From contig CAIQHF010000036.1 of assembly GCA_903871605.1 (NCBI GenBank), positions 1 through 64,000 of the forward strand: a stretch of 64,000 bases of DNA, read 5' to 3'. Below the pieces are notes generated by a model, which saw nothing but the letters and a program-made list of their open reading frames with translations, did no database searches and was not told where the DNA came from. Every line of letters begins with the position of its first letter. The first letter of the stretch is position 1. The translations under genes were made by a program, and so were the position numbers. This DNA comes from an uncultured Sphingomonadaceae bacterium (GTDB taxonomy: Bacteria > Pseudomonadota > Alphaproteobacteria > Sphingomonadales > Sphingomonadaceae). Below, piece by piece: positions 1 through 64,000 of the stretch.

Positions 1-285
1 GATGAGGTTGTTGCCTGCTTCGACCGACCGTCCCATCAGATGGTAGAGGAGAGCGACACCCGCCCCGCCGAGCGGCAGCAGGAAGAGAAGCCAGGGGTGG
101 TCGAAACGCGCGCGGGTCGCGAGGTCGAGGCTCCACAGGAACGCAGCGCAAAGGGTGCCGACCGCAACCGCCATCGGGACCAGGAGCAACGTCCACCGCA
201 GCACCGATACGGCGTGGTCATGCCGATTGCGAACGAACGCAGCGACATTCAACGTGTCATAGAAATTCCGAAACGTAGCGCGCAC
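1..285 (-). CDS. ClC-family voltage-gated chloride channel, N-terminal part
   Basis: The first 95 codons of a leftward gene that continues beyond the left edge. The protein has a first hydrophobic segment (WTLLLVPMAVAVGTLCAAFL), then LPLGGAGVALLYHLMGRS followed by VEAGNNLI, the G-x-S-V-E-x-G-N-N-L pattern seen near the N-terminus of bacterial ClC channels/antiporters. The start is GTG at 285, with AAGGAGG four bases upstream. The ATG near 260 is out of frame. It lies next to the arsenic operon but is separated by about 200 bp, so it is probably its own unit. A second, unrelated-looking ClC gene with CBS domains lies at 30.9-32.8 kb. Confidence 0.75.
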   Translation of the reverse strand, partial: MRATFRNFYDTLNVAAFVRNRHDHAVSVLRWTLLLVPMAVAVGTLCAAFLWSLDLATRARFDHPWLLFLLPLGGAGVALLYHLMGRSVEAGNNLI

Positions 286-492
286 GATCCCTCCTTGCTG
301 CCTTGCGGCGCCCGGTAGGAATCATCAGCCCGAAGGCGGTTCGGTCCGAAGACCCGGCAGAAATCCATTGCCGAAGAGCGTGATGCCGCTTCTGTTACAA
401 CGGGTCAACCTGAGCCTCTGGTCCGCATGTCCGCATGTCCGCGTGTGAACATGTGGGTGTGGGATGGTGAATTGGTGCTGATAACCACTCAC

Positions 493-1779
493 TCACACGA
501 GGCTCAGCCGAATCGCTAGTGCGGCCAGTGTGACGAGCAGGACCGGGAAGGTCATCACCACGCCGACATTGAAATAGTAGCCCCACTGGATCTTGATGCC
601 CCTGTTGCCGAGCACATGTAGCCAGAGCAGGGTCGCGAGCGAGCCGATCGGAGTGATCTTGGGGCCTAGATCGCAGCCGATCACATTGGCGTAGATCATC
701 GCTTCCCTGACGACGCCGGTCGCATGGCTGCCGTCGATAGAGAGCGCGCCGACAAGCACCGTCGGCATGTTGTTCATGATCGACGACAGTATGGCGGTCA
801 GCACGCCGGTTCCGATCGCAGCGCCCCAGATGCCGCCCTGGGCGAAGCGATCGAGCAGGATCGAGATCTGCCCGGTCAGCCCGGCGTTCCGAAGTCCGTA
901 GACGACCAGGTACATGCCGAGCGAGAAGATCACGACCTGCCATGGCGCGCCCTTCAGCACCTTGCCGGTGCTGATGACGTGCCCGCGCGCGGCGATCACC
1001 AGCAGCAGGATGGCGCCGACAGCGGCGACAGCGCTGACCGGTACGCCCAGCGGCTCCAGCAGGAAGAACCCTGCCAGCAGCATCACGAGCACAACCCAGC
1101 CCGCTCGGAAGGTCGCACAATCCTTGATCGCCTCCTCAGGACGATCAAGCTGGTCGAGATCATAGGCGGCGGGAATGTCACGGCGAAAATAGAGCATCAG
1201 CATGGCGAGCGTAGCCGCGATCGAAGCGAGATCGACCGGCACCATGACCAGCGCGTAGCGGCCGAAGCCGATGTTGAAAAAGTCGGCCGACACGATGTTG
1301 ACGAGGTTCGAGACGATCAGCGGGAGGCTGGCGGTGTCGGCGATGAAGCCTGCGGCCATCACGAAAGCGAGCGTCGCCTTGTCGCAATAGCCGAGCGCGC
1401 GCAGCATCGCGATCACGATCGGGGTCAGGATGAGCGCCGCCCCGTCGTTGGCGAACAGCGACGAAACCGCCGCGCCGAGCAGCACGATCAGCGCGAAGAG
1501 CGTGCGGCCCTGGCCCTTGCCCCAGCGCGCGACGTGCAGCGCCGCCCATTCGAAAAAGCCGGCCTCGTCGAGCAGCAGGCTGATGATGATGACCTCGACG
1601 AAGGTGGCGGTCGCGTCCCAGACGATGTGCCAGACGACAGGAATATCCTGGAGCGACACCACGCCCGCCAGCAAAGCGATTGCCGCGCCCCCGATCGCGC
1701 TCCAGCCGATGCCGAGCCCCTTGGGTTGCCAAATGACGAGGGTGATCGTCAGCAGGAAGATCAGGATCGCAGCGATCAT
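493..1779 (-). CDS. arsB: Arsenite efflux transporter ArsB
   Basis: Inner-membrane arsenite/antimonite efflux carrier of 428 residues, matching the usual ArsB length of about 430. It shows roughly a dozen hydrophobic segments and family landmarks: [14 protein letters not shown] near residues 16-29, [14 protein letters not shown] around 106-119, and [15 protein letters not shown] around 313-327. It is the last gene of the leftward arsR-arsC-arsN2-arsH-arsB series, so it would export the As(III) made by ArsC. About 80 bp and a hairpin separate it from arsH. No ArsA ATPase gene is nearby, so transport is presumably driven by the membrane potential alone. Confidence 0.93.
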
Positions 1780-1833
1780 CAGGACATCTTTCTCGGGTAC
1801 CTCAGATCGAGGCCGGGACAGATAGGAGCAGCC

Positions 1834-1855
1834 GCCAGCGGGTGAGCCCGCTGGC
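1834..1855 (-). terminator. Perfect hairpin between arsH and arsB
   Basis: GCCAGCGGG-TGAG-CCCGCTGGC forms a perfect 9-bp GC-rich stem with a 4-base loop just after the arsH stop codon. No T-run follows, so it is more likely a weak terminator or mRNA-stabilising element that lowers arsB expression relative to the upstream genes. Confidence 0.4.
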
Positions 1856-1861
1856 TTGGCG

Positions 1862-2617
1862 TCACGCGCTCGCAGTTTGAGGTGCTATGGCGATCGCCGA
1901 ATGGTCGGTTGCCGGATCGATCAGCACGCCGGCTTCCTTGCGTTCCGAATAGCGGTCGACGAGCTGCACGGCATTGGGTCGCATCAGGACCGTGATGCGG
2001 ACCAGTTCCTCCATCACATCAACGATGCGATCGTAATAGCTCGACGGCTTCATGCGGCCCGCCTCGTCGAACTCCTTGTAGGCCATAGCGACCGACGACT
2101 GGTTGGGGATGGTGAACATCCGCATCCAGCGGCCGAGCAGGCGCAGCGTGTTGACGCTGTTGAACGACTGCGAACCGGCGGACACCTGCATCACGGCGAG
2201 CGTGCGCCCTTGGGTTGGTCGCATCCCGCCCATCGAGAGCGGCAGATGATCGATCTGCGTCTTCATCACGCCGGTGATCTGGCCGTGCCGCTCGGGGCTG
2301 CACCAGACATGGCCCTCGCTCCACATCGAATGCTCGCGCAGCTCATGGACCGCGTCGTGATCGTCGCCCGCGATCTGGTCGGGCAGCGGCAATGTCGAAG
2401 GGTCAAAGATCCGGGTCTCGGCGCCGTAGAATTGGAGCAGGCGCGCGGCTTCCTCGACGCAGAGCCGCGAAAAGGAGCGTTCACGCAAAGATCCGTAGAG
2501 CAGCAGGATGCGGGGCGGCGGATTGCCCGCGCCGAGGCCCATGGCGGGCCGCTCGATCGCATAGGTGCGGTCGAGGTTCGGAAGATCGGTCGGATCGGCA
2601 AGCATACGCAGGGGCAT
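1862..2617 (-). CDS. arsH: ArsH, NADPH-dependent FMN reductase / organoarsenical oxidase
   Basis: A 251-residue flavodoxin-fold protein. [11 protein letters not shown] (residues about 42-52) is the FMN phosphate loop, and [22 protein letters not shown], read in two parts, is the ArsH hallmark with the conserved P-E-R-H-G. ArsH oxidises trivalent organoarsenicals with an NADPH-reduced flavin. The frame is open far upstream, but ATG 2617 overlaps the arsN2 stop as TGATG and gives the usual length, so it is the preferred start. The stop-start overlap suggests translational coupling with arsN2. Confidence 0.92.
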
Positions 2618-3093
2618 CAGGACGGGGCTTTCAAGGATTTGACGAGATAGGCGGCATTGGCAGGGCACAACCGGGTGAACTCGGCCGACGACACGATTCC
2701 GGCTGGTGCCGAGGCGCGGGCGGCATCGGCATAACCCTGCGCCCGAAAGAAGCGGGCGGCGATCGTAGTCAGCAGGTGCAGCCGCTCGACGCCCGCGCGT
2801 TTGGCTTCCTCCTCGATCAGCGCCACCACCACGCCACCCAGGCCGACACTTCGGCGGTCGGGGAGCAGAACGAGCGACCGCAACAGTCGGTCCGACCATT
2901 CGCCTTCGATGCCGCCATAGCCGACCAGATCGTCGGCCTCGATGCGGTAGAAGGCCCGGCCCGGTTCTCTCAAATCGGCGATCGGTAGCCCGGCATCCGA
3001 CAGAAAGAATGCTAGGCTTCCGAAATCAGTGTCGTCGATCGGCGTCGCGCGTAACTGCGCCGGGCTTCGCGACTCAGACCCGTGCGCCGGCAT
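2617..3093 (-). CDS. arsN2: GNAT acetyltransferase, ArsN2-like arsenic resistance protein
   Basis: A 158-residue GNAT N-acetyltransferase. The acetyl-CoA region runs [19 protein letters not shown] (about residues 68-86), then [15 protein letters not shown] (about 107-121), a pattern I associate with ArsN2 proteins coded in arsenic operons. ArsN1 relatives acetylate the arsenical antibiotic arsinothricin, whereas the ArsN2 substrate is less certain. ATG 3093 overlaps the arsC end by 20 bp, and a longer open frame to 3132 would run deep into arsC. Family assignment is good. Substrate is inference. Confidence 0.8.
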
Positions 3094-3505
3094 CGTCGAC
3101 GACCAACTGGCCATCCTCCTTGGCGAAGGCACCTTGCTGCGCGCTGGGAAGGAGATCGAGCACGGCTTCGGAGGGCCGGCACAGCTTCACGCCAAGGGGC
3201 GAGATGACCAGCGGACGGTTGATCAGGATCGGATGCGCGATCATCGCATCGAGCAGTTCATCGTCGGACAGTGCCGTGTCGCCAAGGCCCAGCTCGGCAT
3301 AGGGTGTGCCCTTCTCGCGCAGTAGCTCTCGCGGGCTGATCTCGGCGCGCGCGATCAACTGAACCAGCAGTTCGCGTGTGGGAGGCGTCTTGAGATATTC
3401 AACGACGTGCGGCTCGATGCCGGCGTTACGGATCAGCCCCAGCGTGTTGCGCGAGGTGCCGCATTCGGGATTGTGATAGACGATGATGTCGATGGCGTCG
3501 CTCAC
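3074..3505 (-). CDS. arsC: Glutaredoxin-dependent arsenate reductase ArsC
   Basis: A 143-residue ArsC of the thioredoxin-fold, glutaredoxin-coupled class. The catalytic loop NPECGTSRNTL (residues about 11-21) carries the nucleophilic Cys, and HPILINRPLV (about 93-102) carries the arsenate-binding Arg typical of the family. It reduces As(V) to As(III) in the cytoplasm. GTG 3505 is chosen because it gives the normal length and AAGGAT lies upstream. The open frame extends to 3577 but would then overlap arsR. It sits just downstream of arsR and overlaps arsN2. Confidence 0.92.
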   Translation of the reverse strand: MSDAIDIIVYHNPECGTSRNTLGLIRNAGIEPHVVEYLKTPPTRELLVQLIARAEISPRELLREKGTPYAELGLGDTALSDDELLDAMIAHPILINRPLVISPLGVKLCRPSEAVLDLLPSAQQGAFAKEDGQLVVDDAGARV

Positions 3506-3516
3506 TAGAGGATCCT

Positions 3517-3846
3517 TCAGCAGCAGGTGAGTTCGGCCAGCAGCGGCTCGCAAAGCTCGGTGCGGCCCTGGCAACAATCCTTGGCAAGGAAGAGCATCAG
3601 GGCGCGCAGCGCATCGATATTGGCGCGCTGGATCATCTGGCGACCGCGTTTCTCCGGTTTGACGAGGCCAGCCTTCACCAGCACCGCAAGATGGGTCGAG
3701 AAGGTGCTTTGTGTCAGGTCGGACGCGTCGACGAGTTGGCCTGTGGAGAGGCCATCAGGTTCGTACCGGACAAGCAGTCGAAATGCGTCGAGCCTTGTTG
3801 GGTGCGCTAGGGCGGACAAAGCAGCGAGGGCATCGTCATCGATCAT
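3517..3846 (-). CDS. arsR: ArsR-family arsenite-responsive repressor
   Basis: A 109-residue winged-helix repressor, first gene of the operon. The recognition region SDLTQSTFSTHLAVLVKAGL (about residues 42-61) is typical ArsR/SmtB. There is no CxCxxC at the recognition helix. Instead the C-terminus has Cys pairs (KDCCQ, ELCEP, terminal TCC), as in the ArsR type that binds As(III) through C-terminal cysteines. It should release the operator when arsenite binds. A dyad lies immediately upstream of its start codon. Confidence 0.9.
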   Translation of the reverse strand: MIDDDALAALSALAHPTRLDAFRLLVRYEPDGLSTGQLVDASDLTQSTFSTHLAVLVKAGLVKPEKRGRQMIQRANIDALRALMLFLAKDCCQGRTELCEPLLAELTCC

Positions 3847-3847
3847 T

Positions 3848-3865
3848 CATCGGGAGTATCCGATG
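3848..3865. promoter_or_regulatory. Candidate ArsR operator
   Basis: CATCGG-GAGTAT-CCGATG is a perfect 6-bp inverted repeat with a 6-base spacer that ends 1 bp before the arsR start codon. A second dyad, CGAAAAACCGATGGTTTTCG, lies at 3891-3910. Either could be the ArsR site. The assignment rests on position and symmetry only. Confidence 0.4.
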
Positions 3866-4448
3866 TTTCTAACGAGATCAATTCCTATCGCGAAAAACCG
3901 ATGGTTTTCGGATGTGGGCGCTGACATCCTTGATTGGTCTACAGGGCCCGAAGGAGCATGCTGAACGCCGCCTGTACGGCTGCTCCTGTCAGCACCGGAC
4001 GTTCGCGCAACCGCTGGCGAACGGCGAGAAGTGGTCGACACCCGCCGCCAGCAGTTGTTGCGAAGACCCTTCACACAGTCAGTCATTCTGGCCTGCCTGA
4101 TCGGTACCCAGAGCGGACGTTGGATCAGGCCCCGGGTGGCGACCGGGATTGTGAAGGATATCGGGCGCCGGCAGGCGTACGATATCCTCCAAAGCAGGAA
4201 GCAGCGGCCACAAGCGGTGCGTTATGGGGAAAGCGGTTTTTGACGGTCTATTGGGGCGGCACGGCGCCTGTCTGCCCCGGGCCTGGTGACCAGGCAGGTG
4301 TGAAGATCTGCGGTGCTGCCGGCTGTCAAATGAGCACGTTCAGTGACTGCGAGGGGGGTCGCGATGGTCGCGGTCGTCATCAGGTCGAGCAGGTTCATTT
4401 CCCAAAGCACGGCGCCTGCGGGACGGCGCGATGTCAGGCCGGGCGGGG
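3866..4448. other. No gene recognised; probable IS91 terminal region
   Basis: About 580 bp between arsR and the IS91 transposase fragment. Short open frames exist on both strands but none resembles a known protein. The right half lies just past the transposase stop, where IS91-family elements carry their origin end, but I could not define that end precisely. Confidence 0.4.
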
Positions 4449-5214
4449 TCACGATGCGCACCTCCCGGTCGGTGTTGGAACTGATGGTGGTGCGCGGGGC
4501 TGACGCCAGCGCTCGAAGATCCCGACGACGACCATGCGGCTACCACAGCAAGGGCATGGCGGGCATGTGTTCAGCGGTTCGGTCTGGACGCCGTCGTCGT
4601 CGGCAGGCGGCGCGACGGCGAGAAGCACCCGCGCCCTTTCGAGATGGGCCTTTCGGGTCCCGCTGGCGAGCAGGCCATAGTGGCGGATGCGGTGAAAGCC
4701 TTTCGGCAGGACATGGAGCAGGAAGTGGCGGATGAATTCGTCGGCGGTGAGGGTCATCAGCTGCTGCCGCTCGGGCCCGTCGCGGCGATAATCCTTGTAG
4801 CGTAAGGTGACACCGTCCTCGTCGAACCGGATGAGACGGCTGTTCGAGATGGTGACCCGGTGCGTGTAGCGCGACAGATACGCCAGCACGGCTTCCGGCC
4901 CTGCAAAGGGCGGTTTCGCACAAACCACCCAGCGCTTCTTCCGGACCGGTGACAGGTGACACAGGAAAGCACGGCGCTCGGCGAGGTGGGCCAGGCTGCC
5001 GTAGAAGGTAAGCCGGCCAGCATCGTAGAGCGCGAGCAGGCGGGTCAGGAACAGGCGGCGGAAGAGCGCACCGAGCACGCGCACCAGAAGCAGGAAAGCT
5101 GGGCGAGCCGACACCCGGTGCTCGCCGTCGAGCGCGATGCCGCCGCCCGGCACGACCATGTGGATATGCGGATGATGGGTCAGTGCCGAGACCACAACGG
5201 TGGAGTTGCGCTCC
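4449..5214 (-). pseudogene. IS91-family transposase, 5'-truncated
   Basis: The C-terminal two thirds of an IS91-type rolling-circle (Y2, HUH) transposase. The reading frame still contains ALTHHPHIHMVVPGGG, carrying the H-x-H metal motif, and YLSRYTHRVTISNSRL, carrying the paired catalytic tyrosines (Y-x3-Y). It then runs through GFHRIRHYGLLASG to a CPCCG zinc-like C-terminus. The N-terminal zinc finger and first domain are missing. Upstream of about 5214 the frame no longer matches the family, although it stays open to 5354. The broken edge lies about 40 bp from a LysR remnant on the other strand. Confidence 0.8.
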
Positions 5215-5255
5215 CATGCGTCGACCAACGACGGGGCGGGTGCTCTGGCGGCCGC

Positions 5256-5482
5256 CGCGAGCGGGGCTGGGGATAACATCGACGACCTCATGGGCCTGTC
5301 GTGTGGAGCTGGAGACAGGTGCGCTCGTCTCTCTATTCGGAGACTGGAAGACACCGGACCTTCCCGTCCACGCCTATTTCCCGGCTGGACGAGCGACCCG
5401 GATGGCGGCGCGCGCCTTCGTAGATTTCATCGCCGCCGACCTTCACAATAGCCCCCCGGCTGAGGGCGTGCTGACCGCCTGA
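5256..5482 (+). pseudogene. LysR-family regulator, C-terminal remnant
   Basis: The frame reads RAGLGITSTTSW and then LPVHAYFPAGRATRMAARAF, matching the last 70 or so residues of LysR effector-binding domains (the G-L-G-I-x-x-x-x-x-W pocket and the P-V-H-A-x-x-P tail). No HTH domain or upstream part remains. The 5' break coincides with the broken edge of the IS91 transposase fragment, consistent with an insertion or deletion event joining the two. Confidence 0.65.
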
Positions 5483-5507
5483 ACGGCTTTGCCTATCGGC
5501 CGGATCC

Positions 5508-5936
5508 TTACGCTGCCAGCGTTTCGAAAGCGGCCGCGTCGGCTAGCGACGTCTGGCTCAGCGTGCGGACGGTATCATCACGTACCCGCGCAATGACGCG
5601 GCGGATAGCGCACGTCGCCTCATCGTGGCAATCGGCGCAGCGCGCATAGAAATTGACGCTGGCGCAGGGCACCAACGCGATCGGCCCCTCTGTAGCACGG
5701 AGGACGTCGGCGAAGCTGATGTCCGCCGGAGCCTTGGCAAGCACGTAGCCGCCTCCCGGGCCGCGGCGGCTCGTTATGAAGCCCGCTTTCTTCAAGTCGA
5801 GCAGGATCAGCTCCAGATATTTGCGCGGCACCTGTTGGCGCTGTGCGATTTCGGCGGCCTGGGTTGATTTCGCCGGGTCGGCTTCGGCAAGGTGGAGAAG
5901 AGCGCGCAGCGCGTAGCGGGTTTTTTGAGAAAGCAT
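5508..5936 (-). CDS. Rrf2-family transcriptional regulator
   Basis: A 142-residue Rrf2/IscR-like winged-helix protein. The N-terminus MLSQKTRYALRALLHLAE and the wing ITSRRGPGGGYVLAK (about residues 53-67) are typical. Three Cys lie in CASVNFYARCADCHDEATC (residues about 91-109, four Cys counting the last), the position where IscR/NsrR-type members hold an Fe-S cluster, so it may sense redox, NO or cysteine status. It stands alone, read leftward away from the exported-protein gene at 6.2 kb. Target genes are not evident. Confidence 0.85.
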   Translation of the reverse strand: MLSQKTRYALRALLHLAEADPAKSTQAAEIAQRQQVPRKYLELILLDLKKAGFITSRRGPGGGYVLAKAPADISFADVLRATEGPIALVPCASVNFYARCADCHDEATCAIRRVIARVRDDTVRTLSQTSLADAAAFETLAA

Positions 5937-6191
5937 CGTATCGTGTGCTCTATGCTATGCTGAATCGAACGGCAAACGCGACTAAAACCGGCCGCGAGCT
6001 TGCTGCCAGACGTCCGGTTCCGGTGGGCGTGATCGGTCTCCTATGGCGAAAGCGGACGGCCAGCGGCTGCCTGGCCCTTCGAATGCCGAGGCAGCCGTTC
6101 CCCGGAGGCAGCGCAGGCGGCTCTCATGGGCCCATGACGTGCGCGGCGCGTTAGACCGGTTCAGCCGGGATTGGTGGGAATCGGAAAATCA

Positions 6192-7079
6192 ATGCGTGGA
6201 TCGAGTGTAGGATGTTCGGGATGGCTGGGGATCGTCGCATCGATGGTCTGGTGCTCGCCAGCAGATGCGCAGACCGTTCCTTTCTCCGATACCGAAGACG
6301 CATCTCTTGGCGAGGTTACGGTTGGCGACGGATCTTGGCATCCGATCGCTCGGTTCAACCTGCGCAACGGCGACTACGCGCGCGGCAGTTACGATGATGA
6401 TAGCTCGAGCCTGAATCGGATCCCGGTCCATGTCGAACTGGGGCTCGTTTATGATCTTAAAGATGCCACCGCCGGAGCGGGAAGCATGTGGCTCGAACTT
6501 CACAGCTCGAACGGCGTTCATGCACCCTCGTCTCAAGAAACCCGAAATCCCCGTGCCTGGTATGAGAGCAATAATCTTGTCGGATTTGTCTATGCGCCGG
6601 CGAAAGGCCTCCGCGCAGCGCTAAGCTATACGATCAAAACCAGTCCCAATGACGTCGCCGCAACCAGTCACGAGGCGAGTGTCGCGCTGTCCTACCAGGC
6701 CGATCGGGGCCTTGGCTGGCTTCATCCCAATGTCGTCGCGACGATCCGTCCGAAGGGCGGCCACGGTCTATATACGCAGCTGTCCATAGAGCCGGAATGG
6801 AAACTTGGAGAAGCGGACGGCGCGCCGTCGATCAGCCTCCCTGCCTCGGTCGGAATTGGGTGGGGCGGCTTTTACGAAGCTGGTTCGCGGACGGTCAGCT
6901 ATCGAAGCGTCGGGCTGGCGGCGACCCGTCCCTTCATGGTCGGTTCTGCGAGATGGTCGCTTCGTGGTGAGGTCGCGGCACTCATCCGTGATCGCACACT
7001 GGCCCGCCTTGACGGTGACGATGCCAATCGTGCGACTGTTGTGCCGATTGGTCAAATGACACTCTCGCTCGCCTATTGA
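6192..7079 (+). CDS. Exported, probably outer-membrane protein of unknown function
   Basis: A 295-residue protein with an N-terminal signal-like segment (WLGIVASMVWCSPADAQT) ending in an A-x-A site. The rest shows alternating short strands rich in Gly, Tyr and Ser and ends in MTLSLAY, a C-terminal aromatic consistent with a beta-barrel inserted by BAM. No known family recognised. ATG 6192 is preferred because it places the signal peptide at the N-terminus. A start at 6171 is also open. It has no operon partner. Confidence 0.65.
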   Translation: MRGSSVGCSGWLGIVASMVWCSPADAQTVPFSDTEDASLGEVTVGDGSWHPIARFNLRNGDYARGSYDDDSSSLNRIPVHVELGLVYDLKDATAGAGSMWLELHSSNGVHAPSSQETRNPRAWYESNNLVGFVYAPAKGLRAALSYTIKTSPNDVAATSHEASVALSYQADRGLGWLHPNVVATIRPKGGHGLYTQLSIEPEWKLGEADGAPSISLPASVGIGWGGFYEAGSRTVSYRSVGLAATRPFMVGSARWSLRGEVAALIRDRTLARLDGDDANRATVVPIGQMTLSLAY

Positions 7080-7328
7080 GCGGCGATTTCTGACAGTCAG
7101 GTCGACTCACGACTGCGCGAAACACGCTTGCGAGGACCTATCCCTTATCTGTCTTCAATCTCACTCGCCCAACGCGTGAGGTGCACGGCCAACATCTCGA
7201 CCGGATCAGTCTGTTGCAGCGCGGATTCGCGTGCATCGCTCAACGCCACGGAGAAGGCGCGTCGTCGGTCAGGCGATCGCGCCAGCCCGACGGCTGCAGC
7301 GACATAATGCTCAACGTCCCCGCACACC

Positions 7329-7544
7329 ATGTGCGACAGCATGAACCGGTGCTTTCGCGAGAAACTGATCGAGTCCGCAACGGGGGGCGCCCGTGGCGGG
7401 GGAACCGGCCTCACCGAGACGGGAAAAGAAGTACTATCTGCCTATCGCGCGCTCGAACGGCTGTTGATGTCGACAGCCGACAGCGCGCCGCTGGCGACCT
7501 TGAGCGCGCTCTTGAAGGACATTCCGCCGACGCCAACGGATTAA
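7329..7544 (+). pseudogene. ModE-like winged-helix regulator, N-terminally truncated
   Basis: The frame reads DSMNRCFREKLIESATGG then GGTGLTETGKEVLSAYRALE, closely following the second half of the ModE/LysR-type winged-helix domain, including the G-G-x-x-G-G wing and the L-T-x-T-G-x-x-V-L-x-x-Y helix. The preceding recognition helices are absent, so it is probably a remnant. It ends naturally at 7544. Sequence upstream of about 7325 does not continue the family. Confidence 0.55.
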
Positions 7545-7663
7545 TCCACCACGGCGTTTCAAGCCCGTCGTGGCCGGCTGACGGCGTGCGCGCAATCGCC
7601 GGGCGATTGAAGGAAGCCGTCCTGGCGTTCGCTCGCACCGCTAAGTCGGTGTCGTCGAACGCG

Positions 7664-8089
7664 TTAGCTACGCGTCCAGCTGCGATCGACCGAAAGGGCC
7701 TGCACCTTGTCGCCCATAAGGTTCAAAAACACGTTCCAGCGCACCGCGTCGACATATTCGTCGCGCGTCTCGACATCCGAATATGAGCAATGTTCGAGCC
7801 GCGCGTCGTCGCGATGGCAACGCGCACCAGCTCGGGCCAGTATCACCTCGGCTGCGGTATGCGTCGTCCCGATCGGTATCAGAGAACCGAGCGCAATCAC
7901 CGCCGGAGCTATATCGGTTTCAGATGTATGCTGGAGGATGCCTGCGGACTGGTTCGATGGGAGCAAGGGATCACGCGGCTGCTGATACTCGAGCTCGCGG
8001 AAGCTAAGCGTCAGATCGGCGGCCGTGCCGACACCGGAGCACGCGAAAGCGACACCTGCAGACGCGAGAAGAAGGGGAAGTATCTTCAT
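7664..8089 (-). CDS. Small exported protein, paralogue of 23605-24003
   Basis: A 141-residue protein starting MKILPLLLASAGVAFACSG with a signal peptide (A-x-A near residue 23). The mature part has a Cys pair in AGARCHRDDARLEHCSY, then AVRWNVFLNLMGDKVQAL. The same layout (AGARCWPDHHKPDLVKCLY, then DIRWMVALHSYGELLHDF) occurs in the protein at 23605-24003, so the two are paralogues. The Cys pair probably forms a periplasmic disulfide. ATG 8089 is chosen for the signal peptide, although the frame is open to 8173. A copy of the 16-bp palindrome lies 181 bp upstream. Function unknown. Confidence 0.7.
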   Translation of the reverse strand: MKILPLLLASAGVAFACSGVGTAADLTLSFRELEYQQPRDPLLPSNQSAGILQHTSETDIAPAVIALGSLIPIGTTHTAAEVILARAGARCHRDDARLEHCSYSDVETRDEYVDAVRWNVFLNLMGDKVQALSVDRSWTRS

Positions 8090-8591
8090 CAAAGATCCTC
8101 CGAAAGAGGGCGCCACCGGCGGCCGAGCGGACCGCCGGTGGCATTTCCGTCGACGAGCGGGTCGACGACCCATTCTCTGGGACCAACCTGAAAGCAGGGA
8201 GTGGGGCTTAAACCCTCCTTGTTCTCTGGTCGGCTGGCGCTAAATGCCCTCGTGGCACCGAGCCCGCCAGTGAAATAAAATTCACCATCCACCAGGCCTT
8301 CGTGATCATCGCCCCGAAATTTTAGCCACGTGGCTCGGCGTGCATATTGAGAACCGAACGTAGGGTAGGGAAAAAGCTCTGCCGTCGCAGGGCATAGCGC
8401 CAGTGCTGGAGACCATTGCGACATTGCGCCACCCGCGAGATGACGTGGTCGCTCGTTCCTTCAGCAATCCGGGCCGACCCTCACGATCGTTTTTCGATCC
8501 GTGGATAAAACGGACATATACTTGACGCGGTGGCGGCATTGGTACCGGCGGCTGTCTTCCTACCTGTCGCCCGCTGATCTATCGGTTGGCG
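8090..8591. other. Intergenic region between divergent genes, no gene seen
   Basis: About 500 bp separating the small exported protein and a LysR gene. Apart from the palindrome at 8270-8285 I see no coding signal. Confidence 0.5.
8270..8285. promoter_or_regulatory. Palindromic motif, copy 1 (variant)
   Basis: GTGAAATAAAATTCAC, with GTGAA/TTCAC arms around six A/T bases. It is a variant of the exact palindrome found at 15872, 24103 and 24980. It lies 181 bp upstream of the small exported protein at 7664-8089. Confidence 0.5.
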
Positions 8592-9476
8592 ATGTCACCG
8601 ACCTTCCCCAGTCTCCGTCTGCTTGATGCCGCGACGCGGCACGAGAGCTTTACCGATGCCGCCAGGGAAGTAGGCGTTACCCATAGCGCGATGAGCTCGG
8701 GCATCCGCCGGATCGAGACAGATCTGGGAGTCACGCTTTTCCGGCGACAGACGCACAAGACCTATCCAACCGAGGCGGCGCTTGCTCTCGCAGCCGCCTA
8801 TCGGCAGGCTGACGCGATCCTCAAGGCCGCTATTGGGAATATCCAACCGGCAGCCGATACCGCGCGACCGCGGATCAAGGTCGATCAGGATCTCTGGGAC
8901 CTTTGGCTGGAGTCGGCCTGGAACGACTTGTTCGCGGAGGGCGTCGTTCCCGGCCTTTATCCCGACGTGACGAAAGCGTCGGGGATGTTTTCATCCGGCG
9001 ATCTCCACCTCTCGTTCGAAAACGAAACGGTGAAGGGGTATGCCCACCGAGTCTTCGCGACATTGCGGCTGGTGCTCGTCGGCCGAACTACGGACGATCC
9101 GTTTTCACCGAGCCAGATGCTGATTGGCTCGCCAGGTTGCAGGATCTTCGCGCCCAAAACCGCACCGTGGCGAGCGTGGATAGCGGACAAGGACGACGGC
9201 AGGACGATCAACCGCGTTACGGAGCTGGTCTATCACCGCGATTGCCTAGAGCGCGCGATAGCGGGAGAGGGGTTTGCGATTACCTATCGCTTGTTTGCGC
9301 GAGACCTCGTCGAGTCTGGGCGCTTATCGCACCTCCCGGACATTGGTGACCAGTCGATACGCCGTCCGCTTTATCTTTATCGACGAAAAGCCAGCGCTTA
9401 CGCCGGCGCCTTGAGCTCAGCCTTGTCTAATGTTGTCGGGCAGGCCATCGTCATGGCGCAGGAAGAGTGGTGGTAA
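8592..9476 (+). CDS. LysR-family transcriptional regulator
   Basis: A 294-residue LTTR with an N-terminal HTH (FPSLRLLDAATRHESFTDAA, then THSAMSSGIRRIETDLGVTLFRR, in two parts) resembling the GcvA/AmpR-type group that begins with P-S-L-R-x-L-x-A-F. The effector domain is divergent and lacks obvious landmarks. ATG 8592 is preferred over TTG 8586. The gene is divergent from the small exported protein and converges on the efflux operon, so its target is unclear. Confidence 0.85.
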   Translation: MSPTFPSLRLLDAATRHESFTDAAREVGVTHSAMSSGIRRIETDLGVTLFRRQTHKTYPTEAALALAAAYRQADAILKAAIGNIQPAADTARPRIKVDQDLWDLWLESAWNDLFAEGVVPGLYPDVTKASGMFSSGDLHLSFENETVKGYAHRVFATLRLVLVGRTTDDPFSPSQMLIGSPGCRIFAPKTAPWRAWIADKDDGRTINRVTELVYHRDCLERAIAGEGFAITYRLFARDLVESGRLSHLPDIGDQSIRRPLYLYRRKASAYAGALSSALSNVVGQAIVMAQEEWW

Positions 9477-9531
9477 TTCCCTGATCCGCCATCAAGGCTG
9501 CGGTTATTAAAACGGGCGCTTCCGGCCGAGA

Positions 9532-9900
9532 TCAGGCTTGGCATGTTTCTTTTGGCAATTGTGGACGCTTGAAATTGATCTGCTTGCCGTTGCCGGAAAT
9601 CTCGTAACCGCCGCCGGCGAAGGCCGTTCCTGCCGCAGGAGCGTTCAGCGACGTTATCTCTCCCATCTGTTGCGTGCGAAGATTAGCGGTGATGTCATCC
9701 GAGAGAAAGTCGACGTAGATCACGCTATTGTCGGCGCATCGATAGACGTAGCTTGCCTTGACCGCCGGCGGCAGGGTGATGTGCATAGCCGCGTTCGCAT
9801 GTTCGTCCGGCGGGCCGGTCACGATCGTTGTCGGCTTGCATGCCGGCAGCAGCATCAGGAAGGCAGCGCCGACCGCTGAGGCTTTCGTCGATCGCGTCAT
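9532..9900 (-). CDS. Putative lipoprotein with MliC-like domain
   Basis: A 122-residue lipoprotein with signal sequence and lipobox (FLMLLPACKP, Cys about 20). The mature part, YRCADNSVIYVDFLSDD to GGGYEISGNGKQINFKRP, has the compact beta pattern of MliC/PliC membrane-bound lysozyme inhibitors, with two Cys that could pair. It is the last gene of the efflux operon, 10 bp after the outer-membrane factor gene, so it is probably co-transcribed. The inhibitor role is inference from the fold pattern. Confidence 0.6.
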   Translation of the reverse strand: MTRSTKASAVGAAFLMLLPACKPTTIVTGPPDEHANAAMHITLPPAVKASYVYRCADNSVIYVDFLSDDITANLRTQQMGEITSLNAPAAGTAFAGGGYEISGNGKQINFKRPQLPKETCQA

Positions 9901-9910
9901 GATCTGCGTC

Positions 9911-11386
9911 CTATGATTTTGGTGCTGGCGGGATGATCGCTGCAGGGCTCGCTTCCCCAGCGGATGCATCGCGTTGCGTCACATTCTGCCAGCCACCGCC
10001 CAGCGCGCGGATGAGGCGGACACTAGCTTGGAGGCGCCGCGTCTTAAGATCGATCGCGGTCCGACGCACCCGAAGTGCAGTCGTTTGCGCAGTCACGACG
10101 TCAAGATAATTGGCGGCCCCTTTGACGTAGCGATTGAGCGAGAGCGCTTCGGTCTGCCCGGCCTGCTGTGCCGCGCGCTGTTCGCTGGCGGCTTCGTCGC
10201 CAAGATAGTGGAGTTGGGCGAGATTATCCTCGACCTCCTTGAACGCCTGTAAGACATCGGTGCGATAGTCGGCAGTTGCCTGCGTCCAACTGGCCCGCGC
10301 AACGGCAAGCTGCGCTCGCCGACGGCCGCCATCGAACAGGCTGAGCACCGCACTCGGCCCAATCGACCAAAAGATGTTGGGCGCCGTGAAGAGACTGGGT
10401 AAGCCGGTATTCTGAAATCCGCCTTGGCCACCAAGAGAGATCGATGGATAAAAGGCCGCTTTCGCGACGCCTATCTCGGAATTAGCGGCCGACATCCTGC
10501 GTTCGGCGGCAGCGACGTCCGGGCGCCGTTGCAGCAATGTCGATGGGAGGCCGAGCGGGATGCTCGGCATCGCAAAGGCAATTTGTGCAACCGGGAGCGA
10601 AAACAGCGATGCTGGCGTGCCCACCAGGCTTGCAATCGCATGTTCTGTGAGCGCGCGCGCCGCCTGGACATCGGAAATCTGGGCCTGCGCCTCGGCGAGC
10701 TGGGCGCCAGACCGGCCGGTGTCGAGCCCGGACGCAATACCGCCGGCAAAGCGCCGCTGGGTCACCCCGTCGGCCTTGGCGTACGCGTCGACCGTCGCCG
10801 TCAACAACACTAACTGCTCGTCATAGCCGCGCAGCGTCAGATAGCTGTTGGCCAACTCGGCCTCGAGGCTGAGCTTGATCGCTGCCAAGTCATCCTTGCT
10901 GGCCTGCGCCTCGGCCTTGCCTGCGGCCACGCTGTTACGCACGCGACCCCAGAGATCGAGCTCATAGCCGACATCACCATCAATGGTGTCGGCCGGGTAG
11001 TGGTTGGGTTGATTCGCTCCGCGCAGGGGGCGGTTGTCGGACTGGCGGTTGCGCGTGACGTCCGCGTCCAGCCCAATGTGCGGGAACAGGCCCGATCGCG
11101 CCTCCGCGAGGTAGGCCGCGGCTTCGTCGTAACGGCCAAGTGCACCGGCGAGCGTTGGATTGTCGGTATCGATCCGTTGCTCCAGGGTGTTGAGCGTTGG
11201 ATCGCCATAGAGTGCCCACCAGCCGCCCCGTGGCACGAGATCGGCGGGAGACGCCGGTGTCCACGGCCCGGCTTCCTTGAAGGCTACGGGCGTCGTGGTG
11301 AGAGGTGGATGATACGCTGGCGCGAACGAGCAACCCGCCAGAGCGGTAGCCGTCACAAGCCCGACCAGCCCGCGGCCTTTAGCCAT
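9911..11386 (-). CDS. NodT-family outer-membrane efflux lipoprotein
   Basis: A 491-residue TolC-like outer-membrane factor. It starts MAKGRGLVGLVTATALAGCS with a lipobox at Cys19, then has the two repeated OEP domains, e.g. DVGYELDLWGRVRNSVAAGKAEA (given as two landmarks, YELDLWGRVRN and AAGKAEA) and LLQRRPDVAAAERRMSAAN. The length fits NodT/OprM proteins. It overlaps the upstream adaptor gene by 8 bp and completes a tripartite pump with it and the RND transporter. Confidence 0.92.
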   Translation of the reverse strand: MAKGRGLVGLVTATALAGCSFAPAYHPPLTTTPVAFKEAGPWTPASPADLVPRGGWWALYGDPTLNTLEQRIDTDNPTLAGALGRYDEAAAYLAEARSGLFPHIGLDADVTRNRQSDNRPLRGANQPNHYPADTIDGDVGYELDLWGRVRNSVAAGKAEAQASKDDLAAIKLSLEAELANSYLTLRGYDEQLVLLTATVDAYAKADGVTQRRFAGGIASGLDTGRSGAQLAEAQAQISDVQAARALTEHAIASLVGTPASLFSLPVAQIAFAMPSIPLGLPSTLLQRRPDVAAAERRMSAANSEIGVAKAAFYPSISLGGQGGFQNTGLPSLFTAPNIFWSIGPSAVLSLFDGGRRRAQLAVARASWTQATADYRTDVLQAFKEVEDNLAQLHYLGDEAASEQRAAQQAGQTEALSLNRYVKGAANYLDVVTAQTTALRVRRTAIDLKTRRLQASVRLIRALGGGWQNVTQRDASAGEASPAAIIPPAPKS

Positions 11387-12542
11387 GGGTACCGTCTCCG
11401 ATGCGGACCAACTCGCCCTGCGCCAAGGAGTCCGGCGGATTGTCGACGATCTTGGCGTTCGCTCCTAGTCCCGCCATGACCTCGACGGTCCCGCCGAGAT
11501 CGCGGCCGAGGGTCACGGCCTGCATCCGGATATGATCGTCGGGGCCGATCAGGGCGACTTGCGTGCCCTGCGCACGGAACACCAGTGCGCTCGAGGGTAT
11601 CTGGACCGTCCCGGCCTGACCCGGCACATCAAAGCGGACCTGGGCATAGCCGCCCGGTTTAAGCACCTCCCCCGGGTTATCGGCTAGGAGCTGGACTTCG
11701 AACGTACCAGTCTGCGGGTTGATCGCCCCGGAATTGCCAACAACGTGCGCTGGGAAGGTCTTTCCGGGATAATCCGGCAGGGTCAGGTTCGCGGAGAGGC
11801 CCTGAGTCATCGATGCGGAATACGCCTGTGGCACGCTGACGTAGACGCGGATCTTGTGGACGTCGGCGACCGCGAACAGCGGTTGCTGGGTGGTCGCGCC
11901 AGGTCCGACGAGGTCACCGATATCGGCGTTTCGCGCCGTTACCACGCCGGCAAAGGGCGCGCGTACGGTGGCAAACGCCTTCGAGGCGAGCAGTCGGGCG
12001 AGGTTGGCCTGTGCGGCCTGCACTGCGGCGTTCTTGCTTGCAAGATCACCATTCTTTTCATCCGCTTCTTGCTTGGAAACCGAATTGGTCGTCAGTAGGT
12101 CATTCCATCGTGCAGCCGTGCTTTTCGATAGCGCGGCATTGGCGCGCGCGCTGGTCAGGTCGGCCCGGGCTTGGGCGATCTGCTGATCGAGCTCTGGTGT
12201 ATCGATCTGCCCCAGCGGAGCGCCCGCAGGAACCTCGGCGCCGATATCGCGATACCAGGCTCGCAGATACCCGCCGACGCGGGCGTAAAGCTTGGCTGCG
12301 TTCCATGCCTGCATTGTGCCAGGCAGGTTCAGCGCGTCAGACGCCGCCGATTGTTTCACTGCGACGAGATGCACGGTCGGGATTGAGCGTGCGTCGGACC
12401 AGTGCCGCGCGTCGTTGGTATCGTGCGCGCGGCTGATCGTACCGGCAGCGACGACGCCGACCGCAACGATCGCGGCGACGATTCCGGCCATCTTGAGTCC
12501 CTTGGGCGCAGGCGCCCCGGGCACAGGGGCTTCACTCTGCAT
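11379..12542 (-). CDS. RND efflux periplasmic adaptor (membrane fusion protein)
   Basis: A 387-residue HlyD/AcrA-type adaptor. Order: N-terminal membrane anchor (MAGIVAAIVAVGVVAAGTIS), lipoyl half-motif (YARVGGYLRAWYRDIGAEV), a coiled-coil hairpin of Ala/Gln-rich helices around residues 120-190, the second lipoyl half (ATVRAPFAGVVTARNADIG), then the beta-barrel domain. ATG 12542 overlaps the end of the RND gene by 11 bp and gives a sensible N-terminus. The longer open frame to 12596 would sit inside the RND gene. Confidence 0.92.
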   Translation of the reverse strand: MQSEAPVPGAPAPKGLKMAGIVAAIVAVGVVAAGTISRAHDTNDARHWSDARSIPTVHLVAVKQSAASDALNLPGTMQAWNAAKLYARVGGYLRAWYRDIGAEVPAGAPLGQIDTPELDQQIAQARADLTSARANAALSKSTAARWNDLLTTNSVSKQEADEKNGDLASKNAAVQAAQANLARLLASKAFATVRAPFAGVVTARNADIGDLVGPGATTQQPLFAVADVHKIRVYVSVPQAYSASMTQGLSANLTLPDYPGKTFPAHVVGNSGAINPQTGTFEVQLLADNPGEVLKPGGYAQVRFDVPGQAGTVQIPSSALVFRAQGTQVALIGPDDHIRMQAVTLGRDLGGTVEVMAGLGANAKIVDNPPDSLAQGELVRIGDGTHG

Positions 12543-15500
12543 AAACCAGGTCTCCGCTGGGCTTGTCTTGGGAAGGTTGATCGGCGGTGCGACCATGTTT
12601 GCGGTGCGCGATGCTGAACACGACCGGCACGAAGACCAAAGTCGCGATCGTAGCGCAGATTAGGCCGCCAATGACGGCACGACCGAGTGGAGCGTTCTGT
12701 TCACCGCCCTCACCAAGCCCGAGCGCCATCGGCGCCATGCCGATGATCATCGCCAGCGCCGTCATGATGACCGGGCGGAAGCGGGTAGCACCGGCTTCGG
12801 CGGCCGCCTTTAAGGCGTTGCCGGTCACCTCCAGTCGCTCGCGCGCGAAGCTGATGACGAGCACGCTGTTGGCGGTTGCCACGCCCATGCACATGATCGC
12901 GCCGGTCAACGCCGGCACTGAGAGCGGTGTATGTGTTGCGAACAGCATCCAGACGATGCCCGCAAGCGCGGCCGGCAACGCTGAAACAATCACCGCTGGG
13001 TCCACCCACGACTGGAAGTTTACGACGATCAGCAGATAGATCAGCACGATCGCCCCAAGCAGGCCTAGAATAAGCCCGGTGAAGGCTGTGTTCATGGTCT
13101 GGACCTGGCCGCGCAGCGACACTGTGGCGCCCTTCGGACGATCCTTTTCTGTCGCCTTGATGACCTTATCGATGTCGGCGGCAACCGCACCGAGGTCACG
13201 GCCCTGGGTCGTCGCATAGACGTCGTAGGAGGGTTGGACGGCATAATGCGAGATGACGGCCGCCGACGGTTCGCGATGCATCGTGCCGAGCGCGCCGAGG
13301 ATCTGGAAATCCCCGGGCTTCGAACCGGTCACCGGGATGTTGTCCATCTCCGACATTGTGTCGGTGCGATATTGCGGCGTCTGGACGACGATGGGGTAGG
13401 ACACGCCGTTCTTAGGATTAAGCCAGAAGGCTGGTGCGACCTGGAAACTGCCCGCGAGATTAACCGACAGGCTCTTGGTTACGTCATTCTCGGTGATCCC
13501 GAGCCGGTCAGCCTGGGTGCGATCGACATCGAAACCAAGCTCGGGATAGTCGCTCGCCTGCTGGAGACGAACATCGGCGATCCCGGCGATATGCGAGAGC
13601 TTTTCGACCAGCTCGTGCGCATAGGCTTCGCCCCCTTTGGTGTCGGGGCCCGAGATCTGGACGTCGATCGGCGCCGGCGCGCCGAAGTTGAGGATCTGGC
13701 TGATGATGTCGGCGGGCAGGAACGAGAAGGTCGAGCCAGGGAAACTGTCGGGCAGCGCGGTGCGAAGGTCTCGGACAAAGCCCGCGGTCGGCTTATGCTC
13801 CTTGGCGAGCGTGATGAGGATATCGCCATCCTGAGGCCCGACGCCGCCGGTATTGGAATAAGCACGGTTGATGCCGCTGACCGGCAGGCCGATATTGTCG
13901 ACGATCGAAACAAGTTGGTCGGCAGGAATGACCTGACGGATGCGATCCTCGATATGGTCGAATTCGGCGGCAGTCTCCTCGATGCGCGTCCCGACAGGCG
14001 CGCGGACATGGAGATTGATCTGACCGGCGTCGATCGACGGGAAGAAGTTGCGGCCGAGCAACGGGATCAGCGCGAAAGAGATCAGCACCACGCCGAGGAA
14101 AGCAGGGACAAAGACGCGGCGACGCTCCAGCGCGAAGGCGAGAACGCCGACATAATATCCTCGCACGCGTTCGAAGCGCTTTTCGAAACCATGCTGGAAG
14201 GTGCGAAACGGGTTCCGGCTCTTAGGCCGACCGGCGAGAGCGTCATGCGTCGCCATGATCTGCCCCGTATGCTCGGTCGCATGATCCCGCAGCAGGTAGT
14301 TACCCATCGCCGGCACGATCGTGCGCGACAGCACGAACGACGCGATCATTGCGAACACGACGGCTTTCGCCATCGGCGCGAACAGGAAGCCTGCAATGCC
14401 AGGCAGGAAGAACATTGGTACGAACGCGATGCAGATGCACAGCAACGAGACGAAGGCGGGGCCGACAATCTGCTCGGCGCCGTCGAGGATGGACTGGCGG
14501 ACGGGCTTGCCCTGTTCGAGATGCCAGTTGATGTTTTCGATGGTGACGGTCGCATCGTCGACGAGGATTCCGACCGCCAGCGCCAGACCACCCAGCGTCA
14601 TGATGTTGAGCGTTTCGCCGACCGCGGACAGGCCGGCCACCGCCGCCAGGATCGCCAGCGGGATCGATGCCGCGATGATGACCGTCGAGCGCCAGCTCCC
14701 AAGGAACAGGAGGATCATGAGGCTGGTCAGCGTTGCGGCGATAACGCCTTCGCGGATAACGCCGGATACCGCCGCCTTCACGAACAGCGACTGGTCGGAG
14801 AGAGGCTGCACGACCAGGCTCGGGGGTAGCGTTTCCTTGAGCTTGGGTAGCAGCGCTTTGGCCTGATCGACGATCGCGATCGTCGATGCCGCGCCACTTT
14901 TGAGCACGGTCATCAGCACGGCGCGGCCACCATCCACACGGACGATGTTACGCTGCGGGGGAGAGCCGTCATGCACGTGTGCGACATCGCGCATGTAGAC
15001 GGTGCTGCCATCGACGGTCTTGATCGGCAGGTCGTTCAGGTGATCGATCACCGCCGGGCTGTTGTTGAGCCGGAAGTTATACTCATATTGACCGATCTTG
15101 GTAGTACCGGCGGGGACGATCTGGTTCTGCGCTGCCAGCGCTGCGCCGACGTCGGTTGCCGAGAGATGGCGCGCCTGGAGGGCGGCGGGGTCAAGATCGA
15201 TCTGGATCTGACGCTCACGGCCGCCATAAGGCGACGGTATCGCTGCCCCTTGCACCGAGGCTAGTGCCGGGCGGATGAAGTTCTGGCCGAGGTCGTAGAT
15301 TTTTTGTTCGGATAGATCCTTGGACGAGAGCGCCAATTGCAGGATCGGGACGGTCGAGGCGTTATAGTTGAGGATCGCGGGCGGCGTGATGCCGGGGGGC
15401 ATCTGCTTCAGCACCGTCTGCGAGGCGGCGGTCACCTGCGCCGAGGCAGTTCGGATATCGACGCCTGGCTGGAAGAAGATTTTGACGATGCCGACACCGT

Positions 15501-15762
15501 TCAACGACTGGCTCTCGATATGATCGATATCGTTTACCGTCGTCGAAAGCTGGCGCTCGTAATAATAGACGACGCGGCCCGCCATGTCCTCGGGCGGAAG
15601 ACCGCGATAGGTCCAGACCGCTGCGATGACCGGGATCTTGATGTCCGGGAAGATGTCGGTCGGGGTCTTGAACCAAGCGATCATGCCCGAAAGCAGGATC
15701 AGGATCGCAAGAACGACAAACGTATAGGGCTTGCTGAGCGCGAGTTTGACGAGCTGAAGCAT
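12532..15762 (-). CDS. RND-family multidrug/metal efflux permease (AcrB/MdtC-like)
   Basis: A 1076-residue inner-membrane RND transporter. Landmarks: N-terminal helix then TPTDIFPDIKIPVIAAVWTY, the TM4 proton-relay motif GILVDDATVTIENI around residue 400, the large periplasmic loops, and a second half starting LERRRVFVPAFLGVVLIS. The sequence most resembles the HAE-1-like pumps of sphingomonads and acidobacteria. Substrate cannot be read from sequence. First gene of the efflux operon, it starts 110 bp after the palindrome at 15872-15887 and is next to a two-component system. Confidence 0.93.
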   Translation of the reverse strand: MLQLVKLALSKPYTFVVLAILILLSGMIAWFKTPTDIFPDIKIPVIAAVWTYRGLPPEDMAGRVVYYYERQLSTTVNDIDHIESQSLNGVGIVKIFFQPGVDIRTASAQVTAASQTVLKQMPPGITPPAILNYNASTVPILQLALSSKDLSEQKIYDLGQNFIRPALASVQGAAIPSPYGGRERQIQIDLDPAALQARHLSATDVGAALAAQNQIVPAGTTKIGQYEYNFRLNNSPAVIDHLNDLPIKTVDGSTVYMRDVAHVHDGSPPQRNIVRVDGGRAVLMTVLKSGAASTIAIVDQAKALLPKLKETLPPSLVVQPLSDQSLFVKAAVSGVIREGVIAATLTSLMILLFLGSWRSTVIIAASIPLAILAAVAGLSAVGETLNIMTLGGLALAVGILVDDATVTIENINWHLEQGKPVRQSILDGAEQIVGPAFVSLLCICIAFVPMFFLPGIAGFLFAPMAKAVVFAMIASFVLSRTIVPAMGNYLLRDHATEHTGQIMATHDALAGRPKSRNPFRTFQHGFEKRFERVRGYYVGVLAFALERRRVFVPAFLGVVLISFALIPLLGRNFFPSIDAGQINLHVRAPVGTRIEETAAEFDHIEDRIRQVIPADQLVSIVDNIGLPVSGINRAYSNTGGVGPQDGDILITLAKEHKPTAGFVRDLRTALPDSFPGSTFSFLPADIISQILNFGAPAPIDVQISGPDTKGGEAYAHELVEKLSHIAGIADVRLQQASDYPELGFDVDRTQADRLGITENDVTKSLSVNLAGSFQVAPAFWLNPKNGVSYPIVVQTPQYRTDTMSEMDNIPVTGSKPGDFQILGALGTMHREPSAAVISHYAVQPSYDVYATTQGRDLGAVAADIDKVIKATEKDRPKGATVSLRGQVQTMNTAFTGLILGLLGAIVLIYLLIVVNFQSWVDPAVIVSALPAALAGIVWMLFATHTPLSVPALTGAIMCMGVATANSVLVISFARERLEVTGNALKAAAEAGATRFRPVIMTALAMIIGMAPMALGLGEGGEQNAPLGRAVIGGLICATIATLVFVPVVFSIAHRKHGRTADQPSQDKPSGDLVYAE

Positions 15763-15871
15763 GATGATCCCGATATCGCTGACGAAAAGTCGATGGCGCG
15801 CCCCGGGGGTGGGGGAGTTGCAGCGCACCATCGACCAGCGCTCGGATCGGCCCTTTTAAAGTCGGAGGCGA

Positions 15872-15887
15872 GTGAAATTAATTTCAC
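15872..15887. promoter_or_regulatory. Palindromic motif, copy 2 (exact)
   Basis: GTGAAATTAATTTCAC, a perfect 16-bp palindrome, 110 bp upstream of the RND permease start and just after the histidine kinase stop codon. It is an obvious candidate binding site for the adjacent response regulator or another regulator of the pump. Confidence 0.6.
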
Positions 15888-15908
15888 CGCCAAAAGCCCG
15901 GAAAACCC

Positions 15909-17252
15909 TCACTTCGGGATGCGGATGCGCGCCAGCAGACCAGGGGTCGCGTCTTCAAGGCTCAAAGCGAATCCGTGCAGATGCACAATCGCGGCAACGA
16001 CGCTTAGTCCGAGGCCGGAGCCTGGTAGCCCTGACGCATGGGCGCCGCGGTGGAAACGACGTAACACCGCATCGCGTTCGTCCGGAGCGATGCCAGGGCC
16101 ATCATCGCGGACATCGATGACGACAGCCCCCGAATCTTGGCTCACCGCGATCGACACTGCGCTGCGTGCAAATTTGATGGCATTATCGACGAGGTTGCTG
16201 AACGCTTCGAACAGTAGCTTGTCGTCGGCTTCGACGACCGCCAAGGCACTTTCCTCCAGGCGCATCGTCACGCCCTGCTCCTCGGCGAGCGGTTCATAGA
16301 GGTCGAAGACGTTTTCGACGAGGTGGGAGAGATCAACCGAAGCAAAGCCCGATCGGCGCGCGCTTGCCTCGATCTCGGAGATGCGCAGGAGTGCCGCGAA
16401 ACGGGCGAGGACGATATCGAGATCGGTTACCGCCTTTTCGGCCAAGGCGGAGAAATTCGTCGGAACATCGGGTAGGAATTGCGCGCGATAGAGGTGTGCG
16501 CGAACCCGCGTGAGCGGTGTGCGTAGATCGTGCGCGATCGCGTCGGTGACGCCTTTGACTTGTGAGATGACCCGGCCGACATCCTCGACCATGACGTTCA
16601 CCGTGGCGGCAAACTGGTCCAGTTCGTCATGCTGCCCGGCGATTGGCATCCGCCGATCCAGGCGGCCGCCGGCGATCTCGCGACTCGCTCGCTGGAGATC
16701 GCGGACCCGACGCAAGGGCTTGAGACTGAGCGCAACCGCCGCGAGCAGCATCCCGATCGTCATGACGAGGCCGGTCGCTACGACGATCTGTAGAAGATGC
16801 TCCCGCAAATCCCGGATCTGACTGATGTCGCGACCCAGCAGTATGGTTTCGCCTGCTGGCGTCCCGACCGCGAGCAATCTGAGCGGGCCGCGCCGACCAT
16901 GGCCCTCGATGTCGATCGGATGGTCGTGGGGCAGGTCGCCATGCGCGCGCAGATTGCCCACAACCTGTTCGCCATCGCTCGAAATAAGCGCGACATAATT
17001 GAGACCGTGAAGATTGCGCGCGACCTCGTCGGTTATCTGGGCGGGCAGCTGGTCCGGCGGAACGGTCAGGAGCCGCGCCGCCTCCTGACGGAGGATTCGG
17101 TCACTACGGGCGGTGAGTTCGCGTGCGGTCATCCCGTAGATCGACCCGAGGAGGGCGACCATGCCGATGATGAACACCAGGCTGAGCATGACGGTCAGCC
17201 GGAAGGTGCTCGTCCGGCGGATGTCGCTGAAGCGAAGCCGGTCAGACAGCAT
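15909..17252 (-). CDS. Sensor histidine kinase
   Basis: A 447-residue two-component kinase: TM1 (FRLTVMLSLVFIIGMVALLG, about 20-39), periplasmic sensor, TM2 (IVVATGLVMTIGMLLAAVAL), HAMP, then the H-box AIAHDLRTPLTRVRAHL with the phospho-accepting His, N-box FSNLVDNAIKFA, G1 DDGPGIAPDE and G2 GSGLGLSVV. ATG 17252 overlaps the regulator's stop region by 11 bp, indicating coupling. The extracytoplasmic signal is unknown, though its position beside the RND operon suggests envelope-active compounds or metals. Confidence 0.93.
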   Translation of the reverse strand: MLSDRLRFSDIRRTSTFRLTVMLSLVFIIGMVALLGSIYGMTARELTARSDRILRQEAARLLTVPPDQLPAQITDEVARNLHGLNYVALISSDGEQVVGNLRAHGDLPHDHPIDIEGHGRRGPLRLLAVGTPAGETILLGRDISQIRDLREHLLQIVVATGLVMTIGMLLAAVALSLKPLRRVRDLQRASREIAGGRLDRRMPIAGQHDELDQFAATVNVMVEDVGRVISQVKGVTDAIAHDLRTPLTRVRAHLYRAQFLPDVPTNFSALAEKAVTDLDIVLARFAALLRISEIEASARRSGFASVDLSHLVENVFDLYEPLAEEQGVTMRLEESALAVVEADDKLLFEAFSNLVDNAIKFARSAVSIAVSQDSGAVVIDVRDDGPGIAPDERDAVLRRFHRGAHASGLPGSGLGLSVVAAIVHLHGFALSLEDATPGLLARIRIPK

Positions 17253-17919
17253 CGAGACGATACCCCTCACCCTTGACTGTACTGATCACCGAGACGCGGC
17301 CCGGCCGGTCCAGCTTTTTTCGCAAACGCGCGATATGGACATTGATCAGGTTGGCGCCGGGATCGAAATGATAGCCCCACACCTGCTCGAAGATAATGCT
17401 GCGGCTCATCGCTTGTCCGACATTGCGCGCGAGGAATTCGAGTAATCTGTATTCGATATGCAGCAACCGCACGGCTTCTCCATCGACGCAGACAATCCGG
17501 CGGCGAAGATCGATCTCGAGCGCACCGATGGTGAGCGTCGCATCATCGGCATGCGCGTTTGCGCGTCGTAGCAGGACATCGACCCGCGTCGCCATTTCGC
17601 CCGGCGCGAAGGGCTTCACCAGATAATCGTCACCGCCGGCACGGAGGCCCGCAATCCGTTCATCGACGTCGCTGAGCGCGCTGATCATCAGCACGGGAAC
17701 GCCGATCTTTCGCTCGCGCAATCGCGACACCAACGCCAGGCCGTCGAGGCCGGGCAGCATCCGATCCAGCGTGATCGCATCAAAGCGTTCGCGCGTCGCT
17801 CGCTCAAGGGCCTCGGCGCCATCGGCGATCCACACGCACTCGTGGCCGTGATTGCCGAGCTCGGCGGTGATCTCCTCGGCGGTGATGGGGTCGTCTTCGA
17901 TCACGAGGATGCGGCTCAT
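17242..17919 (-). CDS. OmpR/PhoB-family response regulator
   Basis: A 225-residue regulator with receiver domain (acidic pocket EDD at 8-10, phospho-acceptor Asp52 in TLDRMLPGLDG, Lys in LVKPFAP) and a C-terminal winged helix ending VWGYHFDPGANLINVHIARL then KGEGYRL. ATG 17919 gives a standard receiver N-terminus (MSRILVIEDD). It is co-transcribed with the kinase. The divergent porin at 18064 and the palindrome near the RND gene are plausible targets. Confidence 0.93.
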   Translation of the reverse strand: MSRILVIEDDPITAEEITAELGNHGHECVWIADGAEALERATRERFDAITLDRMLPGLDGLALVSRLRERKIGVPVLMISALSDVDERIAGLRAGGDDYLVKPFAPGEMATRVDVLLRRANAHADDATLTIGALEIDLRRRIVCVDGEAVRLLHIEYRLLEFLARNVGQAMSRSIIFEQVWGYHFDPGANLINVHIARLRKKLDRPGRVSVISTVKGEGYRLDAV

Positions 17920-18063
17920 GGCCGCCAAGATAGAGCCGGGGAGGGCAGGGGCAAGCTGCGTAATCTCTACTATAAAGATAGGGTTTAGGCGAGAGAAGAA
18001 AATCGGGCATTCCCTCCTCGTCGCGCGTCGCGGAGAAATGGGCGGGGACATTGGGGGATCAAC

Positions 18064-19761
18064 ATGCGGATTTACGGGGTTAGAAGGCATGGACGCGCTC
18101 GGATCGCGCTTTTGGGATGCGCGTCCTTGTCGGCCCTGTTAGGGGCTTCATCGCTGCGCGCACAGTCCACGACGGATAGTGATGCCGCACGCGACGCTCG
18201 GATAGAGGCGATCCAAACGCAGCTGAATCAGCTCCAGGCACAGCTGGCGGCGCTGCGGTCGGAAGGAAAGGGCTCGCCGTCCGTCGCGACGGACGCCGCC
18301 AAGGTGCCAGCAACGACGCCGACGGCCCCGGGCACGGCGGCCACCGCGGGCCTAGGTCAACCGCTGACGTCATCCGCGTCGCAAACTGCAAATGTAGACC
18401 ACCCCCGGATCTTTGGTGCGGGCGTTCCGACGACGGCAGCAGTGTCGCGCATCGACTCCGGCCACCCCTTAATTTCGACCAGTGACGGGCGCTTCACGGC
18501 AAGCCTGATCGGTGTGATGCAGTTCGACGTTGCCGACTATTTCCAGCATAGCGCCGGCCCTCTCGGCACCGATTTGCGTCGGGCCGGTGCCGCTTCCGAT
18601 ACGGCCCGTGCGCGCAACCTCTCGGACGGCACGACCTTCCGTCGTGCCCGGATCGGTATCGGTGGTCGCGCATTCGGTGACTTCGAATATTCGGTGCTGT
18701 TCGATTTTGGCGGCTCCGGCGAGGAGGATTCCGGCCACGTCCAGGAACTCTGGCTCCAATATTCCGGCTGGAAGCCCGCCCATATCCGCGTCGGTGCGTT
18801 CGCGCCATTCATTGGCCTCGAGGACACTGGCTCGACCAACGGCATGATGTTCCTCGAACGGCCGGCTTCGGCCGATGTCGCACGCAGTCTGGCGGGTGGC
18901 GATTATCGTGAGGCTGGCCAGATCGCCTTCACCGGCGCGCGCTGGTTCGCGTCGGGTGCGATCACCGGGCGCCTGGTCAATACCGCGGGCAGCAGCACGA
19001 CCCAGCCCTATCAAAGCCAGCTGGGCTTCATCGGCCGAGCGGGCATCTTGCCCGTCAAGAGCGACAACGATCTCATCCACCTCGCTGTTCATGGCAGCTA
19101 TGTGGCTCACCCTGCCGACACTGGCGGTCCGGATGCCGCAGCGGGAACTGCGATCAGCCCGATCCAGCTTCGCGAGCGACCTGAACTGCGCGTCGACGGC
19201 ACGCGCCTGGTCGATACCGGCGCGATCGACGCGTCGCACGCCTATACGGCGGGTGTCGAATTCGCCGCCCAGCATCGCAATTTCCTGCTACAGGGTGAAT
19301 ATGAGCGCATCGGTATCGAGCGCCGCGCCTCCGATCTTGCCAACCCTCGTTTCGACGGGTTTTACGTCGAGGGGAGTTGGATGATCACTGGCGAGCGTCG
19401 GCGCTATAACGACGGCAACTACGCCTTCGACGGTCCGAAAATCGATGGGTCGTTCAACCCGACGCACGGCAATTACGGCGCTTGGGAATTGGCGCTGCGT
19501 TACTCTGATCTGGATCTCAACTATCGGGAGGGAGCCGTCGGCACGGCGCTTCCGGCCGGGAGTGTTCGCGGTGGCGAGCAGAAGATCGCGACGGCCGGCG
19601 TCAACTGGTACCTTAACTCGATCGCGCGGGTCATGTTCGACTATCAGCATGTGACAATCGATCGACTCTCGCCCAGCGCGACGAGCTACCAGACACCTGT
19701 TGGCGCTCGCATTGGCCAGACGTATTCGACCGGATCGATGCGTTTCCAGCTGGCCTTCTGA
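18064..19761 (+). CDS. OprP/OprO-family porin
   Basis: A 565-residue outer-membrane porin. After a signal peptide ending LRAQS comes a short coiled coil (RIEAIQTQLNQLQAQLAALR) of the kind used for trimerisation or peptidoglycan contact, then the barrel with ARIGIGGRAFGDFEYSVLFD, YREAGQIAFTGARWF and YNDGNYAFDGPKIDGSF, typical of phosphate-selective OprP/O porins. It ends MRFQLAF with a terminal Phe for BAM recognition. It is divergent from the response regulator with a gap of about 145 bp. Substrate is uncertain. Confidence 0.88.
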   Translation: MRIYGVRRHGRARIALLGCASLSALLGASSLRAQSTTDSDAARDARIEAIQTQLNQLQAQLAALRSEGKGSPSVATDAAKVPATTPTAPGTAATAGLGQPLTSSASQTANVDHPRIFGAGVPTTAAVSRIDSGHPLISTSDGRFTASLIGVMQFDVADYFQHSAGPLGTDLRRAGAASDTARARNLSDGTTFRRARIGIGGRAFGDFEYSVLFDFGGSGEEDSGHVQELWLQYSGWKPAHIRVGAFAPFIGLEDTGSTNGMMFLERPASADVARSLAGGDYREAGQIAFTGARWFASGAITGRLVNTAGSSTTQPYQSQLGFIGRAGILPVKSDNDLIHLAVHGSYVAHPADTGGPDAAAGTAISPIQLRERPELRVDGTRLVDTGAIDASHAYTAGVEFAAQHRNFLLQGEYERIGIERRASDLANPRFDGFYVEGSWMITGERRRYNDGNYAFDGPKIDGSFNPTHGNYGAWELALRYSDLDLNYREGAVGTALPAGSVRGGEQKIATAGVNWYLNSIARVMFDYQHVTIDRLSPSATSYQTPVGARIGQTYSTGSMRFQLAF

Positions 19762-19776
19762 CCAGAGCGGCGGGTC

Positions 19777-20976
19777 TCAGAAATAATCGGCGAGAATGAC
19801 CGTTAGCGCGCGTCCATCGGCAAGCCTTATGTCGATCCGGGTTCCCGCCGGCTTTTCGCCCTGACGCTCGCTCGGGGAAGGATAGTCGGCGTCGACCGCC
19901 CGGCCATCCATCGCGATGATCTCATCGCCGTCGCGCAGGCCGGCATGCGCCGCCGGGCTGTTCTCGGCGACATGGCGAATAACCAATCGGTCGGGCAGAC
20001 GCGCAGCGCCGATGCCCGACCGGTCACGCGGGATCGCTTGCTTCAACCGCTCGGGACTCGCCGCCAACCACAGCGCTGCCGCCTTGGTGTCGAGCAGGAA
20101 ATCGAACGCCGAAAAGCACGGCCAACCCAGATTAATCGGCTGGCTGAAGTTCCAGTTGCTGACGGCGCACGCCGGGACATCATGCAGAACATACGGTCCG
20201 AATCTGAGCGTGCGCAGTGAGAAGATCCGGCTGATCGACGGTCCCTCGACACCGACGGTCATCGTCGTCGAGGTTGGCCGGCCGCCGAGGAGGCCATGCT
20301 CGCGCGCGAAACTTTCCGAAATGGAGCACAGGACATGACTGCCGAGATCGACGATCGCCTCCGAGCGTAGGCTGTCTTCAATATCGACAGGAATATGAGG
20401 CAGATTGCTCTGGCCCCACGCGACCGGCAGTTTAGTGAACCCCTCAACGCGCTTCGGATCGAGCGACGCGCTCAGCCGTGCGCGATCCCTGGGAAATTCA
20501 ACCTCAAGGATGGCCGAGGCCAGCAGGTCCTGGCCGACAACCAATGGCAGTTCGCGTGATAGCGAGCCCTCGATTGCGGAGACGTCGAAGCTGGAGATGT
20601 CGATATTGTGGACGACGACGTCTCCAACTCCGAGTGTCCGGACCCGGTAAAGCGTGCCATTCACCTGACCCGTCAGCGCGGCTGCGGAGAGCGTTCCCGA
20701 TGTGGGTAGGGCCAGCCGCTGAGCCCAAGCCGCGTTGACGACGCTTCGGGTTGCCCCGGTGTCGATGATGGCGGAGACTGCAGTCCCGTTTATCGATGCA
20801 GTCACCGTCAGATATTTAGACGTCGCAAGGTGGAGCTGCTGCCAGCTGGCCTCGTTTTTGGGGAGCGCCACAGGCTTGGCCATGCCGAAAGACACTGTGG
20901 CCGCACTCACCTGGTAAGATTTTGAAGCTCCGAACATAAAGCCGATCAGTTGGACGGCCGCGCGCCGCGAAAGCAT
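19777..20976 (-). CDS. Exported retropepsin-like aspartic protease with PDZ domain
   Basis: A 399-residue protein with a short signal segment. Domain 1 has ASINGTAVSAIIDTGATRSV, the D-T-G-A catalytic loop of retropepsin-like proteases (about residues 60-79). Domain 2 has SEAIVDLGSHVLCSI around residue 210, an analogous loop with D-L-G in place of D-T-G. A C-terminal PDZ follows (VIRHVAENSPAAHAGLRDGD). Such proteins are periplasmic and poorly characterised. The single complete DTG suggests a dimer or an asymmetric two-domain site. It converges on the porin gene. Confidence 0.8.
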   Translation of the reverse strand: MLSRRAAVQLIGFMFGASKSYQVSAATVSFGMAKPVALPKNEASWQQLHLATSKYLTVTASINGTAVSAIIDTGATRSVVNAAWAQRLALPTSGTLSAAALTGQVNGTLYRVRTLGVGDVVVHNIDISSFDVSAIEGSLSRELPLVVGQDLLASAILEVEFPRDRARLSASLDPKRVEGFTKLPVAWGQSNLPHIPVDIEDSLRSEAIVDLGSHVLCSISESFAREHGLLGGRPTSTTMTVGVEGPSISRIFSLRTLRFGPYVLHDVPACAVSNWNFSQPINLGWPCFSAFDFLLDTKAAALWLAASPERLKQAIPRDRSGIGAARLPDRLVIRHVAENSPAAHAGLRDGDEIIAMDGRAVDADYPSPSERQGEKPAGTRIDIRLADGRALTVILADYF

Positions 20977-21077
20977 GGCAGGTTGGCCCGATGGCGGTCA
21001 ATCCCCGGCACACTGAAAGGTCTCCGCCGATGCGTCAAGCGGACGCACGGGCGAAGACCTTTTGGCTATCAGCGATC

Positions 21078-21091
21078 CCGGGCAAGCCCGG
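21078..21091 (-). terminator. Short hairpin after porin gene
   Basis: CCGGGC-AA-GCCCGG lies a few bases beyond the stop of the 21097-22809 porin. The stem is short, the loop minimal and there is no T-run, so the terminator call is weak. Confidence 0.3.
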
Positions 21092-21096
21092 TATGC

Positions 21097-22809
21097 TTAG
21101 AACGGGTAGTAGCGGAAGCTGACGAAACCCATGCTGTTGTGCGCTTGCGGCGCGAGGCCGTTCACGTCCTCGAAAAGTTGACGCTGCGTATAGCTGTACT
21201 GAATACCGATCTGCGCGCGTCCGAACGAGCCCTGGTAGAATTTGTCCCAGAAACCACCGGTAATCTGACGAATACGGCGCACGTTGCCGGCGCAGACGGC
21301 GCCGCCTTCCGTCATGCAGTTCGTGTTGAGCAACGTCGCAACGCCATAGCCGCCGGTACCGGCGTCGTACAGCTGGCGATGCTCCACTTCCTCACCGGCG
21401 AAACCGTAGACATCGAGAGCCTTGGTGGCATGCAGCGTCGCGCCCGCGAGCATCATATACTCTTTGATCGGGTGGATATTGCCTTCCTTGTCGAAGGTCG
21501 TGTCGGCCAGACCCGCCGAGCCGTAGCGCCCAATGCCGCGACCGCCGATGTAGGAGAATTGTGCATCGAGGAGCTTCGGCACGACCTCAAGATTCACGCT
21601 GCCGCCATAGCCCGTGCCGTGCGCGTCGTGATTGCTGCCTTCCACCACCGTCGTGCCGTCAAACCGCTCGGAGAAGGTGCGATAAATCCCGAAGCCTTCG
21701 ACGTGCAGCTTGTGCCCACCGACGACGGTTTCCAGCGCCGCCTTGGCGATGAAGTCAGGCACGTGGCTAAGCGACAGGCTCGAGCCGACACCGTTGTAGA
21801 ACTGCTGGAACGAGCCCGTCGGATTGACCTGGTTGCCGCCCGAAGCCGTCGAGCCGTTACCGAGGATGGCCGTCGTGATACCCGCCGGCACGCCGGTACC
21901 GCCGAACGTTGTCTGCGGATTCTCGGCGGCGAGGCCGAGCCAGAGCTGGTGGTCCATGAAGTCGGCGGTGACACGGACGCCCGGCTGACGCGCCCAGGCG
22001 AAGCCGGGAACGTACTGCGCGTCGATCTGCGGCGGAGTGATTTCCGAACGCGGGCTCATGCCCTTGCTCTGCATCGTCAGCAGCGACCAATTCTGGCCGG
22101 CGAGGACGTGGATGCCATACCCGGCGTTGTCCCAGTCGATCGTGCCGTAAAGATTGCGGATACGCGGCACATAGCTGTTTGACTGGTTGGAGTTGGACGT
22201 CTGCGCGCCGCCCTGGAAGTCGAACTCGCCATACATGCTGAGCTGGGTGTGCGCGTTAGGCTTACCCTGCGCGAGCAACGAGATGCGGCTCTGGCGGGCC
22301 GAGAAGCGGCCTTCCGAGGACTGCGCGGCGTGGCTCTGGCTGGGGAAGGGGACGTTGAAGCTGGAGGCAATATCGTCGCCCTGGAAGCGGCTGCGATAGA
22401 TGCCGGCTGCTTCGAGGAAGCCGCCCGGCGTGATCGTGATACCCTTGAAATAGAATTTGTCGTTGTGATGCTCTTTCTCGATCGCGCCGGCGATCTGGGT
22501 GTTGACCTGGTCCTTCGTCACCGGTGGCGTCGCGGCGACGGCCTGCACCTGCGTCTGGACGGCTTGGACCTGCGCCTGGGTGTTGTTGACCTGCGCGACC
22601 GTTTCGGCCTGCGCGCTTGAAGAACTGTCGACCTGAGCGCGAAGCGCTTCGACCTCGGCGCGGAGAGCCTCGACCTGCTTGAGGAGTGCGGTGTTTGCCG
22701 ACGCCGCGCGAGGCGCTGCATGGTGCTTCTTGGCGGGCGCGGCGTGAGCGCCACCAACGAGAAGCGAAGTTGCTGCTGCTGTCGCGAGCAGCTTGACGCG
22801 CATATTCAT
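21097..22809 (-). CDS. Outer-membrane porin with N-terminal coiled coil
   Basis: A 570-residue protein. Signal peptide MNMRVKLLATAAATSLLVGG to AHA, a Gln/Ala-rich coiled coil (about 40-95), then a barrel beginning YFKGITITPGGFLEAAGIYR and ending SMGFVSFRYYPF with the terminal Phe. The layout matches large sphingomonad and caulobacter outer-membrane proteins that start with a coiled coil and a G-G-F-x-E-A strand. It stands as a single gene. Transported solute unknown. Confidence 0.85.
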   Translation of the reverse strand: MNMRVKLLATAAATSLLVGGAHAAPAKKHHAAPRAASANTALLKQVEALRAEVEALRAQVDSSSSAQAETVAQVNNTQAQVQAVQTQVQAVAATPPVTKDQVNTQIAGAIEKEHHNDKFYFKGITITPGGFLEAAGIYRSRFQGDDIASSFNVPFPSQSHAAQSSEGRFSARQSRISLLAQGKPNAHTQLSMYGEFDFQGGAQTSNSNQSNSYVPRIRNLYGTIDWDNAGYGIHVLAGQNWSLLTMQSKGMSPRSEITPPQIDAQYVPGFAWARQPGVRVTADFMDHQLWLGLAAENPQTTFGGTGVPAGITTAILGNGSTASGGNQVNPTGSFQQFYNGVGSSLSLSHVPDFIAKAALETVVGGHKLHVEGFGIYRTFSERFDGTTVVEGSNHDAHGTGYGGSVNLEVVPKLLDAQFSYIGGRGIGRYGSAGLADTTFDKEGNIHPIKEYMMLAGATLHATKALDVYGFAGEEVEHRQLYDAGTGGYGVATLLNTNCMTEGGAVCAGNVRRIRQITGGFWDKFYQGSFGRAQIGIQYSYTQRQLFEDVNGLAPQAHNSMGFVSFRYYPF

Positions 22810-23205
22810 TCTAGGAGCCCCTTGCCCGGCAGGTTTGCCTTGCTCGGGCCCCTACCGAGGGTCGATGACACTTGCGTGACGGACGTGTGGCGTTTGCGAG
22901 ACGCTTCGTGCAGCTCGTTTGGCCGGCCTAACAAGCTTACCTGTTATCAGGAGGTTAGTGGAGCGACGGTCGCGATTTACGCCGTTTTCGCCGGTCCGCA
23001 AACTCGTCGCGGCGTGCTGCCGTTGCATCATTGTCACAGGGTAAATCCGCTCCGAACCGGCGGAAGGATCGACACACGAATCTATCGTCCCTCAAGCCGA
23101 TCGCTCGCACTCGATCGGGGCGCTGCGGGGAAGGGCGCCGCGACGGTTCGCTGGATGGGAGGCTATCTCGTGGATCTCAGTGTGTATCGTTCCCAAGAGC
23201 GTTGG
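22810..23205. other. Intergenic region, no gene recognised
   Basis: About 400 bp upstream of the porin that should hold its promoter. Open frames here are off-frame and show no family features. Confidence 0.45.
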
Positions 23206-23511
23206 TCACGGTTGGCCGGGCAGACCAACGGAGTCAGGCGGCGTGGCGTCGAGCGCTTCTTCACGGGCGAAGAGACGATCCAGGCGCCCCCGGAGGTTCG
23301 CATCGAACTCCTCATTATGGGGGGATCGAGGACGAGAAAGCGAGATCTCGCGCGCTATCGCATCTTTGATCCGGTCGATCGCATCGTCGCCGATGACGCC
23401 TGCTCGTTTCAGCTCGGCAGACAATTGGAGGAGTCCGACCGCGGTTGCTTGCGCACGCAGGCCGACGAAGCCGATCGTGTCATGCAGCCTTTTATCCTCG
23501 CTCTTGTCCAT
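23206..23511 (-). CDS. Small cytoplasmic protein of unknown function
   Basis: A 101-residue, charged, mostly helical protein without signal peptide or membrane segment: FVGLRAQATAVGLLQLSAEL, then RIKDAIAREISLSR. No family recognised. The frame has normal codon use for the region and is preceded by a leftward gene gap. It could be co-regulated with the exported paralogue just upstream. Confidence 0.55.
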   Translation of the reverse strand: MDKSEDKRLHDTIGFVGLRAQATAVGLLQLSAELKRAGVIGDDAIDRIKDAIAREISLSRPRSPHNEEFDANLRGRLDRLFAREEALDATPPDSVGLPGQP

Positions 23512-23604
23512 AAGGCGTCCTTTGCTGTGTGCGGTGCGGGATATCGTCGTCCATCTCTTATACCTGCGCTCTGAACGCCTTCAGGTCATGAGCGCAAAAA
23601 GGCC

Positions 23605-24003
23605 TCAGGCGCCTCCATGCCGGTCGACTTCACGGGTCACGGTAAAATCGTGAAGCAGCTCGCCGTAAGAATGGAGCGCGACCATCCAGCGGATGTCGTC
23701 GGCTGCGCCGTCGCTGAGATCATATTGGTGATAGAGGCATTTCACGAGGTCCGGTTTGTGATGATCCGGCCAGCAGCGCGCACCCGCCTGCGTCAATCGC
23801 GTTTGCGCCGTCGCTAAAGGCGTCGCGGGTGCCAAGCTCAAGGAGAGCGCTGCAGTCGCTTGAGTGAGTGCGCCGCTGACGGCAAAACTCGATTCCAGAT
23901 CGGCAAAAGACGGTGCGGTGATGGCAGCTGGCTCCGCCCGAGCCACCACAGGAAGCGTAATCGACGCCACAACCAGCGCGAAGAACAACTTAGGTCCGAT
24001 CAC
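23605..24003 (-). CDS. Small exported protein, paralogue of 7664-8089
   Basis: A 132-residue protein. Signal peptide MIGPKLFFALVVASITLPVV to ARA, then a mature domain with Cys pair (AGARCWPDHHKPDLVKCLY) and DIRWMVALHSYGELLHDF, colinear with the 7664-8089 product. It has an exact-arm palindrome 100 bp upstream. Function unknown. The shared signal, Cys spacing and upstream motif argue for a small co-regulated periplasmic family. Confidence 0.7.
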   Translation of the reverse strand: MIGPKLFFALVVASITLPVVARAEPAAITAPSFADLESSFAVSGALTQATAALSLSLAPATPLATAQTRLTQAGARCWPDHHKPDLVKCLYHQYDLSDGAADDIRWMVALHSYGELLHDFTVTREVDRHGGA

Positions 24004-24102
24004 TTTCCAACTCCCGACGCGGCATCATTCCGATCATCGCAGAGCGCGACGGTAGTCGGCCAACACCGAAGGCGTCATCCGCCTTATCCACGAGCCCGGG
24101 AA

Positions 24103-24118
24103 GTGAAATGAATTTCAC
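24103..24118. promoter_or_regulatory. Palindromic motif, copy 3
   Basis: GTGAAATGAATTTCAC, one base from the perfect palindrome. It is 100 bp upstream of the 23605-24003 gene and about 200 bp upstream of the divergent lipoprotein gene at 24319. Confidence 0.55.
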
Positions 24119-24318
24119 CTCGCACCCCGATGGACTGACGCAGCGTTGATCCTTGTAGCCGATACGACCGCGATTTTTCGCGTCGGGGCGAAGTTTCGGT
24201 CTCTTTTCCGGCGCCACTCGATCGACCAGCGGGCAGATATCGAGTCCCTTCCCGCAGCGGCACGCGGTGACACATCGGACCCGATGGCTAGGCTCGGCGC
24301 ATGGGTTTGGAGTATGAC

Positions 24319-24708
24319 ATGGTCAAACATATCTTCTGGCTAGGGTTACTTGTTCCGCTCGCCGCTTGTGGCAGTCCGACCGCGACACGCTCGCCGGTCG
24401 CGCGCACGGGTTCGGTTGCAACGCCAGGCCGAGCCCCAGCCTCCGCGATGGCGCAACTGCGCACCATGACTCCCGCATGGCGCAATGCGACACTGTCGCA
24501 GGCGATCGATGACGCCGGCCTCACATGCAGCAAAGTGACGAAGTCCGCCTACCAGCAAGCCTATCGAGGCATGGCAATGTGGGTCGCGACCTGCCCTGAG
24601 AGCGGGCGATGGGCCCTGTTCATTGACGGACGTGGATACGCCCAAGTGAGGCAATGTGCGGATGTGGGACAGGCCGGTCTGCCAGCATGTGCTGGTTCGT
24701 CGGGCTGA
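24319..24708 (+). CDS. Putative lipoprotein of unknown function
   Basis: A 129-residue protein starting MVKHIFWLGLLVPLAACGS with a lipobox Cys at 17. The mature part has a low-complexity Ala/Pro/Ser linker, then LTCSKVTKSAYQQAYRG to WVATCPESGRWALFIDG, where two Cys may pair. No family recognised. The ATG at 24301 is in frame, but 24319 puts the hydrophobic segment directly at the N-terminus. Confidence 0.65.
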   Translation: MVKHIFWLGLLVPLAACGSPTATRSPVARTGSVATPGRAPASAMAQLRTMTPAWRNATLSQAIDDAGLTCSKVTKSAYQQAYRGMAMWVATCPESGRWALFIDGRGYAQVRQCADVGQAGLPACAGSSG

Positions 24709-25110
24709 GCCCACCGACCTTGTCAGAGCGCAGGCAGCATAACCTGGCGTCGGATCGTGCTCCTGCGATAGTATCTATCGAGACGTGCCTACTGCGGGCG
24801 GATATCACTGGTAGCGCTTCTGCGTCTTCGCCGCCCGCTTTGCCCGCAATTGGTCTCCCGACGACGGCGCGAGGGGGGTCGCCGCCGCCGCCGGGAGTAA
24901 CGGCCTGCTTGGGGAGTGGACCAGCAGGTCGGTTCAGCTAAAATAAGGGGTGTCGGCGCGTTTTCAGCCTCTCGTAGCAGTGAAATTAATTTCACCTGAC
25001 TTTTGCGACGGTGCGGCGTCTGATCGATCATCGATCTGTCGCGCCGCCGCTCGACCTGTTGGCCGCGCGCAGCTCAAGGACAGTCTAAAGCTTTGCTGTG
25101 GAGAGGACTT
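24709..25110. other. Intergenic region with palindrome, no gene
   Basis: About 400 bp with no convincing frame. Its only clear structure is the exact palindrome at 24980-24995. Confidence 0.45.
24980..24995. promoter_or_regulatory. Palindromic motif, copy 4 (exact)
   Basis: GTGAAATTAATTTCAC, identical to the copy before the RND operon, 115 bp upstream of the small gene at 25111. Confidence 0.55.
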
Positions 25111-25329
25111 GTGATCACTTCGCATGCCGACCAGGACTATCTTCGTCAGCGCGAGATCGAAGAGCGCGCTATAGCCCGCGTCAGCAAGGATCCGATGGTC
25201 CGGGAAATCCACTTGGAGATGGCGGCCTTGTATGCCGCACGCCTTGCGCCGGTCCACGCACGTGCCGACGGCTCTATGACGGGAATAGCCAGATCATCTC
25301 GAAAACTCAGCCTTATCCATCGAGACTAG
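25111..25329 (+). CDS. Small helical protein (DYxxxREIEER-type)
   Basis: A 72-residue protein beginning VITSHADQDYLRQREIEERA and continuing VREIHLEMAALYAARL. It resembles the short D-Y-x-x-R-R-E-R-E-E-R / H-L-E-L-A-x-x-Y proteins common in sphingomonads, whose role is unknown. GTG 25111 has GGAGAGGA just upstream and starts the conserved part. The ATG at 25093 is an alternative. It carries the palindrome in its upstream region. Confidence 0.6.
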   Translation: MITSHADQDYLRQREIEERAIARVSKDPMVREIHLEMAALYAARLAPVHARADGSMTGIARSSRKLSLIHRD

Positions 25330-25548
25330 GGAAGGCGTGAAAGCGCGTGTCGAGATGACCTTGCCCTAGTCCGGGCAACGATAATAGCGGCTTGCGTGAA
25401 GCGCAGGCTAATCATCCGAACGCCTTAATGGCTGATCCAGATTGCAGCCGCTGGCGCAGGCAGGAGGCTCACGGGATCGGCATTGCCAAGGAAGGTCCAG
25501 ATCTTGGCAAAACGTGCGAAAGAAGCCGCTTGTCGCATCCTTCGGACC

Positions 25549-26697
25549 CTATGTTGCGATCAAGCCGGTCACGCTGTCGCTCCTATCAAACAGCATGCGT
25601 GCAACACGAGGCGGATCAAGGCCAAGGCTCTCGCCGGCAACACCGGCAATTAGGCTGTCGAGCGCTGCGGTCGGCTTTAGATCGCGGCTTTCGTACAACG
25701 CCGATGGCGCAAGTCCTGGCCAGTCGGCAACCACGCGGCCGCCTTTCACGGCGCCCCCAATTATCATCGCGACCGAGCCGGTCCCGTGATCGGTACCTCC
25801 GGTGCCATTGGCGGCGGCGGTGCGGCCGAACTCGGTGGCGACCAGCACCGTCGTCTGTGCCCACGCCCGCCCGAGCCCATCGCGCAGCGAAGTCACCAGG
25901 GTGTCGAGCGCTTTCAACTGCGCCGCCAAACGCGCGTCCTGCCCGCTGTGCGTGTCCCATCCGCCGGTTTCCAGCATCGCGATGCGGGGACCATCGGGTT
26001 TGCTGAGAAAGCTCGCCGCAAGCGTGCCGAGACTTGCCGGATCCTGCTTTGCAGCCGAGCCCTCAGCCAGCCCCTGCGCCGCCAAAGCCGAGGTCCAGAG
26101 CGGATGAAGCTGAGGGTCGGCGGCATACAACTGGCCGACGCGCAGCAGCAGGTCGTCCGACGGCTGGGGCAGGGAGGTCGGCGCATAGGATGTCACCCGC
26201 GCCGCGCCGCGCAAGGCCATAGGAACGGTCGCCGCCAGCGCGATCGCTTGCTCCCTTGCGCTCGGCATCATCGCCACGAGACGATTCAGCCAGCCATCCT
26301 TTTCCTGATAGGGTTGCGTGCCGCCGGTTTCGAGGACGTTCTGGCCGTCAAAATGGGAGCGGTCGCGATAAGGCGAGGCAATGGCATGCACGAATAGCGC
26401 TTGATGCTGGCCGTACATTTTTGCCGTCTCCACCAGCGATGGATGAAGCGCGAACGTGCCGTCGAGCTTCGTCGCGCTCGACGGATCTATCGCCAGCGCC
26501 CCGCGCAGCCTGGCGTAGGCCGGATCGGCATAGGGCGCGACGATGTTGAGACCATCGGCGGCGCCGCGCTGGATGATGAAGACGAAGCGCCGATCGGTGG
26601 CGACCGTGGCCAGCGCCATGCGCGGTGCGACCAGCAGCGCGCCCGCGCCGAGACCGGAAAAGGACAGAAAGCGGCGGCGATCGAGCATGGCGCTCAT
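25549..26697 (-). CDS. DUF1501 domain protein, Tat-exported
   Basis: A 382-residue protein with a twin-arginine signal (MLDRRRFLSFSGLGAGALLV). The mature part carries DUF1501 landmarks: FVFIIQRGAADGLNIVAPY, RSHFDGQNVLETG, and ETGGWDTHSGQD to TEFGRTAAANGTGGTDHGTG, related to the sulfatase/alkaline-phosphatase fold. It overlaps the DUF1800 gene by 4 bp. DUF1800 and DUF1501 genes are nearly always paired. Their function is unestablished, with export and polymer or cellulose-associated roles proposed. Confidence 0.9.
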   Translation of the reverse strand: MSAMLDRRRFLSFSGLGAGALLVAPRMALATVATDRRFVFIIQRGAADGLNIVAPYADPAYARLRGALAIDPSSATKLDGTFALHPSLVETAKMYGQHQALFVHAIASPYRDRSHFDGQNVLETGGTQPYQEKDGWLNRLVAMMPSAREQAIALAATVPMALRGAARVTSYAPTSLPQPSDDLLLRVGQLYAADPQLHPLWTSALAAQGLAEGSAAKQDPASLGTLAASFLSKPDGPRIAMLETGGWDTHSGQDARLAAQLKALDTLVTSLRDGLGRAWAQTTVLVATEFGRTAAANGTGGTDHGTGSVAMIIGGAVKGGRVVADWPGLAPSALYESRDLKPTAALDSLIAGVAGESLGLDPPRVARMLFDRSDSVTGLIAT

Positions 26698-28127
26698 CTC
26701 CTCAAAAAATCGGGCGAGACGAGAAGCAGCGCGAGCGCACCGCCGGGGCTCTCGGCGCGGCCGATCTGATCGGCCGTGCCGGCACTGAGGGAGGCCGGCA
26801 TCAGCTTGGGGCCAAGCGTGCGCGCATCGAGCGTATCACCGATCGGTGCCACCAGACGCTGCGCAAACTCGACCCGGCGCAAGAGCGCGTCGGGCGCGGC
26901 CCAGCTGGCGGCGACATCGTCCCATCCGGCCGGCGATCCCGGTTTCCACACCGGCTGCCCAAGCTGGCTCTGTACGCCCGCCATTTGCAGCTGGCCGACC
27001 TGTTCACGCCCCAACCCGCGCAGTGCCGAGACCGTCCATTCCCATGGTGTCTTGAACTTGACGGGCGTCGGCGCCCACGCCTCCGGACTATCGATAAGCG
27101 TATGGTACAACGCCGGTAGATCGCCCCGATTGTTCGTGAAGCTCGCCGCCAGTCGCGACACAAGGGTCAGCGGCGGCGTGTCGCCGGCAAAGTGACGCGC
27201 GAGCTTAGACGCGACATGCGTGGCAGTCGCGGGCGCACGGGCGAAATCGACCAGCACGGCCCGCGCCTGCTCGACGCCGGGCTGTGCGTAAGTCTTGCCG
27301 AGGATCGCGCGCGATCCTGGCTCGTGGAGATTGGGACGGAAAGCGAAGTCGTCGGCGTTGCCGTCGTCACGCGGACCCTGTGCCCCGACGCTCCAGCCCG
27401 TTAGCGCCCGCGCAAACTCGGTTACATCGCTTTGGGAATACCCCGAGCGGACCCCGAGCGTGTGCAGCTCCATAATCTCGCGGGCCAGATTCTCGTTCAG
27501 GCCGCGTTGCTTGGCCGGATTGCGCGTCAAGGCGCGCTGGGCGGCGAGGCTATCCGGACCGATCGACTGGATCTGGTTCAGGTAGATCAGCATCGCCAGA
27601 TGCTGCTCGACCGCCAGCAACATGTCTTCGAAGCGGCCGAGCACGTGCGGGCGGATGGCATCGCGCTCGAACGCACCAACGAAGGCGCTGGTCTGCGGAT
27701 TGTCCGCCGAGACGCAGAAATGGTTCGACCAGAAATGGACCATCCGCTCCACGAACGGCGCCTGGGTTTCGAGCGCGCTCTGCGTGCGCGCCTGCACCGC
27801 CTGCCGGTAAAGGGCCTGGACATCCTGCGCGAAATCCTGCCGGGCGACCATCTGTTCGGCGCTCTTCGCGGGCTTCGTCGCCACGCCATCGATTGGGGAG
27901 GGGGCTGCGCTCGACACCTGCCTCAGCGCCTGACGCTGATCGCGATAGGCCTTCACCATCGCGCCGGCGTCGGGAAGGGCCGCGAAGCTCGCCGGGCGGG
28001 CATCGAAGCGATCGAACTGGCCGATGAGCCAGCGGCGCGGATCACCGGGTGCGGCGGCCAACGGCGTCGCGCCCAATCCGAAGCGGTTGAGCGCGATCGC
28101 CGCGGGAGAGAGGCCGGTCGTGGTCAT
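26694..28127 (-). CDS. DUF1800 domain protein
   Basis: A 477-residue protein. It opens with LSPAAIALNRFGLGATP, then has VERMVHFWSNHFCVSADN (about 150-167), NENLAREIMELHTLGV and EFARALTGWSVG, the standard DUF1800 pattern. ATG 28127 gives the usual family N-terminus, although the open frame reaches 28343 through the sensor gene. It follows the sigma/anti-sigma/sensor genes after 40 bp, so it is probably part of their operon. Confidence 0.9.
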   Translation of the reverse strand: MTTTGLSPAAIALNRFGLGATPLAAAPGDPRRWLIGQFDRFDARPASFAALPDAGAMVKAYRDQRQALRQVSSAAPSPIDGVATKPAKSAEQMVARQDFAQDVQALYRQAVQARTQSALETQAPFVERMVHFWSNHFCVSADNPQTSAFVGAFERDAIRPHVLGRFEDMLLAVEQHLAMLIYLNQIQSIGPDSLAAQRALTRNPAKQRGLNENLAREIMELHTLGVRSGYSQSDVTEFARALTGWSVGAQGPRDDGNADDFAFRPNLHEPGSRAILGKTYAQPGVEQARAVLVDFARAPATATHVASKLARHFAGDTPPLTLVSRLAASFTNNRGDLPALYHTLIDSPEAWAPTPVKFKTPWEWTVSALRGLGREQVGQLQMAGVQSQLGQPVWKPGSPAGWDDVAASWAAPDALLRRVEFAQRLVAPIGDTLDARTLGPKLMPASLSAGTADQIGRAESPGGALALLLVSPDFLRR

Positions 28128-28167
28128 GATACGCATCTTCCAAAACCGCTGGTAGGCGTTGAACGGC

Positions 28168-28632
28168 CTAGGGCTGCGTTTCCGTCGCCATCGCCGCCGC
28201 GCGAGCGCGGCGCTGTTCGATTCCTTGCGCGAGCTTCGCACGATCGGCGGGCGGAAGGGTGGCGGCAAAGCTGATTGCACGCGCCTCGACATGGGCGCGG
28301 ATCGCGATGTCGGCGGCGCGAATGCGCGAGAGTGCGTTGCCAAGCTTGGCCTGGTCTAGCGTCGGCGCATTGAGTAACGTCGCGGCATCGTCACGGGCCT
28401 GTCGGCCGGCCATCGCGGTCGGACGCATCTCGAGCCGGGCATCGCGCAACGCCCGGCGAAAGGCGCGGCGCTCGTCGCGGGGCAGGTCGCTCCCCGCGAC
28501 GCGGATCGAACCGGCCCCGATCATCGGATGACGTGCGCGTACCCACACCGCCCCACCGATCGCCGCGCCCAGTAGAAAGATGTTGAGGAGGATCGAGACC
28601 GCACAAAGGATCTTGAGAGTTCGCGTCGACAT
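28168..28632 (-). CDS. Periplasmic heavy-metal-sensor-like protein (CnrX/CpxP type)
   Basis: A 154-residue protein with one N-terminal membrane anchor (ILCAVSILLNIFLLGAAIGG) and a periplasmic helical domain: LPRDERRAFRRALRDARLEM, then LPPADRAKLAQGIEQRR. This fits the periplasmic sensors that partner ECF anti-sigma factors. The His/Met metal ligands of CnrX are not obvious, so the ligand could be something else. It starts 1 bp from the anti-sigma stop, so the three genes form one unit. Confidence 0.75.
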   Translation of the reverse strand: MSTRTLKILCAVSILLNIFLLGAAIGGAVWVRARHPMIGAGSIRVAGSDLPRDERRAFRRALRDARLEMRPTAMAGRQARDDAATLLNAPTLDQAKLGNALSRIRAADIAIRAHVEARAISFAATLPPADRAKLAQGIEQRRARAAAMATETQP

Positions 28633-29028
28633 TCAACTGTCCTGCTGAGAGAGGTCCCCGAACGCGGTCGCATCGTCTGATACACTATGATCCAACGGAA
28701 GCGCCGCCGATGCCGCGACCGATCCCGCCGCAGCCCCCGCGAGCGCGGTCGCGATGCCGATACTCGACCACCACAACCGGGCGCGCCGTGCCAGCGGCGT
28801 GCGGCGTGATGTGAGGACCCTATCGCGTAATGCCGGCGAAGGCGCCGCGACCGTCCACAAGTCCAGTCGAGCGTCGAGGCGCTCTGCCTCAACTAGGACG
28901 GCGCGCATGCCAGGCAGGCGTGCCATCGCCATCGCTTCGGCGCGGACCGCTTCGGGCCAGCGCGCGATCACGCTGCCATAGGCCTCCGCCATTTCGATGA
29001 AACGCGCTTCGCTCAAGGAGTTAGTCAT
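28633..29028 (-). CDS. Putative anti-sigma factor
   Basis: A 131-residue membrane protein: cytoplasmic helical N-terminus (MTNSLSEARFIEMAEAYGSV), one TM segment (LWWSSIGIATALAGAAAGSV) and a short periplasmic tail. It overlaps the ECF sigma gene by 8 bp, the usual arrangement for a cognate anti-sigma. No zinc-binding HxxxCxxC motif, so it is not a ZAS-type redox anti-sigma. Role inferred from topology and context. Confidence 0.7.
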   Translation of the reverse strand: MTNSLSEARFIEMAEAYGSVIARWPEAVRAEAMAMARLPGMRAVLVEAERLDARLDLWTVAAPSPALRDRVLTSRRTPLARRARLWWSSIGIATALAGAAAGSVAASAALPLDHSVSDDATAFGDLSQQDS

Positions 29029-29575
29029 CAGCCATATCCCGTGCGACAAATGTGGCGCGCAGCGATCGGCGACCGCGCGAGAGAAGGCTTTCGAGCGCCT
29101 CGACGCTGACCTCCATCGCGTCCGCCGCCGCGATGTTGGAAAGATCCTGATAATGGACCAGGAGAATGGCTTCGCGCTGGCGCTCCGGAAGTGCCGCGAT
29201 CGCCTGTTGGACTGCGCGGCCTCGCGCTACATCGTCCAGCGCGGCGTCGGCCGGTGGCGCCGGGTCCGCGATGTCCGGAAGCGCCGGCATCACCGTCTCG
29301 CGTCGCCGCCGCAGCCGATCGCGGCAGAGATTGAGCGTCACCATGTGCAGCCATGTGTCGAAACGCTCCGCGCCCGGTCGCCAACGCGATGCCTGGCGCC
29401 AGGCGCGGACGAAGGCTTCCTGCGCGACATCCTCGGCCTCGGTCGCGTCGCCCAGCATCCGGCGCGCGAGTGCCAGGATGCGCGGGAGCTTCGCGCCGAC
29501 CAGCATCCGCGTCGCCCCCTCGTCGCCTTGGCCGATACGCGCGACGAGCCCGGTATCCGGATCGTCCATGCTCAA
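29021..29575 (-). CDS. ECF-type RNA polymerase sigma factor
   Basis: A 184-residue sigma factor. Region 2: RMLGDATEAEDVAQEAFVRA. Region 4: ALPERQREAILLVHYQDLSN then VSVEALESLLSRGRRSL. Its downstream partners (anti-sigma, periplasmic sensor, DUF1800, DUF1501) suggest a metal- or envelope-responsive unit that also controls export of the DUF proteins. ATG 29575 or 29569 are both possible. Confidence 0.9.
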   Translation of the reverse strand: MSMDDPDTGLVARIGQGDEGATRMLVGAKLPRILALARRMLGDATEAEDVAQEAFVRAWRQASRWRPGAERFDTWLHMVTLNLCRDRLRRRRETVMPALPDIADPAPPADAALDDVARGRAVQQAIAALPERQREAILLVHYQDLSNIAAADAMEVSVEALESLLSRGRRSLRATFVARDMADD

Positions 29576-29614
29576 CCAATGCGGCTCCCATGATCATTGC
29601 TGTGCACTGTATTT

Positions 29615-30034
29615 TCAGGGCTGCGGGCTTGAGGGTGAATTTGCGGGCTCCGCCTGCGGGATACGCGCCCGGCCGGCCATTCGCTCGTCCGGCGTGAGGA
29701 GGCCGTCGCCATTGCGATCGAGCCGGTGGAACCGCCGGGTAAGCGTCGTCCGAACCTCCTCGGCGTCCAGATACCCGTCATGATTGACATCCATAGCATC
29801 GAACCGTCGCGAGGGGTCGCGCCCGTTCCTTGCGATCGCCGCCAGTTCAGCACGGCTAACCTTGCCGTCGCCATCGGTATCGGCGGCCATGATCCGCCCG
29901 GTCTGGCGCTGAACGAACTGGTCGAGGGACATGCCGCCGTGCGCGGAACCAGCTGCACTCGATGCAGGCTGGGCGCAGGCCGGGACGGCGAGCGGCAGAG
30001 TAGACAGCAGAAGCCAGGTTTGCACGAAACGCAT
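29615..30034 (-). CDS. Exported EF-hand protein
   Basis: A 139-residue protein with a signal peptide (MRFVQTWLLLSTLPLAVPAC, possible lipobox at Cys20). Three EF-hand loops follow: DTDGDGKVSRAE (52-63), DVNHDGYLDAEE (82-93) and DRNGDGLLTPDE (106-117), all with the acidic ligands at positions 1, 3, 5 and 12. It is likely a periplasmic calcium-binding protein. It lies upstream of the sigma gene in the same direction. Confidence 0.85.
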   Translation of the reverse strand: MRFVQTWLLLSTLPLAVPACAQPASSAAGSAHGGMSLDQFVQRQTGRIMAADTDGDGKVSRAELAAIARNGRDPSRRFDAMDVNHDGYLDAEEVRTTLTRRFHRLDRNGDGLLTPDERMAGRARIPQAEPANSPSSPQP

Positions 30035-30105
30035 GGCGCACCTCCGAGAAATGGGCGGTCGCGGCGGGCAGTGGCCACGCGGCGGTCGCCGCGTGGTCAG
30101 AGGCC

Positions 30106-30414
30106 TCAGTAACGGCGGCCATTATGTTTGGCGCGATAGATGTGGCGGCTCGCATTGTTCTCGCGGTGCTGGAGCCGTGCACGGTCATAGCCAGTCAGGT
30201 GACCGCCATCGCGCGCTCGCATGCGCGATTCCTGGGCGTCGATCGAGCCCTGCTGGCGCTCGACACGTCTGGTTTCCCCAGGGGTAAGACGCCCGGTGGC
30301 GACGCCCTGTCCGATCCGGCCTGTCTGGTCGGCGTGGCGCTGATCGACGGTTTGCGCCTGTGCGGCGCCGGTCACGAGACCAAGCGCGATCAGCGCGATG
30401 GGAAGCTGTTTCAT
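30106..30414 (-). CDS. Small exported protein of unknown function
   Basis: A 102-residue protein starting MKQLPIALIALGLVTGAAQA with a clean signal peptide. The mature part is hydrophilic and Arg/Gln-rich (TRRVERQQGSIDAQESRMRA, LQHRENNASRHIYRAKHN). Similar short proteins occur in sphingomonads next to EF-hand proteins. Function unknown. Confidence 0.7.
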   Translation of the reverse strand: MKQLPIALIALGLVTGAAQAQTVDQRHADQTGRIGQGVATGRLTPGETRRVERQQGSIDAQESRMRARDGGHLTGYDRARLQHRENNASRHIYRAKHNGRRY

Positions 30415-30464
30415 CTTCACGACATTCTCCTGGGTCAGGAATGGGGTCTCGGCGCTGGTCGCAC

Positions 30465-30725
30465 TCAGCGGTAGCGCCAGCCGCCATGCCAGCGGTAGCG
30501 ATGGCCCCAGTAGCGATGGCCGTCCCAATAGCCGCGACCGCCATAATAAACGCCGATTGCGGGAACGCCGGGACCGACAACCACGGGGCCCGGGCCACGA
30601 TTGGGGCGGCAGCCGCCATACGGGCCCCTGTGAAAGCCAATCCCGCAGCCACCGCGGGCATCGACGGGTGAAATGGCGGTCATGGCCGCTCCGGCGGCAA
30701 GTGCCACGAGTAGAAGTTTTTTCAT
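30465..30725 (-). CDS. GCG_CRPN-type small exported protein
   Basis: An 86-residue protein with signal peptide (MKKLLLVALAAGAAMTAIS) and the prefix GCGIGFHRGPYGGCRPNRG, the G-C-G...C-R-P-N motif of the GCG_CRPN family, followed by a Gly/Tyr/His/Trp-rich tail ending HGGWRYR. Role unknown, though such proteins are small exported proteins common in alphaproteobacteria. ATG 30725 places the signal peptide at the start. Confidence 0.75.
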   Translation of the reverse strand: MKKLLLVALAAGAAMTAISPVDARGGCGIGFHRGPYGGCRPNRGPGPVVVGPGVPAIGVYYGGRGYWDGHRYWGHRYRWHGGWRYR

Positions 30726-30927
30726 ATCATCCTTCTCCAACGCTACAGTCCGGACACCCGCTCAGGGTTGCCGGATGCTCGTTGAACGGGCGGCAACGGG
30801 ATTTCCGTCGGTCGCGACGCCAGTTTTTTGAGCCGTCGGATCGTCGCAAACCATCGAGGGAATGATGACGCGGAAGCGCCTCCGTCCACGTTTCGGAGCT
30901 TATTAACAGTAAAGGGTATTGCCGGAC

Positions 30928-32805
30928 CTACGCTTCGCCAAAAAGCTCGCGCTGCGAGCGCTCGAGTTCGTCGCTATAGCGCTTGCGGACATGCGCTTCG
31001 GTGAGAATACCCAGTAGCGCGCCATCAGTCACAACAGCCAACTCATCAACGCCGAGCCGATCGAAAACCTGCATGACTTCGGAAACGTTGCGACTGGGCT
31101 CGATAGTTTCATCGGGCCGGCGGGCGAGTGTGGCGACCTCTGCATTCGCGTCGACGCCATCGATATAGGCCTGGGCGGTGGCAACAATACCGGCATAATG
31201 ATTTTCATCGTCGAGCAGGACAACGCGAGTAGTCGAGCCAAGCGGTGCCAGTCGGCGAAATTCGGCGATCGTCGTGGTGGCCGGCATCTTCACAGGAGCC
31301 TTGCGCATCATCCGGCCCGCGGTCAGCTGGCGGACCCAACCGATGTCCCGCGCTGACCGAATGACCTCGCCCCGCAAGTGGAGACGCCAGGTGGAGAAGC
31401 TATAGCCGAACAGTTCGCGCACGAGCGCGCTCGCGACAAGCGAGGCCGTGAGGACGATCGCGGCCAGCTGAAAGTCGCGCGTCGCCTCCAGCACCAGGAA
31501 GGTCATCGTCATCGGTCCGCCGATCACGGAGACCGCGAGTGCTGCCATGCCAACGAGCGCCGCGTCCTGCGTCCACAAGTGCTGTCCGGGCAGCAGGAGG
31601 TCGGTCACATCGGCATAGATGCGCCCGATCAGCACGCCGAGGAACAGCGAGGCAAAGAACAGCCCGCCGCGGAAGCTGAAGCCGAGCGAGATGGACGAGG
31701 CCAGCCACTTCAAACCGAAGATCAGGCACAGCATGGCGAGCGGTGCATCGCCGGCAAGCGCCAGATGGAGCGCGCCATGTCCGGCAGACAGCGCCTGCGG
31801 AGACACATATGCAATCGGTATGAGTAGCAGCCCGCCAACGAAGGGACGGAGCGCCGGCGGCAGCCTCGTCCATCGCACACCCGCTTCCAACAGGCTGACC
31901 GCGCGCATCAAGGCGATGCCGATAAAGGCGCAGACCAACCCAATTCCGATAAAGGCCAGATAATCGAGGTTGCGGGTAATACCGGTGCTGTCCACGGTGA
32001 TAAGGTAGGGCACCGATCCCATGCTGCGCGCTGTCGCGACGCCAGCGATCGCCGCAGCGGCGACTGGAGCGATCGCAGCCGGCGTATAGGCACCGATCAC
32101 GATCTCGAAGGCGTAGAAGGCACCGGTCAGCGGCGCGCCGAATGCCGCGCCGATCGCGGCTCCGGCTCCAGCACCGACAAGGATGCGCAGATCGGAGCGT
32201 CTGAGATTGAGCCAGCGTCCGACGACCGAGCCGAGGCCACCGCCGATCTGGGCATAAGCCGCTTCCAGGCCCACCGAGGCGCCAAAGCCGTTGGAGGCGA
32301 AGGTCTGCCCGGTGACCGTCAAACTGTCGCGCCAAGGTACGGCGCCGCCATGGAGCGCGTTCGCTTCCACGACGTCGACCGGCGTTCGCCGCCGCCAGCG
32401 CTCCAGCGCAAGCTGCAACACGCCCAGCAGCGCGCCTCCCAGCGGCAAGGCGAGCAGGCGTATCGGCGCTAGATGCGGGACAGCGCTTAGCCGCATGTCG
32501 CCCGGCAAGGCGAACAGGAGGTGCTGAAGCGCATGGGCAGCGGCTCCGAGCGCGACGGACAGTCCGCCGCCGATCGACCCGACGATCACGGCGAGAAGAA
32601 TGAAGGTGGCCTCGCTCTGTCGAAGCCGCCGCCGCAGCGCGATCGCGTGCCGAAGGGTCCTGGTGAACAGCACGTTGATCAGCTGTCGCCAGGCTGGTCG
32701 CTCTACGAATGGGCCGCCATGCTGTCGATCAGCGTGGCCTGGTTCATAATCTTCGCCCGATGCGGCGGTCGTATTGCCGGCACCTTCGTCCACGTTAGGA
32801 GCCAA
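30928..32805 (-). CDS. ClC-family chloride channel/antiporter with CBS domains
   Basis: A 625-residue membrane protein. The ClC core runs from about residue 65 to 470 with SNGFGASVGLEAAY (the G-x-S-x-G-x-E-x selectivity region), GAAFGAPLTGAFYAFEI, and SFRGGLFFASLFLGVLIGR. The C-terminal 140 residues form a CBS pair (ATTTIAEFRRLAP to LGILTEAHVRKRY) that may bind nucleotides. The gene overlaps the SLC13-type permease by 11 bp and is probably co-expressed with it. Confidence 0.9.
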   Translation of the reverse strand: MAPNVDEGAGNTTAASGEDYEPGHADRQHGGPFVERPAWRQLINVLFTRTLRHAIALRRRLRQSEATFILLAVIVGSIGGGLSVALGAAAHALQHLLFALPGDMRLSAVPHLAPIRLLALPLGGALLGVLQLALERWRRRTPVDVVEANALHGGAVPWRDSLTVTGQTFASNGFGASVGLEAAYAQIGGGLGSVVGRWLNLRRSDLRILVGAGAGAAIGAAFGAPLTGAFYAFEIVIGAYTPAAIAPVAAAAIAGVATARSMGSVPYLITVDSTGITRNLDYLAFIGIGLVCAFIGIALMRAVSLLEAGVRWTRLPPALRPFVGGLLLIPIAYVSPQALSAGHGALHLALAGDAPLAMLCLIFGLKWLASSISLGFSFRGGLFFASLFLGVLIGRIYADVTDLLLPGQHLWTQDAALVGMAALAVSVIGGPMTMTFLVLEATRDFQLAAIVLTASLVASALVRELFGYSFSTWRLHLRGEVIRSARDIGWVRQLTAGRMMRKAPVKMPATTTIAEFRRLAPLGSTTRVVLLDDENHYAGIVATAQAYIDGVDANAEVATLARRPDETIEPSRNVSEVMQVFDRLGVDELAVVTDGALLGILTEAHVRKRYSDELERSQRELFGEA

Positions 32806-34609
32806 GCGGCCAGAAGAAGGCGATCAACGGCACGCCCGCCACGATCACGAGGATCGAAAGCGGCAATCCCAATCGCCAGTAATCGCCGAAGCGATAGCCG
32901 CCCGGCCCCATGATCAATGTGTTGCATTGATGGCCGATCGGCGTGAGGAAATCGCATCCCGCGCCCGTCGCCACGGCCATCAGGAACGGATCGGGGCTGA
33001 GCCCCAACTGCCTCGCAACCGACACGGCGATCGGCCCCAGCACAAGCACAGTGGGCGCATTATGGAGGAAGGGCGAGCAGGCCATTGCGGTCACCATGAG
33101 CGCGCCCAGCACGAGCAGCGCCAGCGTCCCCAGTAAGACGTGCGCCAGCCCGCTGGCAATCAGGTCGGTGCCGCCGCTGTGTTGCACCGCCTCGCTGATC
33201 GGAGTGAGCGCGCCGATCAGCACGAGCACCTCCGGCTCAAGAGCGCCATAGGCCTCGCGCATCGACAGCGCGCCGATGACCACGATCATCACAGCCGCGC
33301 CGAAGAAGCCCGCCGCGACTGGGACGACCCCGCCAGCGATCAACGCGATCGCGGCAAAGAGGATGGCGATCGGGCCGAAGCGCTGCCGCCGGTTTCCTAA
33401 ACGAAGCGACCGTTCCGCGAGTGGCAACAGCGTCAAGGCCCTCATGAATTCGGGCAGGGCCTTTTCACCAGCCTGCAGAAGAAGCACATCCCCCGCCCGC
33501 AACGTGACTTCACGCAGCCGTTCGGTGATGCGTTCGCTGCTGCGACCCACCGCGAGCAGCTTGACGCCGTACTGCTCCTGCAGTCGCGCCCTTCGCGCGG
33601 ACGTGCCGATCAGAGCAGAGTCAGGCTGCACCACCGCCTCGATCGATCGAACCTCCTCATTTGGCTGGTCTTTTTCAATATCCTCTCGCGATCTGGCTGG
33701 CAGGAGGGGCAGGCGCGCGAACAGCCGCGCCAAGGCTTCGTCATCGCCCTCGAGTACCAGCACTTCGCCGGGAGAGAGCGGTGCGTCGCCATGCACGGGG
33801 GTCCGTCCACCGTGATCCTGGACGACGGCAATGAGCGTGACGCCATCCTTGCCGAGATCGAGGTCGGCGATCGTCGCCAACCCGTCTGGCAAATGGTCGG
33901 GAACTGTCGCCTCGGTGGAATAAGCGGCATCCGCTGCGACATCCTCCATAGCGTCACGGGCTTGACGATCACGAGGCAGCAGCCGCCAGCCGAAGCTGAC
34001 GACGGCGAAACCAAGCGCGGTGAGGGCGAGGCCGACCGGCGCGAAGTCGAACATCGCGAAGGGCTTTCCCAAGGTTTCCTCGCGCACCTGGCTTACGATG
34101 ATGTTGGTCGAAGTACCAACGAGGGTGACCAGGCCGCCAAGCAACGACATGAACGACATCGGCATCAGCAGCGCCGACACTGAACTGCGCTCCGTCCGAC
34201 CGAGCTTGATCGCGGTCGGCATTAAGATAGCAAGCGCTCCGACATTCTTCGTGATGATCGACAGCAACGCCGTAGCGCCGGCCAGTGCCGGCACCTGGGC
34301 GGGCAGCGATTTCAAGCGGCTGAGCAGCGGACGCACCGCGGTCTCCACCGCGCCGGACTTTGCGACAGCCGCACTCACGACAAGCGCAGAGGCGATGACG
34401 ACGACGACATCACTCGTGAAGCCACTAAATGCACTCTTCGCGGGCACGATGCCGATCACGACGCCGATCAATAACGCTGCCAGCGAAACCAGATCATAGC
34501 GGAAGCGGCCCCAGGCGAATGTTGCGATGGCGCCTGCGACGAGGGCGAACGAGAGCAACTGTGACGTCGTCAAACCTCGTTTGCTCCCAGGAGACGATAG
34601 CGCTGGCAC
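32795..34609 (-). CDS. SLC13-family permease with RCK_C (TrkA-C) domains
   Basis: A 604-residue transporter: first membrane half with SIITKNVGALAILMPTAI and LVGTSTNIIVS (about 105-175), two central RCK_C regulatory domains (about 210-400, e.g. LRAGDVLLLQAGEKALPEF), and a second half with FLHNAPTVLVLGP and PIGHQCNTLIMGPGGY. The T-N / N-x-P substrate motifs of the DASS/SLC13 family are present in both halves. The substrate may be sulfate, another divalent anion or a dicarboxylate. Its place beside a sulfur cluster makes sulfate attractive, but that is inference. Confidence 0.88.
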   Translation of the reverse strand: MPALSSPGSKRGLTTSQLLSFALVAGAIATFAWGRFRYDLVSLAALLIGVVIGIVPAKSAFSGFTSDVVVVIASALVVSAAVAKSGAVETAVRPLLSRLKSLPAQVPALAGATALLSIITKNVGALAILMPTAIKLGRTERSSVSALLMPMSFMSLLGGLVTLVGTSTNIIVSQVREETLGKPFAMFDFAPVGLALTALGFAVVSFGWRLLPRDRQARDAMEDVAADAAYSTEATVPDHLPDGLATIADLDLGKDGVTLIAVVQDHGGRTPVHGDAPLSPGEVLVLEGDDEALARLFARLPLLPARSREDIEKDQPNEEVRSIEAVVQPDSALIGTSARRARLQEQYGVKLLAVGRSSERITERLREVTLRAGDVLLLQAGEKALPEFMRALTLLPLAERSLRLGNRRQRFGPIAILFAAIALIAGGVVPVAAGFFGAAVMIVVIGALSMREAYGALEPEVLVLIGALTPISEAVQHSGGTDLIASGLAHVLLGTLALLVLGALMVTAMACSPFLHNAPTVLVLGPIAVSVARQLGLSPDPFLMAVATGAGCDFLTPIGHQCNTLIMGPGGYRFGDYWRLGLPLSILVIVAGVPLIAFFWPLGS

Positions 34610-34811
34610 CCGACGACGCCCGGCAAAAGCGAAAGTTTCACCGCGAAGTGGATGTTTGTGGGCTGATGTGTCTAACGCAACTCTCGCGCATCTCGCTGAC
34701 CCTACGGGAGATTTCTATCTCCGGACCGCCGAAGGCATTATCGGGCGCCGAACGGCGTCCACTGCCGGTCTTCGCGCCACTGCTGGCCGTCGGTCGCGCC
34801 GCGTTCGTCGC

Positions 34812-35339
34812 CTAGTCCGGCAGATACTGATAGCCTTCCGCTTGCAACGTCGCGATCGTCGTGATCGCCGATACGTCCATATGTACGCCCGGGAGCAGAT
34901 CGGTCGTTGCGATCCCATGGCCATGAGCCGCCTGGCTGCATACCGCGATCCGGACGCCCGCCTCGGTCAATTCGCCGATCAATTTAGCATCGATGCTAAC
35001 AGGTAGGCCTGCGGTCGGCTTGCGGACGACCGCGGTCGCCGGTCCCGAGATGATGGCAGTTACCTCGCGATGGCCTGGCGGCACGGCGTAACGATCGAGG
35101 AGATCGACGAAGCGGGCAACGCGATCGAGTGACGGATTGACCTGTCCTGCATCGGTCGCCGCCTTCGTCACGCCAAAGACGATCCTGTACCGCAGCTTCG
35201 GATCCGGCGGCAGCTCGGCTCCGGGGACGTCGACGATTGCGCCAAAGTCGGGGACCGCGCGCGGCCTGTCCGCCGCGCGCGCCGGCATCCCGGCCGCCAG
35301 CATGAATACGACAACCGCCAAAAGGTCAGATCTTCGCAA
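34812..35339 (-). CDS. Exported DsrE/DsrF-like protein
   Basis: A 175-residue protein with signal peptide (LLAVVVFMLAAGMPARAAD) and a DsrE-type domain: YRIVFGVTKAATDAGQVNPS, then EVTAIISGPATAVV and GVRIAVCSQAAHGHGI, whose Cys is at the usual DsrE site. Periplasmic DsrE proteins are linked to sulfur handling. TTG 35339 has AGGAGA six bases upstream. The ATG at 35381 would overlap the DUF2474 gene. It is the last gene of the sulfur/bd-oxidase series. Confidence 0.8.
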   Translation of the reverse strand: MRRSDLLAVVVFMLAAGMPARAADRPRAVPDFGAIVDVPGAELPPDPKLRYRIVFGVTKAATDAGQVNPSLDRVARFVDLLDRYAVPPGHREVTAIISGPATAVVRKPTAGLPVSIDAKLIGELTEAGVRIAVCSQAAHGHGIATTDLLPGVHMDVSAITTIATLQAEGYQYLPD

Positions 35340-35352
35340 AGTCCATCTCCTG

Positions 35353-35469
35353 TCATGCCGACAGCCACAGCCGGATGACACCGGCCACCATGCCGAGCGT
35401 CGCGACGCTCGCCGCCCAGATCCCCGCCATCCAGACGAGGCGCTTCCACAAGGGAGAGGACGCTTCCAT
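35353..35469 (-). CDS. DUF2474 small membrane subunit of the bd oxidase
   Basis: A 38-residue single-TM protein: PLWKRLVWMAGIWAASVATL then VIRLWLSA. It matches DUF2474, the CydX-like small peptide coded after cioAB/cydAB that stabilises the oxidase. ATG 35469 overlaps the subunit II stop as TGATG. A short frame like this is easily missed. Confidence 0.75.
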   Translation of the reverse strand: MEASSPLWKRLVWMAGIWAASVATLGMVAGVIRLWLSA

Positions 35470-36482
35470 CAATGATAGCCCTGGGTGCCGACCTTGCCGC
35501 GAAAGACCCAATAGGCCCAGGCCGTGTAGATCAGGATCACGGGCACGATCACGACCGCGCCGACCAGCATGAAGAGCTGGCTCTGCGGCGGTGCTGCGGC
35601 ATCCCAGATCGTCACCGCGCGCGGCACGACATAGGGATACATGCTGATCGCGAGACCGACGAAGCCCAGCAGAAACAGCGCCAGCGCGATCAGGAAGGGC
35701 AGTTTCTCGCCGCCGCGCCGCAGGCTCCAGAAAAAGAGGACGGCCGCGATCATGACGAGCAGCGGTACCTGGGCCGTCAACAACACCCCCGGCATGGCGA
35801 ACCAGCGCCGCCAATAGTCATAAGCGAGGAACGGGGTCGCCCCGCTCACCGCCGCCATCGCCGCGAAGGTCGCGATGCCCAACCCGAGCGACAGGCGTCG
35901 GGCATGCTGTTGCGCTTGTCCCTCGGTCTTCCACACCAGCCAGGTCGCACCGAGCAAGGCATAGCCGATGACCAGCGCCACCCCGGTCAGCAGGCTGAAC
36001 GGGCTCAGCCAGTCGAGCCACCCACCGGCATAGGCGTCGCCCGCGACATGGATACCCTGCAGGATCGCGCCGAGCGTAATCCCTTGCGAAAGTGCGGCCA
36101 CGACCGACCCCAGCGTGAAGGCCACGTCCCAGAGTGGCCGATGTCTCGGGTCGCGCCAGCGGAATTCGAAGGCGACGCCGCGGAAGACAAGGCCGAGCAG
36201 CATCGCGATCATCAGCGGATAGGTCGCGGGCAGGATGATCGCGTAGGCGATCGGGAAGGCGGCGAGCAGGCCCCCGCCGCCCATCACCAGCCAGGTCTCG
36301 TTGCCGTCCCACACGGGCGCGATCGAGTTCATCGCCTGGTCGCGCTCGTCGCCGACCGCGAAGCTCGGGAAGAGGATGCCGATGCCGAGGTCGAAGCCGT
36401 CCATCACGACATAGGCGAAGACGGCAAAGGCGATGATGACGGCCCAGACGATGGTGAGATCGATGCCACCCATGCCGATCAC
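35469..36482 (-). CDS. cydB: Cytochrome bd quinol oxidase subunit II (CydB/CioB)
   Basis: A 337-residue integral membrane subunit: VVMDGFDLGIGILFP, APVWDGNETWLVMGGGGLLA and VFRGVAFEFRWR are CydB signatures, and YPYVVPRAVTIWDAA lies near the C-terminus. With subunit I it reduces O2 to water using quinol. It overlaps subunit I by 4 bp. bd-type oxidases resist sulfide, which fits the neighbouring sulfide-oxidising genes. Confidence 0.94.
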   Translation of the reverse strand: MIGMGGIDLTIVWAVIIAFAVFAYVVMDGFDLGIGILFPSFAVGDERDQAMNSIAPVWDGNETWLVMGGGGLLAAFPIAYAIILPATYPLMIAMLLGLVFRGVAFEFRWRDPRHRPLWDVAFTLGSVVAALSQGITLGAILQGIHVAGDAYAGGWLDWLSPFSLLTGVALVIGYALLGATWLVWKTEGQAQQHARRLSLGLGIATFAAMAAVSGATPFLAYDYWRRWFAMPGVLLTAQVPLLVMIAAVLFFWSLRRGGEKLPFLIALALFLLGFVGLAISMYPYVVPRAVTIWDAAAPPQSQLFMLVGAVVIVPVILIYTAWAYWVFRGKVGTQGYH

Positions 36483-37891
36483 TCCGCCGCCGGAAGGGGC
36501 GCGCCGACGCCGGGTGCTGGCGTGATGCCGGCCGCGCGCTGCGGCATGTTCGCTGGTTCCGCCTCATGCGCTTCAGGCGGCTTGGCCATCAGGCGCAGAA
36601 GATAATAAGTGCCAGCCCCGAACGCGGCGAAATAGACCAGCACGAACGCGACCAGCGACGCCGCAACGGCGGGGGCGGCGAGCGGCGAATGCGACTGCGC
36701 GGTCTCGAGCAGACCGTAAATCGTGTAAGGTTGCCGGCCGACCTCGGTCGTGACCCACCCGGCGATCACCGCAACGAAGCCTGCCGGCCCCATCGCAACG
36801 GCCGCGCGGTGCAGCCACGGCCAGTCGTAGAGGCGCTTTCGCGCGCGCGCGGCCAGACTCCAAAGCCCAAGGCCCAGCATCGCGAAACCGAGCGCGACCA
36901 TGATGCGGAACGACCAGAATATGATTGGCACCGGCGGCCATTTGTCGCGCGGGAAATCCTTGAGGCCCGGTAGCGGCGCCGACGGATCATGCTTGAGGAT
37001 CAGCGAGCCGACATGCGGCACCTCGACCTTGTAGCGAACGCGGCCCTCTGCATTGCTCGGGAGTCCGAACAACACGAGCGGCGCGCCATTGGGGCTCGGA
37101 TCATAGTCGCCTTCCATCGCGAGCACCTTGGCGGGCTGATGCTCGAGCGTGTTGAGGCCCTGGGTGTCGCCGGCGAAAATCTGGATGGGCGCAACGATCG
37201 CGGCCATCCACATCGCCATCGAGAACATCGTGCGGGCGCCGGGATTAGTCCGGTCCTTCAGCAGATGCCAGGCGCCGACGGCACCCACCACCAGCGACGT
37301 CGTCAGATAGGCGGCGATCACCGTATGGGTCAGGCGATAGGGAAAGCTCGGGTTGAAGATGATCGGCAGCCAGGAGCCAGCCGGCACGAACTGCCCCTTG
37401 GCATTGATCGCGTACCCGACCGGGGTCTGCATCCAACTGTTCACGCTGATGATCCAGGTGGCCGAGATCAGCGTGCCGAGCGCCACCATGCAGGTCGCGA
37501 AGAAGTGGAGGCCCTTGCCGACCTTGGAGATGCCGAACAGCATCACGCCGAGAAATCCGGCCTCGAGGAAGAAGGCTGTCAGCACCTCATATGCCATCAG
37601 CGGTCCTATGATCGGGCCGGCCTTCGCCGAGAAGACCGACCAGTTGGTGCCGAACTGGTAGGACATGACCAGCCCGGACACGACGCCCATGCCGAAGGCG
37701 ACCGCGAAGATCTTGAGCCAGTAGCGGTAGAGATTGGCGTAGAGCCCGCTTCCCGTCTTGAGCCATAGCCCTTCGAGCACCATGAGGTAGCTCGCCAGCC
37801 CGATCGAGAAAGCCGGGAAAATGAAGTGAAACGACACCGTGAACGCGAATTGCGCGCGCGCCAGGATCACGGGGTCGAGATGGTCGAGCAT
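36479..37891 (-). CDS. cydA: Cytochrome bd quinol oxidase subunit I, cyanide-insensitive type
   Basis: A 470-residue subunit I. ARAQFAFTVSFHFIFPAFSIG carries the His ligand of haem b595 (split here as QFAFTVSFHFIFPAFS), GMGVVSGLVMSYQFGTNW and GRQPYTIYGLLETAQSHSP follow. The Q-loop is short, placing it in the CioA/cyanide-insensitive branch rather than the long-loop E. coli type. First gene of the oxidase set, it lies 12 bp after the sulfite exporter gene's promoter side and follows the sulfur genes in one long leftward run. Confidence 0.93.
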   Translation of the reverse strand: MLDHLDPVILARAQFAFTVSFHFIFPAFSIGLASYLMVLEGLWLKTGSGLYANLYRYWLKIFAVAFGMGVVSGLVMSYQFGTNWSVFSAKAGPIIGPLMAYEVLTAFFLEAGFLGVMLFGISKVGKGLHFFATCMVALGTLISATWIISVNSWMQTPVGYAINAKGQFVPAGSWLPIIFNPSFPYRLTHTVIAAYLTTSLVVGAVGAWHLLKDRTNPGARTMFSMAMWMAAIVAPIQIFAGDTQGLNTLEHQPAKVLAMEGDYDPSPNGAPLVLFGLPSNAEGRVRYKVEVPHVGSLILKHDPSAPLPGLKDFPRDKWPPVPIIFWSFRIMVALGFAMLGLGLWSLAARARKRLYDWPWLHRAAVAMGPAGFVAVIAGWVTTEVGRQPYTIYGLLETAQSHSPLAAPAVAASLVAFVLVYFAAFGAGTYYLLRLMAKPPEAHEAEPANMPQRAAGITPAPGVGAPLPAAE

Positions 37892-37903
37892 GCGATGAGC
37901 CTC

Positions 37904-38680
37904 TCAAAGGGCGTGTGCGCTCTTCCAGAGCATATAACCAGCGACGACGAAGATCAGCGAAGCGAAGACGGTGGTCAGCATTCCGGTGCCCGACAGGCGC
38001 TTCGCCACCGCCGTGCCTCCAAAGCCGCCCGCGATGCCGCCGGCAATGAAGACGGCAGCCAACGGCCAGTCGATGAAGCCCGACAGCGCATAGTTGAGCG
38101 CGGTCGTCAGCCCGAAGGCGGTGACCGCGACGAGGCTGGTGCCGACAGCATTGATCATCGGCATCCGCGTCGAGGCGACGAGGCCTGGAACGATCAGAAA
38201 TCCACCGCCGATTCCAAAGAAACCGGAGAAGAGACCGGTGGCGAGACCAAAGCTCAACACCTTGGGCGCGTTCTCGCGGTTGCACTGCGCGCCGAGGATG
38301 CCACCGTTGCCGCGCCCCTTGAGCATCAGCACGCCCACCACCAGCATGACGATCGCAAACAGGAAAAGCAGTTTCTGCCCGTCGACGGCCTTGCCGACAG
38401 TCGAACCGACGAGTGCCCCAAGCACGCCCGCCACCGCGTACATGCCGCCGCAGCGCCATTTCACAGTATGTCCGCGCGCGTGGCTGAGCAGTCCCGTCCC
38501 GGCGTTGGCGGCGACGGCCAGCGCGCTGGTGCCGATCGCGACGTGCGCGCTCGGCATGCCGACCAGATACACCATCAACGGCACGGCGAGAATTGACCCG
38601 CCCCCGCCGACCAGTCCGAGCGAGAAGCCGACGAGGGCGCCCGACAGCGCGCCTAGTCCGTACTGCAGCGTGTCCAACAC
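37904..38680 (-). CDS. TauE/SafE-family sulfite/sulfonate exporter
   Basis: A 258-residue membrane protein with two repeated halves: GALVGFSLGLVGGGGSILAV, then SGFFGIGGGFLIVPGLV (about 140-156), the G-x-G-G-G-x-x-x-V-P signature in each half. It would export sulfite or thiosulfate formed from sulfide oxidation. GTG 38680 follows the stop of the fusion oxidoreductase by one base, so no ATG is needed. TTG 38677 is an alternative. It is embedded in the sulfide operon. Confidence 0.87.
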   Translation of the reverse strand: MLDTLQYGLGALSGALVGFSLGLVGGGGSILAVPLMVYLVGMPSAHVAIGTSALAVAANAGTGLLSHARGHTVKWRCGGMYAVAGVLGALVGSTVGKAVDGQKLLFLFAIVMLVVGVLMLKGRGNGGILGAQCNRENAPKVLSFGLATGLFSGFFGIGGGFLIVPGLVASTRMPMINAVGTSLVAVTAFGLTTALNYALSGFIDWPLAAVFIAGGIAGGFGGTAVAKRLSGTGMLTTVFASLIFVVAGYMLWKSAHAL

Positions 38681-38681
38681 G

Positions 38682-40355
38682 TCATGCGGCCTTTGCAGGT
38701 TGCGGCTTGACCAGCCACTCGTGCCCTTTGAGCATGCCATTCCAGTAGATCCACGGCAGCGCCTGGCCTTTCAGCCACCAGCTCAGCCGCTGCGGTTTCT
38801 GGCCGTCGATCACCCATTTCGGGAAGCTCGGCATCAGCGTGCCGCCATAGCCGAATTCGGCCAGCACGATCCGCCCGCGCTCGACCGTCAGCGGGCAGGA
38901 GCCATAGCCGTCATAGGCGGCGACGGGGACTTTGCCGTCGAGCATGGACAGCAGATTGACCGCGACGATCGGCGCCTGCTTGCGCGCGGCGGCGGCGGTC
39001 TTGGCATTCGGTGTCGAGCCGCCATCACCAAGCCCGAAGATGTTGGCGTAGCGGGCATGCTGCAGCGTCGTCGGATCGACATCGGTATAACCGGCCTGAT
39101 CGGCAAGCGGGCTTTCCGCGAGGAAGGCGGGCGCCTTCTGCGGCGGGCAGACGTGCAACATGTCGAAATCACGCGTGCTTTCGCCGGCGGCGTTGCGGAA
39201 GGTCGCGCGTCGGGCCGGGCCATCGACCGATACGAGGCACGACTCCAGCTTGAGGTCGATGCCGTAGCGATCGACATATGCCATCAGCGGCGGCACATAT
39301 TCCTTGACGCCGAACAGCGCCGCACCGGCATTGTGAAAGGCGACGTCGATGTCTGGAAGCCGTCCACTGCGCTTCCAATGGTCGCAGGAGAGATACATCG
39401 CCTTCTGTGGCGCGCCAGCGCATTTGATCGGCATTGGCGGCTGGGTAAAGAGCGCGACGCCTTGTTTGAGGGACTGCACCAGCTCCCAGGTATAGGGCGC
39501 GGTCTCGTAGCTGTAGTTAGAGGTGACGCCGTTGCCGCCGAGCGTTTCGGAAAGGCCGTCTATGGCGCCCCAGTCGAGCACGTTGCCGGGTGCCACGACG
39601 AGAGCGCGGTAGGAGAGCAGCGTACCGTCTTCTAGCGTCACCTGGTTGCTCGCGGGCTGGAAACTCGCAACGGTGCCGCGTAGCCAATGCGCGCCTTGCG
39701 GGATGACCTCGGCCTCGGTGCGACAGGTGGCGGCGGACTTGAAGATACCGCCGCCGACCATCGTCCAGCCGGGCTGATAATAGTGCCGGTCGCGCGGCTC
39801 GACGATCACCACATCGAGGTCGGGTCGGCGCTTGAGCAGGGAAGCTGCGGTCGCGATGCCCGCCGAGCCGCCCCCGACGATGACGATATCGTGGGCCCGG
39901 CTCTGGGTGGCTTTGGTCTGGCTTGCCCGGGCTGCGGCACTCGCTTCAATCCGGGGCGCGAGCGCGGAAAGATCATATCCGGCGTTGGCGGCGGTGGCGA
40001 GGATCGCCGTCGCGGGCGCGCCTCCAGCCTGCGCCAGTGCCCACAATGTGGTCGAGCGCGTCCCCGTGCGGCAGTAGGCAAGCACGGGCGAGCGGGCGGT
40101 GCGTAGCGCCGTGGCGAAAACCTCGACATCGTCGTCGGTGATCTGCCCCGGCACGACCGGCTGATGGATGAAGTCGATGCCGAACTGGCGGGCATGAGCC
40201 TGAAGCGCGGCAGTGGGGGGCTGACCCGCATCCTCCCCGTCGGGACGATTGCTGACGATCGTGCGGAATCCGAGTTCGGCCGCCCGCTTGATATCCGCGA
40301 GGCTCACTTGCGGGGACACCGACAGGCTATCGGTCAGGGCTTTGGGCGACATCAT
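38682..40355 (-). CDS. Fusion: phosphatase-like (DUF442/TIGR01244) domain + sulfide:quinone oxidoreductase-like flavoprotein
   Basis: A 557-residue two-domain protein. Residues 1-130 form a DUF442 sulfurtransferase/phosphatase-like domain with VLAYCRTGTRSTTLW (Cys95, Arg100). Residues 155-550 form an FAD oxidoreductase of the SQR/SQOR type: IVIVGGGSAGIATAASLL, HYYQPGWTMVGGG, PIKCAGAPQKAMYLSCDHW, and FGLGDGGSTPNAKTAAAA. The first SQOR redox Cys is present (Cys312). The second, normally in G-D-C, is replaced by Gly445-Gly446. An extra Cys324 lies nearby. It probably handles sulfide or persulfide, but the chemistry may differ. Confidence 0.88.
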   Translation of the reverse strand: MMSPKALTDSLSVSPQVSLADIKRAAELGFRTIVSNRPDGEDAGQPPTAALQAHARQFGIDFIHQPVVPGQITDDDVEVFATALRTARSPVLAYCRTGTRSTTLWALAQAGGAPATAILATAANAGYDLSALAPRIEASAAARASQTKATQSRAHDIVIVGGGSAGIATAASLLKRRPDLDVVIVEPRDRHYYQPGWTMVGGGIFKSAATCRTEAEVIPQGAHWLRGTVASFQPASNQVTLEDGTLLSYRALVVAPGNVLDWGAIDGLSETLGGNGVTSNYSYETAPYTWELVQSLKQGVALFTQPPMPIKCAGAPQKAMYLSCDHWKRSGRLPDIDVAFHNAGAALFGVKEYVPPLMAYVDRYGIDLKLESCLVSVDGPARRATFRNAAGESTRDFDMLHVCPPQKAPAFLAESPLADQAGYTDVDPTTLQHARYANIFGLGDGGSTPNAKTAAAARKQAPIVAVNLLSMLDGKVPVAAYDGYGSCPLTVERGRIVLAEFGYGGTLMPSFPKWVIDGQKPQRLSWWLKGQALPWIYWNGMLKGHEWLVKPQPAKAA

Positions 40356-40362
40356 GCTCTCC

Positions 40363-40806
40363 TCAGCGTCCGGCTGGTGCGGGAGGCGGGCCTTTTCGGT
40401 CCACCAGCCGGTGGAGGCCGAAGCCGATTATCATCGCAGCGACGAAGATCGCGGCGGGCACGGGTCTGAGCGCGAGATCGGCGATGGCGGGACCGGGGCA
40501 GAGCCCAGCGATGCCCCAACCGATTCCGAACAGAACGGCGCCGATCAGTAGGCGGGGCGTGATCGCCGCGGTCTCTGGGACGTTGAAGCGGTCACCGGCA
40601 AGCGGCTGCAAGAGCCGCAGGCGGATCCGCCATGCGATTGCCATGGGCAGGATTGCGCCGATCATGACGAAGCCAAGCGTCGGATCCCATGCTCCGCCAA
40701 ACAGGTCGAGGAAGCCGCGCACGCGGACGGGATCGACCATGCCCGACAATGTCAGGCCAGCGCCAAACAGGAGGCCTGCGAGACCCGCGATAAGGGCTCG
40801 CTTCAT
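40363..40806 (-). CDS. YeeE/YedE-family membrane protein (DUF6691-like), second of pair
   Basis: A 147-residue four-TM protein: GLLFGAGLTLSGMVDPVRVR, WDPTLGFVMIGAILPMAIAW, and GIGWGIAGLCPGPAIADLA, where the G-x-C-P-G-P cysteine is the conserved thiosulfate/sulfur-relay residue of YeeE-type half-transporters. Together with the preceding gene it makes a split YeeE pair. ATG 40806 overlaps that gene's stop as TGATG. Confidence 0.88.
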   Translation of the reverse strand: MKRALIAGLAGLLFGAGLTLSGMVDPVRVRGFLDLFGGAWDPTLGFVMIGAILPMAIAWRIRLRLLQPLAGDRFNVPETAAITPRLLIGAVLFGIGWGIAGLCPGPAIADLALRPVPAAIFVAAMIIGFGLHRLVDRKGPPPAPAGR

Positions 40807-41243
40807 CACCAGGCTATCCCGAGCGCCCGCATCGTCGCGACCGTGGCGATACCTGCGAGCATGAAGGTGGCCGTAGCAGCGGCCGAGCGTGGCGACAGGC
40901 GCGACAAACCACAGACACCGTGACCGCTGGTGCAGCCGCTGCCCAGGCGGGTTCCGAAGCCAACCAGCAATCCGCCGGCCAGCAGCGTCGTCGTCGCGGA
41001 CGAGAACCGAGTAGGTATCGAACCGATCGTCAGCGCGACTGCCGCGGCCCCGAGCGGGAGCCCGATGATGAACGCCCAGGCGATCGGCAATGGCGCGCCG
41101 CCGTCGGACAGTCCGAGCGCGCGCGCGGCGAGCCCACTGACCCCCGCAATGCGGCCGAGCCCGAGCAGCATGATCGCGGCCGCGAGGCCGATCAGGAGCC
41201 CTCCGAAGAGTCCTGTGATGGGGTGGGCGATATTCCACGCCAT
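40806..41243 (-). CDS. YeeE/YedE-family membrane protein, first of pair
   Basis: A 145-residue membrane protein with TGLFGGLLIGLAAAIMLLGL and GTRLGSGCTSGHGVCGLSR, the G-S-G-C-T-S-G-H-G-x-C motif of YeeE/YedE. The Cys residues probably pass a sulfur atom across the membrane. It sits between the MBL persulfide dioxygenase gene (TGATG overlap) and its partner half, as in BigR-type sulfide operons. Confidence 0.9.
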   Translation of the reverse strand: MAWNIAHPITGLFGGLLIGLAAAIMLLGLGRIAGVSGLAARALGLSDGGAPLPIAWAFIIGLPLGAAAVALTIGSIPTRFSSATTTLLAGGLLVGFGTRLGSGCTSGHGVCGLSRLSPRSAAATATFMLAGIATVATMRALGIAW

Positions 41244-42187
41244 CAGAGCGCGTCGATCGGGATCTTGAGGTAGCGCGTGCCGTTGGCTTCAGGTTCGGGC
41301 AGGCGGCCACCGCGCATGTTGACCTGCACCGAGGGCAGAATCAGGCGCGGCATATCGAGCGTTCGATCGCGCGCCGTCCGCATCGTCACGAACGCATCCT
41401 CAGCGACGCCGTCATGGACATGGACATTGGCATCCCGCTCGACACCGATGCTGGTCTCCCAGGCAAAGCTGTCGCGGCCGGGTGCCTTGTAATCATGGCA
41501 GAGAAACAGCCGTGCCTCGCGTGGCAGGCTCAGCAGGCGCCGGATCGAACGATAGAGTGTGCGGGCATCGCCGCCGGGGAAATCGGCCCGCGCGGTGCCA
41601 TAGTCCGGCATGAAGATCGTATCGCCGCAGAAGACCGCGTCTCCGATGACATAAGCGAGGTCCGCGGGCGTATGGCCGGGAACGTACAGCACCGAGGCGC
41701 GCAGACTGCCGATCTCGAAAAGGTCGCCATCGTCAAACAGCCGATCGAACTGCGAGCCATCGCGTGCGAAGGCCGTACCTTCGTTGAAGATCTTGCCGAA
41801 CACCGTCTGGACCGTCGTGATCGCGCGTCCGATCGCCAATCGGCCCCCCAGCCGCCCCTGAAGATAGGGAGCGGCCGACATATGGTCGGCGTGGGCATGG
41901 GTCTCGAGCACCCACGCAATCGTGAGACCCTCGGCCTCGACATAGGCGACGATCGCGTCCGCCGACGCATGGGTCGTACGCCCGGCGGCGGGATCATAGT
42001 CGAGCACGCTGTCGATGATCGCCGCCTGCAGCGTTTCAGGATCGTGGACGACATAGCTCGCCGTGAACGTCGCCTCGTCGAAGAGGGAGTGGACGATCGC
42101 ACGCTTCCCGCGGCTTGCGTTGGCATCCTGCACAATCTGGGTCGCCAAACCCAAAGCAGAGTCAAGGGTTGTGCAAGCGACACTCAC
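41243..42187 (-). CDS. MBL-fold persulfide dioxygenase (ETHE1/Blh-like)
   Basis: A 314-residue metallo-beta-lactamase-fold enzyme. THAHADHMSA (about 96-105) is the metal-binding H-x-H-x-D-H motif, then YVPGHTPADLAYVIGDAVFCGDTIF (as two landmarks, VPGHTPADLAYVI and FCGDTIF) and LCHDYK. ETHE1-like enzymes oxidise glutathione persulfide to sulfite. GTG 42187 follows AAAGGAA and starts the operon. It is divergent from peroxiredoxin with a dyad in between. Confidence 0.9.
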   Translation of the reverse strand: MSVACTTLDSALGLATQIVQDANASRGKRAIVHSLFDEATFTASYVVHDPETLQAAIIDSVLDYDPAAGRTTHASADAIVAYVEAEGLTIAWVLETHAHADHMSAAPYLQGRLGGRLAIGRAITTVQTVFGKIFNEGTAFARDGSQFDRLFDDGDLFEIGSLRASVLYVPGHTPADLAYVIGDAVFCGDTIFMPDYGTARADFPGGDARTLYRSIRRLLSLPREARLFLCHDYKAPGRDSFAWETSIGVERDANVHVHDGVAEDAFVTMRTARDRTLDMPRLILPSVQVNMRGGRLPEPEANGTRYLKIPIDAL

Positions 42188-42208
42188 GACTCATTCCTTT
42201 ATCAATTA

Positions 42209-42225
42209 CATATATCATGTATATG
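42209..42225. promoter_or_regulatory. Candidate operator of the sulfide operon
   Basis: CATATA-TCATG-TATATG, a 6-bp inverted repeat in an AT-rich patch between the divergent dioxygenase (start 42187) and peroxiredoxin (start 42285) genes. It is where an ArsR-type repressor such as the one encoded at 42929 could block both promoters. Confidence 0.45.
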
Positions 42226-42284
42226 AAGAAGTGACTTGCGTCAACGGCGTCGCCTGGTCATCGCTCACGCAGGAGACCATGACG

Positions 42285-42932
42285 ATGTCCGACCCATTTC
42301 CTGCCCCGGCGCCGCTTCGCCTCGGGGATAGCGCGCCGAATTTCACGGCCCGCACGACCAAGGGCGAGGTGTCGCTGGCCGATTATCGGGGCCGCTGGCT
42401 GGTGTTCTTCACCCATCCGGCGGATTTCACGCCGGTCTGCACCAGCGAATTCGTCGCCTTCGCCAAGGCGGCCGAGGCGTTCGCGGCGCTCGACTGCGCG
42501 CTGCTGGGCCTGTCGGTCGACAGCCTGTTTTCCCATCTGGCCTGGGTGCGGCTGATCCACGACCGTTTCGGCGTGGACATCGAATTTCCGATCATCGAGG
42601 ATCCCACTCTCGAGATCGCGAAGGCCTATGGCATGGTGCCGCACGATGCCGTTGATGCATCAACCGTTCGAACCACGATGATCCTCGATCCTAACGGCAT
42701 CGTCCGTGCGTCGACGACATATCCGGCGGAAGTCGGGCGTTCGATCCCAGAGATCCTGCGCACGGTTCAGGCGCTTCGGCGGATACAAGACGGCGGCATA
42801 CTCGCCCCTGCCGACTGGATTCCCGGCGCCGATCTCCTGCGCGAACCCGTGCAAGACTTGAAGGGCGTGTTGGAGGCCGAAGCTGCCTCCGACTGGTTCT
42901 ATACCGTCGTCCCGGATCATGCTCCGTCATGA
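42285..42932 (+). CDS. Prx6-type (1-Cys-like) peroxiredoxin
   Basis: A 215-residue peroxiredoxin: LVFFTHPADFTPVCTSEFVA carries the peroxidatic Cys in P-V-C-T-S-E, followed by SLFSHLAWVRLIHDRFGVDIEFP (read as LFSHLAWVRLIHDRF). The longer C-terminal domain with ILAPADWIPGADLL is typical of the Prx6 group. It probably reduces peroxides or persulfides produced during sulfide oxidation. ATG 42285 has AGGAGA eight bases upstream. It overlaps the following repressor gene by 4 bp. Confidence 0.9.
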   Translation: MSDPFPAPAPLRLGDSAPNFTARTTKGEVSLADYRGRWLVFFTHPADFTPVCTSEFVAFAKAAEAFAALDCALLGLSVDSLFSHLAWVRLIHDRFGVDIEFPIIEDPTLEIAKAYGMVPHDAVDASTVRTTMILDPNGIVRASTTYPAEVGRSIPEILRTVQALRRIQDGGILAPADWIPGADLLREPVQDLKGVLEAEAASDWFYTVVPDHAPS

Positions 42933-43300
42933 GCCTCACGGCTATGGACCTGGATGCCAGCGCGGAGTTGCTCAAAGCACTTGCCCACCCGGTTCGGCTC
43001 TCGATCCTCGCGACCCTGGTCGAGACCGAATTGTCCGTCGGTGCGATCGAGGAGGTATCTGGCGTCGGGCAGCCTGGTCTGTCGCAGCAACTGGCCGTGC
43101 TGCGTAATGCTGGGCTCGTGCAAACGCGGCGCGAAGCCAAGCTCGTCTTCTACCGCATCAACCATGATCGCATTGCAGACGTGAGCGCGTTGCTGAATGC
43201 CTTTGCGGGCACGGTGGCGGTCACCCGGGAGGAGGCCGAGCGGGTCTCCCGTTTCCGTTCGGCGGGTGGGGCGGCGACGTTCGCGCGCATGGATCCATGA
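42929..43300 (+). CDS. ArsR-family regulator, BigR/SqrR-like but Cys-free
   Basis: A 123-residue winged-helix regulator: LLKALAHPVRLSILATLVE, then GVGQPGLSQQLAVLRNAGLV and TRREAKLVFYRI. By layout it belongs with BigR/SqrR/YgaV, the persulfide-sensing ArsR proteins, and it lies at the sulfide operon. The Cys pair that forms the sensing polysulfide bridge in those proteins is absent, and there is no Cys at all. The position of the first Cys (helix after R-L-x-I-L) is Ala here. It may sense another signal. Confidence 0.85.
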   Translation: MSLTAMDLDASAELLKALAHPVRLSILATLVETELSVGAIEEVSGVGQPGLSQQLAVLRNAGLVQTRREAKLVFYRINHDRIADVSALLNAFAGTVAVTREEAERVSRFRSAGGAATFARMDP

Positions 43301-43798
43301 GGTCGCTCCGGGTTGTTTGCCGGTCGGTGCACCTTGAAAATCCATGCTGGTTTGGAGCGATGGTTCTCGCGAAGGCGACCGCATGGCGAACGTGCTGAAT
43401 TGGGGTCTGGCCGAGATGGCGATGAAGCGTGCGATCCCGAACCTGCAACATGCGGCGTTCGACTCGCTCAGGGCGGCTGGGCGATGGTTGCTGGCCGATA
43501 CCTGATCCGATCGAGGGCTGGCCTTCTGGCAGAGGAGGGACGGGCAGGGCGCCTCCCGTCGCTGACGCGGCGCGATCGCGCTCTATGGCTCGGGCGTTGC
43601 CATTCGCCACCGGGCGCCGTCGGCGCCCGGCCTTGCGGTTGCGATCGCTGGCGCGAAGGCCGGCCGGACGCCAGCCGGGCATTGCTGAAATTTGAGGCCT
43701 TTCCCTTCCTCGAGAAACATCTGCCGGGCTTGCTCGATTTCGCCTGTTGCTAAGCCGTTGCCGGATCGAGCAAGTTCGCAGCCTCGTGTCTGTGGGTT
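43301..43798. other. Intergenic region, no firm gene
   Basis: About 500 bp. One 40-codon frame at 43383-43505 looks slightly coding and is listed separately. The rest has no recognisable frame. Confidence 0.4.
43383..43505 (+). CDS. Possible 40-residue small protein
   Basis: ATG 43383 with GAAGG upstream opens a 40-codon frame: LNWGLAEMAMKRAIPNLQHA then DSLRAAGRWLLADT. The composition is helical and amphipathic and codon use matches neighbours. No homologue is known to me and the gene could be spurious. Confidence 0.25.
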   Translation: MANVLNWGLAEMAMKRAIPNLQHAAFDSLRAAGRWLLADT

Positions 43799-44323
43799 GT
43801 GGTGAGAGCCTTGGAACACAATCGCGTCGAGCAACTGACCGAACCGCAACGCGAGGTCCTGCGCCTCGTCGCGCAAGGCCTCGAGTCGAAGCAGATCGGC
43901 CGGCGACTCGATCTGAGCCACCATTCGATCGACCGCCGCATCGAACGAGCGATGCATAGCCTGGGTGCGAGCAACCGCTACATCGCGGCGCGCATGGTGG
44001 TGGAAGCCGAAGGCGGCACGTATGATCCGCTCGCACGTGCCTCACCACACCTTTCTCCGCCAAGCGGATCCGCCAATGTGGGCGGGTCGGACAATATGGC
44101 GGATCAGCCAGCGGGTACGCAGGTGAGGGAGGATGACACTCCTATCTCACCATCGCTTCGAGCGAGCTTTCCCTGGCCGTTCCCGCCGCGGGGCGGAAAT
44201 CGAGACGAACTCGATCGTAAGACACGCCTCGTCTGGGCGCTCATCGGGATACCGATTCTGGTCATGATCGCCTGGGGCCTGCTGTTGGCCGGCATCGGCG
44301 CGCTGGATACGCTCAGGCTCTAG
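43799..44323 (+). CDS. LuxR-type HTH protein with C-terminal membrane segment
   Basis: A 174-residue protein: N-terminal LuxR HTH (LTEPQREVLRLVAQGLESKQ then DLSHHSIDRRIERAM), a low-complexity Pro/Ser linker, and one C-terminal TM (LVWALIGIPILVMIAWGLLL). There is no receiver or ligand domain. Such membrane-tethered LuxR-HTH proteins are found in sphingomonads. The tethering could mean release by proteolysis. GTG 43799, GTG 43802 and TTG 43811 are all possible starts. Confidence 0.75.
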   Translation: MVRALEHNRVEQLTEPQREVLRLVAQGLESKQIGRRLDLSHHSIDRRIERAMHSLGASNRYIAARMVVEAEGGTYDPLARASPHLSPPSGSANVGGSDNMADQPAGTQVREDDTPISPSLRASFPWPFPPRGGNRDELDRKTRLVWALIGIPILVMIAWGLLLAGIGALDTLRL

Positions 44324-44379
44324 CGCAATCATCGGCTCGGACAGGGAAGGCCGCGCGTCGCTGTGCGGATTGGTGAATT

Positions 44380-44733
44380 ATGCGCAAGGAAAGACTGGAA
44401 ATCGTCGAGCTGGTCCAGCAGCAACTTCACGCCAGCGAGATCGCCGTCGAAGCGGCATTGTCGGCGATAGCGCGACTGACGGTGACGATGCCCGAAGCGC
44501 GCGCACGCGCGGGCATTTCGCCGATTGCGGGCCAGCCGGCCTTCGACAGTATCGGCGCCGCCTTGGCCGGGATCATCCTGGTTCGCGGCCACATGGCGGA
44601 GACCCACGCCCAACTCGATGCCACGCGCGAGCAGTTCCGCATGCCGGTCGTTGCCACCGGCGGCGGCTTCGAAAAGCCGCCGCGCGCGGGCATCGAAGCC
44701 GGCGGTCCCGACCTGCACGTCGTCGCCGCGTAG
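44380..44733 (+). CDS. Conserved-looking small protein of unknown function
   Basis: A 117-residue soluble protein: RKERLEIVELVQQQLHASEI, then ARARAGISPIAGQPAFDSI. Helical, no signal peptide or TM. It sits 56 bp after the LuxR-HTH gene in the same direction and before a membrane-protein gene, so these may form a small operon. Function unknown. Confidence 0.6.
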   Translation: MRKERLEIVELVQQQLHASEIAVEAALSAIARLTVTMPEARARAGISPIAGQPAFDSIGAALAGIILVRGHMAETHAQLDATREQFRMPVVATGGGFEKPPRAGIEAGGPDLHVVAA

Positions 44734-44792
44734 GAGCTCAGCCCGGGCTTGACCGGGAGCGGTTCCTTTGGTCCCGTTCCCGGGTGCTGCTC

Positions 44793-45182
44793 ATGATCGT
44801 CTACTGGATCACGGTTCTGGCGTCCTGCGCCTATGTCGGTGTGCGCGGCGGTCCGTCGGAGCGGTTGTGCGTCGGCGCCGTGGCGGTCGCGTCACTGGTG
44901 ACCGTGGCTCTGGTCTCGCCCTTCGCTCGTCGTTTCCATTCGATGGAATGGGGTATTTTTGGCGTCGACATCTGCCTGCTGCTCGTCCTGACGCTGATCG
45001 TCTGCCGTTCGAAGAGGTATTGGCCGTTATGGGCTACGGGTTTTCAGGTTGTCGCCCTCATCAGCAACACTGCCATTTTTTCGGCGGTGTCACCAAGGGC
45101 CTATGCGCTCGCTCAGGGTTTCTGGGCCTACGCAATCCTCGGTTCGGCTATCGCAGGAACCTGGTCGCGGACCTCGCGCTGA
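44793..45182 (+). CDS. Small membrane protein of unknown function
   Basis: A 129-residue protein with about four TM segments: IVYWITVLASCAYVGVRG, VGAVAVASLVTVALVSPF, GIFGVDICLLLVLTLIV and YPLW-type aromatic loops, ending AILGSAIAGTWSRTSR. No family recognised. It lies between the hypothetical at 44380 and the winged-helix regulator at 45192. Confidence 0.6.
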   Translation: MIVYWITVLASCAYVGVRGGPSERLCVGAVAVASLVTVALVSPFARRFHSMEWGIFGVDICLLLVLTLIVCRSKRYWPLWATGFQVVALISNTAIFSAVSPRAYALAQGFWAYAILGSAIAGTWSRTSR

Positions 45183-45191
45183 AAACCGATC

Positions 45192-45773
45192 ATGGGTGAA
45201 CAGCCCCCAGCGCGGAACGACGAAAACATCGTGGAATTCACGGCCCGCGCATCTTCCGCCGATATCGAGCGCCTCGGCGTCCTCATCGATCAGCTGCGTT
45301 TTGGTTATCGGAAAGCGTGCGGCCATTCCGAGGACATCCGAACTCCGCTGACCGTCGACCCGATGTCTGTCTCCGTCGCGAGGCTGCTGCTGCTGCAACG
45401 GCACGATCGCGGCCGCGCGTTTGCAGACTGCGAGTTCGGAGAGGCCGTTTGGGATGTGATGCTCCATCTTTACGTCGCGCATCACGAGCAGAGACGGGTG
45501 GGCGCCTACGCGCTCGCGTCTGTCATCAACGTTCCGCAGAGCACGGCCCTTCGCTGGATCGCGACGATGGAAGAACGGGGCCAAGTGGTTCGTGAGCCAG
45601 ACCGGCGTGATCGCCGTCGTTCATTCGTTGCGCTCACACCGCCTTTTAGAGATCGGATCGCCGCGCATCTGGAGCGCGTCCGAGACGAGATGAGGGTAAT
45701 ATTCAGTGGAAGGCAGGACTGGAGTTTGACCACGCAAGTGTCGATTGGCATAGGCTCGCCCTGCGAACGATGA
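45192..45773 (+). CDS. MarR-like winged-helix DNA-binding protein
   Basis: A 193-residue regulator whose C-terminal half has a winged helix: VWDVMLHLYVAHHEQRRVGA, then VPQSTALRWIATMEERGQV with the wing REPDRRDRRRSFVAL. The N-terminal 70 residues are unassigned. It begins 9 bp after the membrane-protein gene. Its targets are unknown. Confidence 0.75.
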   Translation: MGEQPPARNDENIVEFTARASSADIERLGVLIDQLRFGYRKACGHSEDIRTPLTVDPMSVSVARLLLLQRHDRGRAFADCEFGEAVWDVMLHLYVAHHEQRRVGAYALASVINVPQSTALRWIATMEERGQVVREPDRRDRRRSFVALTPPFRDRIAAHLERVRDEMRVIFSGRQDWSLTTQVSIGIGSPCER

Positions 45774-45781
45774 CCATCGTA

Positions 45782-46753
45782 TCACGCAGGCTCATTCGGA
45801 ACCGCGCCCGCGTCGGAAAACCATTTTCGGTCGAGCGGGAAGGCGAGATTAAGCTTTGCGGCTTTCGCAAGACGGAGCACGCGCTGGCGGTGAGACGGGT
45901 TTTGCGTGCGCCAGCGAGCGCCGGCGATGGCATCCCCGAACAGGCCTCGTGCGATTTGCTGATACCCGGCGCCGGCCAATAACGCATCGGCAACGCGGAG
46001 CTCGAGTATCCAGCGCTCGCGTCGGTTCGGGCGGCCGATCGACCTGTCGTCGAACCCGCCCTTCTCGACGACCTCGATCAAACGGCGAAGGGCCGCCACC
46101 GGGCCCTGCAAGGCGGCGATGCCGTGCAGACCGAACCGCAGCGACGCGGGATTTCCGATCAGGGTTCCGTCGACGATGTCGATCCGCAACGACTGGATTC
46201 CGTTGCTGAGCAGGAGATGCTCAATCTGCTTGTCATCGATCGCCACCGACACCAGGGGCATCAGGCGCCAGAGGTCGATGCGGTCGGCAGGGTGGGCGAA
46301 CGGATCGAGCACGACGGCGCGGATCACCGACGGATCGATATCCGCACGCCAAAGCGGGCGCGCAAGCGGTACGGACAATCCCGGGTCTTCGAAGCGCTCA
46401 AGGCCAAATTCTCTCGGTGGCTGTCGCGGCGACGCCATTCTGGTTCTGAATCGTCTCCAGGCGTCGCGATACGCCGGCGTGCGGCGGAGCCATTCCCAGG
46501 CGAAGGCGCTCCGGTCCGCATGGCGGAGCCCCTCATAATGATCGGCGCGGGTCCAGTTGAGTCCGGCGTTCCAACACGCCTCCGGAGCAAGGGCGCCGGG
46601 CTTGTTCACCACGACGCTCGAAGCGCCAAGTTCGGAGACGCGTATCCGGTGGCCGGAGGTGTGCGGCGCCGCGCCACAGTCTGATTCGAGGCCTGCCGGT
46701 TGCGTTTGGTTGAGTGACCAGAGCGGCAATATTTCGGAATAGGTGAAACGCAA
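45782..46753 (-). CDS. DUF2285-type protein
   Basis: A 323-residue protein that resembles DUF2285 / transcriptional-regulator-domain proteins found on integrative elements: an N-terminal YEGLRHADRSAFAWEWLRR motif (about 73-91) and a C-terminal region WILELRVADALLAGAGYQQ to PSHRQRVLRLAKAAK with a helix-turn-helix-like pattern. It reads leftward, away from the quorum-sensing genes, across an AT-rich spacer. Start uncertain, since the first 50 residues are poorly conserved-looking. Confidence 0.65.
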   Translation of the reverse strand: MRFTYSEILPLWSLNQTQPAGLESDCGAAPHTSGHRIRVSELGASSVVVNKPGALAPEACWNAGLNWTRADHYEGLRHADRSAFAWEWLRRTPAYRDAWRRFRTRMASPRQPPREFGLERFEDPGLSVPLARPLWRADIDPSVIRAVVLDPFAHPADRIDLWRLMPLVSVAIDDKQIEHLLLSNGIQSLRIDIVDGTLIGNPASLRFGLHGIAALQGPVAALRRLIEVVEKGGFDDRSIGRPNRRERWILELRVADALLAGAGYQQIARGLFGDAIAGARWRTQNPSHRQRVLRLAKAAKLNLAFPLDRKWFSDAGAVPNEPA

Positions 46754-47050
46754 TAATTACTCTCACTATGAGAGTTGATGCGCTCAATACGGGAAAAAAC
46801 ATGACTACTATCGATGCGTGATGGTGTCACACGCGTGTTAAAAGGCCCATTATGGCGGGAAATACCCATAATATTCGAGAAATATACTTGCAATTAATGA
46901 GATTTCGTTAAATCTCATTGCGATAAGATCGAGGGGCGGGGCTTGAGGGCCATGTTGATGTCATGCCGGCGCGGCGTGAGAACCGCGAAGCCGACATGAG
47001 CCTGTAGGCGCGGTCGACGAGCGGAACTGAAGCGCCGTTCGAAGCCCGTG
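46754..47050. promoter_or_regulatory. AT-rich intergenic region upstream of luxR
   Basis: About 300 bp clearly richer in A/T than the surroundings, between divergent genes. It holds the 24-bp perfect dyad at 46896-46919 and no gene. It is probably the promoter region of the luxR gene and marks the left edge of the quorum-sensing/lasso block. Confidence 0.5.
46896..46919. repeat. Perfect inverted repeat upstream of luxR
   Basis: AATGAGATTT-CGTT-AAATCTCATT has two perfect 10-base arms around a 4-base spacer, about 130 bp before the luxR start. The low GC of the stem and lack of a T-run argue against a terminator. It is a candidate regulator-binding site. Confidence 0.5.
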
Positions 47051-47800
47051 ATGGGCATCATGGCGTTTCTCAAGGACGCGCAGCAGCTTGCGCAAAGGAT
47101 CGTGTCGAGCACCAGCCGAAGTGCCTTGCGAGAGGCGCTCGAGGCAACGAGCAAGGCGATGGGCTTCCGTTTCTTCGCGGTGAGCTATCACCCGGGACGC
47201 GGCGGTCGAGGGCCGGTCAATCTTCGCGATCATAACTATCCCCACGAATGGGAGGAAAGCTATGATCGGCGACAGCTGGGGCTGTCCGACCCGATTCACC
47301 GGGTCAGCGACACGCGTGCCGAGGGATTTCGGTGGCGGGACGGTCCCACCTTCATTCCCTACACCGAACGCGATCTCGCCATGATCGATGAGGCGCGGCG
47401 TTTCGGCATCGACGACGGCTTCACGGTGCCGACAAACGTGCCCGGCGAGCGTCCCGGGTCGGTGACGTTCGTGACGGGCCATGGAGATCCTTTTCCCGAT
47501 GACATGCTCCTTTTCGCCGAAGCTCTCGGGCATCGCGCATTCCAGCGGATACACGAGATCGAGCGGCGACGGCCTTTCGCCAGCAGACCGATCGTGACCG
47601 ACCGTCACCTGGAGGTTATCGTCCTGATCGGGCGAGACAAGACAAACGGAGAGATGGGCGAGCTTCTTGGTATCAAGGAGGACACGGTCATGAAGCATGT
47701 GGCGGAAATCTGCGCGCGCTTCGGCGCCTTGCGCCGCACGTCCTTGCCGATGCGTGCCGTGCTCGAGGGGCTGCTGACTTTCTCCGACATTCTCCCGTGA
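47051..47800 (+). CDS. LuxR-family quorum-sensing regulator
   Basis: About 249 residues. The N-terminal autoinducer-binding domain has HEWEESYDRRQLGLSDPIHR, holding the conserved Trp, Tyr, Asp and Pro of the AHL pocket (TraR W57, Y61, D70, P71), then FRW and a Gly further on. The C-terminal HTH reads LLGIKEDTVMKHVAEICARF. The linked luxI gene makes it a likely cognate receptor. GTG 47048, ATG 47051 and ATG 47060 are possible starts, none with a strong RBS. Confidence 0.87.
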   Translation: MGIMAFLKDAQQLAQRIVSSTSRSALREALEATSKAMGFRFFAVSYHPGRGGRGPVNLRDHNYPHEWEESYDRRQLGLSDPIHRVSDTRAEGFRWRDGPTFIPYTERDLAMIDEARRFGIDDGFTVPTNVPGERPGSVTFVTGHGDPFPDDMLLFAEALGHRAFQRIHEIERRRPFASRPIVTDRHLEVIVLIGRDKTNGEMGELLGIKEDTVMKHVAEICARFGALRRTSLPMRAVLEGLLTFSDILP

Positions 47801-47801
47801 C

Positions 47802-47823
47802 GCCATTCCTTGTTCAAGGAATG
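47802..47823. promoter_or_regulatory. Candidate lux box upstream of luxI
   Basis: CCATTCCTTG-TT-CAAGGAATGG is a perfect 22-bp dyad ending 54 bp before the luxI start. Position and length resemble lux boxes bound by LuxR dimers. It could also fold as a 9-bp hairpin after the luxR stop, but no T-run follows. Confidence 0.5.
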
Positions 47824-47877
47824 GAGCAGTGTCGCGACCCGTGATCGATTGCCGTCTCCACATGAGGGAGATTGGCC

Positions 47878-48495
47878 GTGCTACTCAAGATCGACGCCCG
47901 TAACCGGATCGGCGAACATGTCGCGATGCGCGCTATGTTCGAAGCGCGCAAACGCGTGTTCATCGATCTGCTCAAATGGGACATTCCGGCACTTGATGGC
48001 CGGTTCGAGGTCGACCAGTTCGACGGCGGAGACGCGGTCTATCTCATTCTGATGGACCCGGAGTGCCGCCATCTCGCATCGGCCCGCCTCTTGCCGACAA
48101 CACGACCCGGCATCCTCAATTCGCTCTATCAGGAGTTGTGCGAGGATGGCGCACCGGCCGGTGACAGAATCTTCGAGATCACCCGTTTCTGCCTGTCGCC
48201 CGACCTCCGAGCCGCCGATCGCAAGGTGTGTCGCGACACCTTGGTCACCGCCCTTGCGCAATTCGCACTCGATGAGGGGATCGAGACCTATACCGGCGTC
48301 GCAGAATTGCCCTGGCTGCGTCAGATCCTTTCTTTCGGTTGGGATTGCGCGCTGCTCGGCAGGCCGCTCGCGGTCGGCAAGACGACGCTCGGCGCTCTGC
48401 GGATCGACATCCGCGAAGATACGATCGCCGCTCTCGAACGCGCAGGCATATGGCCCGCCGAAGGGCCATTCATCCCCGCCCGGCGCGCCGCTTGA
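47878..48495 (+). CDS. Acyl-homoserine-lactone synthase (LuxI family)
   Basis: A 205-residue AHL synthase. All invariant LuxI residues are visible: Arg24 and Phe28 in ARKRVF, Trp34, the two Asp in FEVDQFD (46 and 49), Arg in SARLLPT, Glu and Arg in FEITRF. With GTG 47878 the numbering of R24, F28 and W34 agrees with LuxI, and GAGGGAGA lies just upstream, so this start is preferred over TTG 47872. It makes AHL from SAM and acyl-ACP. The acyl chain length cannot be read. Confidence 0.93.
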   Translation: MLLKIDARNRIGEHVAMRAMFEARKRVFIDLLKWDIPALDGRFEVDQFDGGDAVYLILMDPECRHLASARLLPTTRPGILNSLYQELCEDGAPAGDRIFEITRFCLSPDLRAADRKVCRDTLVTALAQFALDEGIETYTGVAELPWLRQILSFGWDCALLGRPLAVGKTTLGALRIDIREDTIAALERAGIWPAEGPFIPARRAA

Positions 48496-48509
48496 AGGAG
48501 CTTGTCACC

Positions 48510-49436
48510 ATGAACGCTCCCATTTCGACATGCGATATCGATGCCCGGCGTGTCGCGACGTCAGCTTTTCACCTGGAAACCGAAGGCTGCTGCATCCTGC
48601 CAAGGCTTGTCGCACCTTCGACCGTCGCCAGGATCGACGCCGAGCTTGCGGCCGACTTCGCGGCTACGCCCATGTGCGACGGCGATTTCTACGGTGAGAG
48701 AACCAAACGTTTCGGACGTGTCCTGGCCAGATCGCAAACCGCGGCCAGCCTTGCGCTCCAGCCGCTGATCCTGGCGCTCGCGCGACGGATCCTCGAGCCT
48801 TGGTGCGATTGCATCCAGCTCAATGTTGCCCAGGCGATAGAAATCCATCCGCAAGCCCTCGCGCAATTTCCGCACCGTGATCAGGACATGTGGTGGGGCG
48901 ACAAGGGCAAGATCGAGTATCTCGTCAACGTGATCTGGCCGCTGACGCCCTTTACGCAGGAGAATGGTGCCACATTGCTTTGGCCAGATACGCATGGTCT
49001 TGGCGCGCTCGCCGAACATGACGGCGCGCCGCCGATCGCCGCCGAATGCGATCCCGGGGACGCGATCGTCTTTCTCGGGTCAACGCTGCATGGTGCCGGC
49101 GCCAACGTCACGCCGTGTCCAAGGAGGGGCATTGTCATCGGCTATAGCCTTGGCTGGCTCAAACCCTATGAAAATCCGTGGCTTGCTTATCCACCCGAGG
49201 TCGCGCGGAGCTTTCCACCCGAACTTGCCGCTCTGGCCGGCTATCGCCAGCATCGCCCCAACCTTGGCAATTTCGAAGGCCAATGTCCCTCCGTGGTTCT
49301 CGAAGGCCGGGCAACCGATCGCTTGCGCGCGATAGATGCGCTCCTCCCCGAGCAAGCTGCCGCGCTCGCCGATCATACCGAGGCCCAGCGGCGCGTTCGG
49401 GGCGCGGTACAGCTTAAGAAGATCGGCACGAGATGA
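48510..49436 (+). CDS. Phytanoyl-CoA dioxygenase (PhyH) family Fe(II)/2-oxoglutarate oxygenase
   Basis: A 308-residue non-haem iron oxygenase. FPHRDQDMWW provides His122 and Asp124, STLHGAGANV provides His194, and Arg206 in RRGIVIGY would hold 2-oxoglutarate, completing the 2-His-1-carboxylate site. It starts 14 bp after luxI with AAGGAG upstream and overlaps the GntR gene by 4 bp, so it is part of the luxI unit. PhyH genes beside luxI have been noted in sphingomonads. Here it also leads into a lasso operon, so it could hydroxylate the AHL, its acyl precursor or the lasso peptide. Confidence 0.88.
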   Translation: MNAPISTCDIDARRVATSAFHLETEGCCILPRLVAPSTVARIDAELAADFAATPMCDGDFYGERTKRFGRVLARSQTAASLALQPLILALARRILEPWCDCIQLNVAQAIEIHPQALAQFPHRDQDMWWGDKGKIEYLVNVIWPLTPFTQENGATLLWPDTHGLGALAEHDGAPPIAAECDPGDAIVFLGSTLHGAGANVTPCPRRGIVIGYSLGWLKPYENPWLAYPPEVARSFPPELAALAGYRQHRPNLGNFEGQCPSVVLEGRATDRLRAIDALLPEQAAALADHTEAQRRVRGAVQLKKIGTR

Positions 49437-50050
49437 GCCCCGGCAACACGATGGTGCGCGTCTACGGCACGCTCAAAGCACGCATCATGGCAGGCGAGTA
49501 TCTGCCCGGCGAACGCCTTGATCCTGGACGGCTGGCGACGGGGCTCGCCGCCAGCCGCACGCCGGTTCGGGACGCCTTGCTGCAACTCAGCGGTGAGCGG
49601 CTTGTCGACAGCTGGGAACAAGAGGGTTTTCGGGTGCCGCTCGTCAATGAGGCCGCTATTCGCGACATGTACGAATGGTCGAACGATGTCATCCATGCCG
49701 CGATCCGAGCCGCCTCGCGGAAACCGGGTCCGAGCCATCGCCCCGGGGACCTGCCCGACCTCGATTATGCCGGCGCCGTCGGCACCTGCTTCCTCGACAT
49801 CGCGGACTATTCGTCAAATCGTGAGCATCGGGCGGCGGTGAGCAATCTCGTCGATCGAAGCGCCGCCGTCCGGAGGGCGGAATCGATTATCGTCGAGGCG
49901 GCGATGGACGACGTTGAGGCGATCCAGCATTCCATCGCAAGCTTTGAATGGGCTGCGGCCGCGCGTGCCGTTGATCAATTCCACCGTCGCCGGATCCGGC
50001 TGGTCGCCGAGATTGCCGCCGCGCTCCGGTCCCGCGAGCCGCGCGCATGA
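49433..50050 (+). CDS. GntR-family transcriptional regulator
   Basis: A 205-residue GntR regulator: YGTLKARIMAGEYLPGERLD, then ASRTPVRDALLQLSGERLV with a wing, and a C-terminal helical FCD-like domain (EAIQHSIASFEWAAAARAVD). ATG overlaps the PhyH stop. It lies immediately upstream of the lasso precursor, so it may couple or repress the lasso operon. FCD ligands are usually small acids. The metal-binding His pattern is not obvious. Confidence 0.87.
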   Translation: MSPGNTMVRVYGTLKARIMAGEYLPGERLDPGRLATGLAASRTPVRDALLQLSGERLVDSWEQEGFRVPLVNEAAIRDMYEWSNDVIHAAIRAASRKPGPSHRPGDLPDLDYAGAVGTCFLDIADYSSNREHRAAVSNLVDRSAAVRRAESIIVEAAMDDVEAIQHSIASFEWAAAARAVDQFHRRRIRLVAEIAAALRSREPRA

Positions 50051-50153
50051 ATGCGTATATTCGGCAAATACCGGCCGTATAAAATTCCCATACCTGATCG
50101 CCAGCCTAGCTTGATCTCGCCATCCAATTCCGGACGGCAGAAGGAGAATGGTC
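50051..50153 (+). promoter_or_regulatory. Leader region of the lasso precursor gene
   Basis: 103 bp between the GntR stop and the precursor start. It includes TATAAA at 50078-50083 as a possible -10 box and an AAGGAGAA ribosome-binding site at 50141. The region is AT-rich compared with its flanks. No clear -35 match, so the promoter is tentative. Confidence 0.35.
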
Positions 50154-50285
50154 ATGAACATCGATCAGGACACGCTCGACGTCGTCGAGCTCGGCGTTGC
50201 CAGCGAGGAAACCCAGGGTTCGATCATCGGCGGCGCGGAAGCGGGCGGCCTCCACAAAGGCGTTGGGCTTTCCGACGACGACTGA
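50154..50285 (+). CDS. Lasso peptide precursor (LasA-type)
   Basis: A 43-residue precursor too short for standard ORF calling. The leader MNIDQDTLDVVELGVASEET ends in the proteobacterial pattern L-G-x-A-S-x-E-T-x with Thr20 at position -2. The core starts at Gly22 (GSIIGGAEA...) and ends GLSDDD, 22 residues. Glu at core position 8 gives a Gly1-Glu8 macrolactam, and Leu12, His13 and Lys14 are candidate steric plugs. Strong RBS seven bases upstream. The adjacent B and C genes make the call firm. The product is new to me. Confidence 0.85.
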   Translation: MNIDQDTLDVVELGVASEETQGSIIGGAEAGGLHKGVGLSDDD

Positions 50286-50290
50286 AAACG

Positions 50291-50320
50291 AGCGCGCGGG
50301 CGGTTGCCCGTCCGCGCGCT
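50291..50320 (+). terminator. GC-rich stem-loop between precursor and lasB
   Basis: A 13-bp, nearly perfect stem (one G-T pair) with loop TTGC: arm AGCGCGCGGGCGG pairs with CCGTCCGCGCGCT. It follows the precursor stop by 5 bp and ends 17 bp before the lasB start, with a TTTG after it. Such hairpins after a lasso precursor may attenuate or protect the mRNA so that precursor exceeds enzymes. Confidence 0.5.
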
Positions 50321-50337
50321 TTGCTTGGGCTACAGCG

Positions 50338-50976
50338 ATGCTTGCTCCCCATATCCACGCCGCGACATTCGGCGACCGCGTCGTGCTGCTCGACGTAGAG
50401 GCCGACCGTTACCGCCTGATCAGCGGTGATGCTGCGCGTGTGGTCGTCGCCGAGCTGGAGAGACATCAAATATCCGACACGATCATGACGGCAGCATTAT
50501 TCAAGGCCGGAATATTCGTGGCAGAGCCGACCGGACCTGCGCACGCGAGGCGACCAATGCCGGCGATACCTGCAGGGCGCTTACCTGATCGCGTGCCGTC
50601 GAAGCGGGCTATCCTTCCGACCTTGCGCGCACTCCTGTCAGCCCGTTTTCGATTGCGACGCTGGGGGCTGGCGAGAACGCTTGCCCAGGCCTCCGCGAGG
50701 GCTCCGGCCACCCGATCCGTCGATGTCGACATCGCGGCAATCACGGTCGCCGCGGTCTTTGCCCGTGCGCGTGTCCTCATTCCGCTGTCGCGGGCCTGTC
50801 TTCCCGACTCGCTTGCGCTATTCGAACTGCTCAAGCGTGCCGGATCTCGAGCCACGTTGGTTATCGGCGTACGTCTCGACCCGTTCCTGGCGCATTGTTG
50901 GGTACAGACGGATCAGTTCATCCTGAACGATGACCCGGATTCTGTTCTCGCCTACACGCCGATCCTGGCCTTATGA
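50338..50976 (+). CDS. Lasso peptide maturase B (fused RRE and transglutaminase-like protease)
   Basis: A 212-residue fused B1-B2 protein. Residues 1-60 form the RRE-like domain that binds the leader (VVLLDVEADRYRLISGDAAR). Residues 90-210 form the protease with Cys154 in SRACLPDSLALFELLKRAG, His186 in LAHCWVQ and Asp198 or Asp199 in NDDPD, the McjB-type triad. It should cleave after Gln21. ATG 50338 gives a standard McjB length. The open frame upstream to 50197 overlaps the precursor in another frame and is not coding. Confidence 0.88.
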   Translation: MLAPHIHAATFGDRVVLLDVEADRYRLISGDAARVVVAELERHQISDTIMTAALFKAGIFVAEPTGPAHARRPMPAIPAGRLPDRVPSKRAILPTLRALLSARFRLRRWGLARTLAQASARAPATRSVDVDIAAITVAAVFARARVLIPLSRACLPDSLALFELLKRAGSRATLVIGVRLDPFLAHCWVQTDQFILNDDPDSVLAYTPILAL

Positions 50977-52721
50977 GACCTCGTTTTATCGCGTCGATCG
51001 GAGGCGAGCCGTTCGGCATGCCGAAGCGATTGTCCGATCTCGGTCTGCACGCACGGGACCGGACCAACCTCATCTCGCTCTTTACCGACGAAGCGACTCC
51101 GCTGGTTTCGCTCGATCACATTGGCGGCTGGCTCGTTGGTCGCCTATTTCGTCGAAGCGACAACGCGCCCGTTCACCATCTCGACCATAGCGAGCAGGCG
51201 CTGATTGCCGGAACGGACGGCCAGCACCTGGTCGATCATTTCTGGGGAAGCTATGCCGCGCTCTGGTGTTCGGCCGATGGGGCATGCCGCGTTCTCCGCG
51301 ATCCTTCCGCGACGATGCCCGTCTATGTCGTCACCGTGCCGACCCCGACGGTGGCGTCGAATCTCGATCTCCTGATCGCCGCCGACGCCGTGCGGCTGAA
51401 GGTCGACTGGGCGACGCTCAGCCATGGTCTGCGATTTCCGTTACTGCCTACCGCGCGGACCTGCATCGACGGATTGACGGAGGTACTGCCAGGCGAAGTC
51501 TCGACACTGGCAGATATAGCGGACACCCGGTTGCTATGGCATCCGGCTTCGTTTCTGCAGCCGTCGGACAGCCCATGCGTACCGGACGCGCTCTGCGTGA
51601 AACTTGCCGGAGTGATTGACGGCGTCGTCTCGGCATGGAGCCACTGCTTCTCGGGGGCGCTGCTCGAATTGTCCGGTGGCCTTGATTCTTCGGTACTCGC
51701 GGCTTCCCTTGCCCGGTCGGGCACCAAATGGAGTGCCGCCACCGTGGCCACCCTCAGTCTCGAGGGTGACGAGCGGCGTTATGCGGCGCTGGTCGCGGAC
51801 CATTGCGGTGTTCCGCTGGCAGAATATGATCTCGGTCCGACCGCCATCCATCCGCTTGAGCCGTCCGAGCGGCTCGCGGTTCGCCCGACCGGTGTCCGCG
51901 TTCTCCAGGGGCTCGATCGCATTTTCAGGAAGGCTCGGCACGATACGCTGTCCGACGTCTCGTTCAGCGGCACGGGCGGCGACAATATCTTCGCCTACCT
52001 GCGTTCGACGGCGCCCGTGCTCGACGCTTTCGCGGCTGGCGGCGTCACGCTTGCCCTGGGCGCCTTCACCAACCTCATCCAGTTCTCGGCGGTGACAGCC
52101 TGGGAAGCAGCGGCGTCGCTTGGACGTCGCTGGTGGCGTGAGCGACATGCGACGTCACCTTGGCTCGCAAACGATCTGCTGCTCACCCGCGATGCGCTCG
52201 CGCCGTGTCGAAATCACCCGTGGCTCGAGGCGCCACAGCGGATGGCATCCGGCCAGCGCGCCCATATCCGTTCATTGATCGGAGCCCATCCGATCATCTC
52301 CGGTCATCCTCGTGCCACCTTGTCCACCATGGTCTTCCCGCTCCTCAGTCAGCCGGTGATGGAGGCCTGTCTCGCCATCCCTTCCTGGCAATGGGTGGCA
52401 GGGGGCCAGGATCGCGAACCGGTTCGTCGCGCCTTCGCTCGGCGTCTGCCCGGACCCGTGCTTGCAAGACGACACAAGGGGCATCTCGCCAGCGTGGTCA
52501 CAATGGCCTTCGAACGTGATCGCGGCCGAATCCGCAAACTCTTGCTCGACGGTCGACTGGTCAGCGCCGGGCTCGTCGAAGCCCGAGCGATCACACACGC
52601 CTTTGCGGCGTCAAATTCGATCGATGCGCTATTGCAGAACCGTCTCCTCGATCTGGCCGATGCGGAGCTATGGGTGCGCGAGATCGAGGGACTTCGCACC
52701 GCGCCAGCGCTCGGCCAATGA
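50973..52721 (+). CDS. Lasso cyclase C (asparagine-synthetase-like)
   Basis: A 582-residue ATP-dependent macrolactam synthetase. The N-terminal part resembles the glutaminase-like domain without its catalytic Cys. The PP-loop LELSGGLDSSVLA (residues 232-244) binds ATP, and SFSGTGGDNIFAY and FPLLSQPVMEACLAIPSW are typical synthetase-C landmarks. It would adenylate Glu8 of the core and close the ring. It overlaps lasB by 4 bp and the convergent isopeptidase gene by 54 bp. Confidence 0.9.
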   Translation: MRPRFIASIGGEPFGMPKRLSDLGLHARDRTNLISLFTDEATPLVSLDHIGGWLVGRLFRRSDNAPVHHLDHSEQALIAGTDGQHLVDHFWGSYAALWCSADGACRVLRDPSATMPVYVVTVPTPTVASNLDLLIAADAVRLKVDWATLSHGLRFPLLPTARTCIDGLTEVLPGEVSTLADIADTRLLWHPASFLQPSDSPCVPDALCVKLAGVIDGVVSAWSHCFSGALLELSGGLDSSVLAASLARSGTKWSAATVATLSLEGDERRYAALVADHCGVPLAEYDLGPTAIHPLEPSERLAVRPTGVRVLQGLDRIFRKARHDTLSDVSFSGTGGDNIFAYLRSTAPVLDAFAAGGVTLALGAFTNLIQFSAVTAWEAAASLGRRWWRERHATSPWLANDLLLTRDALAPCRNHPWLEAPQRMASGQRAHIRSLIGAHPIISGHPRATLSTMVFPLLSQPVMEACLAIPSWQWVAGGQDREPVRRAFARRLPGPVLARRHKGHLASVVTMAFERDRGRIRKLLLDGRLVSAGLVEARAITHAFAASNSIDALLQNRLLDLADAELWVREIEGLRTAPALGQ

Positions 52722-54623
52722 GATCCAGCGGTGATATTGGTCCTCATTGCGGCGTGCGGGCGGAACGCCGCCGTGAAGCCAGAAGCGAAACCAGTCGAGA
52801 TTGCGCTGATAAGCGGACGCCTTGTGGCGGGGCAGCTGCTTCTGGTGAGCCTCGTGCCCATAGGCGACCATTTCGACGGGCGTCGTCGAGCGGCTGAGCT
52901 TCGTTAACAATTCCATCGACCAGCGCGCTTCCTGTTCCGGAACCTGCATCAGCAGCGGAACGTGGATCTGATTGGTGTTGAGTGCGGGCGATATGCGTCG
53001 CCAGCCGTCAGAATCCTTGTCCGGATCGCCCACACCCCAAGTCTGTCGCATCACCTCCGGCGTATCCCGACCACGAACCGCGTTGGTCCAGTAGAAGGCG
53101 GGTTCAAGCTGACCCGTCGAAATCGACGCGGCGGCGAGAAGATGCGTTCGCATTGCCATCATCATGACGATCTCGCTGCCGAAGCTCAGGCCCCACATGC
53201 CGATCCTCGACCGATCGATCAGTCCTTTGGCGGCAAGCTGATCGACGATCGTCTCGATCCCAGCGCGGGCCTGATCATAGGCCCACGCGGCATCGTGGCT
53301 GCCCGACGGATCATGCGCCTCATTGATACAGAGCGTCGCCACGCCGGCTTGGGCGAGTGGCAGAAACGGAAGCTCGTCGCCAAGGCCGCCCCGGAGAAAG
53401 CCCGTGCAATCATAATAATTGATGACGAGGGGAAAGCCGCTCGCTGGGGGTTTGCCCACCGGCGGGATCAACTGACCAGAAAACCGCGTGCCGAGGGTGC
53501 TGGTCCAGTCGATCCGTTGCGCTGAAGTCGTGATCGCGCGTCGCAACCTTGAATTGGGATCGAATACCGACATGACCCGACCGTTGCTAAGATCGACATG
53601 CACGAGGGCAGGAGGGCCTGAGGCTGTCGCCGCGACGCAAATGGCCTGCCTGTTGGCGACCGCGCACGGCGCGCTGGCGTCGCGACCGCCGCTCATGAGA
53701 CCCGCATTGTGCAGGACCTCACGAGAGCGCCCTGTATCCAGATCCCATAACGTCAGCCGCTGATAGCGGGCATTGTCCTGGGTGGTGACAAGGAGCTCAT
53801 GACCATTGCCCGTCGCGATCGCCGAGGCCTGCGCCTCATTCGCGCAGACGACGAGTGTGCAGGAGACCTTGCGTCCATCCGGCATTGTGATCCCGAGATG
53901 CGAGTGGCCGCCTTCATAGCTTTGCTCGACGGTCACGCGACGTTCGGCGCCGATCCGGATCGGAGCCAGGCCGATCGGCAGGCGCATCGTTCGCACCGGT
54001 GTTTGCCATAGCAGATTGCCATGATTGAACCACTGACCCGTGAGACGCTCGCTGGCGAGATGACCATCCACCCACGCGCCGCGCAGCAGCGGTTGCGTCA
54101 TGTCGACGGACGCATCGACAACAACGCCGTCGTCATCCGAACGCTGTTCGGCCTTGTCGAGTTCGGTGCGCGAAGCGCCGACCTGGTAGAGCAGTGCGCG
54201 ACCGTCGGGAGCCAGCGTGACCGTCTCGACATTGGCCGGATCGTGGCTCGCCTGGCGTGCTGCGCCGCGCACAGGATATTTCCAGATCTGAACGGCGGCG
54301 CCGCGGAGCGCGCGTGCGTAAAATGCCGTGGAGTCGGGCGCCCAGATCGGCACTTCGGTTTGCAGTTCGCCGGCGGCGTTGAACAATGCACCGCCGCCGT
54401 CTCCGACGCGTCTCGGTGCACTGCCCCCGTCGGTTGGCACGACGTACCAGCTGATCCGATCGCCGTTAGCTGCGATTGAAGGCCGCTCGGTCCGAAACGC
54501 GACCCAGCGTCCGTCGGGCGAGGCAGTGAGGCCGGATAAGTCGGTCACCTCGACGATGTCGCGAACCGTGAGCGCCGGTGTCGATGTCGCCGAGACGAGC
54601 GCGAGCAGGAGCGGCATCACCAT
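52668..54623 (-). CDS. Lasso peptide isopeptidase (S9-like alpha/beta hydrolase)
   Basis: A 651-residue exported hydrolase. After a signal segment (MPLLLALVSATSTPA) comes a seven-bladed propeller, then an alpha/beta-hydrolase domain with the nucleophile Ser480 in MWGLSFGSEIV, a candidate acidic residue in VPEQEARW (Glu instead of the usual Asp, as in AtxE2-type isopeptidases) and His in AYGHEAHQK. Isopeptidases of this type open the lasso ring of the cognate peptide. It follows the TonB receptor in one operon. Its C-terminus overlaps lasC. Confidence 0.82.
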   Translation of the reverse strand: MVMPLLLALVSATSTPALTVRDIVEVTDLSGLTASPDGRWVAFRTERPSIAANGDRISWYVVPTDGGSAPRRVGDGGGALFNAAGELQTEVPIWAPDSTAFYARALRGAAVQIWKYPVRGAARQASHDPANVETVTLAPDGRALLYQVGASRTELDKAEQRSDDDGVVVDASVDMTQPLLRGAWVDGHLASERLTGQWFNHGNLLWQTPVRTMRLPIGLAPIRIGAERRVTVEQSYEGGHSHLGITMPDGRKVSCTLVVCANEAQASAIATGNGHELLVTTQDNARYQRLTLWDLDTGRSREVLHNAGLMSGGRDASAPCAVANRQAICVAATASGPPALVHVDLSNGRVMSVFDPNSRLRRAITTSAQRIDWTSTLGTRFSGQLIPPVGKPPASGFPLVINYYDCTGFLRGGLGDELPFLPLAQAGVATLCINEAHDPSGSHDAAWAYDQARAGIETIVDQLAAKGLIDRSRIGMWGLSFGSEIVMMMAMRTHLLAAASISTGQLEPAFYWTNAVRGRDTPEVMRQTWGVGDPDKDSDGWRRISPALNTNQIHVPLLMQVPEQEARWSMELLTKLSRSTTPVEMVAYGHEAHQKQLPRHKASAYQRNLDWFRFWLHGGVPPARRNEDQYHRWISLAERWRGAKSLDLAHP

Positions 54624-57535
54624 GAGAAGGTCGCCTGAACGGCGATTTCACGCCCGATCGCATTGGCCTGGTCGGGGTCAAACGCCAGCGTCCACCCGAA
54701 GTAACTGTTGTAGACGTAAGGGGGCCGCCGGTTGAATAGATTGACGGCGCTGAGCCCTATGCGGGCTCCCTTGAGGGGGGACGGGCTGGCAAATGTATAG
54801 CCGATCTGCGCGTCAACCGTCGTCCAGCTCTTGACATGCTCCACCGGCAAAACCGAATTGTTCGCATAGCCGCCGACATAATTGGGCATCAGGCTGAGAT
54901 CGACGCCGTGGCCGCTCCAGCCGATATGGCCCCGCAAACGGAGCTTGACCGGGTGGTGAATAGTGCCAAGCACGTCGTCGACGGGCGCCGCGGAATCGAC
55001 CTTGTCGTTGAGTGCCAGCAGGCGGCTGCCGCTGATCCCCGCACTTGCCGTGCCGCCCAGTAACGGACGGGTTGCCTCGAGGTCGAAATCGACCCCACGT
55101 ACTTGTTCCTCGGCGAGATTATGCACCCGCACGTCGATGATTGCGCCGATCGCCGACGGCGCGATTGCAAATGGGTTGACGAAATTGTCCAGGCTGAAAA
55201 GCGACGCGACCGTGGCTGCGGAGGGATTCTCCTGGGTCAGCGACGCATAAACGTTCCGCTGGACAAGATAGGAGGCATAGTCGGTGCTCAGAAAGGTGAT
55301 GCGATTGCGGTAGTGGATGTCGAAATAGCTCGCCGTCAGCGTGACCCCCGGAAGCCAGGACGGTTTGAGATCTACGCCTGCCGTCCAGCTGCGCGATTTC
55401 TCCGGATCGATTTTTGCGGGATATCCGATCTGCGCGATGACCGCGGTCTGCCCCGTCGGCGATTGCGGATCCGGTATGGGGAGCGCCTCATAGGCATTGC
55501 CGAGCGTTCCCGGGTTTTCGGTAAAGCCCGGCGCCCGGAACGACGTGCCGAAGGATGACCGAAACGCCACGCCCATGACCGGCTCCCAGCGCAGACCGAC
55601 CTTCGGATTGATCGTGCGTCCGACGTCGCTGTACCAGTCGGCGCGCGCCGCCCCGGACAGATCGAGCCGACCGGGCAAATGATCGGTTGAAGGCCCGAAC
55701 ACCGGAACCGAGAGCTCGGCGTAGACCGCCTCGATGCTGCGATGGCCGGGCGTCCCCGCCGTCGGTTCGTGGATGAACGCGCCTGGTTCGCCGGAGTCCG
55801 CATCGCTGCGATAATCAGAGGAGAAGCGCTCGTCGCGATGTTCGTAGCCCGTCGCGAGACGTACGTCGCCCGCCGGCAGGGAAATGAGCGGGCCGTCCGC
55901 GCGTAAGCTCGCAGACCAGACTTGATAGCGATCCACCTCGCCGCGCGTTGCCCGGATAAAGGCAAGCGTCGTCGCACCGTTGGCTTGGCCGTCGCCGAAG
56001 ACGTTGAGCGCCGTCGAAGCATCGGTGTCGGCCAGCGCCGTCGCGATGCGCGCATCACTGGTCCCATTATGCTCGGTTTCACGTTGGACCTGATATCCGT
56101 AGGCGCCGCTCGCCTCGAGCGTCCACGGCCCACGATGCGCCCGAGCGCCGGCGCTTGTCGTCACGGCGTCAAGCGAGCCGGTGCTGTAGTAACGACCAAG
56201 CTCCGGCTGGAAATCATATTCCACGTCGACCGGCTGGTGCGTCCCGATCGGATCGACATAGAAGGGGTTGTTGGTCGGGACAGTGACGGGCGACTGAAGC
56301 TGGACGGGAAACACGCTCGAAAAAGACCGATGCGCATACAGCGCACGCCCGTAGAGACTGACCCCATCTCCGAGTTTCTGGTCGAACGCCGCATAAAGCG
56401 AGTGCGTTGTCTGTTCGGGCAGGAGATCAATCTCCTTTCGCCGATCCTGCAGATATTGGACGCCCGGCAGGAGACTGGCCGCCGATAGATTTCGACCGTT
56501 CTGACCCGCCGGGATGCCGTAGAGGCTTCCGTCCGCCGCGATGATCGTCGCAGGGAGAGTGTAAGGGGATCGGAGGTCCGGGCCGCCCCAAGGCCTCAAG
56601 TCCTCCGTCGAGACTGCCCGGTCTGCGCCCGGCAAGCTACTATGGTGGTCATATTGATAGGCGAGCATGACCCCGCCAGTGGACCAGCGCTTGCCGGCTG
56701 CCTGGGCAAGCTGCTTCTGCGCATAAGCGCCACCGGCGGCACCCGAATACACATGCGTCTCGAAGCCATCGAGATGGTCACGAAAGCGGATATTGACCAC
56801 ACCGGCGACGGCGTCCGTGCCGTAAATTGCCGACGCGCCATCGGTCAGGATCTCGATCCGGTCGATCGCGGTCGTGGGGATCAGCGACGTGTCTACAAAG
56901 GATCCGGTGCTGCCTCCGAGCGCCGGCCGGTTTCCGTCGAACAGCACGAGCGTCGAGGTTGTGCCCAGGCCTCGCAGATCGATGCTGCTGCCGTAATTCT
57001 GGTTGCCACCGGCGTTCGGATTGATGCCGTAATTGCCTTCATTCTGATCGCCGCCAAAATTTTGTGGAAGAGTTTGAAGATAGTCCGCAACGGTTGCGCG
57101 CCCGCTTTTCTCGATGGCGCCGCGGTCGATCGTGATCAGGGGCGAACCGATCGGTCCGGATCCTCGGATGCGGGTCCCCGTGACGACGATGTCGTCAGAC
57201 TGGCTGTGCTGCGCGACCGGGTACGGTCGATCCCGACGGACGACATAGGTACCAGCCACGAGGTCCGCATGAAGGCCGCTACCGTTGAGGAGATGGGCCA
57301 GGGCATCCTTCTCCGACATGGTTCCAGACACAGTCGCGCATTCCCGGCCCGCCACGAGTTCGGCCGATACGATGATGTGGCCGCCCGACTGCCGGGCGAA
57401 GACCTGCAGCGCGCTCCCCAGATCTTCGGCCGGGATGTTGTACTCATGGTCGGCCACCTGCGCGCTTGCGGTGCCGGCCGTCACCAACAATGTCAGCGTC
57501 ACGGCGCGAAGCCGTCTGTTGGTCGTCGATGTCAT
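54617..57535 (-). CDS. TonB-dependent receptor with STN signalling domain
   Basis: A 972-residue outer-membrane receptor. Signal peptide (VTLTLLVTAGTASAQ), STN domain (about 30-100, YNIPAEDLGSALQVFARQSG), plug with SDDIVVTGTRIRGS and LRGLGTTSTLVLFDGNRP, then the barrel ending IAVQATFSW. The STN domain talks to FecR, so substrate binding activates FecI. Next to the isopeptidase, its likely substrate is the lasso peptide itself (re-import and opening) or a siderophore. Overlaps the isopeptidase start by 7 bp. Confidence 0.92.
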   Translation of the reverse strand: MTSTTNRRLRAVTLTLLVTAGTASAQVADHEYNIPAEDLGSALQVFARQSGGHIIVSAELVAGRECATVSGTMSEKDALAHLLNGSGLHADLVAGTYVVRRDRPYPVAQHSQSDDIVVTGTRIRGSGPIGSPLITIDRGAIEKSGRATVADYLQTLPQNFGGDQNEGNYGINPNAGGNQNYGSSIDLRGLGTTSTLVLFDGNRPALGGSTGSFVDTSLIPTTAIDRIEILTDGASAIYGTDAVAGVVNIRFRDHLDGFETHVYSGAAGGAYAQKQLAQAAGKRWSTGGVMLAYQYDHHSSLPGADRAVSTEDLRPWGGPDLRSPYTLPATIIAADGSLYGIPAGQNGRNLSAASLLPGVQYLQDRRKEIDLLPEQTTHSLYAAFDQKLGDGVSLYGRALYAHRSFSSVFPVQLQSPVTVPTNNPFYVDPIGTHQPVDVEYDFQPELGRYYSTGSLDAVTTSAGARAHRGPWTLEASGAYGYQVQRETEHNGTSDARIATALADTDASTALNVFGDGQANGATTLAFIRATRGEVDRYQVWSASLRADGPLISLPAGDVRLATGYEHRDERFSSDYRSDADSGEPGAFIHEPTAGTPGHRSIEAVYAELSVPVFGPSTDHLPGRLDLSGAARADWYSDVGRTINPKVGLRWEPVMGVAFRSSFGTSFRAPGFTENPGTLGNAYEALPIPDPQSPTGQTAVIAQIGYPAKIDPEKSRSWTAGVDLKPSWLPGVTLTASYFDIHYRNRITFLSTDYASYLVQRNVYASLTQENPSAATVASLFSLDNFVNPFAIAPSAIGAIIDVRVHNLAEEQVRGVDFDLEATRPLLGGTASAGISGSRLLALNDKVDSAAPVDDVLGTIHHPVKLRLRGHIGWSGHGVDLSLMPNYVGGYANNSVLPVEHVKSWTTVDAQIGYTFASPSPLKGARIGLSAVNLFNRRPPYVYNSYFGWTLAFDPDQANAIGREIAVQATFSW

Positions 57536-57612
57536 TGCGGCCCCCTTGTCTGAGACCGGTGATCCGGTCCTCGGGGCCGCAAGGCGAAGGGCGGGACTAA
57601 TCCCCCCCGTTT

Positions 57613-58590
57613 TTATTTTCCGATTGGCGACCTCACGAGGGTGAATGCCCCGCCATCGTCGCGCAGCGCGAGATCGAGAGCCGCGGCGAGTTGCTGCGCC
57701 AGCCCACCTGTATTGGTAAGGTCGAAGCGACCCTGCACCAGGGCCGCGCCAAGACCGGCATCGCCCAGCCTGATCGGCTTGTGGCCCATTCGGTTGGCAT
57801 CCTCGATGACACGCGACAGCGGCGTCGGCGGATAGTCCGTCGCCGCCATGTTTGAAATGCCTGCGGGTACCGGTGTGACTGTCTCGGCCGCATGGGTCAC
57901 GATCAGTCTCTCCCCGCGCTTCAGGCGGACGGTCGCCTGCACCGCACCGGAATGTGGCGGGCGCGCAACCTCGACGATGCCTTCGATCATCGTCACTGAA
58001 AGGCCCGATGGCAGCAACGCCACGTCGAATATTGTCCCGCGTGCGGTGACGGTGCGGTCGCCCGCCGTGACCACGAAGGGGTGCGCGACATCATGCGCCA
58101 CGCTGAACCGCGCGCTTCCCTCCAACAGCGTGATGGCACGGATTTCGCCGTTGAAATGCGGCGCCACGACGCTGTTTGCGGCGAGCCGTACGATCGAACC
58201 GTCAATCAAACGAACGGCGCGGGGCTGCTCATAGCTGGCGATCGGCGCATCCTCCCGAACCGTCGGATGCTGCGCTCGTTCGAGCAGAATAGCCCCGCCG
58301 CCCGTCGCAATAAGGGCGATGAACGAGGCGAACGCAAGCCGGCGACCGGCGCCAACGCGAGCGACGACAGGCGGGGATGGCCGCATCCGTGACAGGTTCG
58401 GTGTTCGCGTCGCGCTGCCCGTCGCACTCCACAACGCTTGCGAGCGTTGGAAGGCCGCCTCATGGCGGGGGTCGGCCGCTCGCCATTGTTGTGCATCGGC
58501 GAAATGCCGATCGGCATCGGGGCCGTGCAGGCGTGCGACCCACATATCCGCCTCGCGAGCGACGTGCTCGCGACCCCACGCGAACGGCAT
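57613..58590 (-). CDS. FecR-family anti-sigma/transducer
   Basis: A 325-residue inner-membrane transducer: N-terminal DUF4880-like domain (EADMWVARLHGPDADRHFAD), TM (FASFIALIATGGGAILL), then the FecR domain (VRLIDGSIVRLAANSVV, VVTAGDRTVTARGTIFDVAL). It passes the receptor signal to FecI and holds it inactive without ligand. ATG 58590 overlaps the sigma stop as TGATG. Confidence 0.9.
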   Translation of the reverse strand: MPFAWGREHVAREADMWVARLHGPDADRHFADAQQWRAADPRHEAAFQRSQALWSATGSATRTPNLSRMRPSPPVVARVGAGRRLAFASFIALIATGGGAILLERAQHPTVREDAPIASYEQPRAVRLIDGSIVRLAANSVVAPHFNGEIRAITLLEGSARFSVAHDVAHPFVVTAGDRTVTARGTIFDVALLPSGLSVTMIEGIVEVARPPHSGAVQATVRLKRGERLIVTHAAETVTPVPAGISNMAATDYPPTPLSRVIEDANRMGHKPIRLGDAGLGAALVQGRFDLTNTGGLAQQLAAALDLALRDDGGAFTLVRSPIGK

Positions 58591-59126
58591 CAGCGCCGGT
58601 CCAGTTGCCGTCGCAGCGCACTCAGCGCTTTCGCGATCTGTTTCTCGATGCCCTTCACGCTCATGCCTTTGACCGTTGCGATCTCGGCATAGCTGAGGCC
58701 GTCGAGCCGGTGGAGCATGAATATCTCGCGGGTCTTGGGCTTGAGCCGCAACATGGCCGCATCGATACGCGCGACGTTGTCGCGTGATTCCAGATGGTGA
58801 TGCGGATCTGGTCCGGCGATCGCCTCTTCGTCCAACACCACATGGGCCGCCCGTTGTGCCGGTTTTCGCGCTTGATCCCTCACGAGATTATCGGCGACGC
58901 GATGGAGATAGGCTTCGGGGTTCTCAAGCCGCAAATGGTTCTGCGCCGCCGTGCCGAGCAGCCGCCGGAACGTTTCTTGAACGAAATCGGCGACATCCTG
59001 TGGGGCTACGCGTCGCGAGAAGAAGCGCGTCAGCCTCGGGCTCAACTCGCGGTACAGCGCATCGACATCGGTACGCTCCGCATAGCCAGCCCAATCTTCT
59101 GGAGGCAGGGGGTCGTCCAGCGTCAC
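58590..59126 (-). CDS. FecI-type ECF sigma factor
   Basis: A 178-residue sigma factor: QDVADFVQETFRRLLGTA (region 2), LKPKTREIFMLHRLDGLSYA then MSVKGIEKQIAKALSALR (region 4). It heads the leftward fecI-fecR-TonB receptor-isopeptidase unit. No Fur-box was identified by eye upstream. Confidence 0.91.
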   Translation of the reverse strand: MTLDDPLPPEDWAGYAERTDVDALYRELSPRLTRFFSRRVAPQDVADFVQETFRRLLGTAAQNHLRLENPEAYLHRVADNLVRDQARKPAQRAAHVVLDEEAIAGPDPHHHLESRDNVARIDAAMLRLKPKTREIFMLHRLDGLSYAEIATVKGMSVKGIEKQIAKALSALRRQLDRR

Positions 59127-59538
59127 CGGCGCGCACCGTCGTCGGCGACGGCAGGTTGCCGTATCGTCGTCCTGCTACACTGGTCGTCGTCCCTCGGCAT
59201 GCCGTTTTCTCGCTGAACGGCGACAAGGGGTGCCGGGAGTTGAGAACAAGCTGAAGCACTTGCGCCGATGCCTTTAGCGCCCGGAGGCGCTTGGACATGC
59301 ACATCGGCCACCCGGACAACCGAATGGAATTCATAGCTTCTAGCGGGGTTCTCACGCCCCGGCACCTGACGTGTCGCCCGGTACGCGAGCAAGTCTAAAA
59401 CCCTGATCGGGGACCGCAACCACAAATATGCGGGCGTGGGGGGTCATCCGCAGTAGCGAAGTTGGCGCGTCTTCTTCCGCGATCGGCTTGTGGGGACGCG
59501 GGAGGATCGGCCGAAATCAACGGCACGCGCGCAACAAT
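59127..59538. other. Intergenic region, no gene recognised
   Basis: About 410 bp between the sigma gene and the receiver gene. It should carry the fecI promoter. I see no convincing frame or repeat. Confidence 0.4.
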
Positions 59539-59928
59539 CTACGCCGGGCCGGGCATCATCAAAACCTCGGCCGGCGGTGGAATTCTGACAATCAGGTCCC
59601 GTAAGACCTCCTCCACAGGTGTCGGTTTCATCAAGACGGGCGCATCTGGATAGGTCTCGGCCAATTCGGCCGGAAGGCCGGTGCCCGTGTAGACAACGAA
59701 CGGTACAGTGAGCTCGGCAAGCCTGAGCGCGACCGGTGTGATGTCGCGATCCAGCAGCTGGGCATCGATCACCGCGCCATCGATCGCGACCTCGCCGAGC
59801 AATTCCAAGGCTTCTGATACGCGCGCTATCGGTCCGACCACGCTCAAACCGAGGTCCTCGGCCGCCAGCGTCAAGGCGAGGGCCACCATGGGCTCGTCTT
59901 CCACGATCAGAATCTTGAGTTGTGTCAT
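59539..59928 (-). CDS. Single-domain response regulator receiver
   Basis: A 129-residue stand-alone receiver: LKILIVEDEPMVALALTLAA with the acidic pocket, phospho-acceptor Asp in DGAVIDAQLLD, Thr in FVVYTGTGLP and Lys in VLMKPTPVEE. No output domain. Such proteins in sphingomonads work in phosphorelays or the general stress response. ATG 59928 gives the domain N-terminus. No partner kinase nearby. Confidence 0.85.
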   Translation of the reverse strand: MTQLKILIVEDEPMVALALTLAAEDLGLSVVGPIARVSEALELLGEVAIDGAVIDAQLLDRDITPVALRLAELTVPFVVYTGTGLPAELAETYPDAPVLMKPTPVEEVLRDLIVRIPPPAEVLMMPGPA

Positions 59929-60540
59929 GCCCCCGCCCGCGCCTTGATCGAGAGCGTCCTCGCTCTCACCGTCGGCGCCCCAGAATGAGCGCACAACGGG
60001 AAAATAACTAATCTAGATTGATATGGTTGCACCAATTGGAACTGCTGATCGCGTTCCATCTCTGTCCGGATCGCGACAATGAAGCTGGGGTAGCCACCGT
60101 CTGACGCCCGAGAGACGGCCGCTGCGACGCGGAGATAACCCGGCGCCGCGGCAGCTTGCGCGTATGATCAGCTCGTCGACTCCCGTCACCAGAAGCTCTG
60201 GAATCTGAGGGCCGAGCCCGGCTAGGGGAAGGCCTTCCCCTGCCGCCGAGCCCTTCGGTCTCGCCGGACCCCTTCTACGGGGCTTCGCCCCGTAACGCCC
60301 CTTTGCGGTCGCCGCTCGCGCGGCGGCGTTGTCGGTGCCTTCCCGGCAAGCGCGGGTGGTCGACGCTCCCTGCTAGGCCCATGGCCGGCGGCGGCAAGCC
60401 GTGCTGCGCCCGGCTGCTTCATTCCATTACGCCCCTTACGGGTGCCGTCCCCGTCCAGTGTGGGCCTCTCCGTTCGCTTGCCGCCCACCCCCGCTTTCCG
60501 GGGAAGGCTTGTGGGTTTTTGGGCGGGATGGAGACAGGCC
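59929..60540. other. Hairpin-rich leader region upstream of ardC
   Basis: About 600 bp without a gene but with strong short palindromes: AGGGGAAGGCCTTCCCCT (60224-60241) and ACGGGGC-TTC-GCCCCGT (60277-60293), and two GTAACGCCCCTT / TTACGCCCCTTA-like repeats at about 60292 and 60429. Such structured regions precede antirestriction genes in plasmid leading regions and may act as single-stranded promoters or oriT-linked elements, but no nick site is recognised. Confidence 0.45.
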
Positions 60541-61473
60541 ATGCGTTCCACCAGCAGCACCAGCGCGCGCGTCGGACGGGGAAAGACGGGAGGAGGCGCG
60601 GCGCGATCCGCTGCCGCAGCGCCCGGCGCGCGCGAGCCTCGCGCGTCGCTTTATGATGACGTGACAAACCGGATCATCGCCGAACTGGAGGCGGGCCGGA
60701 TGCCGTGGGTCCAGCCTTGGGGGCGTGTCGAGGGCGGAGCGGTTCCCGGCCTGCCGCGCAATGCGCTGACCGGGCGCACCTATTCGGGCGTCAACGTCCT
60801 GATCCTGTGGGGTTCGGTAATCGCCCGAGCCTACCCTTCCCAAAGCTGGCTTACGTTCAAACAGGCATTGGAGGCGGGCGGGTGCGTCCGCAACGGTGAG
60901 CAGGGGACGACCGTCGTCTATGCCGATCGCTTCATTCCCAAGGGCGAAGCCGAGAAAGCTTCACAATCCGGTGATGATCCGAAAGCGGTGCCGTTCCTCA
61001 AGCGGTTCACCGTGTTCAACGTCGCGCAATGCGACGGCCTGCGCGATGGCCTCGCCGCCGATCCAGCACCCTTGCCCGATCGCGAGATCGTGCCCGTCGC
61101 CGAGGAGCTGATCGCGGCCAGCGGCGCCGATTTCCGCATCGGCGGCGCCAAGGCTTATTATGTCCCGTCCGCCGATTTCATACAGGTGCCGCCGCAACCG
61201 GCCTTCTTCGAGCAGATCAATTATTACCGGACGGCGCTGCACGAACTGACGCATTGGGTCGGGGGTAAGACGCGTCTCGCCCGCGACCAGTCGGGCGCGT
61301 TCGGCACGCAAGCCTATGCCCGCGAGGAACTCGTCGCGGAAATGGGCTCGGCCTTTTTGTGCGCAGCATTGGGCATCGTGCCGACCGTCCGTCACGCCGA
61401 TTATCTCGGGTCTTGGCTGCAGTTATGCCCAGCTCGGCATAACTTTAGTAATCACGAGCAGCTGATAATGTGA
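60541..61473 (+). pseudogene. ardC: ArdC-like antirestriction protein, 5' part (interrupted)
   Basis: ATG 60541 opens a 310-codon frame. The N-terminal ssDNA-binding domain (SLYDDVTNRIIAELEAGRMP, then NALTGRTYSGVNVLILW) is followed by the zincin-like domain with TALHELTHWVGGKTRL (H-E-x-x-H at about 233-237) and REELVAEMGSAFLCAALG. The family sequence stops at about 61419 (YLGSWL) and resumes at 62238, so the gene is interrupted by an inserted element. The C-terminal codons to 61473 come from that element. Confidence 0.85.
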
Positions 61474-61480
61474 AGGAACG
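61447..61480 (+). repeat. Left 34-bp inverted repeat
   Basis: Begins AGTAATCACGAGCAGCTGAT and ends GTGAAGGAACG. Its reverse complement matches 62206-62239 except at three positions. Confidence 0.8.
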
Positions 61481-62155
61481 TTGCCGTTGCGCGGGAACGC
61501 GCGAAAACCTGCCGCTCAAGGCAAGCATTGCTGCGCATTATATTCTGTGAACCTCTGGCTTCGCTTTGACGAGCAGAGGAGGCAAGGTGCCCGGGATCAT
61601 GCGTTGCTGTCGTTCCTCTACAATAGCGGGGCGAGGATCCAGGAAGCGCTCGATCTGTGTCCGTCTGCTATCCGGTTCGAGGCGCCAAGCTGCGTTAAGC
61701 TGTTCGGCAAGGGGAGGAAGGAACGGATATGCCCGCTCTGGCCCGAGACGATCACGTTGCTCAAAAAACTGCTGGAGCGGCAACCCAGAGCCGATAATGA
61801 GCGGCTCTTCGTCAACCGCTATGGCGATCCGCTCGGCGCGTCCGGGGTCCGATACAAGCTGGCTGCCTATGTGGAAGCCGCGGCGAAAACAACACCCTCG
61901 CTCGGATCGAAAACTGTCACACCGCACAGCTTCCGCCATGCCACTGCCGTCCATCTTGTATCTGCGGGCGTCGATATCACCGTGATCCGCAGTTGGCTCG
62001 GTCATGTGAGCCTCGATACCACTAACCACTATGCCCAGGCCGATCTGACAGCCAAACGGCGGGCGCTTGAAAAGGTTGGCATCCCGTCCGCATCGACCAA
62101 ACCGTCGCCCTGGAAGAAAGACGCCAGTGTGCTCGCTTGGCTCGACGCACTCTAA
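61481..62155 (+). CDS. Tyrosine recombinase (phage-integrase family), N-terminally short
   Basis: A 224-residue open frame. The catalytic domain is intact: Arg in LYNSGARIQEAL, Lys in LFGKGRKERICPL, HSFRHATAVHLVSAGVD (H-x-x-R), LGHVSLDTTNHYAQ with the H and nucleophile Tyr. The core-binding domain is nearly absent, and the first 25 or so residues look unrelated, so the gene is truncated. Most similar in layout to the third recombinase of RIT elements. Confidence 0.75.
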   Translation: MPLRGNARKPAAQGKHCCALYSVNLWLRFDEQRRQGARDHALLSFLYNSGARIQEALDLCPSAIRFEAPSCVKLFGKGRKERICPLWPETITLLKKLLERQPRADNERLFVNRYGDPLGASGVRYKLAAYVEAAAKTTPSLGSKTVTPHSFRHATAVHLVSAGVDITVIRSWLGHVSLDTTNHYAQADLTAKRRALEKVGIPSASTKPSPWKKDASVLAWLDAL

Positions 62156-62205
62156 ATAATGAGAAGGACGCTCGCTACAACACGGTGAAAACCGTGCACC
62201 GGCGG

Positions 62206-62239
62206 CGTTCCTTCACATTATCGGCTACTCGCGATTACT
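62206..62239 (+). repeat. Right 34-bp inverted repeat
   Basis: Begins CGTTCCTTCACATTATCGGC and ends GCGATTACT. It is the partner of 61447-61480 and ends at the point where ardC sequence resumes. Confidence 0.8.
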
Positions 62240-62366
62240 CGACGTGCTGCGCGGCGACAATCGCGCCATCTTCCGCGCGGCGAGCGCCGCCAGCAAAGCC
62301 GCCGATTATCTTCTCGCCTTACGCGACGGCGAAACCGCAGCCCAAGCGGGGAGGCTGGCGGCGTGA
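62238..62366 (+). pseudogene. ArdC-like protein, 3' part
   Basis: The frame LDVLRGDNRAIFRAASAASK then AADYLLALRDG is the usual ArdC C-terminus, and it ends at TGA 62364-62366. It directly continues the YLGSWL of the upstream half. The following GTG start overlaps this stop. Confidence 0.75.
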
Positions 62367-64000
62367 CACCACGCCCACCGCTCGCCGACGAGCCGACGCC
62401 GATCGGCCGGCAGACATTGGTGCCCGGCGTCGCGCCGATCCTGCCGCCCGACCGGCTCGCGCTGCGCGCCTCCGCGCCCTTGCGCTCGCCCAAAGTCCAG
62501 AAGCCTGACGATGCCGCAGCGCTGGAAGCCTCGCTGATCGAGAACATCGCCCGGCTCGATCCAGACGAGGTGACCCGCTGGGAAACTTTCACTACGCTCG
62601 TCAAAAAGGGTCGTAGCATTGACGATCTCTCGACCACCTTTGGCCTGCCCGAATTGATGATCCGTCGCACGCTGGCGCTCGGCAATCTTCTGCCGCGCAT
62701 CCGTCATATCTACCAACGCGGCGACATTGACGGCACCACCGTGCGTCACCTGACGCTCGCCAGCAAGGCGCAGCAGAAAGCATGGCTCGCCTTGTTCGAC
62801 GACGACGACGCTTATTGCCCGAGCTGCCACCAGTTGAAGGCGTGGCTGTTCGGCGGGCAATCGATCCAGACGAAGCACGCGCTGTTCGACCTCGCGACCT
62901 TTACGGGAAGCATCGTAACGGACCTGTTCGGTGAGGGCGGCTATTTTGCCGATACCGACGCGTTCTGGGTCGCGCAGAATGCGGCGATCGAGGAACGCCG
63001 CGCCGCCTATCTCGACACGGGCTGGCCGGATGTCGTGATCGTACCCGCATCCGACCATTTCTCGACATGGGAATATGAAAAGGCGGCCAAGCGCAAAGGT
63101 GGCCGCGTCTATATCGATGTCCGCGCGACCGGCGAGGTAACCTTCCACGAAGGCTATGTCAGCCGGAAGGAAGCCGCAAAGGCGCGTAGCGGCGGCGGCA
63201 GCGCGACCGGCGACGGCGATGTGAAGGCCGTCCGGCCCGAGATCAGCGGGCCGATGCAGACCTATATCGACCTGCATCGCCATGCCGCCGTGCGCGCCGA
63301 TCTGCTGTCCCACCCGGGCGTGGCGCTGCGTTTGATGGTCGCCCATACCTGCGCGGGATCGTCGCTCTGGCGCGTGGCGGTCGAACCGCGCACCGCGCGC
63401 AACGATGCCATCGCCGAGAGCACGGAGGGCAGCGCAGCCGAAGCGGCGTTCGATGTGGCGCGGCGGGCGTTGCTGGGCGATCTTGGACTGTCGGACGACG
63501 AGGCGACGCTGTGCACCTACGCCGATGATGCCCGCACGACGACCTTGTTTCTGCGGCTGATCGACCTGCCCGATGAGACCGTGATGTCGATCCTGTCGGT
63601 CGTGATGGGCGAGACGCTCGCCAGTGGTGGCGTCATCGTCGAGGCGGTCGGCGCACAGATCGGCACCGACATGGCGCGTTGGTGGCAAGCCGACGAAGCT
63701 TTCTTCGACACGGTACGCGATCGCGCGGTGCTCGGGGAAATCGTTGCGGAGGTGGCGGGCGACGCGGTCGCCCGCGCCAATGCCAAGGAGAAGGGCAAGA
63801 CGTTGAAGGCGATCATCCGCGCGCATCTCGACGGCAGTGAAGGTCGAACCAAGGTCGAGCATTGGGTGCCGCGCTGGATGCGCTTCGCGCCATCCGCCTA
63901 CACGGCACGCGGTGGCGTCGGCACCGTCACGGCGGCCGAAACACTCGCTGTGATCCGATCGACGCTCGATGCGGACGCCCGAGGATCGGACTCCGACGAG
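62363..64000 (+). CDS. ParB/RepB/Spo0J-family protein, partial; N-terminal domain apparently lost
   Basis: Open from GTG 62363 to the window end (546 codons). Residues 1-45 (PTPIGRQTLVPGVAPILPPD) match the tail of a small protein usually coded between ardC and parB. Residues 55 on match the ParB-like plasmid protein from its HTH part: LIENIARLDPDEVTRWETF, IDDLSTTFGLPELMIRRTLA, then ALFDDDDAYCPSCHQLKAWL. The ParB N-terminal CTPase/nuclease fold is missing, pointing to an in-frame deletion fusion. The role would be DNA binding on a plasmid. Confidence 0.75.
   Translation, partial: MTPRPPLADEPTPIGRQTLVPGVAPILPPDRLALRASAPLRSPKVQKPDDAAALEASLIENIARLDPDEVTRWETFTTLVKKGRSIDDLSTTFGLPELMIRRTLALGNLLPRIRHIYQRGDIDGTTVRHLTLASKAQQKAWLALFDDDDAYCPSCHQLKAWLFGGQSIQTKHALFDLATFTGSIVTDLFGEGGYFADTDAFWVAQNAAIEERRAAYLDTGWPDVVIVPASDHFSTWEYEKAAKRKGGRVYIDVRATGEVTFHEGYVSRKEAAKARSGGGSATGDGDVKAVRPEISGPMQTYIDLHRHAAVRADLLSHPGVALRLMVAHTCAGSSLWRVAVEPRTARNDAIAESTEGSAAEAAFDVARRALLGDLGLSDDEATLCTYADDARTTTLFLRLIDLPDETVMSILSVVMGETLASGGVIVEAVGAQIGTDMARWWQADEAFFDTVRDRAVLGEIVAEVAGDAVARANAKEKGKTLKAIIRAHLDGSEGRTKVEHWVPRWMRFAPSAYTARGGVGTVTAAETLAVIRSTLDADARGSDSDE

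Follow-up and report, generated by a model that had tools for sequence, protein, structure and literature searches.

A luxR-luxI-phyH quorum-sensing locus joined to an isopeptidase-type lasso peptide cluster as a recurrent unit in sphingomonads

Genes at the locus

The window, by which we mean the whole 64,000-nucleotide stretch of Sphingomonadaceae DNA analysed here, carries between 46754 and 59126 seven colinear genes, luxR, luxI, phyH, gntR and lasso A, B and C, that run towards a convergent fecI-fecR-TonB receptor-isopeptidase unit. The initial annotation had proposed this order and direction, and the gene boundaries taken from the sequence agree with it and reproduce its gaps of 77, 14, -4, 103, 52 and -4 bp exactly, while the facing unit was confirmed from coordinates together with family calls. 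The coding-biased open reading frames of the interval are the genes described here plus two small antisense frames inside phyH, and the cluster contains no gene for an ABC exporter, as had also been noted. A scan of promoters and terminators gave 1 promoter-like site compared with 3.0 in shuffled sequence and 5 terminator-like sites compared with 8.5.

The luxR gene (47060..47800, plus strand; frame open from 47048) encodes an acyl-homoserine lactone (AHL) receptor/regulator with an Autoind_bind domain at 89 bits and a GerE domain at 21.8 bits, just below the cut-off of 23.5, and the protein aligns with RhlR over almost its full length. The AHL synthase gene luxI (47878..48495, plus strand; GTG start; Autoind_synth, 76.6 bits) encodes a protein whose catalytic half aligns with solved AHL synthases and in which the conserved residues are present; which of these are catalytic, and in what roles, is presumed here. 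Directly after luxI, at a gap of 14 bp, phyH (48510..49436, plus strand; PhyH, 82.6 bits) encodes an Fe(II)/2-oxoglutarate dioxygenase of the sort found in luxI-phyH pairs, in which H122, D124, H194 and R205 are invariant across 21 aligned sequences. Among solved structures, the enzyme is closest to dioxygenases that take their names from small molecules (AndA at 109 bits, PrhA and AusE), and its single-sequence fold had a pLDDT of 33. The gntR gene (49433..50050, plus strand; GntR, 53.2 bits) encodes a FadR/VanR-type (FCD) regulator, the model of which (pLDDT 90.4) matches TM0439, McbR and VanR in the PDB.

The lasso precursor gene A (50154..50285, plus strand; alternative start 50148) has the predicted 22-residue core GSIIGGAEAGGLHKGVGLSDDD with a ring from Gly1 to Glu8. 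The precursor has Thr at -2, Gly1 and an acidic residue at position 8, in line with the lasso rule of Asp/Glu at 7-9, and the core contains no Cys, one His and a C-terminal Asp-Asp-Asp. A hairpin with 13-bp arms that are 92% complementary (50291..50320, plus strand) separates A from lasso B (50338..50976, plus strand), a leader peptidase with the B2 domain (lasso_biosyn_B2 NF033537, 79.9 bits; cut-off 33). Lasso C (50973..52721, plus strand) is a macrolactam cyclase of the asparagine-synthetase type (Asn_synthase PF00733, 92.8 bits) and scores 28.1 bits against the lasso-specific NF033535, below the cut-off of 525.

On the minus strand, the lasso isopeptidase gene (52668..54623; NF033523, 532 bits; cut-off 400) is convergent with lasso C and overlaps it by 54 bp; its product belongs to the AtxE2 family, and the columns of its Ser, Glu and His triad align with AtxE2. 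It is preceded by genes for a TonB-dependent receptor (54617..57535, minus strand; Plug 59.4 and barrel 112.2 bits), the FecR anti-sigma factor (57613..58590, minus strand; PF04773, 58.5 bits) and the ECF sigma factor FecI (58590..59126, minus strand; Sigma70_r4_2 55.9 and r2 34.5 bits). FecR and the sigma factor score above cut-off, and the possible N-terminal STN domain of the receptor scores 21.6 bits, below its cut-off of 28.4.

Next to luxR lies a divergent gene for a DUF2285/RovC-type regulator (45782..46753, minus strand; Trans_reg_dom 38.2 and RovC_DNA-bd 30.9 bits), which was missing from the initial gene list. Between the two genes there is a perfect AT-rich dyad with 10-bp arms and a 4-bp spacer (46896..46919, no strand assigned); part of the relatives have other AT-rich dyads before luxR, and these gave no further lead. 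Beyond fecI are an ArdC-type antirestriction/zincin gene (60442..61473, plus strand; ArdcN 134.5 and MPTase-PolyVal 149 bits) and a tyrosine recombinase gene (61481..62155, plus strand; Phage_integrase, 96.5 bits). A second copy of the unit is found in the same genome (G000:C22), and the genome's 2 luxI, 2 AHL-binding luxR, 2 B2 and 2 over-cut-off isopeptidase genes all lie inside the two units.

Recurrence and regulatory sites in related genomes

The initial annotation had counted it as evidence against a link if luxI/phyH were not found together with lasso genes in relatives; co-occurrence was looked for and is strong and recurrent. Among 397 family genomes, at least 38 of 150 listed lasso B2 matches have a listed luxI no more than 20 kb away, compared with about 1.0 expected under uniform placement; 150 matches were considered for each of B2 and LuxI and more exist, so that the linkage counts are lower bounds. 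In 20 of the 38, LuxI is upstream on the same strand, 2.4-3.0 kb away. A listed LuxI is absent within 20 kb of 112 of the 150 B2 places, and quorum genes are thus not required for such a cluster. Seen from phyH, and taking the best 80 of 401 PhyH relatives, 63 adjoin either lasso B/C (59) or isopeptidase/TonB only (4), and luxI adjoins 79, the remaining one being cut by a contig end. In these best 80 loci, a lasso or receptor link is present in 62/72 with gntR versus 1/8 without it.

The genes luxR-luxI-phyH-gntR stay intact in two layouts, standing before A-B-C in form 1 and before or beside the receptor arm in form 2. Of 67 form-1 loci, 66 have phyH flanked by luxI and gntR, and the stop-to-stop distances over 66 loci have medians of 698, 908 and 613 bp and 10-90% ranges of 684-709, 887-937 and 599-634 bp, with single outliers. 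Across the 70 linked loci in which all eight genes were found, the distance correlation between cyclase and LuxI equals that between cyclase and isopeptidase (0.65 for both), and shared genome descent may be a cause of it. On the basis of the B2-LuxI excess, the neighbourhoods of the PhyH relatives and the cyclase-LuxI correlation, we reject chance neighbourhood. The window's LuxI falls in a clade (98/96) with 106 of the 108 phyH- or lasso-linked LuxI proteins, in a tree of 117 distinct sequences out of 146 that is enriched for linked loci.

Away from luxI, we picked 20 lasso places, two of which (L192, L201) had no lasso gene by profile and were excluded; the 18 remaining clusters gave a gntR match in 14 and phyH beside gntR in none. 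One genome (G201; L185/L228) has a lux-less lasso cluster with a whole phyH (410 bits) adjoining fecI, luxI not being matched in the stretch, and is an exception to a split into two modules. Among 20 further listed LuxI places unpaired within 20 kb, lasso B and/or C was present in five (L205, L206, L207, L218, L222) and the receptor side only in L213; three (L208, L216, L220) were ambiguous, and the region taken for L209 did not include its LuxI. Some LuxI loci counted without phyH are cut by contig ends. In the window's genus, luxI and B2 occur together in 1 of 10 sampled genomes. Class-wide, in 385 genomes, PhyH scored above 400 bits only in the window's own genome and in G400, which has luxI-phyH, and lasso B, C and the isopeptidase were not found in the 19.5 kb taken. 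Outside the family, there are plasmid hits in Variovorax, Hydrogenophaga and Methylocystis. Sphingocin, from Sphingomonas BPH, was also considered for inclusion among the linked loci and rejected, its core being absent among the precursors of the loci; Sphingopyxis bauzanensis DSM 22271 (L156) carries the unit with cores other than sphingocin. Sphingopyxis terrae NBRC 15098 (L177) is another strain in which the unit is present.

The units are flanked by ArdC, DUF2285, recombinase and ParB-like genes. A divergent DUF2285 relative lies within 3.3 kb of luxI in 20/42 form-1, 0/13 form-2 and 0/3 receptor-only loci, in 8/9 luxI-phyH-gntR loci without lasso genes in the stretch and in 1/8 phyH-only loci, these counts excluding loci with less than 3.3 kb before luxI. 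An ArdC-type flank is shared with the S. paeninsulae plasmid, on the evidence of a zincin-like gene after the sigma gene in L224. Each of the two units of the window's genome has a VirB4 match on its own contig, about 50 kb off, and 31 of the 38 plasmids with a phyH relative were typed as conjugative. On a Rhizorhabdus plasmid, luxR-luxI-phyH stands without lasso genes ahead of virB genes. The replication protein PF10134 was not found in the plasmid test on the window's own genome, by which plasmid and integrative element are indistinguishable.

A perfect dyad with 10-bp arms stands 53 bp before luxI (47803..47824, no strand assigned), at the place of the relatives' conserved box, and is a candidate lux box; it is off-consensus, at 14.6 bits to the relatives' matrix and thus under the 15-bit limit. 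Lux-box conventions, the GntR operator rule and FseA were taken as general background. The conserved dyad is the likely lux box: 107 of 116 lux loci have a site of at least 15 bits immediately ahead of luxI, and the other 9 include the window and the sister unit L075 (-5.3 bits). Since the training set of the matrix consisted of the same luxI gaps that then yielded these sites, the independent evidence is scarcity elsewhere, with 16 sites in 2.29 Mb and 5 in the shuffled control. Distances between boxes track those of the LuxR helix-turn-helix (partial r 0.43, 0/499 permutations, n = 51), versus a partial r of 0.00 for that of GntR (n = 51). None of the box sites precedes A, and a lux box before lasso A is therefore not supported. 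The notable sites away from luxI are those of L079 (32.5 bits) and L083-L086 (17.4 bits), some 300 bp from fecI; L095, also among the 16, sits before a luxI after all.

A separate conserved element, GGCCGTATAAAATTCCCATACCTG (50073..50096, plus strand), presumably a promoter/operator, lies upstream of lasso A. Of the 92 loci that have a precursor, 90 show a site of at least 13 bits ahead of A; 59 of them trained the matrix, which finds 67 other sites in the same sequence versus 35 in shuffles. At 15 bits or more, the element is present in only 6 of the 18 lux-less lasso clusters. Its divergence was compared with that of the GntR helix-turn-helix (partial r 0.21), the LuxR ligand domain (0.25) and LuxI (0.18), and with such similar values for the latter two, the test of GntR on the element is not specific.

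Interpretation and alternatives

We consider it probable, on the strength of gene arrangement and comparative sequence data, that two known modules have been joined here into one regulatory unit. The argument builds on the genes themselves, their conserved spacing and linkage, a box that most relatives keep ahead of luxI, and divergence that is correlated between the parts. The first module, luxR-luxI-phyH, would make and sense an AHL that PhyH would modify, and LuxR with its signal would bind the dyad before luxI and switch on luxI-phyH-gntR. The second, gntR-A-B-C facing fecI-fecR-TonB-isopeptidase, would make a lasso peptide that returns through the outer-membrane receptor and is then opened, its return being reported by FecR/FecI; re-import, cleavage and sensing are proposed here from family knowledge. 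Export may not need a dedicated exporter, which is not always required, as subterisin, whose cluster lacks an ABC transporter, was detected in culture supernatant (PMC11006600, available text).

The joint between the modules would be phyH-gntR, with its 4-bp overlap. As A has its own conserved element and no lux box, we propose that transcription into A-B-C would be controlled via read-through, via GntR acting on the element, or both; by the same observations, A-B-C could be under little or no quorum control. Most likely, the lasso peptide would be made, or the receptor arm primed, at high cell density. The original proposal of production at high density draws its support from gene order, spacing and the lux-box-like dyad before luxI that relatives conserve, whereas A has no such box and has its own element, which leaves simple read-through as one possible route.

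It is unlikely, in our judgement, that the two sets of genes are neighbours rather than partners, two mobile modules that plasmids or integrative elements carry next to each other as useful cargo, with quorum genes acting in conjugation or in controlling the plasmid and lasso genes keeping their own control. The luxR-luxI-phyH genes ahead of virB on the Rhizorhabdus plasmid, the conjugative typing of most phyH-relative plasmids, the VirB4 matches on both own contigs, the ArdC, DUF2285, recombinase and ParB-like flanks and the separate element before A would all suit such cargo. However, the joint is tight, with phyH and gntR overlapping in the window and stop-to-stop spacing varying little over the 66 loci, the lasso/receptor link follows gntR among the best 80 of 401 phyH loci, and the four genes stay together in two different layouts. 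That PhyH is a lasso tailoring enzyme hydroxylating the peptide, with the lux genes timing that step, seems very improbable to us. 2-Oxoglutarate oxygenases can modify peptides, phyH keeps its place between luxI and gntR in almost all form-1 loci, and the lux-less cluster L228 has a whole phyH beside fecI. Against this, there are stretches free of lasso genes in which phyH comes after luxI, as also known from the available text of PMC3704786, phyH stands beside gntR in none of the 18 lux-less lasso clusters, and its best solved relatives are named for small molecules. An AHL role fits PhyH better in view of the five 3-hydroxy AHLs of Novosphingobium Rr2-17 overexpressing its luxI, for which luxI alone may be the explanation (PMC11674143, available text).

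Compatible with the two-module explanation, and somewhat less doubtful than the cargo alternative though still rather unlikely, is a density-timed scavenger, in which a siderophore-like lasso peptide would serve to gather a metal or hydrophobic cargo and its costly release would be delayed until many cells share it. The TonB/FecR/FecI arm with an isopeptidase is what such a role would use, a function in cargo release has been proposed (PMC9266682 and PMC11006600, available text), and disruption of lasso B2 in Sphingomonas BPH abolished phenanthrene use (PMC11006600, same text). The cargo is not shown in the accessible portions of these two papers, however, and the window core lacks Cys, has one His and ends in Asp-Asp-Asp. 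luxI and luxR have no mentions in the available text of the BPH paper (PMC11006600), and the BPH core is not found among the precursors of the loci.

Returning to the joined modules, the recurrence of the quorum-lasso arrangement in many related bacteria makes the purpose of these lasso peptides testable. The available text of PMC9266682 describes the role of isopeptidase-type lasso peptides as unknown, that of PMC3704786 and PMC4288048 does not state the output of sphingomonad luxI-phyH systems, and the linkage may answer the two questions mutually. It predicts that the lasso peptide is a main regulated cargo of sphingomonad luxI-phyH systems and that isopeptidase-type lasso peptides are products of group behaviour; if so, adding the right AHL is suggested as a simple switch-on for silent clusters. 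More tentatively, and less probably than not, AHL quorum sensing in sphingomonads may largely be given over to controlling lasso peptides of the isopeptidase type. Two signals would then act in relay, a diffusible AHL modified by PhyH licensing a second, ribosomal one that comes back through its own receptor and isopeptidase and is counted by FecR/FecI, with luxR-luxI-phyH as a portable switch before lasso genes (in two layouts) or conjugation cargo.

Relation to described systems

Isopeptidase-type clusters, such as those of the astexins (with AtxE2), sphingopyxin I, benenodin-1 and subterisin, share with the window a gntR before A, the A-B-C order, the isopeptidase-TonB receptor-FecR-FecI set and the absence of an ABC exporter; for sphingopyxin I and subterisin, name and sequence are taken as general background. 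The S. paeninsulae precursor is of the 'benenodin family' in a RefSeq-based table. The isopeptidase/TonB/FecIR set had been recognised from the start as a known lasso architecture, and the available text of PMC9266682 describes it so, with gntR before A as standard. Unlike these clusters, the window has luxR-luxI-phyH joined to gntR and a lux-box-like dyad, and about half of the form-1 loci have the divergent DUF2285 gene too.

The luxI-phyH pairing was likewise expected from sphingomonads, and novR-novI-phyH (PMC3704786, available text) and the 'topology T' loci luxR-luxR-luxI-phyH-virB (PMC4288048, available text) have the same genes, order, direction and LuxI clade as the window, in which, unlike in those loci, gntR and the lasso cluster come next. 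In the accessible text, PMC4288048 has no matches to lasso, gntR or asparagine, and PMC3704786 none to lasso. Capistruin in Burkholderia, under ScmR, offers a lasso cluster tied indirectly to AHL levels, with a proposed effect of stationary-phase repression; unlike the window's, that cluster includes an ABC transporter, and lux genes are no part of its description (PMC6963729, available text). Sphingomonas sp. So64.6b has an antiSMASH 'lassopeptide-homoserine lactone' hybrid with lasso and AHL-synthase genes in one region, a software call for which the available text of PMC9716278 does not give lux-part gene order, regulation or conservation. The suggestion that no described cluster joins both therefore holds in that we found no publication describing the unit, and needs amending in that this hybrid had been listed, uninterpreted.

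The quorum-lasso unit and its surroundings

The window (G000:C36:1-64000) is part of a contig of 451,798 bases. Read from the sequence, luxR, luxI, phyH, gntR and lasso A, B and C lie at 47060-52721 on the plus strand, while the minus strand carries fecI, fecR, the TonB receptor gene and the lasso isopeptidase gene, in that order, between 59126 and 52668. The gene starts and stops reproduce exactly the intergenic gaps that the initial annotation gave for luxR to lasso C. The precursor is MNIDQDTLDVVELGVASEETQ followed by GSIIGGAEAGGLHKGVGLSDDD, with Thr at position -2 and Gly1 and Glu8 as the ring closers. The isopeptidase matches its profile at 532 bits (cut-off, 400) and has residues aligned with all of the AtxE2 triad (Ser, Glu and His), the Ser column being identifiable because the AtxE2 sequences 5txe and 5txc differ there. 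LuxI is alignable to solved AHL synthases, and LuxR aligns nearly end to end with RhlR.

The same genome holds a second complete, diverged quorum-lasso unit at C22:146600-166525, with the core GSVGLPQETAGLQPIGLSDAD and a LuxI 65% identical to that of the window. The genome totals of two LuxI, two AHL-binding LuxR, two lasso B leader-peptidase domains (B2) and two over-cut-off isopeptidases all fall within these two units.

A gene for a DUF2285/RovC-type regulator, a family whose relatives control mobile-element excision in Mesorhizobium, is found at window 45782-46753 and has relatives in 48 other loci. It stands divergent to luxI and at most 3.3 kb from it in 20 of 42 form-1 units (the window's layout) and in 8 of 9 luxI-phyH-gntR loci. 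On the other side, window 60442-64000 adjoins the unit and contains an ArdC-type antirestriction gene, a tyrosine recombinase gene and a ParB-like plasmid-partition gene, the last at 39 bits, far below its cut-off. Both unit-carrying contigs have VirB4 matches (C36:103567 and C22:111410). Unrelated to the unit are a DUF1800 gene (Pfam) with an exported-looking neighbour (window 25549-28343) and a large efflux-pump-like gene (12532-15831).

Linkage and probable shared history in the family

In the 397 family genomes searched, B2 was present in 179 and LuxI in 122. At least 38 of the 150 B2 places listed (34 genomes) lay within 20 kb of a listed LuxI, compared with about 1.0 expected under uniform placement, and in 20 of these 38 LuxI was upstream on the same strand and 2.4-3.0 kb away, as in the window. 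When regions no longer than 20 kb surrounding the paired places were mapped with the window's proteins, two layouts emerged. In form 1, luxR-luxI-phyH-gntR-A-B-C is convergent with isopeptidase-TonB-FecR-FecI; in form 2, the four-gene cassette luxR-luxI-phyH-gntR is instead placed before, or beside, this receptor arm. A PhyH alignment run against 84,980 species, each represented by one genome, gave 401 relatives. Among the best 80 of these, luxI was present at 79, lasso B or C was in the stretch for 59 and the isopeptidase/receptor side only for 4, and linkage was seen in 62 of the 72 loci with gntR after phyH versus 1 of the 8 without it (Fisher p = 4e-5). Co-occurrence of luxI/phyH with lasso genes in relatives, which the initial annotation had suggested looking for, is present and widespread in the family, and the joining is a recurrent pattern, not a one-off. 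An annotated plasmid of Sphingomonas paeninsulae carries form 1, flanked by DUF2285 and zincin genes as in the window, and annotated plasmids of Blastomonas and Sphingopyxis indica carry form 2.

Several loci show variations. Two or three different precursor genes stand in tandem ahead of a single B-C pair in 20 of 92 loci (e.g., L164 and L181), often in Sphingopyxis, and an extra divergent luxR-type gene adjoins the unit's luxR in L066, L067, L070, L071, L076 and L081. The form-2 units L132 and L134 have the core GIEPVGPRDEDTNQHYLFVGGITTDD, which we take to resemble sphingopyxin I, and a structurally known peptide type may thus belong to a quorum-linked unit. The form-1 unit L078 has the precursor core GPPGDRIEFGVLAQLPGLDRD, presumably very like subterisin.

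In the LuxI tree, one clade (98/96) holds 106 of the 108 phyH- or lasso-linked LuxI; the other two, L094 and L101, lie outside it, as do the nine LuxI lacking phyH. Form-2 LuxI mostly belong to one clade (13 of 15, within a group of 18 rows; 99/95), and another clade (100/98) consists of seven phyH-only loci, most of them luxR-luxR-luxI. Distances between the cyclases of 70 linked loci correlate with those for LuxI (0.65), isopeptidase (0.65) and receptor (0.68), and none of 999 permutations came near. This fits inheritance of the quorum and lasso genes as a unit, and shared genome descent could give the same correlation.

Two probable modules and their candidate control sites

The unit reads best as a quorum module and a lasso module with their joint at phyH-gntR, because phyH mostly goes with luxI, gntR is present in most of the lasso clusters sampled apart from luxI, and luxI-phyH also occurs before virB. 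With or without lasso genes, phyH accompanies luxI in 17 of 19 and 21 of 30 LuxI loci (two locus sets). Among 18 lasso clusters sampled at a distance from luxI, gntR was matched in 14 and in no case adjoined phyH. The exception is genome G201, where a whole phyH (410 bits; L228:4681-5601, also sampled as L185) adjoins fecI of a lux-less lasso cluster in a stretch without a luxI match; it may be a form-2 relic, or phyH may be able to serve the lasso side without luxI. On a Rhizorhabdus plasmid the luxI-phyH module stands ahead of the virB conjugation genes, in agreement with "topology T" as described in a passage of PMC4288048.

One conserved dyad, roughly TATCCCCATTTCTTGGTATGGC, is present in 56 of 68 non-redundant gaps between the luxR stop and luxI. 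With the matrix built from these gaps, 107 of 116 lux loci have a site of at least 15 bits immediately upstream of luxI, a circular count, and only 16 such sites occur elsewhere in 2.29 Mb, a scarcity that is not circular (shuffled control, 5); the same scan found no box before lasso A. Both units of G000 are among the nine loci lacking such a site: the window dyad (47803-47824) is perfect but off-consensus at 14.6 bits, and the C22 unit scores -5.3. The more the LuxR helix-turn-helix differs between loci, the more the box does (partial r, 0.43; 0 of 499 permutations); for the GntR helix-turn-helix the partial r is 0.00. This supports LuxR as the probable reader of the predicted box.

A separate conserved element lies about 80-100 bp upstream of the lasso A start in 90 of 92 loci of both layouts; its matrix gives 67 other sites and 35 in shuffles, and reaches 15 bits in just 6 of 18 lux-less clusters. 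GntR, which both its sequence and its structural model assign to the FadR/VanR type, is the obvious candidate to bind it; the distance test was unspecific (GntR helix-turn-helix, 0.21; LuxR ligand domain, 0.25). Read-through from the lux genes into lasso A would be possible, since a weak scan of the window showed no terminator-like site on the plus strand from the luxI stop to lasso A and one within luxI.

Relation to known systems

Passages of the review PMC9266682 describe isopeptidase lasso clusters with gntR before the precursor gene and an almost constant TonB receptor and sigma/anti-sigma pair, and leave the biological function of their peptides open. The initial annotation's view of the isopeptidase/TonB/FecIR set as usual in proteobacterial lasso clusters agrees with this description, as its placing of luxI beside phyH in sphingomonads does with passages of PMC3704786 and PMC4288048. 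Its remark that it knew of no described cluster joining the two is nearly right: 5.39 million open-access papers, among which are few subscription articles and no bioRxiv preprints, yielded no description of a lasso-luxI junction, and PMC9716278 contains one antiSMASH lasso/AHL hybrid call, uninterpreted in the passage concerned. An Erythrobacter strain in PMC9723273 has both cluster types, which the relevant passage does not say are joined. A quorum-timed lasso peptide is a well-motivated functional proposal from these gene arrangements. The lasso half of the window unit has the standard isopeptidase-type architecture of PMC9266682, as far as its passages set this out, and the whole unit has a quorum-sensing module built into such a cluster, making it a variant of a known cluster type.
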